DNA from: Antedon mediterranea
Lineage: Eukaryota; Echinodermata; Crinoidea; Comatulida; Antedonidae
Direction of reading: 5' to 3'
Assembly (NCBI RefSeq): GCF_964355755.1
Contig: NC_092677.1
Coordinates: 19,252,101-19,316,100 of the forward strand
DNA length: 64,000 bases
Below are positions 1 to 64,000 of this stretch, piece by piece. Below the pieces are notes generated by a model. The model saw only the letters and a program-made list of their open reading frames with translations, ran no database searches and was not told where the DNA came from. The stretch's first letter is position 1; each line of letters begins with the position of its first letter. The translations under genes were made by a program, and so were the position numbers.

Positions 1-140
1 TTAATAGTCAAACTTTCAATGTGAAGGTTTCTGTTTCTGTGCAGTCTTCTAGGAACTAAAAGATTCATCAACCCTGAGATGGAAACGGTTCAAAACACTG
101 CCAAATAATGTGGAAAGGTGTGGAAAAGTGCCACCTAGAA

Positions 141-463
141 TCAAGATGTCACTATTGACCCAATAAGTCCCGGTCCATGCCAATTAGGCTGGTTTATAGA
201 GAACGGCAAACTAAGACCAGTATTATCCGAGAAGCGGGTTGCTCCAGAAGCAGCTGTGGAGCTAATACGGTGTTCATGTTTAATAAATACACGTTCCCAT
301 AATGCATACACGTGCAAGAAAAACAATCTACAATATACCGAGATGTGTAACTGCGAAACAGACGAGAATAACTGTAACAACATACGACCATGTTGTCTAA
401 ATCCAATTCAAACAGTGATAGTGATGACGAAAGTGACGACAAATAAGTAACATAATTAAACAC
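141..463 (+). pseudogene. Decayed C-terminal fragment of a cysteine-rich mobile-element-type protein
   Basis: An open stretch on the plus strand (about 150-449) reads GWFIENGKLRPVLSEKR followed by APEAAVELIRCSC and then CKKNNLQYTEMCNC. This order (GW..E.G.L.P, AP...ELI.C.C, then C.K..L..TEMC.C) resembles, from memory, a tail found on abundant repeated proteins in invertebrate genomes. Several expected cysteines are missing. The acidic Ser/Asp tail (NSDSDDESDDK) sits in another frame, implying a frameshift, and a stop lies just upstream. No complete gene is visible. The function of the parent protein is unknown to me; a single decayed exon of a host gene is the alternative. Confidence 0.35.
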
Positions 464-534
464 AAATATTATTATGTTGTTATGTTGATACTAGTGTTAT
501 ATGAATTTAATCAAGAAGAAAAGCCAAAACCATT

Positions 535-2180
535 TCAGATAATAATGGTGGCCATATTGGATAAAATGGTGGCCATTTTGGTTGAAATGTCAGCCATTTT
601 GGCCTGTTCTGTTACACAAATGATGTGCAATATTATTTGAACATTTATTGTTACTTAAATAATTGAATTTCTATCTCCATAGTATCTTTTTTAAAAAATT
701 GTCAAAAATGGTGGCCATTTTGAAATATCTGCCAACCCCCCCTTGCCTATGAAAAAAAAATGGAGCAAATATACTTTTTAGATTCAGTGATATCTATTCT
801 ACAACATATCACATTTTTACAAAATATATGTAAATAAAAGTTTAAAAAAAGATTGAAAAAAAAATGTGATTGTTATGTGACCATTTTAGATAAAATATAG
901 AATAAAATGGCAACCATTTTGGGCATAATGGCAGCCATTTTAGCTTGTTTAGTTGCACAAATGATGTGAAATATTATTAGAACATTTATTGGTACTTTTA
1001 ATATTATTTGTAAAACATGAAAACAATTAAAATTTCGTTACTAAATGGATAAAGAATATATTTAAAAAATTGTTCTTCTTTGCACCTATCCTCTTCCCCA
1101 TCCCTCAACCCTAATGTTACATACAAAACACAAATTAAGTTTGTTTAAATTTGACTTAAACAATGTGTCTCATTTTGTGACAAGTTTCTCTTTCGGAAGT
1201 AATTCCCAGGGTGCTAATTTTAGTTGAGTACATAAATCACAGTGTCTATTTATTCGTTCCTGTAAACGACATGTATTATTGTCTTGCGGTACGTACATTT
1301 GAAATCGCCAGTTCTTTAACGCTGAAATTATTATGTATTCGAGAACCATCTGTGGGCACGACCTAGATGGTACGCGAGCGAAGCGAGCGTACCATCTAGT
1401 TAAAAACAATTATCGTAGGAGGAGATAGGAAAATGCGAAGCCTCCTTGCATTTTTGTGGCGGGTATTTTTCAAGATGGACATCCATTAGACAGTGTATAC
1501 CACGATCGGAAAACACCCCTATTTGCGGCAAATCGTTGAACCTAAATTCGTTTTAATCGCCAATAACTAATTATCTAACTTAAATTAATTAGTAAACAGG
1601 GTTACATCAGGTGGTTAAAATCAGTACCGAAAGTATGATTCAATTTCTATCTCGATAACATCTTTTAAGTCTTATAAACTTACAATATTTTAAACCATTT
1701 TATCCAAAATGGCGGCCATTTTTAAATGACTGCCAACCCCCTTTGAGTATGAAAAAAAAACATGGAGCAAATACTTTTTGGATTCAGTGATGTCTATTCT
1801 ACAACATATCACATTTTTACCAAATATATGTAAATAAATTTTTTTTTAAATATTTGATTGATATATGTGGCCATTTCAGATAAAATGGTGGCCATATTGG
1901 ATAAAATGGCAGCCATTTTAGGCATAATAGCGGCCATTTTGGCTTGTTCAGTTGCAAAAATAATCTGAAATATTATTTGAATATTTATTGTTACTTTTAT
2001 GATTGAATTTCTATCTCGATAACATCATTTAATGTCATAAACGTACAATATTTTAAACAATTTTGTCCAAAATGGCAGCCATTTTGAAATGACTGCCAAC
2101 CCCCCTTGCATATGAAAAAAAAAAATGGAGCAAATACTTTTTGGATTCAGTGATATCTATTCTACAACATATCCAAATTG
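535..2180. repeat. Degenerate repeated block with GGCCATTTTGG motifs
   Basis: A block of roughly 300 bp recurs: 535-845, a partial copy near 880-1010, and copies near 1640-1850 and 1865-2175. Each has TGGTGGCCATTTTGG-like motifs, then GAATTTCTATCTC, then CTGCCAACCCCC, a poly-A run, ATGGAGCAAATA and GATTCAGTGAT. The array is interrupted by an unrelated dispersed element at about 1030-1640. No coding potential is seen. Confidence 0.7.
1030..1640 (+). mobile_element. Dispersed repeat element, copy 1 (family also at 60.9-62.0 kb)
   Basis: The left half (1030-1360, TTTCGTTACTRARTGGATA to TATTCGAGAACCATCT) recurs at 61735-62035 on the same strand. The right half (about 1395-1620, through CGTAGGAGGAGATAGG to CAGGGTTACATCAGGTGG) recurs inverted at 60955-61170. 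Between the halves lies a short palindrome (GATGGTACGCGAGCGAAGCG and its complement). No protein is recognisable, so it is probably a non-autonomous DNA element. A GATGGTTCTCG relic near 20430 may belong to the same family. Confidence 0.6.
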
Positions 2181-2609
2181 TATCAAATATAATAAAATAC
2201 TGTATCTAATTTTGGTCTCCTCATACAAACTAATCCCCACCCTTTTAAATGAATAGGTGTCATATTGGATGATAATTAAAATATCTAATTTTGGTATTGT
2301 GCCTTTGGTAACTAATTTTAAAATCATATTAAATTAACATTTTCGAAACTTTAAATCAGTGGTAATCTTTTTAGAAACTTTCAAAACAGGGAACTATATT
2401 TTAAAGGATTTTCAAAAAGCACATTACTCCATTAAAACCTGTAAAATAAAAATTAGAACACAAATTATGTATATAAATAGGATAAACATTATAATGTATA
2501 GGACAATAGTGCGACCAAAGAAACAACGCGATCGATATCAAACGCAACCTATATGATTTAAACAGCGTACTAGGCCTACTAGCGACGGCGCTTCATACCG
2601 AAAATAAAA

Positions 2610-2722
2610 CTGATGGGGCGACTTTGCGATGGGGCCACTGTGCTGGGCGACTTTGTTTTGGGGCGACTTTGTTTTGGAGCGACTTTGCGATGGGGTGCCT
2701 TTGCGATGGGGCGACTTGACTA
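2610..2722 (+). repeat. Short tandem array of GGGGCGACTTTG units
   Basis: About six imperfect units of roughly 17 bp (GATGGGGCGACTTTGC) end in GGGGCGACTTGACTAG. Near-identical arrays ending the same way occur at 29985-30072 and, as the end of an inverted-repeat element, at 25876-25934. It is therefore probably the terminal region of a mobile element family. Confidence 0.65.
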
Positions 2723-2724
2723 GA

Positions 2725-3110
2725 TCCCGAGATAGCTAGATGGGCTAGCCTAGTATCCTGGGCTAGGTCTAGGCCCTATAGAGAGGGCTAGGCTATACTA
2801 CTATACTATAGATAGGCTGCTATCTCTAGAGCCTATATAGGCTAGCTAGGGCCTATTTATAGGCTAGTAGGGCCAGGCCTAGCTGGGCCCCCTACACTAG
2901 AACTAGGCCTAGGTAGGTCTTAGTTAGACTTACTAGCCTAGAGGCTAGGCCTACCTAGTTGTTGTTTAATTTTCACTACTTACTTAGGCCTAGGCCTACT
3001 AGGCTAGGGCCTATAGGCCTAGCCTAGCTAGGCCATAGGTCTATATAGGCCTTAGGCTAGGCCTACTACTAACTAGGCCTATACTATAGGCTAGGCCTAG
3101 GCTATACATT
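2725..3110. repeat. TAGGCCTA-rich low-complexity island
   Basis: Nearly the whole stretch consists of overlapping CTAG, AGGCCTA and CCTAGG words, for example GGCCTAGGCCTACTAGG. It lies 0.5-0.9 kb upstream of the TIN2-like start codon. Smaller islands of the same composition occur near 28990-29050, 30080-30190, 31085-31210 and 36230-36340. It is not a simple tandem repeat and has no ORF. Confidence 0.7.
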
Positions 3111-3586
3111 ACAAGTCAACCACAAAATCAGGAATTCAGTGACGAGCCCAACAGCCCAATTTCTCACATTTGTATGTGGTTAACTTTTGTATAAAAACAA
3201 TAGGGCTAGGAGGATGATGCATACAAATTAACCTAAAAAACAACCTGGGCTGAGTCTCTAGCTAAATGTCCACTGTTTACTTTTTGTGCCTCACACAACG
3301 AACTGTATGAACAAGTCTTGGGTGTTTCTGATTGATTGTTGTTGTGTGTGTACGTATATATGTAGGTTGGGATCTCCCAATTGTTTACGCTTTTTGATTG
3401 GCTCCCACCTCCGAATCCGATCTCGACCCGATCATCCCCCTGGCAGCGCATATGGCGCGGCGTTTCATTTTTCATATCTGAGCAGCTGGTATTGTATACT
3501 GTACTTTTGAGCTGGTCAAGTCAAGTCAATTGCTGACTGGATTGTAATTTGTAATTCTTTTTTATCACACAGCATATTGAACACAA

Positions 3587-6500
3587 ATGGAGTTTTCAAC
3601 AGAGACAGAAAAGGTGGAAGAGCTGATTTTAGATTTTGCTCTTCAGAATAACATGTATCAGGTGATACAAGGTACTGTAGAGGCCTACTTCTACTAGCTA
3701 CTACTAGGCCCTACTAGGCCTAGGCTAGGCATATTCCATTAAATAAAAATCAATCATACCAATGTCTTTTTTGTTTTTTTAAAAATATTTTGTTATTATA
3801 AAAAAGATGTATAGGCCCTAGTAGGCCTAGGCCTATGTTTAGAAAAAATTAGGTCAACATAAATCATTTTGTATCATGTTTGTATTTTTGTTAATTTTAG
3901 CTTCCGAGCAAAAGAATAAATTAACAAAAATAGAAATTTCCAATAGGTGTGGTGAATTTAGTCCAAAATGGGGAAATTTCTGTCCAGAATGGAGAAATGG
4001 TGGCGCTATGTCGTGTCCAAAATGGAGAAATTTCTGTCCAGGATGGGGAAGTGCTGTCCAAAATAGGGAAGCTGTCTAAAATAGAGAAATCCGATTTGTC
4101 CAAATGGGGAAATTTCTGTCCAGAATGGGGAAGTGCTGTGTCCAAAATGAAGCTGTCCAATATAGAGCAATCCGATTTGTCCAAAATGGGGAAATTTCTG
4201 TCCAGAATGGAGAAATATTTTGTCCAGAATAAGGACAAAAGCGATAGATGGCGCTGTAATCGTGTCCAAAATGGGAAAGCTGTCCAATACATAGAAATCT
4301 GATTTTGTCCAAATGGGGAAATTTCTGTCCAGAATGGAGAAATGGTGGCCCTATGTCGTGTCCAAAATGGGGAAATTTCTGTCCAGGATGGGGAAGTGCT
4401 GTCCAAAATAGGGAAGCTGTCTAAAATAGAGAAATCCGATTTTTCCAAATGGGGAAATTTCTGTCCAGAATGGGGAAGTGCTGTGTCCAAAATGAAGCTG
4501 TCCAATATAGAGCAATCCGATTTGTCCAAAATGTGAAAATTTCTATCCAGGATCGGGAAGTGGTGTGTCTAGGGAACCCTGTCCAATATAGAGAAATCCG
4601 AGTTGTCAAAAGTGGGGAAATGTTGTCCAAAATAGAGAAACTTTCAACAGAGAAATCTAATGTTGACAAATTTCTCCAGAGGGAAGTGCTGTGTCCAAAA
4701 TAGAGAAACTACAGTATCCAATATAGGCCTAGAGAAATCCGATTTTTCCGAATTGTATAAAAGTACAATGCGTGCGCACTATTGAACGATCTTTCAATAG
4801 TGCGCACGCCATGTTTCCCACAATCGTCAAATCAAACAATCTTCAAATGAAATAATCTCTTTTCTTTCTTTTTGTTTTTCTTTTATTTTATTATAAATAT
4901 GTTTACTGAACCACTTTGGAAATCAGTACATTTGGATTGAAAGTGTACAGTATTTCAATTTAAAGAAAGAACAAATAATAATAATAATAATAAAAATGAC
5001 AGGAATTGAATTAGGTGTTGTACAGTATAATAACAATGAAATTACCCAATTTTCAGAACTAATTACATTTTTTTTTGGTCTAAAAAGGCTTCACAGCTAA
5101 TAAAGGACAGGAGTATTTCTTGAAATACCGTAGAAGCACGTCCATTTCTGATGTCCGTATATTTTCGCCAACAATCAGCTTGATAGTTAAGAATGAAGAT
5201 ATTGAAAATTTTGATAAAGTCATTAGGATGCTGACACACATGTATGAAGAACACCCTGAGGCAGTGTCCCTTCAAAGCTTTTCACAAATAATGATTGTCT
5301 TTAAGATAAAGGTAAAAAAAGACAAATGCCACTTTTTTTGATATTCATGGATATTCTTTACTTGCAGACATAAGTTTTCACTGATCAAGTGCAGGAATTC
5401 TTATTCTAAAACACATACTGTACAGTACATCATCCATACATACAGATTGTTAACATGAAAATGCTGTAAGCTGAAAATACTATACTAAGTGATATTTTTA
5501 TACAATTTTTAAAATCTGGCTTTAATTTGTCAACAATGAAATGTAAACATACTTTATATTAATCTCGGACATAATTTCTTGGTTTATAATAGTACCTGTA
5601 TGCATGTATGTTTGAGTTTCCGCTCAGAACATTGTGATTAGTTAATTCTTCCCTTTTATCATTAACTTTATCATTTGCATTAAACTCCCATCAATTCAAA
5701 TTATTTGTCAGTACTGTAGTAGTACAGTATTGTTTAGGCCCTACTCATTCTTCTTCCTACATTGTTAAGCGTTGATAATATGGCATTTCTTAGACTACAA
5801 ACAATACTAATCTTTCCCCCATTGTAAATGAACTAATCTTCACAATGCAGACATTGCTAATATCAGGAAAACAGGTTTTATTTATTTTACTTGATGTTCC
5901 GAAATGGAACTTAATTGCTGCTTTTCATTTTAAAAAGTTTCTTGAAAATCACAGCCTAATAGCATAAGTTTTGTTTCTATTTACAGACCATTCTTTATGA
6001 AATGTCCAAAGAGTTTCAATTCAGCAAAATGTTATCTAAACTTGATGAGTACTTTCCAAGTAAACCAAATAACCCAGTAAGTATAATTAATTATCAATAG
6101 ACTCGAAAAAATTGTTGTTTTTCAATTCGTGCTGAAACTTTTAAAACAAATTAGAATGAATGGCAATACAGAGGAAAAGATACATGATCAATATTTAGGT
6201 AGAAATAATTATGTTTATGAATGTTCAATTGCAGTTATTGGGTATTGACATTACATTATTTTTTAAATCTAGAAGATTCACAAGTATAAGACTGAATCAT
6301 GGCGAAAAATACTCAAAGGAATGATTTGTAGCCAACCAAAAGAGAGACTTCGTATTAAGGAACGTTTGGAAGAGCAATACAATAAGAAATATAGACACAG
6401 ATTTGAAGAAGATGTTAGAAAAATTGTAAAGAAATTTAAAGCATGTCTACCCAGGCCCATCTTGGAGCAGGTATGGAAATAATGTCAACATTGTAAAAGT

Positions 6501-9500
6501 TTCGCATTGCACCATTTCACTAATTCTGAAAAATGATTATGGAATTTTGAAATTATACTATATAATATTTTTTCCAGTCAGGGTTGAAGTGGCTTGATTT
6601 TTAAAATTGATAAAGTTAGGAATTAACTGGAAATATTTACACAATTTTTAAAAAATCGTCAAAGTTGGGAAATATCGTTTAAAGTTGTCTACAGCAATTT
6701 CTATTTTATAAAATATAAACATTGATAATCAACACCACTTACTTTTCGTCAGTGGTGGCAAAGCGTTATGACATTTTTAAAATGGTAAATATAGAACTTT
6801 TTTTCAAATGTTAAAGAGATTCACTACTTGCTTCACTACTTGCTTCACTACTTGCTTCACTACTTGCTTCACTACTTGCTTCACTACTTGCTTCACTACT
6901 TGCTTCACTACTTGCTTCACTACTTGCTTCACTACTTGCTTCACTACTTGCTTCACTACTTGCTTCACTACTTGCTTCACTACTTGCTTCACTACTTGCT
7001 TCACTACTTTGGTTCATGTTAAAAGAATACAGTAATATAATAATAAGCGTTTGTGACCAAATGTCAATTTTCCTGAAAATCAATAGGCATGTTCTGTAAG
7101 TATTTAACTATTTTACACACAAACATTCGGGACGATAACTTAAAAATTGTGGATGCTATCGTGCTAACAAACAAATGAAAGTGAAGTACTTCGCAAAATA
7201 TATCAAGGAAAACTATATTCAGAGAGAGAGGCTCACTACTTATGTAGATGTTTTGATCCATTTGAGGGTGACCTATTTAATATCTCATATTATGGAAGAT
7301 ACAGGTAAGTCGGATTTTAATATACTGTAATAAGCTTTTGTGATGTGACCAATATATCAATTTTCCTGAAAATCCATAGGCATGCACTGTAAGTATATTC
7401 CTATTAACACCAACAAATTCAGGATGCTATCGTGCAAACAAACAAAGCAAGTACTTGGCAGTATATACCAGGGACAAATATTTGGATAGAGAGGGTTTAC
7501 TACTTGTTAGGTCCATGTTAAAAGAATACAGGGGGCCTGCTATTTCATCTCAGATGAAAGATACAAGTAAGTCAGATTTTAATATAAGCTTTGGTGACTT
7601 GACCAATCAAAAATTCAGGACGATAACTTAAACATTGTGGACGCTATCATGCTAACAAACAAAGCAAGTACTATACTTGGCAAAATTTTGTTTTTGCCAA
7701 GACTACATAACCTCCTTTACAGAGGTAATAAATAGCTGGTTAACTAAGGTAAGTTACTGAAAATTGGTAAAAAAATAAACTATCACTAAACAATTAGATT
7801 GTTCTTATACTATATTAATAAATGATAGATACATTTTGAAAGATTAGACATTGGTGCATATGTACAATTGATGTTTTTGACCACAAATATAGCCATAAAT
7901 TGTATATTGGAAAACCATATTCCTATATCTTTAACAAACTATGATATCATTTGTGAACCATTTGATTAATCAGTTTTTAATGTTCAGTTTCAACAATTTT
8001 TAGCTTTTTACTTTGACCCCATTCCTGTCAATTATTAACGTAAAGCCCTTTTAAAAATCGTTGAATCTGGTTTTAAACTCAATGCAACTCGACTGCAACT
8101 CAATGTCTTAAGTTGAACTTTTGCAATATCTTTGATTCCTTTCTAAATTCGACTACTTTTTTATACCTGGCATTAAATATTTACAGTACAGTATGTGTCA
8201 TATTTGATACTTTTTTCATCTTAATTCTACATTTAGATTGTTAATGAAACTGAAATTTCACCACCACACTACAATTTGCAGTTGTCACAAAAATCTGTTC
8301 TTGATAAATTGTTATACAAATGTTTCCAATGTGCTCCTACTGAAGAGACTTTATTGTTGATATTAGAGGAAGTATGGAATGCTGAAAGTCACCAAACACA
8401 AAGCATACAGGAAAGCCAGCTTTTTAATTTCATTTGCTCACAATCTGTCATGTCATCACAAGCTTCTCAAGAAAACGAAATAGTACATCAGTTAGTCTCT
8501 TATTTAGAGGCTAATAGTCAGAGTTTAAGCAGTGAGAGTAATGAACCCTTGTTTGCTATTATTTGCCCAAAAACAGCTGGAGAGTATTCTAGAGGAGACA
8601 GTTCTGAAAGTAGCAAATCAATCACACTTCTTAGAAATCCTCGTGAAATTATCCTACCAGGAGACAACATAAGAGGTGTTCAAATGTCACATTCTGATCT
8701 TAAAAACAAGGAAAAAACACAAACCTGTTTTGAACAGTCAAGAACATATGTTAACTCTGCAAAAACTCCACAAATGTCTGACATAGAAAATGTGGCAATA
8801 ATAGTTAATGATGATGACGAAACCAACAAGGTATTGGTAATTACAGATGATGACCAACAAGCAAAACCTGACAATATTCCAATCGAAGGAAAAGATGGGA
8901 ATCTTGACAAAACAGATATTCAAGGACTTTCTATAAAGTAAGTACATATTATATTGAACTAATTAACAAAATTGATCTGTTTTATTTGGCAACAACCCGT
9001 ATTACAAGCTTTTCAAAACATTTTCTAGCCACTATCTGCCTCCTTCTTCGATTTAGTTGCTGCCTTCAACAATTTGAAGATTTTGCAACTATGAGGTCTA
9101 ATAGAAGGTAGTGACTGTGGCTATGTGAACTAGTACACTGGGCTAATCCCCTACTCAACTCAAAAAAATGTTAAAAATAAGCTCTTTCTTAGTTCAAATA
9201 AACTAGTAAAATCCCTATTCTTTTGTACACAAATGTAAAAATTATCCACTATATACCCACCAACGTTTTTTGCCATTTTTCATTTTCTAGGGTGTTACCG
9301 GATATGTTATTATATCGGTTCAACTACCTAACTACTGAAAAAAGTCTGTCCAAATTTTGTATTTTTCCATTTTAATGATGTATTGTCCCCCAAAAAACAT
9401 GAAAAATAAATCAAACTTTGAATAGATTATTTTGTATTTTTAATAAAGTCAATCACTTTGTAGAAAAAAAACAACAAAAATGAATTTTTTCACTTTTCAC

Positions 9501-11330
9501 AAAATAATTGGTTCAATTCAACCAAAAACCCATTGGATGGCAGCCAATTTGACTATTGTTTTTTAGGTAAATACATTTTTTTTTCGATCCAATCAAAATA
9601 GATAAGTATTAGGTGACATTAAAATTCATGTTTATTTGTTTTGATTTTTAAACATTTTTTATGCACATTTTAAACCAGATATTAAATTCATGCCTACCTG
9701 AGTGCACACAAGCATTCTGTGTACACTGGCTAGAATATAAGACTTGTTCTACCACCAGAACCATGGAGCGAGCTTAAACCTTTACCAATATTATGGCTAC
9801 GTATTACTGTTCCACTCACTCGCATGTGTAAACACAAGGAAGTATACCGTAGGCAACGTATTACTGTTCCACTCACTCGCATGTGTAAACACAAGGAAGT
9901 ATACCGTAGGCTACGTACTGTTCCACTCACTCGCATGTGTAAACACAAGGAAGTATACCGTAGGCTATGTACTGTTCCACTCACTCGCATGTGTAAACAC
10001 AAGGAAGTATACCGTAGGCTACGTACTGTTCCACTCACTCGCATGTGTAAACACAAGGAAGTATACCGTAGGCTAGGTACTGTTCCACTCACTCGCATGT
10101 GTAAACACAAGGAAGTATACCGTAGGTTACGTACTGTTCCACTCACTCGCATGTGTAAACACAAGGAAGTATACCGTAGGCTACGTACTGTTCCACTCAC
10201 TCGCATGTGTAAACACAAGGAAGTATACCGTAGGTTACGTACTGTTCCACTCACTCGCATGTGTAAACACAAGGAAGTATACCGTAGGCTACGTACTGTT
10301 CCACTCACTCGCATGTGTAAACACAAGGAAGTATACCGTAGGCTACGTACTGTTCCACTCACTCGCATGTGTAAACACAAGGAAGTATACCGTAGGCTAC
10401 GTACTGTTCCACTCACTCGCATGTGTAAACACAAGGAAGTATACCGTAGGCTACGTACTGTTCCACTCACTCGCATGTGTAAACACAAGGAAGTATACCG
10501 TAGGCTACGTGCTGTTCCACACACTCGCATGTGTAAACACAAGGAAGTATATCGTACAAGATACAACTTTATTGTCTTTGTCAAAAATGAATGTTGGTTG
10601 ACAACAATTTTGATTAAAAAATGTGTATTATTTGTGTATTAAATCAAGCCCGTTGAAAAATGTTTGCATCTTGTTTTATTAACTATCACTTATCAGTATC
10701 TGTTATACAATTCTTTAATATGTATGTGTGCAACGTTTCAACTTGTTGTCAACAAAAAATCTTCATCTGGCAATGACTAGATCAAATGAAGCATAATTGC
10801 TTGCATGTTTTCAGGGAGCATTGTACAAATGCTGATATTGTGTGTATGTCTACTATATTTGCAGGTTTAATCCAGAATGTACATCAACACAATACAATAT
10901 TATCAATGATGTTTGTGTAGATTCACAGGGATATGCTGGTGGAGTTGAACATGCAGGCAAGTATGTAACAATTGAACAATAATGTAGTGTAATAATCCAA
11001 GTGTAGGTGTTTAATTTTACAAAAAAAGTACACCAAATATGTATATATAGTGACAATCTATATCTGTCCGGGTGCCAAGGTGAGTTTTTTTTTGGGTCTA
11101 GCCTATCATAGAAGCATTATCATGCTTCTTTATTTTCTCAAATTTATGATGGCGTCATTCAAAGAGGCATTCCTCAAATATAATAGTAAAGTTACAGCCA
11201 AATCCATTTAATATAGATGATTGTTACATGCTCCTTATAATTATATTGTAATCAAATACAATGACATACTGTACGACTCTTATCATTATTATTTATTCTT
11301 TACAGATAGTGAAGATATGTCATTTTGAAG
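3587..11330 (+). CDS. TIN2-like (TINF2-type) shelterin protein, seven exons
   Basis: Coding exons: 3587-3671, 5088-5311, 5987-6076, 6273-6470, 8282-8937, 10865-10960 and a terminal exon from 11306. All junctions are GT-AG and phases agree, giving about 450 residues, close to human TIN2. Residues about 80-198 align by eye with the TIN2 TRFH-like domain: a helix ending in EYFPSKP (human HHFPESGP), and ERLEEQYNKKYRHRF (human QELEQEYGEPF) leading to ACLPRP (human KALPTP). TIN2 bridges TRF1/TRF2 and TPP1 at telomeres. The C-terminal part is acidic and low in conserved sequence, with two SUMO-interaction-like motifs (AIIVNDDDE, VLVITDDD). I see no clear FxLxP TRF-binding motif. The final exon has two possible acceptors; the first gives a stop at 11307-11309, the second ends the protein at 11330. 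AATAAA lies at 11481. Exon structure is secure; orthology rests on alignment from memory. Confidence 0.7.
3957..4720. repeat. Higher-order tandem repeat in intron 1 of the TIN2-like gene
   Basis: Short degenerate units (GTCCAAAATGGGGAAATTTC, TGTCCAGAATGGGGAAG) are arranged in a larger repeat of about 345 bp. The segment starting at 3986 recurs almost unchanged from 4331, then degenerates to about 4720. The minus-strand ORF of 202 residues here, rich in FWT and SILD, is a by-product of the repeat. Confidence 0.8.
4770..4809. other. Perfect 17-bp-arm hairpin
   Basis: GCGTGCGCACTATTGAA at 4770-4786 is exactly complementary to 4793-4809, separated by six bases. The sequence just after it (GCACGCCATGTTTCCCACAA) recurs near 36422 next to the ELMO gene, so the hairpin is probably the end of a small dispersed element. 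It lies in intron 1 of the TIN2-like gene. Confidence 0.8.
6829..7008. repeat. 12-bp minisatellite, about 15 units
   Basis: CTTCACTACTTG is repeated about fifteen times with almost no variation, in intron 4 of the TIN2-like gene. Because 12 is a multiple of three, several frames stay open on both strands; these are not genes. Confidence 0.95.
7035..7690. repeat. Degenerate direct repeat of roughly 270-290 bp
   Basis: Blocks starting near 7045, 7330 and 7585 share AAGCTTTTGTGA-CCAA, CAATTTTCCTGAAAATC, ATAGGCATG-CTGTAAGTAT, then CGATAACTTAAA-ATTGTGGA, GCTATCGTGCTAACAAACAA and AAGTACTTGGCA. The copies differ by substitutions and indels. It lies in intron 4 of the TIN2-like gene, next to the 12-bp array. 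Confidence 0.65.
9803..10556. repeat. 54-bp minisatellite, 14 units, in intron 5 of the TIN2-like gene
   Basis: Fourteen copies of a unit containing CACTCGCATGTGTAAACACA and GGAAGTATACCGTAGGC. The first one or two units carry an extra TAT and are 57 bp long; the rest are 54 bp and nearly identical, which suggests recent expansion or homogenisation. Both strands are open for more than 270 codons, repeating an 18-residue peptide, because the unit length is a multiple of three. Confidence 0.95.
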
Positions 11331-11480
11331 AAAAAAGAAAAATGTAATGACTACACTCAGATTATCATGTTCCAATCACAGAAGCATATTCACATTAGGT
11401 TTTTGGAGCAGTGTAATTTAGAAACATTTTGAAAAAGAACAAATTATATACTATGTTTTTATAATATTTAATGTATCTGC

Positions 11481-11486
11481 AATAAA
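11481..11486 (+). promoter_or_regulatory. Polyadenylation signal of the TIN2-like gene
   Basis: AATAAA in GCAATAAAACC lies about 150-170 bp after the predicted stop codon, consistent with the end of the transcript near 11500. Confidence 0.6.
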
Positions 11487-11499
11487 ACCATTAATCAAA

Positions 11500-12460
11500 A
11501 AAACAAAGTTTCGTTTTTCAAGGTTGCCTTTATGCTTTTATTTCAAAGTTATCATTAAAAATACAGTTTATTCATAATTTACAGCCCTCTGTTGGGACAC
11601 CGCTATTATTATTAATACTTCCCTGTGAAACGAGAATGTCAAAAGTGTAGTGCGTAAAAATGTCCTTTGATATTAAATTACACAAAATATATTTGAAAGC
11701 ATATTTAGAGTTTAATAACAAATATTGAACTGTAGTTTTGGGGTTTAAAAAAACTTATATATAATTAAATGTATTCACTTATAAATACAATCACTTATAC
11801 TGTTTTAAACACAAAAAAAAGGTTTATAAAATGCTAATTAAAAAATATATAAATTATTGTTATTAATATGATCCGTCTTCACCACTACCCTACAACTGGA
11901 ATGTTACATACAAATATGCTGCCAACAGTTAATGACTACTACCACAGAACCTTATAACACAAGAATATCCTCTCTGTGATACTCCAGCCCATTAGCTCTA
12001 TTCTATCCTACAATTCAAAATTATTATGTGATTCCAACAAACAGAAGATTCTTGTTATAAATTATTTGCCACTACCGAATAATAATCACATGCTTGTGCA
12101 GTATCACAAAATCATCCTCAACCTCCTTGTTATAAAATTATAATTATAATGTTAGACTTCATTCATCCTTACATCAATTTAACTGTAATTAATACATATC
12201 TAATGTTGGGTAATTAAAAAGTACAAAATAGTTTTAAATATTTGTAATCTATGTAATTAATTTTCACTTGTAATACAAAGTAATCCAACCCACAAAAAAA
12301 AAACAAAGTTACCATTACACATAAGTACTGGAATAATTTCATATGGCTTCTGCCTATTATATAAGTGGAAGTTAATTGTTTTACTTTTTTGGACTTATGT
12401 ACAATTACCTTCCACTTACCAAGGTACAAACAAATACCACCACCATGTTCAGTATGACAT
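11500..12460. other. Convergent intergenic spacer, no gene seen
   Basis: AT-rich DNA between the 3' end of the TIN2-like gene and the stop codon of the cathepsin A-like gene. I see no conserved ORF, RNA gene or clear repeat. It should hold the 3' UTR of the minus-strand gene, but I found no convincing AATAAA on that strand. Confidence 0.5.
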
Positions 12461-15400
12461 TTAGTATGGGCGATTATATAAGAAGTTGTAGAGAAGTTGA
12501 TGAGCAGCATTTGGGTTATCCATCGCTGCCATATGTCCAGCTCCCTATAAAAACAAGCAAACAATTCAAGTCAAGTTTACAATTCTTTAACAAAAACAAT
12601 TACAAAGGAGAGTGATTCATGACCTTTTCAAAAGCCAGACACTTTTGGGCTTGTATGTTTGGTTATGCATTTTAAGGAGCAACAGAATCTTGGACATAAA
12701 TCAGGGGCAGTTGCAGGACTATTTTAAGGGGTTACCCAAGAGTCCAGGGACATAATAGAAACCAAATATTTGCGCCACAGAAAAAAAACAATACCTTAAT
12801 TGTAACAAAGGCCAAGTGGTCTTCATATTCCTGTATGAATCCAGCAATCTGATCATATCCATTGTTATATAGCCATGGACGCCATTGCACAGACACAGTC
12901 TTCCCAAGATCCTTCACAAACCACTCGTTACCAAGGGCATTGCAAGTTAAGTCTACATCACCATTGTAAAATAGAAATCGTAACTCCTACAAAGAAAATA
13001 ATTTAATATTTTTGTCATAATAATAGTATTGAATTTTGTCAATTAAATGAGTTGAAAAGTTGTTCAACAACATTAATTATATAAATATTACTTTCCTGTT
13101 TTATAGTAGAACTAATACTGGTAGGGATACACTCAAGTGTATTATATTTTTTTTTAAATTTAACATTATACAATAAGACAGTGATATAGTGAGGACGAAG
13201 GAAGACATCGCCTCATTTTTTAAAATCAAATTAATTTAATAAATTCTTATGTTCTCTAAGGGCTTATTTATTTTCCATACATACTTTCTGGATCCATGTC
13301 ATTTACCAGTAAATAAAGGGAAATAAATATGGCTTGACTTTTATTGGATTAAACTGCACAGGAAAAAACCCTAGAATAGTTCATCAAGTACCAGTCGGAT
13401 CAACTGCTTAGAATTTTCCTCCATTCAGTTTACGTCCACTACAATCAAAAACTTGCTTGAAATTACAATATTTGTCTAATAAAGCATTTATAAATTGTAA
13501 AATATCTTACGTAAAGAGCCAACAGTTTCTTATACATATCCGTTAGATCTTGATACTTCATTACATATGAGTCTGCAATGTTATCATTGCACACAGTCCA
13601 TGCTGGTACTCCACTATTAATGTGTAGTGCTTGCCGTACATAGGGGTTGTTCAAGTACGTTGTTATGGCAGTAGTGTTAATACATGGTAGGACATTGTCT
13701 CCCTTTGATAGGCTCTTTATATAAAAAAAAGTTAAACGGTGTTATCTTTATACCTGGCACAACAATTATTCATTAGTAACTCAATCAAAAATAAATATAG
13801 ATGACAAATTTCGTTTTTGTAAAAGCACAAGTTAACGGAGTACTTACTCGAACGTTTCGATCTCTATCAGAGATCCTTCTCAACTGACTGCGGAGTGTTA
13901 ATGCAGCTTGGTCATTCTTGACGTCATCTGTTGATGACGTTGTACGCCTCCGGTTGTAGGTTGGAGGTTGTGCGGGGCTCGGCCAGGTGATGTGTCTATC
14001 AAATCATTGTACAAATGCGAGAGTTCGTGGGCTCCAGTGTCCCGGTTCATGGTCTTCTCTTTATTTCTCCTTATATGTAATGATTCTCTAATCTGTCTGT
14101 CTTTGCGTTTAGGCTCTTTGGTTAAGATGGTAGCCTCCCAGTTCGGTACATGATTGTGTTTTATGACATGTTCTGTAATGGCAGATTTGTGTATGATCGA
14201 AGATGTGGATGTTCTGGAGGCCCTAGTCATTACTCCCCCCGTGTTTGTTGTAACATCTTTTTTGTGATCATTAATTCGTGTTTGTAATGCCCTCCCTGTT
14301 TCCCCAATGTAAACTTGTGGACAGTTGCGGCAGGTGACTTCGTAGATTACTCCACATGTATCCATCTTCTCGATTTTATCTTTTGGGTGGACGAGGCTAT
14401 TCTTGATTTTATTTTGGGGTAGGAAATAGGTTCCGACATTGTGATAGGAGAGAGTGCGTCGTATTCTTTCTGCCATTCCTTTTACATAGGGGATTCCTAT
14501 GCTACCTCGCATCTTGATCTTTTCCTTCTGTGGTTCGTGTCCTTTGTTCTTTTTTCTTTTTTGGTTTTCCATAACTCTCTGGAAGGACCACTCTGGATAC
14601 TGGCAGTTGTGTAACGCTTTCTTGATGTTATCCATCTCAACTTTCCTCAAATCCATATCTCCCACTACCTTCTCAGCTCTGTCCACAAGCGTGTTTATAA
14701 GCCCCAGTTTGTGTTCGAGTGGATGATGTGAGTTGAAATGTAAATATTGGTCTGTGTGAGTGGGCTTCCGATAGACTGAGGTGGTAACTGTTCCATTGTC
14801 ATTGAGTGTGATGAGCATGTCCAGGAAAGGTATTGTGTTGTTTGTCATCGATTCTGTGGTGAACTTGATATTGTCAGTTATATCGATGTTATTAAGATGT
14901 GTGTTAAATGTATGTACTGTACCTATGGGGATGATAGCTAATACATCATCAACGTATCGTTTCCAATACACAGGCTTGATGTTAGTGGGTGCCGTGTTTA
15001 TGGCTTGATGTTCGAGCCACTCTAGATACAAGTTCGCCAATATAGGACTTATTGGGCTTCCCATAGCAATGCCTTGTATTTGCCTATAAATGTTACCATT
15101 GAACGAGAAATAGGTTTTGTTCACAATTAAACCGAGGAGCTCCATTATGTCTGTCACATGTAGTTTAGTTCTATCCAGAAGTGTCGGATCTGTTGTTAGG
15201 CGATTTTCGACAACTTTGAGGGCCTCTTCTCCTCCAACCTACAACCGGAGGCGTACAACGTCATCAACAGATGACGTCAAGAATGACCAAGCTGCAGTAA
15301 CACTCCGCAGTCAGTTGAGAAGGATCTCTGATAGAGATCGAAACGTTCGAGTAAGTACTCCGTTAACTTGTGCTTTTACAAAAACGAAATTTGTCATCTA

Positions 15401-18400
15401 TACAAAATCGAAGCTAAATGAAATTCTTTCAACAAAAATAAATAAATAGCTGTATTTACTTTGATTCAATTGTAAACTTTTTAGTCATCTTAGAACCTAT
15501 AGAATAACCATTTATACTGTAATTCACATTGCATTGTGAATATTAATCAAGGGTGTACATTAGGAACTGACACAGCGTGTATATGTACGTATATATGTCG
15601 AATATAGAAGGGCAAGAAGATAAATTGCTGAAAATGACTAATAATAGCGACATGCTCAAAATTGGCAAAACGATCGTAGCCTACTTTTTCAAACTCATTT
15701 GCAAACTACAGAAAAATAACCTCGTAGAACCAGTTGGTAGGTTATTAAATCCACGTCCTAAAAAGGGATTCTCCACTTGTCGCAATTTCAAAAGCCAGTT
15801 TGCTCTTCCTATCTAATAAGTGCATTTGTTTTTTCACTGCCCTACCTGTGATTTACGAAATGTATCAGGGATAAGTGTGCGATTAATTAATTAATATTCA
15901 ACGCAATAAGTGAATGACATTAATTAATCAGGTCCTTAACATAGCCTATTGTGTGCGGCTTTTCAAGAAACATTAGTGTTCAAAGTATAAGCATGTTCTT
16001 ATATTCAGTGACTTCGAATGACCAATTTAGTAGTATTAATACAGAATAAATACATTTACATATAGATATTAAAAGGTATGTTATTGCACAAGTATATAAT
16101 AGCAACAGGTTACACTGTCATGTCAATGGACCTTCCCGGAGTCCATTGTTGTAACACTATAACTGTTTACTGGAGATAGCATACAGTGAATTTTTTCATT
16201 TAACAGGGTGAATGAATTAAACTGATAGTTGCCTATCAAATACCTTTCTACTGAATAGGTCCTCTCCATGTTTGCTGTACTTGTCACGGCTTGGGTATTT
16301 CTTGCTCTCTACACAGTCAGAATTTAGATTGTAAATGTTCAGTCCAACAGATGTGACCATTTGGTAAATTCCATTTACCTAAACAGGCAAAAATGTTTAA
16401 AAGATTTACATTTCACAGGTTGTATTTTTGCCAATTTTAATTTGATATACAGTAACTGCTAATTAAAGTGGGGAAGAAATGTGTCATTGTTTGTTTTATT
16501 TTAAATTTGTTTTAAAAATAATATTTAAATTATGCATTTTATGATTTCCCCATTATTATGATGAATACATTTTTATTCCCATTAATAATTGGAGCTGGAT
16601 GTTTTCATACACACACTATTTGCAAACTTCACATAGCATAACGTGGTAAAAAACTACTACAGTATATTGCAATATTACTTACAGTATCTGTACAGTTACT
16701 ATTGGTGTTATTGAAGTAAGAACACTGGTCGTCTTCACAACATTGGTCTTGAAGTAATGTCCACTTGCTAAACACACATGATATAAAAATTATATATGTA
16801 ATATAATAAATTGCTTGTAATAGGCAGACTTCACAATGAGAGATTCAATCTTTCTACATCATCAACAATCTATATTATAATTCACCAAATCTCTTTGCAT
16901 ATGTCTGTCTGTCTGTGTTTATTCAGAGACTAGGGGGTTGCATGGTCTTCAAACTTGGTGGGTGGGTGCAGCTCGGTATAAGAAAGAGCAAGTTTGGTCA
17001 AGGTCAAAATTTTAAAATTGCTCCAATCGAGCTGAAACTTTTTAAAACTTGGTGTGCAGGTGCAGCTCTTTTCTCATGAAGAAATTGCAAATATTAAACC
17101 TGTTGTAAAATCACAAATTTGTATACCAACTTTACAGAATTGTTAAAAGAGCCCAAGACCTAAAAACCTTTTCTTCAGGCAATGTGTCAAACACTTTTTT
17201 ATAAATATATAAAATAGGAGTAATAGTAATTTCTAATAACTGAAAAACAGAATAGTTCCCAGAGGAGCTTGGCCTTCAACTAAGCAAGATCTTGGTTGAC
17301 AATTAGTTCAAGACTTTGTATGATAATGTTATATACATGCTTACTCATTTCCAATCAATCCATGGTAATAAATATATGGAACGATTGAGTCTACATTCTT
17401 CTGTACACTGTTCAATCCATTCCCAGAAGCAATACCCTAAAATATAAAAAGTACTTAAATAATTGCCAAATAATAAGTTTATTAACATATTACATTGAGT
17501 CATTCATTTAGCACTCCTATCATTTGGTTAAACCTGGTTGTTTGGGTGGTGGTTGTTTGGGTGGTGGTTGTTTGGGTGGTGGTTGTTGGGTGGTGTTTGT
17601 TTGGGTGGTGTTTGTTTGGGTGGTGGTTGTTTGGGTGGTGGTTGTTTGGGTGGTGGTTGTTTGGCTGGTGGTTGTTTGGGTGGTGGTTGTTTGGGTGGTG
17701 GTTGCTTGGGTGGTGGTTGCTTGGGTGGTGGTTGCTTGGGTGGTGGTTGCTTGGGTGGTGGTTGTTTGGGTGGTGGTTGTTTGGGTGGTGGTTGTTTGGG
17801 TGGTGGTTGTTTGGGTGGTGGTTGTTTGGGTGGTGGTTGTTTGGCTGGTGGTTGTTTGGCTGGTGGTTGTTTGGCTGGTGGTTGTTTGGCTGGTGGTTGT
17901 TTGGCTGGTGGTTGTTTGGCTGGTGGTTGTTTGGCTGGTGGTTGTTTGGCTGGTCAGTCAGTAAAAATGTACATTAAAATGTTATAATTTGTAATTTGAA
18001 AATATTAATAACCAATTGTTTTTTGTACATACAAAGAACAACTCTACAGTATGTTAATAATAACAACCATGCACAACATAGCAACAAAGACTGTTCACAC
18101 TGACATGTACCTGCATACACATGCTTGAGTGCTCATAGCCCCTTTCTCACAGATGTGCCTGCAATACAGTGCTGGCGTCGTGCCGGTATCGTTACCGGCA
18201 TATACCCATTCTCATCGGACTATCGTGCCGGAAATATAACCGGTATATACCGGCTTTCTGGGTGTGTAGAAAACAACGACCTCGAATTGGACGACCCCAA
18301 CGACCCGGGCGACCTCGAATTGGACGACCTAGAATTGGACGACACGAAACCGACGACCCCTATAGCCTAGCCTAGGCCTAAGTGTGGTATAACATCCCAA

Positions 18401-21400
18401 AGCCGAACATAGCCAAAGATCTTTAAACCATACCTTATATAATACTCGCAAGCAAACAATTGATTGAAAAAATACAGAAATATCGCCATTTGATACTGAA
18501 TGTGTCGACACGAACAAACGAACAGATATGGAACGCCAAGAGTGCATCATTAAAACTGCATTCGACTCGATTAAATACATCTCGTCTTCTTATAACAAAC
18601 AATATAGGCCTACCAAGCAGCGTGTTGTGAACATGTGCATGAGGAGGGCCATAAGAAAGCTTTACATTTCACACATGCATTGTATACGGTCAAACTTTAC
18701 CCGCCGCTGAAAAGGGGGCCGTTTTGACCTGGTTTGCCATGTTTATGATATTTCGTGTGCTAATCGAGTCGAATGCAGTTTTAATGATGCACTCTTGGCG
18801 TTCCATATCTGTTCGTTTGTTCGTGTTGACACATTCAGTATCAAATGGCGATATTTCTGTATTTTTTCAATCAATTGCTTGCTTGCGAGTATTAAGGTAT
18901 GGTTTAAAGATCTTTGGCTATGTTCGGCTTCGGGATGTTATACCACACTTAGGCCTAGGCTATTACCCCTAATAATTAGGGGTCGTCGGTTTCGTGTTAT
19001 GGGTCGTCGGTTTCGTGTTATGGGTCGTCCAATTCTAGGTCGTCCAATTCGAGGTCGCCCGGGTCGTTGGGGTCGTCCAATTCGAGGTCGTCGCTTTCTA
19101 CACACCCCCGGCTTTCTGTGAGAAAGGAGTCGGGCATATTCGGCCAATATAAAGTCTCTGACAAAATAATTATTGAGGGCGTCCTTTATTGTTGTGTTAT
19201 TGTGTTATACCACACTTAGGCCTAGGCTATTACCCCTAATAATTAGGGGTCGTCGGTTTCGTGTTATGGGTCGTCCAATTCGAGGTCGCCCGGGTCGTCC
19301 AATTCGAGGTCGTCGCTTTCTACACACCCCCGGCTTTCTGTGAGAAAGGAGTCGGGCATATTCGGCCAATAAAAAGTCTCTGACAAAATAATTATTGAGG
19401 GCGTCCTTTATTGTTATTATTTTTGTCTAGCGATGATATGGCGGCGAATGTTAAGTTACAGATTATTATCTTCCTTTATAGCATATTTATGCAATACATG
19501 CTATGTACAGTATATTGTGCATATATTATACAGGTATAGCAATTAATTTGCCGTCATCGGCAATCTGTAAAACACCTTAGAAGGCTGTAGGCCTACAATT
19601 TACAAGGCGACGAAAGGTCAGGCACCAACAAAGAGCTATGTTATGGCCTAGCCTAGCGGCCTATAGATTATGCTACAAATCTCTTCTTGTCCCCTTATTT
19701 TAAGCAGCTCTCTTATCTCATTATCCCTCCAGTTCGACATTATTATTGTTAATTGAATTGAATAGGCGCCAAAGTGATACACTTGACCGCGCAAGGTGTC
19801 AAAGCCTCGACGGGGAACCCCGGAATATAACGGCGATACCTTCTCACAGAATGCCCGTCTGGCATTGCGGGGAATATCCCTAGAATATTACTAGGTCTAA
19901 AGCAGGTAATGTCGATCCCGGCATGGTGCCGGCATGATGCCAAGACGACCCGTTCTCACAGAAAACCATACCTGCATGGTAATGGTATATTCCCGCAATA
20001 TTCCTGGCACACAACTCTGTGAGAAAGGGGCTCACTGACATGTACCTGCATACACATGCTTGAGTGCAATGGTTCCTATCAACATACTGTATGAACTAAA
20101 AACAAAACAAGGCTTACTATCTCAATTATGTGTAACTTACTTTCAGATTCATGCCTTCTGCTTCATTAATCATCTTCATTGCTAATAAAGTGACATAAAC
20201 CGAGGCATAACTTTCCCCTACCAGGTACAATGGATTCACCTTAAAACCACTGTACTTTGTGAAGAATGATTGTAAAGCAGCATAATGATCTTCTGTGATC
20301 TATTGAAACAACAGAATTAAAGTTTATTAAACAAAAATTGACAGGGAACCAAAACCCTTAATTTTTAACCTTTAAAAACATTATATTATACTAGAGGGTG
20401 AGCTCGCTCCCCCTCTAGGAAGTGTAGACGATGGTTCTCGGAATGATAAAAATGTTCTCCTTGTACGTTTTCTGTCGGTTACCATCATTGAAAATGCTTG
20501 ACATTCGTAAAACTAAACTACTCTGTGGGCCTGTTTCTGCTGCAACTGCTCAAAATACGGTATAAAATACAGTATTTTTTATACCGTATTTTTTAGTACC
20601 CCGTTTCTGCTAACAATACTTCTTGGGTGGTCGTGTTAAATTTCATCCTTTTTACCCAAATGGTTATTCATTTATTTGGTCAATAATTAAAATTCGCAAT
20701 AAAGGAAGTTCACTTTCAACAGTCTTGCTCTAGTGATGGGGACAAGTAATTCGTTGCCTCCCCGAGTTATTGTCTTTTTGTTGTACTGCTTTCGCAGGCT
20801 CTTCAGCTTTGAGTTTACTTGCTTTGGAGACAATTAGTCATTAATTCCGTACTCCTGCTTTATTTTTTTAGAAATGTCTTTATAAATGTGGTTGTCCCTT
20901 TTATTACTGTACCTTTTAGTTGGCCGGACATTTTAGCTTCCCCACCCCACACAGATTTATATAGTAAATACTGTGACGTCTTTGCTCCACATTTTTGTGT
21001 AAAACAGCTGACAGCGACAGAAAATAAAAACACGCTGTTGACCTCATGTCGCAGGTAAAAAAATACGGTATTTTTTATTGGCAGCAGAAAAGGGTACAAA
21101 AAATACGGTATAAATTTGTAAATACCGTATTTTATCCACAAATTTTGTGGAAAAAATACGGTATACAAAATATGGTATTTTTTTTATGAGCGCAGTTTCT
21201 GCTGCCAAAAAAATATGGTATATAGGCCTATACGGTATTAAAAAAATACCGTATAACATACGGTATTTTCTTGGCAGCAGAAACAGGGCCTGTTTCACAG
21301 TGTTTTAGATGATTAATAACATTTTAAAGTATAGTGTTTATTGTTTGGTAGGGCCCTTTGGGGAGGCGGGGTTCATTTGAGGGAGGTGCTTATTCGAGGG

Positions 21401-24230
21401 ATATATGTTCATTTTTTTAGTTTTAATAATATGGTAACATTTATAATCAAATGAAATCCTCTAATAGATATGAAAAGTGGTAAAAAAGAATAACAAATGC
21501 TTGGTAAATTGTAGATAACAGTGCGATGAATTCTACTACAAATAGTATAATGATTATTATTCAAAGTGATGTTTTATTGGAGAGGCGTTTATTCAAATAA
21601 ATACCATCCTAATAATTATTAATACATTATTTAATTTAAACATCTTTTGAAACTAACTGCCGTGACAGAGTGGGCCCAAGAAAGAAGACATTACAGCTTG
21701 CAACATGGGCAGACATCTCGGTCCTAACGGGACACAGATAGCCTACAGTTATTCCTGCCAGCTTACTCAATCAAATATCGGGATTTCACTCGATTTTAAA
21801 CAAAATGTCTTATCATCAAATCTCCCTATGTACCGTAATTTTATAATACTATTTCCCACAATATATTCAGATTCTTTATGGCGTATATTTAATTTGATCT
21901 TTATTAATTTGCAGAGTAATTTTTATTTTTTAACTACTGTACCTTCACACACGCGCGGTCCGTTCCTAAAATAAACAAAAAACTGAAATGGCTAGTCCTA
22001 TCGGTTTTTTCCTTCCTTCTTCCAAAGGGACACTATTTATTGATGGAAAGTGCCTGTTTCCAGTCACCTTTAGGGTCAAATCTATTATTTTAACTGCTCC
22101 CTTGTGTATAAAAGAGAGAAAATAGTTAAAACCAGGTTGTTGCAAGGTGAACCCGGAAATTACTTTGACCCGCGAAGAATTGAAATTGAGTAGAAAATCT
22201 ACTGTTGAAATCATAAATTTTGTTAAAAAACTCTTTATAAAGATAGAAATATGGAACAATAGCGTCGATGTGAAAACTAATGTTATCAAATCTACGTTTC
22301 GCGGTACATCTGAGATAGATAGGGTAGGTATCCAAGGCGGAGATTTGTACCGAAGTTTTTGCATTGTGCTCGCCTATGTCAGAATTAACCATAATTTATA
22401 ATATAGATTGTGACATTACTCTCAGTTATACCAATTTCATTATTCATTAATTTGTCATCAAATCTGTTGATAAGGATGTTTAGGCTATGGCACTGCAATG
22501 GCACAACATAGCTAGTGCAAGGTATCTCCCAACAGTGCAATCTACAACAGATACTCTTCATTAATTAAAAGAACAACAATGGGTAAAGCTACAGTACCAT
22601 TCTGTATAGATTCACACTAGAATCTCAAGTTTTCTTTTTTGTACAGGGCTAAAATCTGATAATTATTAATTAACTAGCAATTCAATTAAATTACTCTAAT
22701 CTTCAAACATTTATTATAATAAAGGGGTTACTGAGTGTAGATATCATGTACTACAAATGTTAATAATAAAATAATACCTGGTCATCATCAGTCTTGTATT
22801 GTTTATCATCTGAAAATGAATATCCTACACCGGCTGGTGATTCAAGATACAGCACGTTTGCAAACTAGAAAAAGTTAATTCTTATTAGTTCTTACTACTG
22901 ATAAAGATACATTCACAAGCCTGGGTAAAACAAAATAAATGGGAATATAGTATTTAAAGACAGTTGAGTTATAATTAATTCATTATCGGTATATTACCAG
23001 GAGGTTTCAAATTTTTCTATGCCTGATTTCGCCTGTGTTAACCATCAATTTCAGTATTTTTACAGTGCTGAATTGTGTTTATTGTATTATAATATATACA
23101 GAATATGCCTGTATATATGCCTGTATAGCATAGAGAAAATGAATGCTAATTTTGAACATGATGAAGTCATTAAAATAAAGATTTTCTGAAGAAATTTTTC
23201 TAAGCACGTATTAACATTTGTCAAGGAAATTGTAGAAGCAAGATGCGCGTTCTTTTAAACGTGATGAAATATTCTGAAGAGACAAATAATGTTAAATGAA
23301 TGTTAAATTTTAGGAACCATGTTTTTATCATGTCTGCATGCTGTTTGGTTTTTATGGTAAGGCCTTTTAGAAGAAACTAACAGTCAATTGAGGAATGAAT
23401 TCGCGTTTAATAGTTCATACTAAACTTACTGAGTTCCAGCTATATTCATTGTAATCTAGATTAACTCCATCATCATTTACTATAAATGGTCCATTCTCTG
23501 CAAATAGGCTGAATAATGAGCTACATCCTGGTCCACCATACAAAAACACTATGATAGGGTCAGTTATCTTATGTGTTGAAGTTATTAGCCTGCACAAAAA
23601 TTAAAATGAATAGTTAACTTTTAAAATTAAAATTAAATAACATATTTTTCTTGGCACACAAAGATTGCCAAGAGTAAAAGTCACTTTCCTACAGAGATGT
23701 GGGAATTCGGCTCTACTTAAGGTTCTCTACACAAAGTCTCAAAACAAGTCTTTGGGAGTTAAGATCATTTTGTGAGAAAAAATCCTGACATCTAGGAGGA
23801 CTCCACTTTATGCACCTACGGTATATTAAAAAAAATATAGCATATAGACACATTGGCTGGGCCAAAACATCTTAGGATTCTGACTAAAATTTAAAATGTT
23901 TTTCGAGGTCTATAGGAGATATTCTAGTTTTCCAATCAACTGTACCATTACTGTATTATTGGATATTTACATTTAATACCGTTTTTTTAGTTTTTAAAAC
24001 ATTGTTTTATACACAGTGTGTGTAAAGTGTAAATATTATATGAAAAAATCAAAGATTTTGTACCAGTAATGTAATTGTTTTGTTCCAGTTGCTTTGAGGT
24101 AACCTGAATAATGTGGAAAAGCTGGTTGCTTCAGTAAGCCTGGCAAGCTTAGAACCTCATCTGGATTTGTGGCAGCCATGACAACCATGAACAATGCAGA
24201 AAACACACAACATAATCGTACTTGCTTCAT
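12461..24230 (-). CDS. CTSA: Lysosomal carboxypeptidase A-type serine carboxypeptidase (cathepsin A / PPCA-like, family S10), ten exons
   Basis: Exons in coding order: 24230-24064, 23589-23430, 22864-22778, 20299-20141, 17436-17345, 16767-16683, 16378-16244, 13714-13511, 12986-12795, 12544-12461. All phases agree and give 454 residues (human cathepsin A 480). The product starts with a signal peptide ([20 protein letters not shown]), then [69 protein letters not shown] and a C-terminal GAGHM. The triad is Ser168 (GESYA), Asp373 (NGDVD) and His431 (GAGHM). Cathepsin A trims C-terminal residues in lysosomes and, in vertebrates, protects beta-galactosidase and neuraminidase. Oddity: the near-invariant WLNGGPG reads FLYGGPG (Asn to Tyr at residue 73). 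Introns are swollen by a Penelope-like element, two inverted-repeat elements and a minisatellite. Cathepsin A fits better than vitellogenic-type carboxypeptidases because of the LPGLLKQP...YSGYL and NGLNS...YYHGL signatures. Confidence 0.93.
13797..13967. repeat. Left inverted repeat of the Penelope-like element
   Basis: Reverse complement of 15231-15401. Read on the minus strand it contains GATCTCTGATAGAGATCG followed by AAACGTTCGAG, a short hairpin next to a GAAAC. Penelope terminal repeats are known to carry hammerhead ribozymes; this core (CTGATAG rather than CTGATGA) departs from consensus, so I do not call a ribozyme. Confidence 0.9.
13898..15230 (-). pseudogene. Truncated Penelope reverse transcriptase-GIY-YIG endonuclease ORF
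   Basis: The frame is open from the junction with the right inverted repeat (15230) to a stop inside the left repeat; the first in-frame ATG is at 15157 (419 residues). It starts in the middle of the reverse transcriptase: the stretch before TYFSF, then [16 protein letters not shown] (motif 4), [12 protein letters not shown] (motif 5, YVDD) and a thumb region. It ends with a GIY-YIG domain, [20 protein letters not shown] followed by [10 protein letters not shown]. Motifs 1-3, including the first catalytic aspartate, are absent because the 5' half was never copied. The protein is therefore expected to lack reverse transcription activity, although the endonuclease domain looks intact. Confidence 0.92.
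15231..15401. repeat. Right inverted repeat of the Penelope-like element
   Basis: Begins CCTCCAACCTACAACCGG and ends TTTGTCATCTAT. It has the same length as the left copy and differs by one base seen (GCAGTAACAC versus GCATTAACAC). It is fused directly to the truncated reverse transcriptase frame. Confidence 0.9.
17536..17957. repeat. 15-bp minisatellite, about 28 units
   Basis: GGTTGTTTGGGTGGT is repeated, with blocks of variants (GCTTGGGT, GTTTGGCT) in runs of four to eight units, a pattern of local homogenisation. It lies in an intron of the cathepsin A-like gene. The G-rich plus strand could form G-quadruplexes. Three plus frames stay open for about 150 codons (WWLFG, CLGGG, VVVWV); these are artefacts. 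Confidence 0.95.
18098..20067. mobile_element. Inverted-repeat element with a fold-back core, flanked by 35-bp direct repeats
   Basis: AGCCCCTTTCTCACAG at 18137-18152 is the exact inverse of CTGTGAGAAAGGGGCT ending at 20032. Outside lie 35-bp identical direct repeats (18098-18132 and 20033-20067, CACTGACATGTACCTGCATA then CACATGCTTGAGTGC). TTCTCACAGA recurs inside both ends. The core holds a long inverted repeat: about 18250-18573 pairs with about 18757-19125, including repeated GACCTCGAATTGGACGACC. No transposase is visible. It sits in the cathepsin A-like intron between exons 20299-20141 and 17436-17345. Family unknown. Confidence 0.75.
18938..19410. repeat. Tandem duplication of about 267 bp inside the fold-back element
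   Basis: The segment from GTTATACCACACTTAGGCC through GGGTCGTCGGTTTCGTG, CCCCCGGCTTTCTGTGAG and GAGGGCGTCCTTTATTGTT occurs at 18938-19195 and again at 19205-19410. The second copy is slightly shorter, having fewer GGTCGTCCAATTCGA units. Confidence 0.8.
20527..21290. mobile_element. Non-autonomous inverted-repeat element packed with AATACCGTATT palindromes
   Basis: The ends are GGGCCTGTTTCTGCTGC and its near-complement GCAGCAGAAACAGGGCC, with TGT on both sides as a possible 3-bp target duplication. Near both ends are many copies of the self-complementary word AAATACGGTAT/ATACCGTATTT, able to form alternative hairpins. The centre has no recognisable protein. It lies in the same cathepsin A-like region, in the intron between exons 22864-22778 and 20299-20141. 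Confidence 0.65.
21300..22777. other. Intronic stretch with overlapping unassigned ORFs
   Basis: Remainder of the cathepsin A-like intron. Opposite-strand ORFs overlap here (22147-22401 plus, 84 codons; 21966-22364 minus, 132 codons). The translations show no motif I know and no flanking splice logic. I see no other feature. Confidence 0.4.
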
Positions 24231-24481
24231 GGTGATCCTGCATGGATATAAATTTGGTGAAAACAATACCAATTGTAATATTACAAATATAGTATTTGAA
24301 ATACACTGCATCTACTAATCTATTTAATGTTAAAGTACAGTAATACACAAATAATAAATGTCAATTTCAATTTCAACTTAACATTTATTTCTTCCTTCAA
24401 GAAAATGAACATAATATATTCAGGTAAAGTATATAACGAGAAGAATAAAGAATGATAAATATTATGATGATTAAAAAGTAA

Positions 24482-24995
24482 TCAATAAAAGGAAGTAGGC
24501 AGTGCCCAATAACAAAAGGAAGTATGCAGTGCCCAATAACAAAAGGAAGTAGGCAGTGCCCAATAACAAAAGGAAGTAGGCAGTAGCCAATAACAAAAGG
24601 AAGTAGGCAGTGGCCAATAACAAAAGGAAGTATGCAGTGGCCAATAACAAAAGGAAGTAGGCAGTGGCCAATAACAAAAGAAAGTAGGCAGTGGCCAATA
24701 ACAAAAGGAAGTAGGCAGTGGCCAATAACAAAAGGAAGTAGGCAGTGGCCAATAACAAAAGGAAGTAGGCAGTGGCCAATAACAAAAGGAAGTAGGCAGT
24801 GGCCAATAACAAAAGGAAGTAGGCAGTGCCAATAACAAAAGGAAGTAGGCAGTGCCAATAACAAAAGGAAGTAGGCAGTGGCCAATAACAAAAGGAAGTA
24901 GGCAGTGGCCAATAACAAAAGGAAGTAGGCAGTGGCCAATAACAAAAGGAAGTAGGCAGTGCCCAATAACAAAAGGAAGTAGACAGTGGCCAATA
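24482..24995. repeat. 27-bp minisatellite with CCAAT in every unit, upstream of the cathepsin A-like gene
   Basis: About nineteen units of GGAAGTAGGCAGTGGCCAAT plus AACAAAA, some 26 bp long. Every unit contains CCAAT. The array begins about 250 bp upstream of the predicted start codon (24230), so it lies in or near the promoter or 5' UTR of that gene. CCAAT is the core of NF-Y sites; whether it acts here is inference. ORFs on both strands are artefacts of the 27-bp period. Confidence 0.92.
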
Positions 24996-25300
24996 AGATA
25001 GAAATCTTGTGGCGTTTGAGTGATGGTTAAGTTGAAAATAGAATACAAACATTCAATTTGTTTTAATACTTTTATTTAATATCGTATACATATAAACTGG
25101 TAAAGTACACAAAGGAAAATTTAGTTATCGTTTATTTTATTATTGGTGATAGAAAACGTCACCATTTACATATGTCGAGTTACGAAAAAGCAGTCAGCGC
25201 ATGACACATGCAGCAGCTCGAAGTGTCTTACTCAATATTTGTTACTCTCTACTAGGCCCTATCTAGGCCTAGGGCGAGGCCTTGCTTGTACACCAGCACG

Positions 25301-25934
25301 CAAGTTCGCCGCAGCGCAAAGTCGCCTAAACACAAAATCGCCCTTACGTTAAAATAGTTTAAATTCAAAATTCAATTAACGTTTTTTATTTATTTTTTTG
25401 TTGCCAAGTATGGAAAATATCTTACCAGACTAGCTAGACAAAGAAGAGGTAATAGTATTCTCGGTTTTATTTTGGTCTGGTATTTTGTATGGAGCGCCAC
25501 TAGATATGCTGTTTCATATCGGTTGTGTTTGATATTGATCACGCTTTATTTTGGTCTCGCTAAATGTTACAGTATCATTATGAATATGTTTATCTAAATT
25601 ATTTGTGTTTTCAGTTTTATGTTACAGGTTTCAATGAAGTAATGTGCTTTTTGAAAATCATTAAACAAAGTTTCTTGTTTTGTTGCATTTCTAAAAAGAT
25701 TACCACTGATTTGAAGTTTCGAAAATGTTGATAATAATGATTTAAAAATTTGTCACCAGAGCCTGCCTACTTTATTAAATATTTTTAGACAACAATTAGG
25801 ATTCTTTCTATGATCTACAAGTTGATACCAGCTCTTATTTTAGGATAACAATAAATGTATTTATTTTGTGATAGGGCGATTTTGTTTTAGGGCGACTTTG
25901 TATTAGGGCGACTTTGTAATGGGACGACGACTTG
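25301..25934. mobile_element. Small inverted-repeat element with repeated GGGCGACTTTG termini
   Basis: The left end (CAAGTTCGCCGCAGCGCAAA, GTCGCCTAAACACAAAATCG) is the inverse of the right end (GGGCGATTTTGTTTTAGGGC, GACTTTGTATTAGGGCGACT, ending GACTTG). Each end is itself a short tandem array of about 17-bp units. The same terminal arrays occur at 2610-2722 and 29985-30072. The interior has no ORF of note. Confidence 0.6.
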
Positions 25935-27316
25935 ACATCCTCTAGTTTCACCATACAGATATTATTCTTGGTTTCAATCGGCGAAAACAAATCTCCGCAT
26001 GATTTCTGGCTATTGTCATGGGCCGGCCGCCAGGTATATGGCCGAAATGTGCGACATGTTTTGACTTTTGTGGCGTTTCATGAAATTTGGCGCTCTATAA
26101 TGGAGGAAGGATCTAAATCTCCCTACTCCAATCCAGGAGTTCCTCTACGCATGCCCAGATATATACTACGTCATATGTATCATATTTTACTTGCGGTCAG
26201 GCCATGTAGTATTTACTCGCATATTGCTAATGCTTTTTTATACCGTATATATCGCTTTCCCAAATCATCCCACAGTTATATACAGTAGGCTAATTTACCT
26301 ACAATTCACATGAAATTAAAGTGGATACCAAACATTTGCAGTTTAAAAAGTATTTAATCTGGTTATGTTTATGCTGTAGGGAAAAGATCATCGTAAACGA
26401 ATACTAATCATGCCTACTATTCCAGAATCCACTGTACACAGTCGTATACCTGCCCTGAAGACTGACAAATAAGAAATTTATTATTATTATTAATTAATTT
26501 AATATGATTTTAAAATGAGTTACCAGAGCCACAATTACGAATCTTTCTTCAACCTACGCGTGGATACAGCTCATTTTTTAGGATAATATAATAAATGTAT
26601 AAAAGTGATATAGTAGGCCTTTGTATAGATTGGTTAAAACAAACAGCATTATGTAAGACAATAAGTGTTATAGGCTACCTATTGATCATTTACATTTAGT
26701 GACAAGTTATATGTCTATTGTTATTTAATATTATTATGGTTATGACTTTTCAAAATAAAGTTTTACAATATATGCAGCTATTTTAGTAAAATTAAGACGC
26801 ACATTTTGACCATGGAAAAACCAGTAGTACAGTTATGCATGTTTTAAGCGCGTGCAACACGACTCTTGGTCGGTCGGTAAACACTAACTCAAATTGTATA
26901 TGGCCTTGTTTAAAAGTGGAATCCCCGGTCAGCAGAAACACGTAGCAGCTGTGAGGAAACAGCTGCCAGAAGGCACAGCTCCGATTGGTTTCAGAAATTG
27001 TGATTCGCCTTTTAATCAACAGCACAGTGATCATTTTACTAAGAAATTCATTTCAACCTTTTGGTTTAAAACAATCTAATTATCAAACCTAATAAATATC
27101 CCCATATCGGGTGTTCATTTAATTTTAAATTAAACAAGACTGTAGACAGTGAAGATTTCGAACGCGACTGACATCATTGTAAAATTCGGAGTAATTACGA
27201 GTTTTTCTCGCTGCTGAGCTAGCGCATCGTTTAACTTTTAAGTGATGGGAGCGTTGCCAATCGAGACTACTACTAGACTACACGGCCAGGATTCCCCTTA
27301 TACATGTTCCATGTTA
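25935..27316. other. Intergenic stretch, no gene supported
   Basis: AT-rich sequence. The segment near 26515-26620 (TTACCAGAGCC to TTTTTAGGATAA-AATAAATGTAT) is a diverged copy of 25753-25860, so the repeat family continues here. Short opposite-strand ORFs at 26792-27079 carry no recognisable domain. Confidence 0.4.
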
Positions 27317-27658
27317 GGCCATGTAAAAAAAAACAACAGTTGATCGTCCTGGTTTTCTAAAAAAAGGAAGGAAGAGGCTCTTTTTATTTTTATTTTTTAT
27401 TTTTCCAAGATGGCGACTCACTACCGTATTTTCTTGAATAAACATGCCGCTATGAATAAAAATCACTCCCACCCCTCGCATACACCCTTCCTGACAATTC
27501 AAATAAATATGGTAAGTACTGTAAGATGTCTAAACAAACATAAGTATACAGAACAGCAAATATTAAAATACACCTTTTTTTTTATTTTATCAGGGGGTCA
27601 CAATAAAAGTCCTTTTTGTACACTTTGACTTTATATCAAACTTCTGGATATTATTAGC

Positions 27659-28385
27659 CTACTGTGGCACAAATGCTCTAGTGTTTTTCCTTTTGGGTGT
27701 TTTGCCTGATTCCTTGCATTCACTACAAAGTGGATAATTCATGTTCTCAATTGATAAATTGTGCTCAGTTCCACAATAAAAGCACAGGGGGTCTGTGAAT
27801 GTTATGTAATAAGCTGCTTCGAGAGGCAGGGCACATGTCATTTTGTCATTGACAAAAACAATAGAATCGTCCTCTCCCAGGATGTCTTGAAAACAAGTTC
27901 CACATGAATACGACAGTGTGTCCAGTTCTCGTTCCAAGAGCTGCCCTTGGTCACGCTTCAGAACATGTGCTGCATAACATACTCGCCACTTGAGGCATTC
28001 TTCACACTAGAATAAAGAATGAAAAAGAGTAGGGGTAAATATATGGTAAATTCAGTTGTGTTGAAAGAATTCTGAACATGACAATAATATGATAATATGA
28101 CATCCAAAGAGGGAGGGAATATCAATGCATACACACATATTTTAAACAGGACGTGGGTCATGTACCCGAACACGTCCGTAAACATCTAGCCTATATATAT
28201 GGGACAGTTTCAACCCAGCCGGGTCGATTCACCCCTCTATGGATAGGCAAACTCTACACTCTCTCGCGACAATATGCTAGCCTACAGTTTTGTTACTTCT
28301 GTATGAACATTTTTTACCGAACAATTACTCACCTCCGTAGTTTGGTATTGGTCTCCTATCGGTCCACCTTGATCGAATTCGCCGC
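27659..28385 (-). CDS. Cysteine-rich zinc-binding C-terminal exons of an element-borne protein (partial)
   Basis: The last exon (28006-27659, acceptor TTCTAG) encodes 115 residues: CEECLKWRVCYAAHV, LSYSCGTC, VFVNDKMTCA, PLCFYCGTEHNL, NYPLCSECKESGKTPKRK and a stop. The paired CxxC motifs at regular spacing indicate zinc binding. The CxxC..WR..Y...L...YSCG...YYCG...YPLCxxC layout resembles, from memory, repeated uncharacterised proteins of marine invertebrates; function unknown. A preceding 53-bp exon (28385-28333) fits in phase and ends with a GTGAGT donor. Earlier exons are uncertain. It lies inside the TTA-flanked element, so it is probably the element's own protein or a captured gene. Confidence 0.55.
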
Positions 28386-28663
28386 CTGCAAAATCAGAGA
28401 AAATGTCTGCGAGAGTACGTCGGCCGTCCACTACACCGTTCTCGCATACCAAGGGCCGGCTTCACGATTTTTGTTGCAGTCCGAATCGAAACACAAATAA
28501 AAACCATGTTGTTTAACTACTATCTAGTCTAGCAGTATCCTACTATCCTAGATCAAATTATTATGTAACAATTGATAAAAGGACTAAAAAGTAGGCCTAC
28601 CAAGGAACCAATAATTATAAATATTAATAGTGTATACTGTAACTCAAATGTATAGAATATATC

Positions 28664-29467
28664 TGTTATGCGCGATTTGAACGATTTGCGCAATTTGAAA
28701 TTGCGCAAAAAAAATCCTTGCGCAATTTGAATTGAAACATGTGTTTCAAATTGCGCAAGCAACGTATTAAATTGCGCAAGTAATCTGCAAATTGCGCAAG
28801 GTTTTTCGACAGATTGTGAAATCATGCACACCCATATTTTTATAGTAATTTCTAAGAATGATTCAAAATTAAAGATAAATATCGCATTTCCTTATTTTAG
28901 TAGTGCAAATATTGTTATAAGTTAGCATACCGTCGAAGAACCGACGAAGGAAAATGAAGCGGTGGTGTTCCACCAGGCGGGCGCGGCGCGGGCGGCCGGC
29001 TATAGCCTACTACTCTAGCCTAGCTAGGGTCTGGACTACTGATACTGACTAGGTTACATGGCCTAGCTTAAACTAATATTAAAAACTTAAAAAGTGAGTA
29101 TTAAACATTATCTTCATTGAAATGGTCTTATTTATATAATAAAATACTACATTTTAAACTCCTCTGCCTAGGCCTAGCCTAGCCATGTATGGGAAAATTT
29201 ACAGTTCGTTTTCAAATTGCGCAAAGGTGTCATATTGCGCAAGAACTATCTTGCGCAATTTACAAATTGTGCAGCGCAATTTAAAATTGCGCAAAGATTT
29301 TCTTGCGCAATTTGAAATTGCGCAAGTTGATTGCGCAATTTGAAATTGCGCAAAAAAATCCTTGCGCAATTTTAAATTGCGCAAGAATTCTTTGCGCAAT
29401 TTCAAATTGCGCAAGGATTTTTTTGCGCAATTTCAAATTGCGCAAATCGTTCAAATCGCGCATAACA
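28664..29467. mobile_element. Nested 804-bp inverted-repeat element with TATC duplication and TTGCGCAA arrays
   Basis: Ends TGTTATGCGCGATTTGAACG at 28664 and the inverse at 29448-29467; flanks TATC at 28660-28663 and 29468-29471. The inverted ends continue into arrays of the palindromic word TTGCGCAATTT-AAATTGCGCAA (28683-28802 and 29215-29452). The centre (28830-29200) is unrelated and includes a TAGGCC-rich patch. No protein is present; ORFs reading NLKLRKEF are artefacts of the repeat. Confidence 0.85.
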
Positions 29468-29681
29468 TATCGATAGAAACGGAAGGTAGAACCAAAAACA
29501 TGTGTTCTCCAAATCCAGTCGTTTTTTGCTTCACGGCAACATTTTTAAGGAGTAGCGAGAATATAGCGGCTGTGAAAATTCTAATTAGATCCAGACGTTT
29601 ATGTAAAATATTATACCCATGATGAGTGTAATTCAAAATATTCATACATTCAACGGCAGTGATACCTCTATCATCGCTGAC
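29468..29681 (-). pseudogene. Possible exon of the element-borne protein, split by the nested insertion
   Basis: After a TTTGATTATAG acceptor the minus strand is open from 29681 to the insertion point (reading RGITAVECMNILNYTHHGY and onward). If the 804-bp element and one TATC copy are mentally removed, the frame continues open through 28659-28601 to a GTAGGC donor. That continuity suggests that the nested element interrupted an exon. The phase does not match the 28385-28333 exon, so an exon is missing or the model is wrong. No domain recognised. Confidence 0.3.
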
Positions 29682-29984
29682 CTATAATCAAAGAATATGA
29701 CCTCAAATTTATCGCAGTCGACGATGTGTATAATAGATGGCTCCCGACGGCTGTGGATCACGAAAAAAGAAAGAGCTAGGCCTAGCTTTCGACAAAGGTA
29801 CAACATGAATCAATGTTTTATATACAAAATATCGAAATAAAAAATAAAATAAAAATTGATGCGGCCTGAAAAAAGCATGCGGGCGGGGACGATCAACTGT
29901 TGTTTTTTTTTATATGGCCTTATTTTGAGTTCAATTTGCTCAAAAATATCAATTGCGTAATTTTACACACTATTTCAATGTTTA

Positions 29985-30072
29985 GGGGCAACTTTGCGAT
30001 GGGGCGACTATGCCGGGGCAACTTTGTGACAGGCGAGTTTGTGACGGGCGACTTTGCAATGGGGCGACTTGA
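29985..30072 (+). repeat. GGGGCGACTTTG tandem array, third copy
   Basis: Four to five imperfect units (GGGGCAACTTTGCGAT, GGGGCGACTATGCC, GACGGGCGACTTTGCAAT) ending GGGGCGACTTGACTAG, like 2610-2722. It is followed by a TAGGCC-rich patch to 30190. Confidence 0.6.
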
Positions 30073-30192
30073 CTAGCATCCTGTATTAGCTAGTAGTAGT
30101 AGTACTACTAGGCCTGGCCCTACTAGAGGCTAGAGTAGTAGAGAGAGTAGGCTAGTTAGTATAGCCGTATAGCCTAGTCTATTAGCCTCTAG

Positions 30193-31085
30193 GGCGCTAG
30201 TTCCGTTTCGCACCTGTCGTTTATTTCGACTCAAAATTGGTTAACTAACTTTATCGTGAGTACCACACCTTAGAATTAGCCCTCAAAAATACTTTTACGA
30301 AGGAGATCACACAAAAGTAAAAAATAAATCCTTTAAATTGATGAATTTACAGACGTGTTTCTCGCACATTCGGTTCGTGAATTTCGCATACTCCATGTTC
30401 AATGTTGTTGTTTATATGGAGTGCCAAAAGAGCAATCATAATAGAGGGCTAAAAACTCAGTAAATTGCGTATATTTAATGCATTTATTGGTGAAAATTAC
30501 GTTCAATTTTATCATATTTTGTCAATGTTAATGCAACAAAAATATTACTGTTGATACTGTACATGGTTTTTGCAGGAACTTTTAGGAATGAAAATCGACA
30601 AATTCATCATCATATTACATGTACTGTAGGGGTATACCTGATCTAAATAATATTCCTCTTTCTTAGTCTTACTCTTAGGCCTAGGGTTGGTTGCTATTTG
30701 AAAACAGCAAATTATTAGCAGTAAAATGTTACAGCATTTTTATTGACAAAATATATTAAAATTAAACGTGTATTTCAATAATAAATGCATTAAAAGAAGA
30801 CGCATTCCACTGAGTTTTTAACCATCTATTGTTGTTGCTCTTCTGGCGCTCCATAGAAACGAAAATATTGAACTTCGAGTATGCTAAATTCGCGAACGGT
30901 ATGCGAGAAACATGTCTGTAAAATCATCAATTTAAGGATTTATTTGTTACTTTTTATGTGATTCTTCTTCATAAAAGTACTTAATGAGGCCCAATTTTAA
31001 GGTGTGGTATTCACAATAAGTTGCTTAACAATTTGGAGTCAAAAGGAAGTCGAAATAAAAACAGGTGCGAAACGGAACTAGCGCC
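30193..31085. mobile_element. hAT-like non-autonomous element (893 bp) with 8-bp target duplication
   Basis: Ends GGCGCTAGTTCCGTTTCGCA/CCTG and its exact inverse. GCCTCTAG flanks both sides (30185-30192 and 31086-31093), an 8-bp duplication typical of hAT transposons. The inverted arms extend about 270 bp with moderate divergence, so most of the element can fold back. No transposase ORF. Confidence 0.85.
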
Positions 31086-31260
31086 GCCTCTAGCTAGGCT
31101 TAGGCTAGGTAGGCCCTACTAGCTAGAGTTAGACCTAGCCTAGCTAGGCCTACTAGGCCTCTAGCCTACTACTAGCCTAGCTAGTAGGCCTAGTCTCTAG
31201 AGCAAGTAGGTAGCACTACAGTATTATGAATAAAGGCCTCCTAGAGTTAAGTCGTTAAGT
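31085..31260. repeat. TAGGCC-rich low-complexity island
   Basis: Overlapping CTAGGCCTA and TAGCTAGG words directly right of the hAT-like element, matching the left flank (30080-30190). The element therefore inserted into such an island. Confidence 0.65.
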
Positions 31261-31622
31261 CTACCAACTAATAATCAGATGTCAGTGTATATGACGACAA
31301 GACCTACTACCATCAATCAACAGACATACTGTATATTTAGAAGAAGAAAAAGTTAACACAAACCTCTTTTTTTTTTCAACAACTCGGCTACTGCTGATTC
31401 TTTAGCAGTTATATCATGTGACTGAGTGAATTTTATATCACGTGATCTGATTTTTGCAGCGCACCTGACCGTTACAACAAACAGGAAGTAAAAATAATAA
31501 AGGCGGAAGTAAATTTATTTAGGCTAGGTTGTGAGTTCTTTTTTGACATTAGAAACTAATATAGTATAGGCCTAGGCCTACTACTACTAGGTAAGTTATT
31601 ATTTGTGTCCTGGAATAATGAG

Positions 31623-32470
31623 TGATCTCTTTTTGTGTGAGTGAGTGAGTGAGATCATTAATTCATTCAGCTGCTTCTGAGTGAGCGTTCTGTTTAGCCT
31701 AGAATAGATAGCTAGGCTAGCCGAGCCGAGCCGAGGTGTAAACAGACGAGCGGGGCCACGGATGATCGTGTCCATCATAGAGACGATCGGGCCCATTTTT
31801 TTTATGAGCCCGATCGTCTTATATGCTTGGCCCAATTGTCTTAGGCGTTGGTTCCGATCGATAGCCTTCTTAATCGTTGAGCCTGATACTGATAGTCCTA
31901 AAACTCTGTCTGGGCCGATCGTCTTTTTTTTATTCTTTAATATAATTCCCTCAAACAAATTATTATTCCCAAGGGGTGACAAATCTTATATTTCACCAAT
32001 ATAAAAGGCGATATCGGTTAAATGTCCATGGGCCAGACGTTTTTTCGGTATCAAATTTGTGGCAAATGCTACCATATATTTTTGGAAAGCTTAATATGTC
32101 TACTTTTCAGAAATCCATGACAGCAATGCCAATTGTAATAATAATAATAATAATATTTATTCGGTCATCAATGTAAAAATAACCAGGAATGAGAATAGGC
32201 TAAAGCCCAAACAGATTCTGCACTCACTCCATACAATACAAACAGTTAAGATAAAACCATATCCAAGAAAAATACAAATAAACTATACATAACATGAAAT
32301 ATAGTGTTTTGTTAGAGCAGCCTTAAATATTGAAATTGTTTGTGAATCTTTTATGTCATTTGGTATGACAGCTTAATAGCTATCTAGGCTAAACAGAAAC
32401 TCACTCACTCAGAAACAGCTGAATGAATTAATGATCTCACTCACTCACTCACTCACACAAAAAGAGATCA
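31623..32470. mobile_element. 848-bp inverted-repeat element with GAGT-rich ends
   Basis: TGATCTCTTTTTGTGTGAGT followed by GAGTGAG repeats, ATCATTAATTCATTCAGCTG and CTGTTTAGCCTAGA at the left is inverted at the right, ending at 32470. The arms are about 100 bp. A second palindromic patch (GACGATCGGGCCCAT...ATGAGCCCGATCGTC) lies at 31780-31820. No clear target duplication and no real protein. Confidence 0.7.
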
Positions 32471-32740
32471 GCTTAATAGTCATTTTTTAGGATTATATAA
32501 CACCGCCTATGGAAAATATGCAACACAAAATTTTGGGGTAGGGGGTAACACTTTTGCTAATAACTTGGGATTTAATGAACAGATTTGCATTTTCTTGGTA
32601 TCAATATGTAGTGTATAGACTGCTTAAGTGTCTAATATATATATTTTCGCATCGGGTAAATAATAATTACGATGTGGCCTAAGATTCACCGCCGCCTTAA
32701 CTTGGGTATTTACTACTCCAGTTTTAATATAGGCACACAA

Positions 32741-35002
32741 CAGCAAAGATCGTATAGCGCCACGTAGTGGCGCAAGATATGGAACTGACGCTCGAAAAAT
32801 GATAATTGCATGGGCAGCCATTCCGGCAAGCGGATTACCCAGTAGGCAATGCGGCACGCCACCAAATAAATGTAAACAAATAGGATTTACATCTACGCGA
32901 TAAACAGTACGACTTTATTTTATCTTTCGCGTCAAAATGAAAGAACAGCTATATAAATTTCGATTATATAAATTTACTCCATTTCATATTACACTTACAT
33001 ATGCGTATATCACTGTCCAACCTCAAACGGCTACAGAATAAACACTGACTGTATGGAGGACGAATTTTGTAGGCAGTAGGTTGAGGCATAGTTATAAATA
33101 GTGTCGCGGGGCGCAGCGCGATGCTACGCACTTCACGCCCAAGGTCGGCCGCGTTTGGCCTAGGCTGGGATGATGGCACAGTTTATGTGCGAGAGAAGCA
33201 TTTTTTGGAGATGAATCGTAATTAATTGCCAAATATATTGTCCAAAACTGTCTTTTTAATTTTTTTAAATTAATGGGGCAGGGGGATGTTCTTTCCCCTG
33301 TTCGGACCCTCTCTTTCTATTTTGTGTGCTTCAGGCCTACAAAGTTATTTCATTGCAAGGGGAATTTTACTCCGATCTGCCACAACTGTAGTATACTGTA
33401 CATACATTAGATACAAAAACAATTGTTACATTTTTTTTATTTCAAAAAAGTAAAAGTATTAAATATTAATTTTAAAAATTCAATCATAATCATAATTTGT
33501 TCTTTTCAACCCACTTTTATTAGCTCAACTTTCAATATTACAGACAGGATTAAAATGCAATAAAAATACTGAAAAATCTAACTTATATAAGTTGTTTATA
33601 CAGTATTAATAAATGATATGGAATAATTAAATACACTCAATAAATAAATTACGAATGTATGGTTTTAGCCGCCTTAAATACAAGGAAAATTCTATTATTT
33701 TGATTTCTTGTATTACAAAAGAAGCCAATAGGCCTAAACAACAGTACTGATAATAACTGAATTCTGTTTATTTCCTTTCACTTTAAAGTATGAGGTGTGT
33801 GAAAATAGTGATTTTATTTGTAATCCCATAGGATACTGCTCCTTTTCAAGAATCAAAAATATAAACTATTATTACTATTAAAATATAATTGTCCATCAGT
33901 TCTGGCCTTTGTATTTAATTCTTGTGTAAAATACCACTGTGCACTCAATCATCTATCTTCTCAATAGTAATTATACAGTATGATGACAGACTATATCTTT
34001 CTGAAATAGGGAAAAATATATCATTAAATTATTAGGTCACTTTTCGAACTGTTACATAATCATTTGATTACTTATTATAGTATTTTAAAATACTATACAT
34101 TTTAAAATTCAAAACAAAAGTCAATATACTATTTAATTTGTAATTTAAATGTGTGAAAACCTAGATTGTTCAGTTGTAAATATAATATCCAGAAATAATG
34201 CCAATAATAGGACTAGGCCTAGTAAGTATTCAAAAATGTTTACATTAATTAACTAAATATTTTTCAAATAAAGATGAAGAACAAAATAAATATGAGGATC
34301 AAATTTATAATTTAAATTTATTAAATAAAAAAAACAAACAATAACATCCTCAGTGTTTTGGTTTTTAGGAGACCTACCTAAGCTATGATTTTATTGTTTT
34401 ATAACGATTTTTTATTTCATTACATTTAATTATTTCTGTTAATGTTATTATTAATAAAATGCCATATTGTCTTGTACATTTTTATTAAAAAAAAAAACTC
34501 CTAATTCCCGAACAGCTTCAGTTTTTTTCTTAATCTTCCATCCATCCAAGCCTTGTTTGATCCATCTATCAAGCCGCCAATCAATATCATTCATCCTCCC
34601 AGACTTTTTTTTATTAGTAACTAAACTAGGCCTAGTATTCGGCATTAAATATGCCTAGGCTTACTACTATCTCTAGGCCCTAGATCGGATTGCGCAGAAA
34701 CGCCTGCCTGAACTAAATTTATCCAACAATTTAATAATTTTGTTAATGTTTACTAACAAAAAAATATATATTCTAAAAACTTTCCACTACATACCCAATA
34801 CAACACGAGAAAACTTCCCGAACAAACAATAACACGTCACACGTGGATGTGGTTCAATGGTTTATTATACACTTCCGGGGTATGTGATCCCGTAAACTTG
34901 CTTGCCGGAATGGCTGCCCATGGAATTTCACTCATGCGCAGTGTATAAGAGATAGGACTTCCCTATCTTGCGCCACTTCGTGGCGCTATAGTATCTTTGC
35001 TG
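32741..35002. mobile_element. 2.26-kb inverted-repeat element
   Basis: CAGCAAAGATCGTATAGCGC then CACGTAGTGGCGCAAGAT at the left is matched by the inverse at 34959-35002 (TATCTTGCGCCACTTCGTGG, CGCTATAGTATCTTTGCTG). The block CATGGGCAGCCATTCCGGCA is inverted at 34905-34923. GCGCCACGTAGTGGCGC is itself palindromic. The interior is AT-rich without a recognisable transposase. Target duplication not resolved. Confidence 0.65.
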
Positions 35003-35039
35003 CACAGTAATTGAGGACAACCACTACTTTAACTGTAGA

Positions 35040-35865
35040 CAAAGAATATATATCACAAGAATGAGTATTCCGCGATTTTTGCATGAGAAATTTGTAACAG
35101 AGAGCTCCAGTGAGTGATGGCCGCCCTCATAAGGGCGGATGTATACATACTAAATAAGACTTGTTTTAATAGACATGATACATGTCACATTAAATAGAAT
35201 TATGATGATAGTTTTTGCAATTGTAAACTATTTTATAATACATATTTATTAACAAACTAGTGTTTATTCACTTTTACAGACAATTATTTACTAACATGCT
35301 AAGTTAGTTCACAAAAAAGGCCTAACACAGCAACACCAAAAATCAACGAATATTACTCAGCACGGCCTATTCTTTACCATTGCCGTGTACTACTGTACGC
35401 CCGGTAAATTAAGTATTGTTTTTATGATATAAATTAGTATAAAACACATGTTATTAATAGGAGAAAATGTTAAATGTCATTAACATTTATTTGTTTTACC
35501 AGAAACAAGTTAAATATAGGAATATTATTAAACTATCCTTCGTGAAAACGCGTAAACACCAACACGCCCGGTCACGTTATCGTAGCGCCCGGTTGATAAA
35601 TCAAACTGTTTATACGGCAGTTTTTACTAAATAAATTGCATAAAATAAACAATTAAATATTCAAATAGTATTTAACATGATGTTGGCATGTAGTTGATAA
35701 CATTTTTATCATCGGAAAATACTCCGGTGGTCCAGCCTTTGATTAGTGAAACCTTCACCAAAAGTTGTATACATCCCACACTTATGGCGGCGCCCTACCA
35801 CATGGACAATATTACTGTTACAGGGAAAATCGCGGATTACTCATTCTTGTGATATATATTCTTTG
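35040..35865. mobile_element. 826-bp inverted-repeat element with 7-bp flanking duplication
   Basis: CAAAGAATATATATCACAAG then AATGAGTA.TCCGCGATTTT forms inverted ends of about 45 bp. CTGTAGA flanks both sides (35033-35039 and 35866-35872). No ORF. It lies next to the 32741-35002 element and about 800 bp upstream of the first ELMO coding exon. Confidence 0.8.
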
Positions 35866-36049
35866 CTGTAGATGCGAGGGCAGACAGGCCTACTCGTTAT
35901 TAGTAGGCCTAGCCTAGTGTAATATATTAAGCTAGGTTTCCACGGAAAAATACACATTATGTTTGTTTGCTTCATTATTTGTAATACTGTATTTCATACT
36001 ATTACTACTATTTCTAATACACACTGGAAATCTGTAAATACCATACGAT

Positions 36050-36200
36050 ATCCGATTGTTCGTTATTTCAACGCAAACTCAACGCAACACATTGTGTTGG
36101 TTGAATAAACAGTTCAACAAACTCAACACTTTCAACGCCAACGGACAACGCAGTTTCAACGCATTGTCAACACTTTAACAATGCGTTGAATGCGTTCAAA
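36050..36200. repeat. CAACGC-rich short repeat
   Basis: Roughly ten CAACGCA/TCAACA words on one strand end in ATGCGTTGAATGCGTTC, giving an imperfect palindrome. It is probably a small decayed element just upstream of the ELMO gene. Confidence 0.4.
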
Positions 36201-36657
36201 ATCTGCAGAAATTCTGTCCGGTACTGTACGTCTCTAGGCCTATGTTTAGCTTAGTTCGATTAGTTTTGTAGGCCTAGCTGTTCGAAGAACGGTAACAAAC
36301 AAAGATTGTACGCTAGCTGTAGGCCTAACCTGCTTAATTAATATCTTTGCTTTTCTAGTATTTCTGTACAAAAGATAGAGAAGAAACATAATATTTAACG
36401 ATTGTTAAATAGTGTGTATTGCACGCCATGTTACCCACAATCGTCCAATCAAATGACAAGAATTTATTTAGGTGTTATATCAATACAAACTATGGTTGCA
36501 TTTTTTTTCCAAAATGATGTTAAACATGTAATAATGCATGTTACATAATACAGTACAAAACCAACCAATCAAATGACTAAGATACACTTTGTTATAAACT
36601 CTACCAAGTAATACCATTGTTTATTTACAATTCATTATTTGCATTTCATTTCCACAG

Positions 36658-39600
36658 GTACAGTAGTCAAAATGGCTCAAATTACAGCAGGTCGTCCGAG
36701 TGCAACAGAAATCAAATTTGCTGTGACAATGCCAAGTAAAGTCACTCAATTTCTCATTGTTACCCCGGTAAGATATTATCATTTTATCTAATGTACCACC
36801 ACATCATTACCATTAAAGTTTTATTGTCCCCCTGAAAAAAAACATGTTGAACATGGAGCTGAAAAACCAGCAAGTTAAAAACAAAACAGTTTATTTTTAT
36901 ATTTTATTCATTATTTTGTTTGTTGTTATTTCTGCAGAAGTAAATAACTTTTTTAAAACTACAAGATACTGTACTAGATCCTAAGTTTGCTTTTATTATT
37001 CATTTTTAATTTTCATGTTTTTGGGGACAATACATCTTTAATGTACCATATATAGTCAAAATCAATGATCAAAATAAAAATAATTTTTTATTCCATAAAA
37101 CTTAAATAAAGCTTTTAAATGCAGTAATGTATTTAATTGGATGCATGAATACTTTTAAAATGTGTACATGCATGCGTTCAGCTTGTTTTATCACCTTCAA
37201 TCTTCTAAAAATCCAAATAAATTTTCTTTTTTAGATAATGTCAATCGAAGAAACATTAATGAATTTATGCGAGTCATGGCAAATACAAGATGCATCAGCT
37301 TACGCATTGAGTGACATGGAAACAACATTCTATATAACAGAAACAAACCGGAGTAAACTGAGAAATGGCAGTGTTCTCACACTGTCTGAATCTCCAGTAA
37401 GTGTATTGGAAATGACGATGTATGACACTAGTTTTCAGTGTAATACTTGATAGATACATTACAAACTAAAATAATCATAATAATATACATAGTTAATAAA
37501 GTGCAGGGAATAATTTCGCCAGTGTAGCATAGCAAAAAGCTATACAAAACAACAATATTGCTACACATTTCTAAAATTGTGTAGCAAAAAATACAATACA
37601 AAACTATGTTTCTTGACTCAAAAATCAGTTTGATTAACAATTTTGCTAAACAAAATTACAAAATGAAATTTTTCCCTGAAGTATACATGGTAGATATTCA
37701 ATATAGTTTATTTTTTTATCTCAGAAAAAAGCAGTTCAGAAGATGATCAATCGATTAAATGGGGATGATCAGGAGAGACGAGAAGCTCTTCAACAGCTTG
37801 CATCAAAAGCTATGGATATAACATTTGTTGAACACTTTATAGAACAGAAAGGAGTTGAATTACTCTTAACATTTCTAGAAAGTGGTAAAATGTAAGATAA
37901 CAATGATGAAAAGGCAGTGGTGATGGTTATACCAAGAGGATTGATGAATTGAAATGATAAAAAAATATTAAAATACCTGTAGGGGTGGTGGTGATTTTTT
38001 TTGATTTTTGATTTATTAGCATCTCATTAAAAAGACATACACAGTTTATGAAACAGAGATATATACAATTTAAAAATGTTAAAAATACAAAAACAGAGAT
38101 GCAGGATAGCCCATGAAAGTCTCAATGTGAGACTTATTTCCAATGGGGTCCTCAATAACAAATTTAAAAAGACAATAACAAAAATGTAATTACAATACAT
38201 AAAACATACTTATAATTGGCATACTGTATATATAAAATCTTACTTTACCGTTGATTCACTTTCACGGGCTCTAATTCTAAGATATTCCTTAACTTTTATT
38301 TTAAAATGTTCAATTGAATTGCTTTGTTTTATTATTTTGGGCAGGGCATTTCAATTCTTAATTGCTGCATATATAAATGTATTATGAGCAACTGATTTAA
38401 AAGTAGGTACTCGAAAATTAAATTAATGATGAATGGTGGTATAGTATAAGGTGGTTTTATTTGTGTTGGCATCAATGTGGGTAGAATGGTGGTTATAAGG
38501 CAGATATAAATTGTGAGATTGGAATGACTCACTGATGTTGGTAAGGTCAGATTATTGATACTGTGGATTGTTGGCAAATTTCTTTTGAACTATTGTTAAT
38601 TACTTTTCTCTAGGCAAGGAAATGTTTTGGCTTATTCTTTGACAGCGATTTTTGAAATAATGGAACATGGATTGGTACCTTGGAGTACACTATCTACAGG
38701 TTTTATAAGTCAGGTAAGTTGTCATCAAGCTTTATTAAAACTGTTATGCTTTAGGTTGAAGGTCTAAAGACCAGGTATTAATTATTTTGTATACTAGGTC
38801 TATTTGAAACATGGTTAAATGGCAATATAAAAATTAATGATTAAAATAATGTATAACTTGTTTTTACATTCTGGATGATTTAAATATTAAATTTTAATAT
38901 ATATATTTTTACAAAAGGTCGATAATGTGTGTATGAACACAGTACAGATAACTGTTTACATTTGGTCTATGTGTGAAATGGGTATAACTTAGAAGGAGTA
39001 TACTGTACTCTTATCAGTGTCGAAAGTAACTATATTTGTAACAAAGTGAAGCTCTTGATCCATTTTATTTTTAGGTCACTGAACATGTTAAAAAGACAAA
39101 AGCTCCTCAAGATGCCACAGTAACACAGAAATCACTGTCGTTGTTGGAACTTGCTGTTTTGAATAGGTAAAAATAAATTATATTTTATTGGACAAATTTA
39201 CCAGTCATGCATAAAATAAAATATTGAGATTGAACATTGCCAGATGGGAATTGAATGAATTTGAAGTCCAACATTATTACAGTAGTGAATGTGTATCAGT
39301 GGAATAAGAAGAATGTTTTTTATGAGCTTTCATTGCATACAAGAATATATTCAATGAATACAAAACATTGGTTTATTCTCCTATTAGTCAATTTTTATGA
39401 ATCAATCATTTTTTCGGTAATGACCATCAATGCATGCCCCATATTCACACACTATACTTTTTAAAGCTGCTGTTGAATAGAACTATTGAAGATCACTTTT
39501 CCATTGAATAGAATTAAATTACCATTGTCATATGATAGACAATCAACCAATTAAATGGCAAAGATGTTACTGATTAGATTGTTGTAATGCTTTCTTTCAG

Positions 39601-42600
39601 CCAAACTTTATATACCATTGTTGCTAACAATATTCTTTTTGATGATCTTATTCCGCATTTGAGGTAAGTTTTTTATTCTGATATTGCTGGATTGTCCGGC
39701 TTACTTTTCCTTGCCCCCACGACAAATTTGAATTAGTTGAAAATCTAATCATAATTTGATTGTTCACGTGAATGTTAGCAATTGAGTATTTCCTTCAGCA
39801 GAATCAATTAAAAGTTTTTACATCGCTAGACATTTTGACATTTTTTGTGCTTATTAGTTGACACTTGACCTAAAATTTATGTATAGTGAATTTGATTTAT
39901 ATGTGATGACGAGTTATGGAGATATGATTGATAATGAGCCCCTTGGTTTATATTAGCCAGTTGTTCTCATAGGCATATATGCTACTGAATTGGGTTCTTT
40001 TTGCCATCCACAGAGATCTATATTTGTATACACTCCAGATTTTCTGTATGTCAGAACATTTTTTCCTGGATATGACTGTTTTTTTATTTAGATTGTATTT
40101 TATATTCAGTCATTTCTATACAGTTTGTGTTTTCTTTTTTCCAGTCGTGGTTCAGAGATACAACAATGTAGTATAGCCTTGATGAATGCTTTGTTTCTTG
40201 GAGCTCCACCAGAGAGAAAAAAGGTGTGAAATGTTTTAGGTTATGCCATATTTTAGTATTTTATTGCAAGGCACATGCTTCACCGTCTAGAAATCGCTGC
40301 GGGTGCTGTATATACTGGAGAGTGATGGTGTAATGGTAATATCAGACTAGCATGTGATAGGCATAGGTTCGAGGTTATCTGTACCATACTAATTGCATCC
40401 TTAGGCAAGATGCTTTACTCTCATTGCCTCGTCCTTAACTTCGGATGGGATGTAAAGCAGTTGGTCCCGTGTACTTAACAGTGCACGTTAAAGAACTTGG
40501 TACACTATTCGAAAAGAGTAGGGGATAGTCTCCCGGTGTGCTGATCTGGTAGGCGCTGCACTGCTGGCTGCCGTGGGTCCGTGGAGGGCCAATCCGAATT
40601 TCCTCAGTTTCCAGTTAAGCTTGAGGACAAATATAAATACCTTTACCTTTACCTTTTTTTTTTTACCTTCACTGGGAATGATTATTCAGTTTTAGTTGCT
40701 TGACTGTCAATACACATCCTCTGACCCTTTTACACATAAGTTTGAATCAACAATTTAACTCTCAACGTTCAGCAAAACCTGTTATTGAAGTTTCCATTTG
40801 CAAACAAGCTGGCTGCACGTAGGCTTCACAATGTGTCGTCTCTGCTTGACCTTCACCTACAGCAAGCATTCAATCAATCAATCTGATGATGTAGAGACCA
40901 GTCATTAAAAAAGATATAATTATAACATTTTAATTATTCCTTGTTTGCTATAAAAAATGGTAATCGATCCATTTCATCATCCTATTTATTTCCTTGTAAT
41001 CTCAAAGCAAAATTATAATATTCAATGTGAAGTATAAATTGTTATGATATTTCGTATTATAACAAACGGTAATTCTACAAAAAGGGCCTTATAATCGACC
41101 ATGATGTAGCCAGATTCGATGGTCAACGTTGAATAATCAAAGGGCCTTATAATCGACAATGATGTAGCCAGAATCGATGGTCAACGTTGAATAATCAAAG
41201 GTTTGTTTTACGTTCCAGTAACCAAGACATATATTCCTTAGTATTAACAGGTTGAGCGTTGTATAGATATAGTTGAAAACTTTGAATGATCAATCCAAAG
41301 GGGTACTGACAGTACCTGGTTATTATAATATATTTCCACTGATGTCGATCTCTCATGTTTGCTCTTTTTGATGTGTGCAGTCAGTATTAACTTGTATTTT
41401 AAGCTGGCTTAATTATTGGCTTTTATAGGACCATTTTGTAGAATTTACAATTTTTTTAAATGCAATATCAATCTTAATTTTTTGCTTGAAGTTTGAAAAT
41501 GTATACGACTACTGAAATGAAATGTAAACAATTAAAAATCAGTACAACAGACTAAAAGGATATCTCAAAAAGTAAAGTACTTATTTCCATTGGGGTCCAG
41601 AAACACAGAGAAACAAATTGCACAGATTCCTTAAACTAAAAAGAGATTAGATTAAAATTTAAAATCCAAAATATAAAAAACGAATATTTAAAAGATTTAA
41701 AATTTGTATAAAATGCTTTAAAAAAAAAATTTAAAATACAGTGAGTTTAGAGTCTGTTTAAAAGAGGTTATGTTTGACGATTTCTTGATATAAAGAGGAA
41801 TATTGTTCCATGCTTTAATAGCGTTAAAATAAAACGTTTTGTTAGCACATCCTTTAACGATTGGGATACAGAAGTATAGCCATTTTTACATTTCTAGTGT
41901 CCATTTCACAGTCAGCATGTAATCATGATCTTCTATATCAATTTGCCACAAAATCACAGTAGAGGTTCACACAGATAAACAAAAAATTGTGTTAATCACA
42001 CAGGGGGATGTTGTTGCTCTATTTGTCTTGTATTACATATGAAAATATATTCTATATTATTTCTATATAAATTTATTAGCTGTAAACTGAATAATATTAA
42101 ATACATTTATTTTAGAGATTTGAAGATTCTCTTTCTTCGAAAGATGTAAGGATAGCTATCCTTGAGGTAAAGATTTCTTTCACTATTATTATTGACTTAT
42201 GTAAAAAAGTGCATTATATCTTTAGAGATGCCACCTTGTGTATTCACTACTAGGCCTACTATCAAATCAAACAAATCAGTAAATTTGATCTTTGTTGCTC
42301 ATAAATAAATTCAAGAAAGTAGTTCTGTTTCAAACTATGAAACCCGAGTAGGATGTCTGCATGTCCAGCAGAAGAGTTCAGAAAACCAGGTTATAGATGG
42401 AAAAAAAAAAAAAGCTCAAAGATACCAATAAAGAATAGAATAGAAATCAATAATTCAAGATGCTAGTTATAATGAAGATTCAGATGGGTACATTAATAGT
42501 TTTTGAAAGTATTCTTATTTGCAAAATAATAAACATTGTTTTCATTTAAATGCAATATCTTTTTTACATTTAGAAAGTTATTCGTTGTCAACCTAGTGGT

Positions 42601-45600
42601 GGTGAGATGCTTCATCAAATCTATGTCTTTCAGCAGTTGACCTTTAACCTTCTAGAAAAGAAGTTGAACACCCCAGTGGCTGCTAACACAGATGTAAGTC
42701 TTTTAAGTTTTATTTGGTATTACTGTAATTAGAATTTTTGAAGAACATTTATATGGCTGTGTGATTCATTGTAGAACCTTTATTCGCTCTATGTAGGAAT
42801 TAGCACACAGCATTAGTCTGACTCTTTTAGGTATATCAATATGTATTAATGCCATGTTAATATTATTCACATTTTATGTAAAGTGTGGATACACATATTA
42901 TACACACACAGTATGTATCTATGTACATATATTTTATAGGATTATACCAACCGATTTTGAACTTCACTCATGTTTTATACTTTTAGCAATTTGAGCAGCA
43001 ACTAGATCATGTTGATGAGTTGATGAAGATTGCATTTGGGAATTCCACAGACTCAAAAAAGAGTAGCATGTCAGCTTCTAAAAAGCTTGGTTTCCAGGTA
43101 CTCACAAACTACCTATCAAACAATTAATTATTAGGTGCATGTATGATAAAACATGGCCTGCTAAAAGTATTTTAAATAAAAAGGATGATTCAAGTAAAAC
43201 TGTAAAATGGAATCATCTTGAAAGTACTGTATATAAAAATGAAGCCTTAACATTCCTAATAACTTAACACCATTATTAACGTTTTTCCTTAAAATCTGAT
43301 TTTAAGGGAAAACACCACAAAACCAAAGTTACCATGGGGAATGTTGTGGAATACTCCGGATGATCAAATGTTGAAATGATTTTAATGTAATAGTTTTTGC
43401 TGAATTTTCATATTTTAAAATTGTCTAATAATAAAAATCTTCCACTTTTAATATCTCATTGATGAAAATGCAGTCCAGTCAGATGTAGACATACAGTACA
43501 ATGAAGTCCTCTCCATTTATGTAATACTGTCCGTTACATACCTCAGATGTTCAGTTCAAATCCTATATATCATATTCATACCAACACAGATGCAACTGTA
43601 ACTATAATGGTGTTTTTTTTTAGGATTGTGCAAACCCAATCAATGACTTCTTGGTAGCTCCACCTGGTGTCTTGGCTCTCAACTGCATGTACTACTTTGC
43701 TACTATCCACACTGGAAACTACACAAGGGTAAGTCATCTATCTGCGCTCTTTTTGGTTAATTTTTTAGGTTGACTTTGTATCTTGCAGTTTTGGATATTT
43801 GTTTAAAATTACAATAATTACATATTGTAGTTAATTTTGCAAATAATCACCTCATTTGTAACCCTAGAGACCTTTAACAAACTGAATTCTATTGTAAAGT
43901 CTGTTTATATTTCAGTACAAAAAGTTTGTAATAAAAATATGATACAATAACTCTTTATTTTCGTATGCAAGTTTGCAATAAAATAGGATTCTTTTTTAGA
44001 TTGTTCTTGAGAATTCTTGCCGAGGTGATGCCCATGAGTGTCCTTTTGGCAAAACTGGAATTGCTCTGACAAACCTCCTCTGTAGTATACTACATGTTGG
44101 AGAAATGCGTAAGTTTCAAGCTGAGTTTACACTATTTCCTCAATGTTTTAAATTACTGCAAATGGTTGTCTGTATTTTACGAATACAGCCTTGATAGAAT
44201 GCAATCGGTTTAGTCTTCTCAAAGCTATTTGATGAATTTAGTGAGAAGTTGTAGCTTGGTGTTTTTGGTTTACATACTTGGATTTCTGATTATACTAAAA
44301 ACATGTGTATGTGTTCTATGATAGATACCACCTTTTTGTATTCACTATTGGCAATTCTTGACAAGCGATTAATAATAAAACAATTAGTGTTTAAGTTAAG
44401 TTACTGTATATCTCATAAAAGTATAATTTATTTTCTAGCTGATGATAGTTGCCATACTTATCATCCAATGTTCTTTGCTTGTGATAACGCCTTTGAAGAG
44501 TTCTTCTGTATTTGTATACAATTACTGAACAAAACATGGCGTGATATGCGTGCCACTGTTGATGATCTTGATAAGGTAATTTCTTCATTTTTATTTTTTC
44601 CAATGTACAGTAACCTATTAAAATGCTAAAAAGATTTTTTTTAATGTTAAAACATGATAAACGTTGTTTAATGATTTAAATGTGGTCTATCATATTTAAA
44701 GGGAATGTTCACTCTATTGCTAAAACATTTTTATTAATAATAATATAATAATAACTTTGACACCAAAGACAAAGCAAATATTGATTGGTTGTGAAATAAA
44801 TTTTGTTTCTTTAAACTTTTACCTATTGTAATAATTTATTCTTAATTTAATATTTTGAATTTTGAAAATTATTAAAATTACTCAATTTAAAGGCCTGTGT
44901 AAAATTCTATTTAGTATACCCTCAAAATAAAAGATTTTTTTTTTTTGTAAATTGTAAATGTTTTTATTAGAATATCATTTACCATAAAGTTTGTTACTGT
45001 AAAGTGGTGAATTTTTATTTTTTTTTTTTGTATTAATATTTGTCCTCAGTGAGGAAATTCGGATTAGGCCCTCCACGGACCCACGGCAGCCAGCAGTATT
45101 AAAGCATCTTGCCTAAGGATGCAATTAGTATGGTACAGATAACCTCGAACCCATGCCTATCACATGCTAGTCCGATATTACCATTACACCATCACTCTCC
45201 AGTATATACAGCACCCGCCACGATTTCTAGACGGTCTCCCATCCAGAACGCAACCGGGCCCAACGTTGCTTAACTTCGGTGATCTGACGAGAACCGGTGT
45301 TTCAACGCAGTATGGCCGAATATTGTGTTTTATATTTTAAAATAAACAATACATTTTTTTAATAAAGATAAAATTATAGTGTGTATTTAAAGATGCATAA
45401 AGTTAATCATTTCCATAGAAAAAGAACCCAAAAAAATAAATTAAACCATTAAAATCAACGAAAAACCCATTGACTGGCAGCCAATTTGACTATTTTTGGC
45501 TTTAAATTACATTTTTTCAGGTAAATTTTTTTTTATTTGCTATGTGACATTAAAATGGCATATTCAACAAAAACTTGAAAATGGTTCTATGATGGTACCG

Positions 45601-48600
45601 AAATGTCGATGTCTCTTTTTGTCATTAAATTTTATATTGAAATGAAAATTATGTTAAATATTTGAAATAGGGTAAAATATTGACAAACAAAAAATATATT
45701 TTTATCTTGTGCAGGTTCTAAGTGTGGTCAAAGAACAAATTGAATATGCTCTTAAAGAAAAACCCTCCGCTATAGAAAACTTCAAAACTAAGTTGACTGC
45801 CCTTAACTACAATGAAATTCAGAAACGGCGGCAACAAGAGCGATCAATTAAAGAAGAAATAGACTCTCAAGCAGCACCTGTTGTGTAAGAAAAACATACA
45901 GTTTTAATCTTTATTCAATCTGACAAATGTAGGATGAAATAATGTAGGATGAAATAATATAGGATATGATATAGCAGCATATAAAATGATCAAAGTTTTC
46001 AGTGCTTCACTCCACTACACTCCTAATCCACTACCCTATCCTTTTCTGTCAGCAACAATTACCACAAAACATTGACTTTTCAGGTAATATTTATTTTTTC
46101 CTATATTAAAATTGTTATTTTTTATAACACACTGTATTCTTGCAATTTTATTGGTTAATTATGCATCATGTTTCATTTGAAATTAGCCCTTACCTAATGG
46201 AAAAGTGATGAGAATTTTTGCCACGCAACGTTGTTGATTGATCGCATTTAAAATTCAACTTGTTTTGCATGCTGTCTATAACTGTTCTACTCTGAATTGA
46301 AATGGCCTAGCTTCCTGGCCTAGTATCATCAATGATTTACGGTGGACAAATTGAATAAAATTATGAATTTTTGTATTCGTTGAATGGATAGAATATTTCA
46401 TTCGATGAAAAATCAACTATTCTATTTTCAACTCAGCCTCATTAAAAATTGAGCAGTCAATTTTCAACTCGTGAAATATTGTCATCTTCCAACTCATAAA
46501 CATTCATTAATTGTGTAATATTTTAGTGGGGTGTTTTTTTTGCAGTGAACTTCGGAACAAAATTCGTCCAGAAATTATTGATCTTATCAAACAGCAACGT
46601 TTCAAATACTTAATGCAAGGGACTAAAGTGCCAGGCATCAAGGCTAATAGTAAGATAATGTCATAATTGTTATGTCAATGAAATTGTTTATTTAATAATG
46701 ATAGCTTAGAAGCTGTGACGATTCGGCTGTGAGACGATTCTACGAAATGTCTCACTATAGTCCAAACCAATGATTGTTAGTATACATTTTTGGGGTATTT
46801 ATTTATTTTTTTTTTTAACCATATTTTAATGGTTATGATCCATCCAGCTATTGCTGATCATTAGGGACCCTCAGAGCTTCACAAGACAAACATATAATAC
46901 AAGATGCTTTACATAAACAAAACAAAAAAATCCTGACATGTGACGGGACTTAAACCCAGGACCCTTGAAGTGGGAGCCAAGCATCATAACCACCAAGCCA
47001 CAACTCCACTCCAAGTTTTTAAAGGTGTTAAAATAAATTACAAACAAAAACGTAATTTTATGTGCAATTGTTATTTCGAAAACTTTGTTTTTTCGTGCAT
47101 TCTCCAAACAGCCAACAGAGGGCATAGTTTGTTTACATCGTTCAGCCCGCTACCATTGGTGACTAATGTGGTCATCACAGCAGGACATGTATTTGACTGT
47201 TTATATATAAAATTAGTAGTTGTTGTGATTATAATCCAAAAACATCAGTATCACAAATACTTTTTCTAATATAAACTACAGCTAAGGTTGGAATTTAATT
47301 GCCAAGGGAAAACATTATCTCATTTGTGTACATGTTTAAATTTATTGTTTGAATTTTTACTGTTATTTTCAGCCCAGTTTTTCTGTCGTCTCTCACCAAA
47401 CCAAAAGTATGTGCAATATGCAACTGTAGCAGATGACAAGAACATTAATGACCATGAGGATTGGCAATCTAGTAAGTTATCTGTCAATTTCTCACTTCAA
47501 TCCCCATATTTTGGCAGAATCAAATCCTTCTTGTGGCTCATAATCAATAGAGAACAACATAAGTTTTGTTTGTTTTAGACTTTGGTCGCTGTTGGATGAT
47601 GTAAAATAAGATAAAAACATAAAAGGAATGCTTGACCAGAATAATAATATATATCTTCTTTAGTTGAAATCCGAGAAATATCAACATTGGTTGCTGGAGC
47701 TGATATGAAGATTAAAAAAGGAAAACTTGGTTTTGGTATCCAGTGCAATGAAAGAACAGCTGCTATTGAAATATATGTACCACACATACATGCTGTAAGT
47801 AAATATATATTAATGCTACTAAATGTTTTGCGTAGTTTTACGTATCTCCTCCGAAACCACTGAACGGTACATGCTCTCATTTGGCACACTGTTTATTGAG
47901 GGGTCGCACACGACAGGCTTGACACTTGCCTGAATTTTACGAATAAATATTTAAAAAGGCAAAAAACAGCAGTAATGTTTCGCGAGTTGTTACGTCACGT
48001 ATAAACTACACAACCTCCTCTGTTATGTACCGCCATGGCCGGATCTACAAATACCATGCCTGTCTGCTAAAAATAAAAACAATGTTTAGTCTCGGAAGCT
48101 TAAGTTTTAATTAATTACACCTATCCTTTGATCAGAATGATTTTTGTAAATCACGGTTTGGCTCAGTGAGTAAAACTCTGTGACAATTGATATCAATGCT
48201 TATAGTATGTTCGAGTTCGAATCCGTGATATGTGTAAATAATAAGTATCACCGCTTAAAGCAAAAAATCAAAACTAGACCACAATATAATGTAAATACAA
48301 AACTAGCAAAAAAGATACCAATTCTCACACACACAAAAATTCAAAGTATAAAAAAATCATTGAAATAAAAAAAAATGTAAATAAAATGAACACACAAAAA
48401 AAACTAAAAAAAATTAAAACGAATTTAAATGAGTGTTGTGTTTCCACAAAACTACAAATGTCAACGAAAAAGACACCCACAATTTAAAGTATGTGTGCGA
48501 GCGCATCATCTAATTTCGACTACCACACTTTTTGTGTTGATTTCAAAGTCCGTAAGCAGCTGTAGTTTTATTATTTCTTAAAAATTAAATGAATAAAAAT

Positions 48601-51600
48601 GAACACACACAAACAAAACAATTCCAAATGGTTTGATATATTGTTGAACATGAAAACAACTTCACAATTCGTGTTGCCACATCAATGGGTTTTCATTCGA
48701 TTTACATGTCAACCTTAACCTGTCATGCACGTTGTCACTTTCTGATGCGCACCCTAGATTAATATTCACACAGCATAAAGTCCCATATCTAGTATTGCTT
48801 TCATTTTGTAGCTTACAGATATTTAAGAGCCATTGTCTGTAAAAATCAAAGATTTGGTGGCAGATATAAAAAAATGGATTTCTCTCAAATTTTTACCATG
48901 AATAGACATTTCAATAAAAAGCATATCTACAACATTCATTTTAATTTTTAGCCTCCATTGCCATGACAACGGTCAATTATCCAAATTTTGATGTTTTTGC
49001 CATTTTTCACAGATTTTCTATAGTGAAAAAGTACAAACTTGTATACTTATTTTAACCAAAAATACTTACAATATACAGTTTTTGTTTATAGCAGTGTAAA
49101 CAACATGTATTGAGTTCCATTTAATGTAGAAAAAAAAAAATTACAAAATGGAGTTTGGTTGATACCATTATTTTAAAAAGGGGTGTTTTAAAAAAATATT
49201 TTTTTTATAAAAGTATACCTCATAAACGTACCTATAACTTCCAAAGTGGTGTTTTTAAATCAATGAGGTTTTTTAATTTGATAGTCAATAGGTTTTTCAA
49301 CAATAATCACGAAAAAAACACTGGGGTAAATTTCGTACATAGGTTTTGTGTTGCCAGGAAAATACGAAAAATGCAAAAAATATAACAAAATATCAACAAA
49401 CTAAACACATGAAACACAATTTAAATATGGCTAATCCAATAATAAAATGTATATATGGCTTGTCATAATGCTACTAGAGTCATACGAATAGTTTAGATAA
49501 AATAGGAGAATGTGTTGCCAGGTTTATTTCAATTAATTACCAGAAAAACAGTATTTTGCATTGAAATATTTAGTTGATGGAAAATAATGTTAAACTTGGA
49601 AATAATTGAGTCAATGGTTTTTATAAATTTTTAAATCTATTTTGTGTAAAGAGATACAGAAAGACCTCCCAAAAAATCTGACCTTGTAAATAGGTCATTT
49701 GAGGTCAAAAGGGGTCAGAATGCAAAACAGGACAGGTCCCCACTTTACTACAACTATTAATGTTTGATCAAAATTTACAAGATAGTTTATAACAATTCTC
49801 AACAATTTTCATATTTTACCTATAGTGTTACCTTAGCAACCATTTCTATGTGTAACTAAGGAAAGTAAGTTAAAAAAAAAACGTAAAAAATTGCGTTTTT
49901 ATATATACAAAGAATTGATTGCATTTGTACATGTTTCTCAATTTTACTTCTACTGCATTCCATTAATGACAAACTTGACCTTGTAAATTCATTCATTTTG
50001 AGGTCAACATTTTACCATAGTAACTGTTTCTATGCGAAAATTAAAAAAAAATAAGGGGTTTTTCATAAATAAAAAACATTTTTTCTACATAGTTTTACAT
50101 TTCTACTTTTTGCCAAATTTACTTTAAATACTGAATCCTAATAATCTCAGAAAGAAAGTCTTGACGAATCTGAATAAAGGTAAAAAAAAATGACCTTTAG
50201 TGTTATCTTAAACCTGTTTACGTAACAAATGATATTAAAAAAAAAAATTAAATATGGAGTTTCATGAAAAAAAAAAAATTTTACATATTGAGGTCAAATG
50301 ACATCAACATTTTACCTATAGTGTATTATAGCAACTGTTTCTATACGTAACTAAGTACAATATTTTTAATATGGGGTTTCATGACTACAAACAATTGATT
50401 ACATAGCTTTACTACCTTTTCCCAAATTTACTTATCTACTGAATCCCAGAAAATGTCTGACCTTGTGAAAGGGTCATTTTTTGGGTCAAGTTATGTCAAA
50501 ATGTATTATTTATCTTATCTTAGAACCTGTTTCTATGCGTAACTAAGGATAATCGTTTTGTTAAATACAGTTGAACCTCCCGTAAGTGGCCACCCTCGGG
50601 ACCTGAAAAAGTGGCCGCTTACGGTTCTGCCGATAAAGGGCCAAAATCACTTATTATGGCTATATACGATATTCTTAACGAAACGAGCCTCTCAATTTTC
50701 CAGCTAATTGTAGGCATATTATTAATTATAATCAGGTGGTTTGGTATTTTTTAGCATTTTCAGACAAATTTTAAAAACTTTTATCATATGAAAAATGGTC
50801 GGTCAAAATCTGTGTAGTTTTCTCATCTCTTCACAGTAATGTTTTTAAAACCTCTTCAAAATAAAGCTAATATATAAAGAAATACAATAAATATGCACCT
50901 CTAATTCATAGGTCCATGCAATAAGTATCACATTTTTCGATTGGCCGCTTACAAAAAATCTCATTTTTGGTATAAAAAGGTGCTCGCAGCTGCTTACGGT
51001 AAGCACCAAATGCACTAATTAGATAGGAAGAACAAACAGGCTTTTCAAAGTGCGTCCGTTAAGGGAGGTGGCCGCTGTAAATAAAATATGGGGTTTTCAT
51101 GAATAAAAATAATCACAGAAGAAAGTGCTTACGAATATGACCTTGTGAAACGGTAATTTGAAAATGCAAATAAGGCATGCCTGCTAATAATCTACAAATT
51201 TAAATTTGTATGAGATAAATATGCAAAATCTAAAGAATATCTCATTTTTAGTTACCATAGTAACTGTTGCTATGCATAACTAAGGGAGATTAAATAATTA
51301 TCAGATAATTATTAATTAATAATTATTACTGAATCCAACCATCACAGTAAAAAAAATATAGAATTTAAAACCAAAGTGTGATATTTTACATGCTGACCTT
51401 AAATGAAATGAAATTTCAAATCAGGGCTTCAATTTGTTATGTAGCATTAACATACCTGAGTATATCATTGACTTTTGATTGGTTCTATTTTGGGGAGGGG
51501 AAAGTGGTGGATCCAGGACTTTTAAATAGTTAGGTGGTTGAAGGCGAGGGTCTAAAAACTTAACTTTATGTCCTATCTTTTGAATTGCAATTTTTAACTT

Positions 51601-53279
51601 GGGGTGGGTGGGGGCTTGGAGAAAAGGGGGAGGTGGTGGGATGGAGGAGTTTGAATCCATCTATTCATTGGGGCGATAGTAGCGGCAGTGTGGGTGGTGC
51701 TTGAATGCATGCATTTGACACTCTATAGTGGATGATCGACCAAAGTGTTGCAGTTTATCTTTTTGTGGTTATAGTCGGGGTGGGGGTGGGGAGGGGTGGT
51801 AGTCGAAAGTGGTGGTGGATGGGCATGTGGGATCTGCTTAGGTTAGCAAATAAAAGAAGTAAACAAATGAAAGAGGAGCTTCAAAATAAGAGAGGAGTAA
51901 TCTGTTGCAAAGATTAAAATTCACAACGATCTGATAATTTATTCAAATTTCCAGAGGATATAACCTATAAAATGACATTAAAACTGGGTATTACAGAATC
52001 TATAATTAAAAATTAATTTTTTTCTCACAACACAACTAGAACTATATAAACATTAAGAATTTTTCTGACCAATGAGTTTCAAATCAAATAATCAAAGAAA
52101 ATAAAATGTTTTTACTAATATACCATGTTTTTGTTTTTTTATAAAAATGCCTATGTTTCTTGCAACACTGCTTGTAGATTTTAAATTTACCCCAGTATTT
52201 TATTTTAGAAATCAATTATTAAACATTAGAACTACCTATTTGTAATAAATCAGCTAAAAAAATACACCACTTTGGGCGTTATGGTGAAGTAAAGTTTAGT
52301 TGCATTGAACAATTTAAAAAAAGTGAAAAACACCCCTTTTTAAATAAATGGTATCTCCCAAAGTATGAAATAAAAGAAAATAAAAAAATTTTAAACAGGT
52401 ACACAATGCATTGTTATTATGCATACACTAATTATTTTTTATAATTAAATGAACAACACAAAAATATCGTTCATCAAAGTAGTGCCAATATCCATTTTAA
52501 AAAACCTTAAAAAAGGACAAAATTTGTCAAAAACACAAATTTGGCCTTTGCCATGGAAATATACGTGTGAAATAAAAAATACTTCATATTTGATTTCTCT
52601 CAACACATATATAGCCATGTGCAAAATTTGAAAGAAATCCATTTTTTGAGTCTGCCACTCTTTTTGATATTTCTTTGATTCTTACAGACAATGGCTCTTA
52701 AAAATAAAGGAATACTTTGTGTATAACAAAATCAATGGCTGTAATTTTATTCTTGCCAATATTTTTTTTTTTTTTAATAATAATTTGTCAGGGGCCGGGA
52801 AGAGTGCGCTTTTATTATACTTAGTCATTCCATGTGGTCATTACGCATGACAATGAACTGGAGATTGGTTATAAATAGAGTGACACCCAACAAAGTCTGT
52901 AATGGTGCTATCATTTAGGTCAAGCCTGGCAACACTTACTTTTTAGTACAGTTTTTTATATTGTACATTTTTTTTATTATGTATAGTTTACAAGCTTTCT
53001 AGTTTAGTGTTTTTTGGAATACCTTTCATCCTTAATCCTTAATCATAATTAATATACACATTTTATTTTCACTCTAATTTGTAGCTTGACATGTGGTGGG
53101 ATGGAATCAACGCATTACGTGGTCAAGAGATGACTAGCGAGCAGACAAAATCAGACCTTAAAACACTTCTGGGAATGGAAATGAAATTAAGGTTATTAGA
53201 TACTGCCAACATCAAGATACCAGCCGAGAGCCCACCTATTCCACCACCACCATCTAATTATGATTTTTACTATGTCTAA
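36658..53279 (+). CDS. ELMO: ELMO (engulfment and cell motility) protein, 18 exons
   Basis: Coding exons: 36672-36767 (exon from 36658), 37235-37396, 37725-37891, 38614-38713, 39075-39166, 39601-39663, 40145-40223, 42116-42166, 42574-42693, 42987-43097, 43624-43728, 44000-44108, 44439-44575, 45715-45884, 46546-46649, 47373-47471, 47664-47794, 53085-53279. Every junction is GT-AG in phase, total 696 residues (human ELMO1 727). ELMO binds DOCK180-type exchange factors to activate Rac in engulfment and migration. Visible parts: Ras-binding region with [14 protein letters not shown]; armadillo-like helices with VNALFLKAP-like [14 protein letters not shown] domain with [16 protein letters not shown] and [17 protein letters not shown] domain starting [14 protein letters not shown]-binding tail [15 protein letters not shown]. 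The PH domain diverges from vertebrate ELMOs after CRLSPN. It is the tail-to-tail neighbour of a second ELMO gene. Confidence 0.96.
36811..37043. mobile_element. 233-bp miniature inverted-repeat element in an ELMO intron
   Basis: CATTAAAGTTTTATTGTCCC at the left is matched by the inverse of CATTAAAGATGTATTGTCCC at the right, with TAC on both sides. Related words (ATGATGTATTGTCCCCCAAA) occur at 9373-9400 in the TIN2-like gene, so it is a dispersed family. Confidence 0.7.
37990..38580 (-). mobile_element. 3' fragment of an L2/CR1-like LINE
   Basis: Minus-strand conceptual frames, with stops, read [37 protein letters not shown] and [13 protein letters not shown], the typical C-terminus of LINE reverse transcriptases (TFxYxA...WNxLPxxI...SxxxFKxxxKxYL). 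The 3' UTR word GGACCCCATTGGAAATAAG is shared with the fragment at 41560-41850. The 3' end finishes in an A-rich tail near 38000. Inactive relic in an ELMO intron. Confidence 0.65.
40282..40660 (+). mobile_element. SINE with 5S rRNA-derived start and tRNA-like body (5'-truncated)
   Basis: It starts within the 5S-derived head (ACCGTCTAGAAATCGCTGCG, GGTGCTGTATA), then a tRNA-like part with A box TGGTGTAATGG (about 40329) and B box GGTTCGAGGTT (about 40367), then a central domain (GCACGTTAAAGAACTTGGTA, CACTATTCGAAAAGAGTAGG) and a tail of CTTTAC repeats. A fuller copy of the head lies at 45045-45325. Confidence 0.8.
41560..41850 (-). mobile_element. 3' fragment of an L2/CR1-like LINE, second copy
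   Basis: Minus-strand reading [20 protein letters not shown] followed by [16 protein letters not shown] matches the LINE reverse transcriptase C-terminus. It is followed by the 3' UTR word GGACCCCAATGGAAATAAG shared with 37990-38580. It lies in an ELMO intron. Confidence 0.7.
45045..45325 (-). mobile_element. 5S rRNA-tRNA composite SINE (internally deleted)
   Basis: Read on the minus strand from about 45325: CGGCCATACTGCGTTGAAAC, ACCGGTTCTCGTCAGATCAC, CGAAGTTAAGCAACGTTGGG and CTGGATGGGAGACCG, an almost complete 5S rRNA with its internal promoter boxes. It continues directly into GGGTGCTGTATATACTGGAG and a tRNA-like part with TGGTGTAATGG and GGTTCGAGGTT. The central domain is deleted, leaving CTGGCTGCCGTGGGTCCGTG and a short tail. 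It is not a functional 5S gene because the 3' strand of 5S helix I is diverged. Confidence 0.88.
46935..47020 (-). mobile_element. tRNA-derived SINE head
   Basis: The minus strand reads GTGGCTTGGTGGTTATGATG (A box TGGCTTGGTGG) and GGGTCCTGGGTTTAAGTCCC (B box GGTTTAAGTCC). The anticodon arm does not pair well, so it is a tRNA-derived repeat, not a tRNA gene. It lies in an ELMO intron. Confidence 0.6.
48150..48229 (+). other. tRNA-like sequence (tRNA relic or SINE head)
   Basis: ATCACGG at 48150-48156 pairs perfectly with CCGTGAT at 48223-48229, as in an acceptor stem. TGGCTCAGTGAG (A box) and GTTCGAATCC (B box) are at the expected ends. The D, anticodon and T stems do not fold canonically, so a working tRNA is unlikely. 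Confidence 0.5.
48827..52697. mobile_element. 3.9-kb inverted-repeat element with TTAA target duplication in the last ELMO intron
   Basis: GAGCCATTGTCTGTAAAAAT at the left and the inverse of GAGCCATTGTCTGTAAGAAT at the right, with TTAA on both sides (48823-48826 and 52698-52701). TTAA duplications fit piggyBac or Kolobok superfamilies. The diverged inverted arms run about 540 bp (to 49365 and from about 52155). The AT-rich interior has no transposase but repeats CTGTTTCTATGCGTAACTAA at least five times (49840-50550, 51260). It also holds a secondary element-like stretch at about 50570-51080 (GTTGAACCTCCCGTAAGTGG to CCGTTAAGGGAGGTGGCCGC). It accounts for most of the 5.3-kb intron before the terminal ELMO exon. 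Confidence 0.75.
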
Positions 53280-53414
53280 GATCATTTTACCTCTGCTTTT
53301 GCAGAGTATGCTTCTAAGACCAAATTCTTAATTATGTTATTATTCTGTGCAAAAAGCTAGCTTTAGCAGTTGGGTTGCTGTATATAGTATACTATTTTTT
53401 GTTTATATTTGAAA

Positions 53415-53420
53415 AATAAA
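53415..53420 (+). promoter_or_regulatory. Candidate polyadenylation signal of the plus-strand ELMO gene
   Basis: AATAAA (GAAAAATAAAAGAAC) lies about 136 bp after the stop codon. Further AATAAA words at about 54030 and 54075 could serve longer 3' UTRs. Confidence 0.5.
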
Positions 53421-56400
53421 AGAACTTCAAGAATTTATTTCTAACAAGTGGTGTAATGCAGGGGGAAAAAGGCCCCTGGTTTAGCACTCCTAAGGGCCCT
53501 CCAACACTGGGTAGTTGCATTGGGGATGCTCATGCTCTGATGCACCTTAAGCCTTGGGGCCCTGGGTTTCTCCAGTGACCACATAGCCGTTATGCCACTG
53601 TTTCTAACATACACAATTGTTATAAATCAGGCTATATACTGTACATAGTGGACATTATAGGCTCATTTAATTGAAAACAAGAGGACCACAGAACAGTTTC
53701 TTTATATTATACAAAACAGATATTATCTTTATGGACAATTTACTTTATAAATGTTTTTGTCTAAGATTCTGTTGCTTAAGATTGCCATTTTATGTTTAAT
53801 TATGTGCAATTTTTTTCTTATTTCAATGACAGTTTTAGTACAGTGTGAAAATATTTTTTCATTAATTTTGATACCAAATTAAAATTGTCCTAAATTGTTA
53901 TACATTATTTCAAATACATTTTGTAGCCTTTAAATTTTGTAAATCAATGCTTTATTTAAATTCAAATAGAAAATAGTTGAAATATTGTATGTTCTGAATG
54001 TTTTTTTAGGTATAGTGTGTGACTTAATAATAAAATGTATGCAAACTTATAGTTATGTGTTTGTTACTGTATTGAATAAAACATTTTCATGGACTACTCT
54101 AAATTAGCAATATAAGATAAGCTTCAGTAGTAGCAAATCTACCACGCCTATAAAAAACAACTGTCCAGGCTTCAGAAGCTACAGTTATTGTAATGACGAG
54201 AAATAATGTATTTAAAAGGTCAATAAAACTGGATGGATTTCCATTTGAACAACAAAAATCACCAATTATTGCTGTACAAGGCTGTAGGCTGGTATAGGGA
54301 TGCCTAAAGAGATTGCAGAGGCAGAAGCAGAATTTAATACTGAACACCGCTAGACTGCAGTAAGTGAAAAATCAATATCAACTGGAAGGTCAAATCTAAA
54401 ATACGTGTATACGCATATGATGTATGATCTTATTATTTCCGCTGCCACAGTAACCAATTCCAAAAAAAGTTTCGGCAATTGGTCTTTATCTTGAAAATAA
54501 GTTACTTGTTACACTCTGCATAGCCACTGCCAATAAACTGATAACACTAGGTCTATCTATATTTACTTTATTTTTCGAAAAAGTTAATGAAAAGTAGATA
54601 AACGGAATAAAACTAAAATAATTAATGTACCCTAAACACAAAACATAAAATAATTATTGAAATTATTATATAAAGGTAAAAAAATACTTTACATACCAGT
54701 ATTTAAAAAATATTAGTGTGCATTTGTGAATACAAGCATAAAATTAGCACCAATATTTAAAAATGTAGAAATGATTAACATGGTTAATATTTAAACAAAT
54801 CCAAAAACTTCATCTTTAAATGAAAAATATATATAAATATTACGTTATCACTACTGTTTTAAATCATACTTTAATTAAACTTCTGCAATACACTGTTGTT
54901 GTTTTTTTTAAAGTGGAAATACTCTGTAAACTAAGGTTATCAATATTGTAATCAATTCTAATTATTTATTAATTCTAATTATTGCAAAAAAAAACAATTA
55001 CATACAAAACAACAGGAACTAAGAGAGTAGACAGGAGCCTTTAACAAACGTTCCTTACACTCAAAGTAACACCAATAAAATATAACAATTTCAATAAAGA
55101 AACTATATAGATACAAATAAAATACAAAAATAACATTGATACAGTGCTTTCATCTTTTCCCCACCTTCTTTTGATTTCTAGGACATTTCTATTGAATGAA
55201 TAAACAAAGATAATGGTTTGCTCAATCAAACCATAAAAAACATTCTGGTTTTTGTGAAAACACAAATACTATTAAACACTTTAAACATTAATTTATTTGT
55301 ATTATTCATTGAATGCAGAGGACACCATAGTGCATTACTGTTGAGTCAACTTCAGAGAACAAAACAGGACACACAGACTGACAATTTTTAAATTCATTAA
55401 AAAAATTTAAAAAGAGATAATTTCAATTTCAAAAAACCAGTGCCAGACTCCAGAAAAGGTTAGTACAATATTGTCAATGCTTTTAAAAACAGCAGAACAA
55501 TTTTACACAGACATTCACAAGTACAATGAAAAACATATTTGTACACACAGAAAATCTGTAATCACGATTAGATTCCTTAAACTACAGTATTATTATCATC
55601 ATTAATATCATCATCTTTATTCTAAGGCCAAAAATGTTATATTGCCCAAACCCAAACTTGCTAAAATTTAAGAAAATCTAGGGTTGCATTTTTTCTTACA
55701 ATTAAAAACAATACAGCGTAGAGTCTAGTCCAGTGTTCCGCAAACTTGTTACTGCGTTTCCTAAAATATGGTTCATGGGACAAAACCCCAGCCATAATTT
55801 GTACAAAAAATGTACAATACCATTGAACAATGTAATGAAGCAAATATGAAATTCCACCATGTCAATTTTAGGAATAATTTTTTTTTTTTTAGGGTATAAA
55901 ATAGGTGACCATGACGACAAGCATAAATTTTCCTTTTATAATGTGCACATCATCATTTTCAAAAGCGGAGAAAGAAAGTAAATGTATACTTAAAAAGTAT
56001 ACTGTTTGTCTGCTAACCCTTTCACTGCGCAGCATTAGTCCCACCTACATGTGCAATATTTATGTGTGAAAAAAGTGATTTTAATAAATGGCAAAACAAT
56101 ACTAAATGAGATAATGTAATTATTTTTGTGGTGTGTGGGGGGCAAAAGGTTGGTCTATGGTTATCAGTAAAAAAAAAAAATTTGCATATTAATGGCATCA
56201 TGTGACATCATTACAGCTATTTGGAATTCCTGTTTTTTGTCAATTTAATGATAAAAACTATTTTTTCTATAAGAAATTCTTATGGAATATGGGTTTCCCT
56301 CTTTTTTATGAAGATATGTATATATAATAAATAAAAATATCGAAAATATTTTTATCGTTTTATAAAAAATGTTGCATAAATCAAAGTTTTGGGTCAAAAT

Positions 56401-57349
56401 CGTAGATTATTCTATAACAATTATTTCAGATTGTTTTTTTCTGTGCGAATTACGATGAACACGACATTGCCCTATTGCAGTGGGTAAAATTTGGTAACTG
56501 GAGGATGTTTTTGCGCCATTATAGCTAATAATACAACTTTCCAAGGTCGAAATGGTTATAACGTGCAATAGCTATTCCCCAGAGAGCATAACTTGAAACT
56601 GCAATTTCAAGACGATATTAACATATAGAGGGCACATATTGTGATTAAAAATAGTTGTAATTGCAAATTTCTTAAAAGTTTAGCAAAAAATTAAAGAGGG
56701 TGCTATATATTATATTCAAATATGATTAAAGAATTGTATTTCCCATAACCGGTAATACCGTGTATACGTAGTTCAATGACATTTGTTTATTCCGGGTATA
56801 CACAGAGAAGGTGTTAATGACAAAAATATACTAATTCTCTTTTTTTGTAATAAAATGTGATGGATAGATAAGGAATATACAGTATATGAGATATTGATAT
56901 ATTAACAATTTTTAAAAACAATATTTAAACATTTGTATCTTTCCCAGGTAAGGTTGATTGACAAATATTATAGGGGCAGGGGTTGGGTGTCATGCCAGTC
57001 AGATTCTACCTTACATGATCACTATAGTAATGCACATTACCAATGACCGAAATTCATGGATGATGAAACAAGGATGTCAGATTTTTACTAGAAATTGTGC
57101 ATTTTTATAAAAACAAAGGCAAGAAACTTTATCCGTGCATATTTTAGCATTTGATTTGTTTACTAAACATCATTGGTTTTTTTCTTCAATCTTTCAAGCC
57201 GCCTGCAGCTCATAGTTTATGGAAGGTCGGCATAGTCTACTTTAATCTACATCATTTTCCTAACTGTCTACAACACCCAGCCTATTTTGTTTTACCTGAA
57301 ATTGAGATTTTGTAGTGTTTTTTTTAGCAACAATTCATATTTATTCAAA
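53421..57349. other. Spacer between the two ELMO 3' ends, no gene seen
   Basis: AT-rich DNA with short runs of A or T. No conserved ORF, RNA or clear inverted-repeat element was recognised. It presumably contains both 3' UTRs. Confidence 0.45.
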
Positions 57350-57355
57350 ACCAAC
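57350..57355 (-). promoter_or_regulatory. Candidate polyadenylation signal of the minus-strand ELMO gene
   Basis: TTTATT on the plus strand (AATAAA on the coding strand) lies about 56 bp beyond the stop codon at 57411. Confidence 0.5.
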
Positions 57356-57410
57356 TAAAAAAATGACCACTTTTCAATAGATGATACTTTAGGCATTAGT
57401 AACTTATCTG

Positions 57411-60400
57411 TTATTCAAATCTGAAGTGAAAGTTAAGGTTGCTTGGGGGTGGAGGAATAATGGGCTGTTCAGTGGGAATGGTAATATTAGTTGTGTCCAG
57501 TAGTCTAAGTTTCATCTCCATGGTGAGTAGGGTTTCTAAGTCTGTCTGGGTTTGATGACTTGTCATTTCTTTACCAATTAAAGTATTGATGCCATCTATC
57601 CACAAATCAAACTGCAATAAAAGATGTCACAATGTATCACTGGCAGTATGAACATAAACATGTTTCTGATTTCACAGTATGCAATATCAGTTGCTCTACT
57701 TAAAGATGGGCTCCTGAAATAAAATTTATAATCTTTTACTTAATGCAAGAACAAGGTTGTATAATTAAATTAAACATCTGGCTTGAAAATTTTCAGTGGT
57801 GAAATGTTGACTGCTCAAGTTTCAATTCTCAATTTCCAGAGTCCAGATCAATTGGCATATTTTGTTTTTGTTTTTCCCTGCAAAAAGTTTTCTGGTAGAT
57901 GTCCTCTGAATTCAGGGGACATCCCTATTAAGGGGACATCCCTATTCAGGGGACATCCCTATTAAGGGGACATCCCTATTAAGGGGACATCCCTATTAAG
58001 GGGACATCCCTATTAAGGGGACATCCCTATTCAGGGGACATCCCTATTAAGGGGACATCCCTATTAAGGGGACAATTTGTTAGGTCCAGAAGGTTTCCTC
58101 TTAATATGGGTTCTACTGCATACAGTAAAATAAAATTTTTATAAATATTTACATTTTAATGATCTTTTTTCCGAAAAATAATCTCATTTTCAAAGGAAAT
58201 TTTCAGACAAAATATACAGCAGTTAAGGCATATTTCAAATTCCCCAATCATAAAAAACACAATTATATTGAATTATGTTGTCATAAATGTTATTTTCCCC
58301 GCACCATGACTTGACAAGATGATACAATGTCAGAAATATATTTATTGGATCCCTCCTTAGACTTCAACATTTAAGCCAATATTGATTGTACTTACAGAAG
58401 GTTGGTTGATAAAAAAGAAGTCAAGCGAGTTATCAGGATCGTAGATAATTGAACAACATGTATTTACAGTAGTACCCTAAAAAAAGAAATTATGAACATA
58501 TAGTACTTTTTTTTTCCAATAAATTGACTTGAACTAACACTAACTTGACTAAAGATAGAGTAACATGAACATGCCAATGAAATGTTTGAATTTCCTAGAA
58601 ATCTAAATAAATCTTTCTTACCCTTCTATTCTTCAATTCCTTTGCAAAGTAACATTCTTTTCCAACATTTAAAGTTTGTATGTCGGCTACCAATACTGAA
58701 ATGAAGAAATTTTAATTTTAAAAACTATTTTTGGGGTCAAAAATTATATAATAAAATATGATTTCACTCATTATTAGACTTTATTAAATAGTATTTATCG
58801 ATTTAATAAAGTCTAATAATTGACAAAAATTATAGAACCAAAGTTATTAACCATTGTATACTTCATTAAATATTATGAAAGTGTCAAATACGGTTCAGTG
58901 GTCTATTACCCACTATGTAAACTAGAAGTCATGGGTTGGAATCCATTTGTTCCAGTTCCAAAATAAATTTCCATCATCTGCTTACTTGGTAATATTGTAT
59001 AGCAATATATCTAGTAGATTAAAAATAACTTTTTACTTTTGTTCTGAAGAGGATCATCAATGCTGGGAACGACACCATCTTCAGTGTCACCATACTGAAG
59101 TACCTTGTTGTTAGGGGAAAGACGACAGTACCAGAATTTACCTGAAATTAATTAAATAGTTTTTTTACTTTTATACTTTTAAACCTATGTTGAAAATTGA
59201 TTTTATAGAATACAAAATAATAATGCGTAGGGCTGACAGAGGTCTGTCTAAGGTGACAATTTAGTCAAAATCTTTTTAGTAGTTTGTAATACAAGTCAAG
59301 ACTTTTTATAAAATGGGAGTTAGGGAAAACATTTTGTTTTGCTGTACTGTGCATAATAAAGAGCTAGGCCTAAATAGCGTACTCCATGTTTGTTTTCAAA
59401 ACACAGTATATAATAATGTTTTGCTGTTTGATTTTTGTGTGTTGTCCATATTTATATATCATGTAATACAATACTTTTAGCTTTTCCTGCTTTTTCTGTT
59501 ATTTTATAACAAAGTAAAAAGTAAAGTTAAAACACGCCGGCCATCGTTACAACACATTTTTGTTCACATAAACGTAAATTCCCCATCACCTGGTTCACAG
59601 GTTTTTGATTTTTCCTTGAAGGCTTACCAAATACTAAATGACCCTAGAAGTATATAAAACAAAAGTGGTCTACACTACCGTGCTACTAATCTAGTAGAGA
59701 CCCTTCCGATAGGGGGGGGGGGGGGGCATTCGTATATGTATATAAAAAAGTAAAACCTTGGTAAACAATTCGCAATTTCAGATTGAAATTGGAACTCCAA
59801 GTAAAAGAGAGATTGATTGTGTAGTACACTTAGACATTTATTTATATTAGGGCGCTATAGAGAACCTTACATCATGTCAAGAAAAAGTGCACGTGTATAT
59901 CATGTTGCAAAATTGAAAGTGTTTTCTGTGTTACCTGATGGATGTGGTTCTTTAAACAAAAACAAAATTTTTTTTTCTCAGAATGTATTGTTTTGTATGA
60001 AGATATTAGGGTGAATAACTGCTAGTTGGCAGTTTGACAGTATACAGTATTTTACAATTGTAAAGTCACATTTATTCATAAAAACAAGGTTATAAGACTA
60101 AAATGAAAATACGCTAGATTTATATTTATTTTTATTATTAATATGTTGTAGTTCATTTTATTAATATGAAAAATGACAATTTACGTTACAATCTTTATTT
60201 AGTTGATATTAGTGAAAGTCAGACCAGGACAAAATTCCAGAGACTTCGAGAAATGGTCAGAAGAATTAAGCATGCAAAATCGATCGCAATCTATGTTTTG
60301 TGATATATTACGGGTCAGAATTCAGGCTGAAAAGTATTTCATTGGCTGGTAATTATTATAAATATCTTTTTCTTCTGATTGTAAAAAAACAAAATATTAA

Positions 60401-62507
60401 TTTACAAACAATGGTTACAATAATCACATGGCTAATAAACTCTAATTTATTGGAACGATTGTGGGTGTGGGTAATATTTTTACGCTCACATTGTTGTGTA
60501 TTTATATATTGTCAGTGGAAGATTGGACAATACAATGTCTCTTAACAAATCTTTGCTCTGTTGTTCTATAGTTAAAACTGGTTAAATGTGTTAATCTGTA
60601 AGAATTGGGATAGGTCACAAATCTTCGGTGAGTTGCCGAGATGTATGATATTGTTATTAATCATTACACCTTTCGATTAGAATTAATGTTTGTGATATTA
60701 CTATTAATGATATGTACCACAGTTATGTGGCATTTATACTAGCTTAAAGTCTAAACTGTTTATGTATAACATTCGTATATCAAATGCATACTGCATAGCT
60801 GTGCTGTGTGTCGATCTAGCATGTTCGCCATCTCGATTGCTCTGTCTGGTTGCCATGACATCACTCATGAATCTATATATAAATTTACGTAAGGGCAAAA
60901 TTTGGTAAATCGCGCGTTATTTCTAGAATGTTTATTTGATGGTATATAAAGTTGGTTAGAATCTCGGTACTGATTTAAACCACCTGATGTAACCCTGTTT
61001 ACTAATTAAATTTAAAACGAATTTAGGTTCAACGATTTGCCCCAAATAGGGGTGTTTTCCAATCGTGGTATACACTGTCTAATGGATGTCCTCATGAAAA
61101 ATACCTGCACACAATAATACGAGGATACTTCGCATTTTCCTATCTCCTCCTACAATAATTGTTTTTAATAGCTGAAAACCGGTTGAACAGCTCGAGTACA
61201 GCATCATAATGTTGAAGACAGGCCGATTTTCTTTAAAAAATACTATTTTGATAGATTTACTGTACGATACAAATGTATTGATTTGCAATGAATGGAACAT
61301 TCCAATCTCTGAGACTGTTGTAGGTAAATTTATGAGCCTTTTGATTTAAAACAAGTAGGTAAATGTATGGGCCCTTGGAGAATAAAAATACTTTGACAAT
61401 ATTGTATACTGTACGTATTACTATTAACCATTTTTGGTCGCCATTTGAATCGAAATTGTCTTACTGTGAATGTGGTTTCTGTATAGATATATAAACAAAA
61501 TATAAAAAGAACATTTATTACCGTGACTGTGGGAGATTACTGACAGTTGCTTCTCAATGTTTGTATTAATTAATAATTATAAAAAATATAAACGTCGTAG
61601 TGGTGTATCGTTACATGTACTTTACTATTTCAATCGACTATAACAGGGACAGTTTTATAAGTAAGTATTATAAAGCATAAATGTTTTACTGTGTTTAGTG
61701 GTATTATTGATAGGCCTATAAAACATTTAAAACAATATTTCGTTACTGAGTGGATAGAGAATATATTTAAAAATTGTTCTTCCCATCCTCTTCCCCATCC
61801 CTCAATTCTAATGTTATACACAAAACACAAATTGGGTTTGTTTAAATGAGTTCAAATAAAAAAATTGGACTCATTTTTAAGACAAGGCCTAATTCCCAGG
61901 GTGCTAATTTTACATAAATCATCATGTGTATTTATTCGTTTCTGTAAACGACAATATACTATAGTCCTGCGGTACGTACATTTTTTACGCTGAACTTACT
62001 GTGTATTCGAGAACCATCTAGTATGAATAAAGTTAACTGAACTCAGTGTGAGAAAACTCAATTTAGTTTATGTAAATCATTAGAATAAAAAGTTCAGTGA
62101 AAATTAATCATTATTTAATATTAATGCTATATCATGGATGCAGTTACACTTTTAAATAGTACTGTATTTCTAAAATGTATTATTATGTTCATTGTTTTAG
62201 TGAATCGTACTTTGTATTTCACTACACATTACTACGAATAGTTATCAATACAATTGTTTAATTGAACGTGTGTGATTGATTCCGTTAGTGGCACCCTTCG
62301 CTGATTCCTAATACTTAATACAGATTGGCTAATCCTACTACATACATTCATGATTACGAAAACTATGTATGAAAAATAAAATTACAGATATTACCTGTGC
62401 TGCGCCCTCTAGCAATTTTTGGAAACTGCATTCCCTCTTTAAGGAAGTTAAGGCGTTGCCTTTTAATGACATCTAAGATTTCTGGTTTTATCTTTTCTCT
62501 TAATGCT
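57411..62507 (-). CDS. Second ELMO gene, last five exons (5' part outside the window)
   Basis: Exons in coding order: 62507-62395, 59141-59037, 58695-58622, 58476-58396, 57611-57411. Phases agree throughout. The reading is ALREKIKPEILDVIKRQRLN, KFWYCRLSPNNKVLQYGDTE, LVADIQTLNVGKECYF, TCCSIIYDPDNSLDFFFINQ, then FDLWIDGINTLIGKEMTS and a tail IIPPPPSNLNFHFRFE. This covers the end of the ELMO region, the PH domain and the proline-rich DOCK-binding tail. It keeps the vertebrate-like KFWYCRLSPNNKVLQYGD start of the PH domain better than the plus-strand gene does. Its C-terminus ends NFHFRFE in place of YDF.Y. Upstream exons for the ELMO domain and N-terminus should lie beyond 64000. Confidence 0.93.
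57915..58076. repeat. 18-bp tandem repeat, about 9 units
   Basis: GGGGACATCCCTATTAAG repeated, with TTCAG variants, in the last intron of the minus-strand ELMO gene. It is followed by GGTTTCCTCTTAATATGGGT and TCTACTGCATACAGTA, which looks like the end of a small Mariner-type miniature element, so the array may be an expanded internal piece of one. Confidence 0.85.
60955..62035. mobile_element. Rearranged copy of the 1.03-1.64 kb dispersed repeat
   Basis: 60955-61170 is the inverse of the right half of the 1030-1640 element (CCACCTGATGTAACCCTGTT, TCCAATCGTGGTATACACTG, CCTATCTCCTCCTACAATAA). 61735-62035 is a direct copy of its left half (CATCCTCTTCCCCATCCCTC, CCCAGGGTGCTAATTTTA, TTCGAGAACCATCTAGTA). 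The halves are separated by about 560 bp of other sequence. It lies in an intron of the minus-strand ELMO gene. Confidence 0.65.
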
Positions 62508-64000
62508 CTGAAAATAAAAATAACTCAACTTTTACTTTAATATTTTAACAGTGAATAAAAAAATGGTAAATTACGCATGTGATGGTAAAAATGTTAAGAG
62601 TGCTTGTCACCAAAAATCAGACATGTTCGTAATTTAGTGGCAAGGGTCAAAATTTCGAATTGGCTCATATTTTGCACATTGGTAGACCTTGATGTAAGTA
62701 AACCTGATGTGTAGTTTGTTTGGTAAAATATCGCTTAGTTTTCGAGAAAATCGAAAATAACGATTTTCGGCCAATTTTGTTAATTTTTGGTGTATAATTT
62801 ATATTAAGTTTAACAGCCTCTGGAAACCAAATTTTGCAACGTAGCGTTTTAATATTTTACACTTACGTTAACTAGCATCTTGACAATAATTTAGTAAAGT
62901 TTCAAAAAATTTAATGAAATTCTAATATTTTTACTAATTAATTACTAATTAGCATATATAAAACTCTTAAAAAGTAGGGTAAAAACAAACGCGTTTTTTT
63001 TCATGTGCGACGAATTTTTTTTTAATAAAAAAATCGTCAATCTACTGTTTAGATACTAATATTTATGAATCAAGTAAAAACAATTTGGGGAAACTATTTT
63101 CCGCTCCGCGCCAGAGCCACAAAGTTGTAAGAAATTCAAAGATTTTATCTGTCGGCAAGATCAATCAGATGTACCTATTGTTCTCTATTTACAGATTTAA
63201 GGTAAATTTTACTACGAACTTTACTTTACAAACTTTAAAGGTAAACTGAAAGGTCCTGAATAATTTGGAATTACGTTTTAATATAAAAACATCTAAAAAT
63301 AAATTTCTAGTCAAATTTAAATGACTGACCCATGAAATTAAGCAATTACTATCTGAGCTCAATATTATAACTCGCTTAGCTTCATCACCTGTTATATTTT
63401 CCACTAGGTGAATTTATTCTTATTATTATTATAATATAATAATAATAATATTATTATTTTTTGCACTATACACGCGCATGCGCAGTTTATTTTTATCAAC
63501 AAAGTGTTCCCTTTGACGTGCGCGTATACGCAAAAATGTTTGATTTGCGCGAATAATTTCGCCTAGTGGAAAACAGGCTATATAACATAATGTTCTTATC
63601 TTCTCATATAGGGAGTATTCGCACAAGCATGTTAACGCTATTTTCCATGCTCCGCCCACTTTGTAAACAACTTGCTGTGCATGCGCAAGCATTACGAAAA
63701 ACTTTAGTTACGTGCGTCGAGAACCTTATTTTTAAAAAATAGCGTAAATGAAAACGTTAACCAAAACATGATTAAACATGCCTGGCTAGGCTTAGTCTCT
63801 ATTAAAACCCATGATTTGTTTTAATACGTGTGGCGTATGTTGCGTGCGCTACACATGCGTTGCGTTCTACACTTCCCGTCGAAGCGCGAAATCAAAACGA
63901 GCAAGTACGTTAACGCAAATGTTCACTGAACTCTGTTGTTATGCAAATGAGTAGAATGGTGACATCCGATAACGTTCATGTGCTCGTGCGAAATTTCCTA
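62508..64000. other. Intron of the second ELMO gene, no exon found
   Basis: Beyond the acceptor at 62508-62510 I find no further ELMO exon to the window edge. It contains an AT microsatellite (about 63410-63465, TTATTATTATAATA) and GC-richer sequence with ATGCGCA words from 63470 on. No other gene is supported. Confidence 0.5.

Follow-up and report, generated by a model that had tools for sequence, protein, structure and literature searches.

A seven-exon crinoid gene very probably encoding a divergent homologue of TIN2

The question raised by this locus is whether a multi-exon gene on the forward strand of a 64,000-nucleotide stretch of Antedon mediterranea DNA (the window) encodes a counterpart of the mammalian shelterin protein TIN2 (TINF2), and how such a protein might work at the telomeres of a non-vertebrate animal. 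Splicing of the seven exons on the + strand between positions 3587 and 11328 gives an in-frame coding sequence of 1413 nt, which encodes 470 amino acids and has a single terminal stop. The features of the model are as follows.

3587..3671, + strand: exon 1, with the start codon and residues 1-28; open frame with a GT donor, the exact end being inferred
5088..5311, + strand: exon 2, residues 29-103; the TINF2_N match starts at residue 61
5987..6076, + strand: exon 3, residues 104-133; includes LSKLDEYFP
6273..6470, + strand: exon 4, residues 134-199; includes EEQYNKKYR and ACLPRP; the TINF2_N match stops at residue 199
8237..8937, + strand: exon 5, residues 200-433; tail with no recognised domain
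10865..10960 (GT donor) or 10865..10956 (GC donor), + strand: exon 6, placed from splice ends and frame
11306..11328, + strand: exon 7 and stop codon, with an AG acceptor; the reading frame is set by the exon 6 donor
11481..11486, + strand: AATAAA polyadenylation-type signal

Similarity to the TIN2 family

Residues 1-199 were scanned against 24,736 Pfam models at a maximum E of 10, with filters that discard most matches above about 0.1. The TINF2_N family (PF14973) was matched at E = 1.4e-6 (29.1 bits) over profile positions 3-149 of 149, and the next family was listed at E = 0.21, a lead of five orders of magnitude for TINF2_N. The initial annotation had named such a profile search, over the first 200 residues, as the check on its TIN2 proposal, and TINF2_N was the clear best. 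The score is 0.3 bit short of the curated Pfam cut-off of 29.4, and is borderline by the curators' rule. The suggestion that annotation pipelines may miss the gene is plausible given this shortfall; TIN2 diverges fast and the profile score of even the spliced gene falls just below the cut-off, and such genes can therefore stay hypothetical.

When all 470 amino acids were scanned, TINF2_N was again first (E = 2.1e-5, 25.3 bits), the next family was at 0.3, and no other family fell below E = 0.3. The family also ranked first, at non-significant values, for residues 29-110 alone (profile positions 3-48, E = 0.017; next family 0.095) and for residues 104-199 alone (positions 71-149, E = 0.086; next family 0.11), and these two half-domain matches were in register with each other. 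TINF2_N was absent from the three control sequences scanned, one reversed and two shuffled. The reversed control matched an unrelated family at E = 0.006, and charged composition can thus yield modest false matches.

The PDB sequence search listed the TIN2 chain 5xyf_A seventh of seven matches (E = 0.42) and third of three (E = 0.40), neither of which is significant; the significance for TIN2 homology comes from the Pfam profile and not from this single-sequence alignment. Query residues 61-195 align collinearly with the chain, and the alignment contains the pairs DEYFP/NHHFP, EEQYNKKYR/EQEYGEPF and CLPRP/ALPTP, so that the TRFH-like core with three alignable motif pairs, as initially described, is recovered within one alignment. 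We take the chains of TRF and TIN2 that appear among the PDB matches to be human. A single-sequence AlphaFold2 model was mostly helical from residue 67 onward, at a confidence too low to decide the fold (pLDDT 44.1, pTM 0.29). The N-terminal domain (residues 61-199) is predicted to fold like TRFH.

The TIN2 model found nothing in an exon-wise, six-frame search of the genome, even at E ≤ 10. The likely reason is that three exons share the domain, so that the spliced protein is needed first. The same model gave a match below the cut-off in one bacterial control genome.

The alternative that fares best is a helical protein of the MIF4G/HEAT type, as in CWC22, which would resemble TIN2 through helical composition only. 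The splicing factor CWC22 was the best PDB sequence match, over residues 95-193, with E = 0.081 and 0.11 for two sequences and 0.02 for a fragment. However, none of these matches was significant, and the Pfam scan, within the limits given above, listed no MIF4G or MA3 family against the 1.4e-6 of TINF2_N; we consider this explanation very unlikely.

Telomere components elsewhere in the genome

The 36-base pattern (TTAGGG)6 gave 78 overlapping matches. All lie on one strand and inside the opening 698 bases of contig 3, and they mark one contig end. A strict TRF Myb signature pattern had three matches in the genome. One of these is a C-terminal Myb, and its exon matched the TRF1 and TRF2 Myb chains among the PDB sequences with E values from 1.2e-12. 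The remaining two were judged to be chance matches, one sitting opposite a longer open frame and the other lying inside a 642-codon retroelement-like frame. The TRFH exons upstream of the Myb exon were chosen by eye and strung together, and at the junctions a few residues are intronic or left out; this query matched the TRFH domain of TRF2 at E = 3.8e-9 and that of TRF1 at E = 2.5e-5 in the PDB sequence search. This TRF gene, which carries both a TRFH and a Myb, is a separate locus on contig 4.

The TRF model found nothing in the genome, and the TRF family was missing from the Pfam scan of the joined TRF exons, where Myb-type and weak families were listed. Since the PDB sequence search shows a TRFH domain that the TRF model missed, the absence of a TRF- or TIN2-model match is not evidence. 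By this one strict Myb pattern, there may be only one TRF in the genome. TRF1 and TRF2 are reported to have arisen through duplication during metazoan evolution (PMC11670948), and a TRF2-like TRF with no second telobox match would fit such a history.

Of the other components, the POT1 model (PF02765) gave E = 3.0e-7 and the TERT RNA-binding domain model E = 8.8e-6, each over its cut-off, the TERT frame containing one stop. The RAP1 Myb model was matched by two adjacent pieces, positions 1-35 (E = 0.012) and 36-55 (E = 0.066), which are each below the cut-off and continue each other along the model. TPP1 was not found, the best genome match having E = 2.43; this is an intron-split, fast-evolving gene, so its absence is not implied. 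The match in question lies on contig 9, where the open frames, judged by eye, held no TPP1 domain, and it was rejected. Of the shelterin set, TRF, POT1 and TTAGGG repeats were found alongside the present gene, RAP1-like Myb pieces only below the cut-off and TPP1 not at all.

These data also bear on a second alternative, that the protein carries a TRFH domain other than that of TIN2, either as a second TRF-type protein or as another TRFH paralogue without a Myb. The TIN2 domain is reported to be low in identity to the TRFH domains of TRF1 and TRF2 but to share their fold (PMC7617103), and remote paralogy is conceivable on that ground. However, the family found was TINF2_N and not TRF, no Myb follows the domain, and the TRF of this genome is the separate gene described above. 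The missing TRF-model match in the protein itself carries little weight, as the model also missed true TRF exons. Paralogy of this kind appears highly improbable.

Taken with the TINF2_N match, the TRF, POT1 and TERT sequences, the RAP1-like pieces and the TTAGGG repeats support the initial proposal of TIN2 homology and orthology. On sequence evidence, the gene very probably encodes a TIN2 homologue of a non-vertebrate animal, and this homologue is probably an orthologue. It appears to be a diverged representative of the known TINF2_N family and not something new. The invertebrate origin proposed from the sequence fits on two counts: a vertebrate TIN2 would be expected to match the solved chain much better than E = 0.4, and the sole telomere-type Myb exon picked up by the strict pattern is part of a TRF2-like gene. 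A search for COX1, aimed at the mitochondrial code, had no match.

The neighbours of the gene are cathepsin A-like carboxypeptidase and ELMO-like genes, which presumably do not flank human TINF2; the locus therefore gives no synteny support. No invertebrate TIN2 was described in the titles and abstract openings of the papers listed by the literature searches, a scope that does not extend to the survey by Myler et al. (2021), 'The evolution of metazoan shelterin', cited by PMC8887477 and PMC11670948. For an annelid, pot1 and ten1 homologues are reported from a survey of shelterin and CST components that contains no mention of TIN2 (PMC6305377). With profile scores just under the cut-off, animals may be wrongly scored as being without TIN2. 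The full exon model and the locations of TRF, POT1, TERT and the RAP1 candidate form a starting set for shelterin wiring outside vertebrates, while the general picture of what shelterin is stays unchanged.

Integrity of the gene model

The seven-exon spliced gene was upheld as proposed: the frame runs continuously through all 470 codons, and all five introns between exons 1 and 6 are of the GT...AG type. Of the proposed span, 3587-11330, the start stands and the end does not, the stop codon finishing at 11328. The first acceptor (TGGTCTAAAAAG) is poor, which makes the exon 1-2 junction the least sure of these five.

The last intron is ambiguous. A GT donor at 10961 would end the protein in ...EHAGK, a GC donor at 10957 in ...EHADSEDMSF, and unspliced read-through of exon 6 in ...EHAGKYVTIEQ, each followed by a stop. 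The 470-aa model carries the second of these ends, which is the C-terminus given initially and requires GC-AG splicing.

Exon 5 is a 234-codon open stretch; across 300 random sequences of 8 kb, modelled on intron and flanking sequence of the locus, none reached this length and the longest such stretch was 187 codons. Its G+C content varies by codon position (0.45, 0.34 and 0.25). When the protein was searched against the 354 Mb genome, no second gene copy was found, and all six matches at E ≤ 0.01 were the gene's own exons. A pseudogene or a mis-joined set of open frames, to which the awkward last junction, the poor first acceptor and the tandem repeats inside introns 1, 4 and 5 might point, is barely credible against a frame kept across five GT-AG introns, the far-above-chance length and codon-position bias of exon 5, the polyadenylation signal downstream and the lack of any other genomic copy found as a possible source.

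Docking motif and proposed working

In mammalian TIN2, the TRFH domain is reported to bind cooperatively to TRF2 and TPP1 by way of short motifs in these partners, and TRF1 is bound strongly, TRF2 weakly, by a distinct [F/Y]xLxP motif (PMC7617103, PMC5974431). The motif is searched for here in its published mammalian TRF-docking spelling (PMC7227075). It had no match in the 470 amino acids, although a missed exon is possible; the nearest string is a degenerate HYNLQL at about residues 210-215, directly after the domain. When residues 200-470 were shuffled, a match arose by chance in 109 of 2000 trials. Strings matching [F/Y]xLxP in intron frames were considered as exons and rejected, as the open stretches that hold them are either short or, at 83 codons, situated among repeats. 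The element TIGDLVLDSDEEE, described as the CK2 element of the mammalian TIN2 long isoform (PMC11941968), was absent from the 470-aa sequence on reading. A pattern search that used a back-translation, made by eye, of a repeated open-frame ending found nothing. The exon 5 tail contains two hydrophobic-then-acidic stretches, with VAII at 385 and VLVI at 398.

The TIN2 homologue may function at telomeres. Its TRFH-like domain would recognise short motifs in two partners, a TRF protein and TPP1, and TRF, seated on the double-stranded TTAGGG repeats, would thereby be linked to TPP1-POT1 at the overhang. Because the TRF is TRF2-like and the tail has no canonical TRF-docking motif, the TRFH-like domain may carry most of this bridge, and the tail may add a weak contribution. 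We are less sure of this mechanism than of the homology to TIN2.

A stronger reading is that TIN2 in this lineage has no TRF-docking peptide at all, and that shelterin is held only via the TRFH-like domain on a single TRF2-like TRF. We put this forward tentatively and think it rather doubtful, because a motif this short is easily lost, mis-spliced or changed by divergence. If it were true, the docking peptide would be a later addition, possibly linked to the origin of TRF1. Of wider interest is whether a TIN2 without the canonical docking motif is ancestral in animals.

Compared with mammalian TIN2 (TINF2; PF14973; 5xyf), the Antedon protein likewise has its domain at the N-terminus and matches almost the whole profile, but the similarity is weak. 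Relative to chain 5xyf_A, about 37 extra residues precede the domain, query residue 61 corresponding to approximately chain residue 24. The mammalian protein has the [F/Y]xLxP and TIGDLVLDSDEEE elements, whereas the Antedon 470-aa model has neither (PMC7227075, PMC11941968). The protein differs from TRF1 and TRF2 in having no TRF-family or Myb match in the Pfam scan. One literature search on fission yeast Poz1 together with TIN2 and a 'TRFH-like' domain found nothing. Poz1 bridges double- and single-strand telomere proteins, a role similar to the bridging proposed for the Antedon protein.

Genes and open frames in the window

The following features were read in the window, outside the seven-exon TIN2-like gene (3587-11328, plus strand):
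12735-24311, minus strand: gene for a cathepsin A-like serine carboxypeptidase
13901-15238, minus strand: Penelope-like retroelement frame
27662-28006, minus strand: cysteine-rich open frame of 115 codons
31602-31985, minus strand: open frame of 128 codons
37235-53276, plus strand: first ELMO-like gene
57414-62524, minus strand: second ELMO-like gene, read by eye

The carboxypeptidase gene, which is convergent with the TIN2-like gene, matched Peptidase_S10 (E = 3.3e-58) in a Pfam scan of exon pieces joined by eye. Exon-like pieces of this gene flank the Penelope-like frame, which showed weak matches to reverse transcriptase (6.2e-5) and GIY-YIG (1.8e-4), both under the cut-off. For the 115-codon frame, the strongest Pfam hit fell short of significance (E = 0.033); the Pfam scan of the 128-codon frame returned no match.

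The joined pieces of the first ELMO-like gene matched ELMO_ARM in Pfam (E = 4.4e-15). The second is known by eye only, as none of the three exon frames scanned singly (at 37235, 53085 and 57417) had a Pfam match at E ≤ 0.01. The two genes are seemingly paralogues, opposed to each other.

Tandem arrays and a 5S-related element

The tandem-array scan, covering window positions 1-28000, identified:
4014-4633: period of 82 bp
6820-7009: period of 12 bp
9805-10556: minisatellite in intron 5 of the TIN2-like gene, 54 bp, 13.9 copies, 97% matches
17535-17954: period of 15 bp
24487-24996: period of 27 bp

The minisatellite carries 302-codon open frames on both strands because its period is a multiple of three; these were taken as products of that period, and not as genes.

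Further repeat sequence comprised:
45003-45323, minus strand: 5S rRNA-related element (5S rRNA match at 45203-45323, E = 1.1e-12)
near 40284-40420, plus strand: tail-like copy

As the sequence downstream of the 5S match recurs in the copy, the element is probably a 5S-derived SINE, and this reading was preferred over a 5S gene.

A TRF gene elsewhere in the genome

Contig 4, about 15422438-15439400: TRF gene (TRFH exons and C-terminal Myb)

Although the Pfam TRF model had no match in the genome or in the joined TRF exons, these joined exons were matched in a PDB sequence search.
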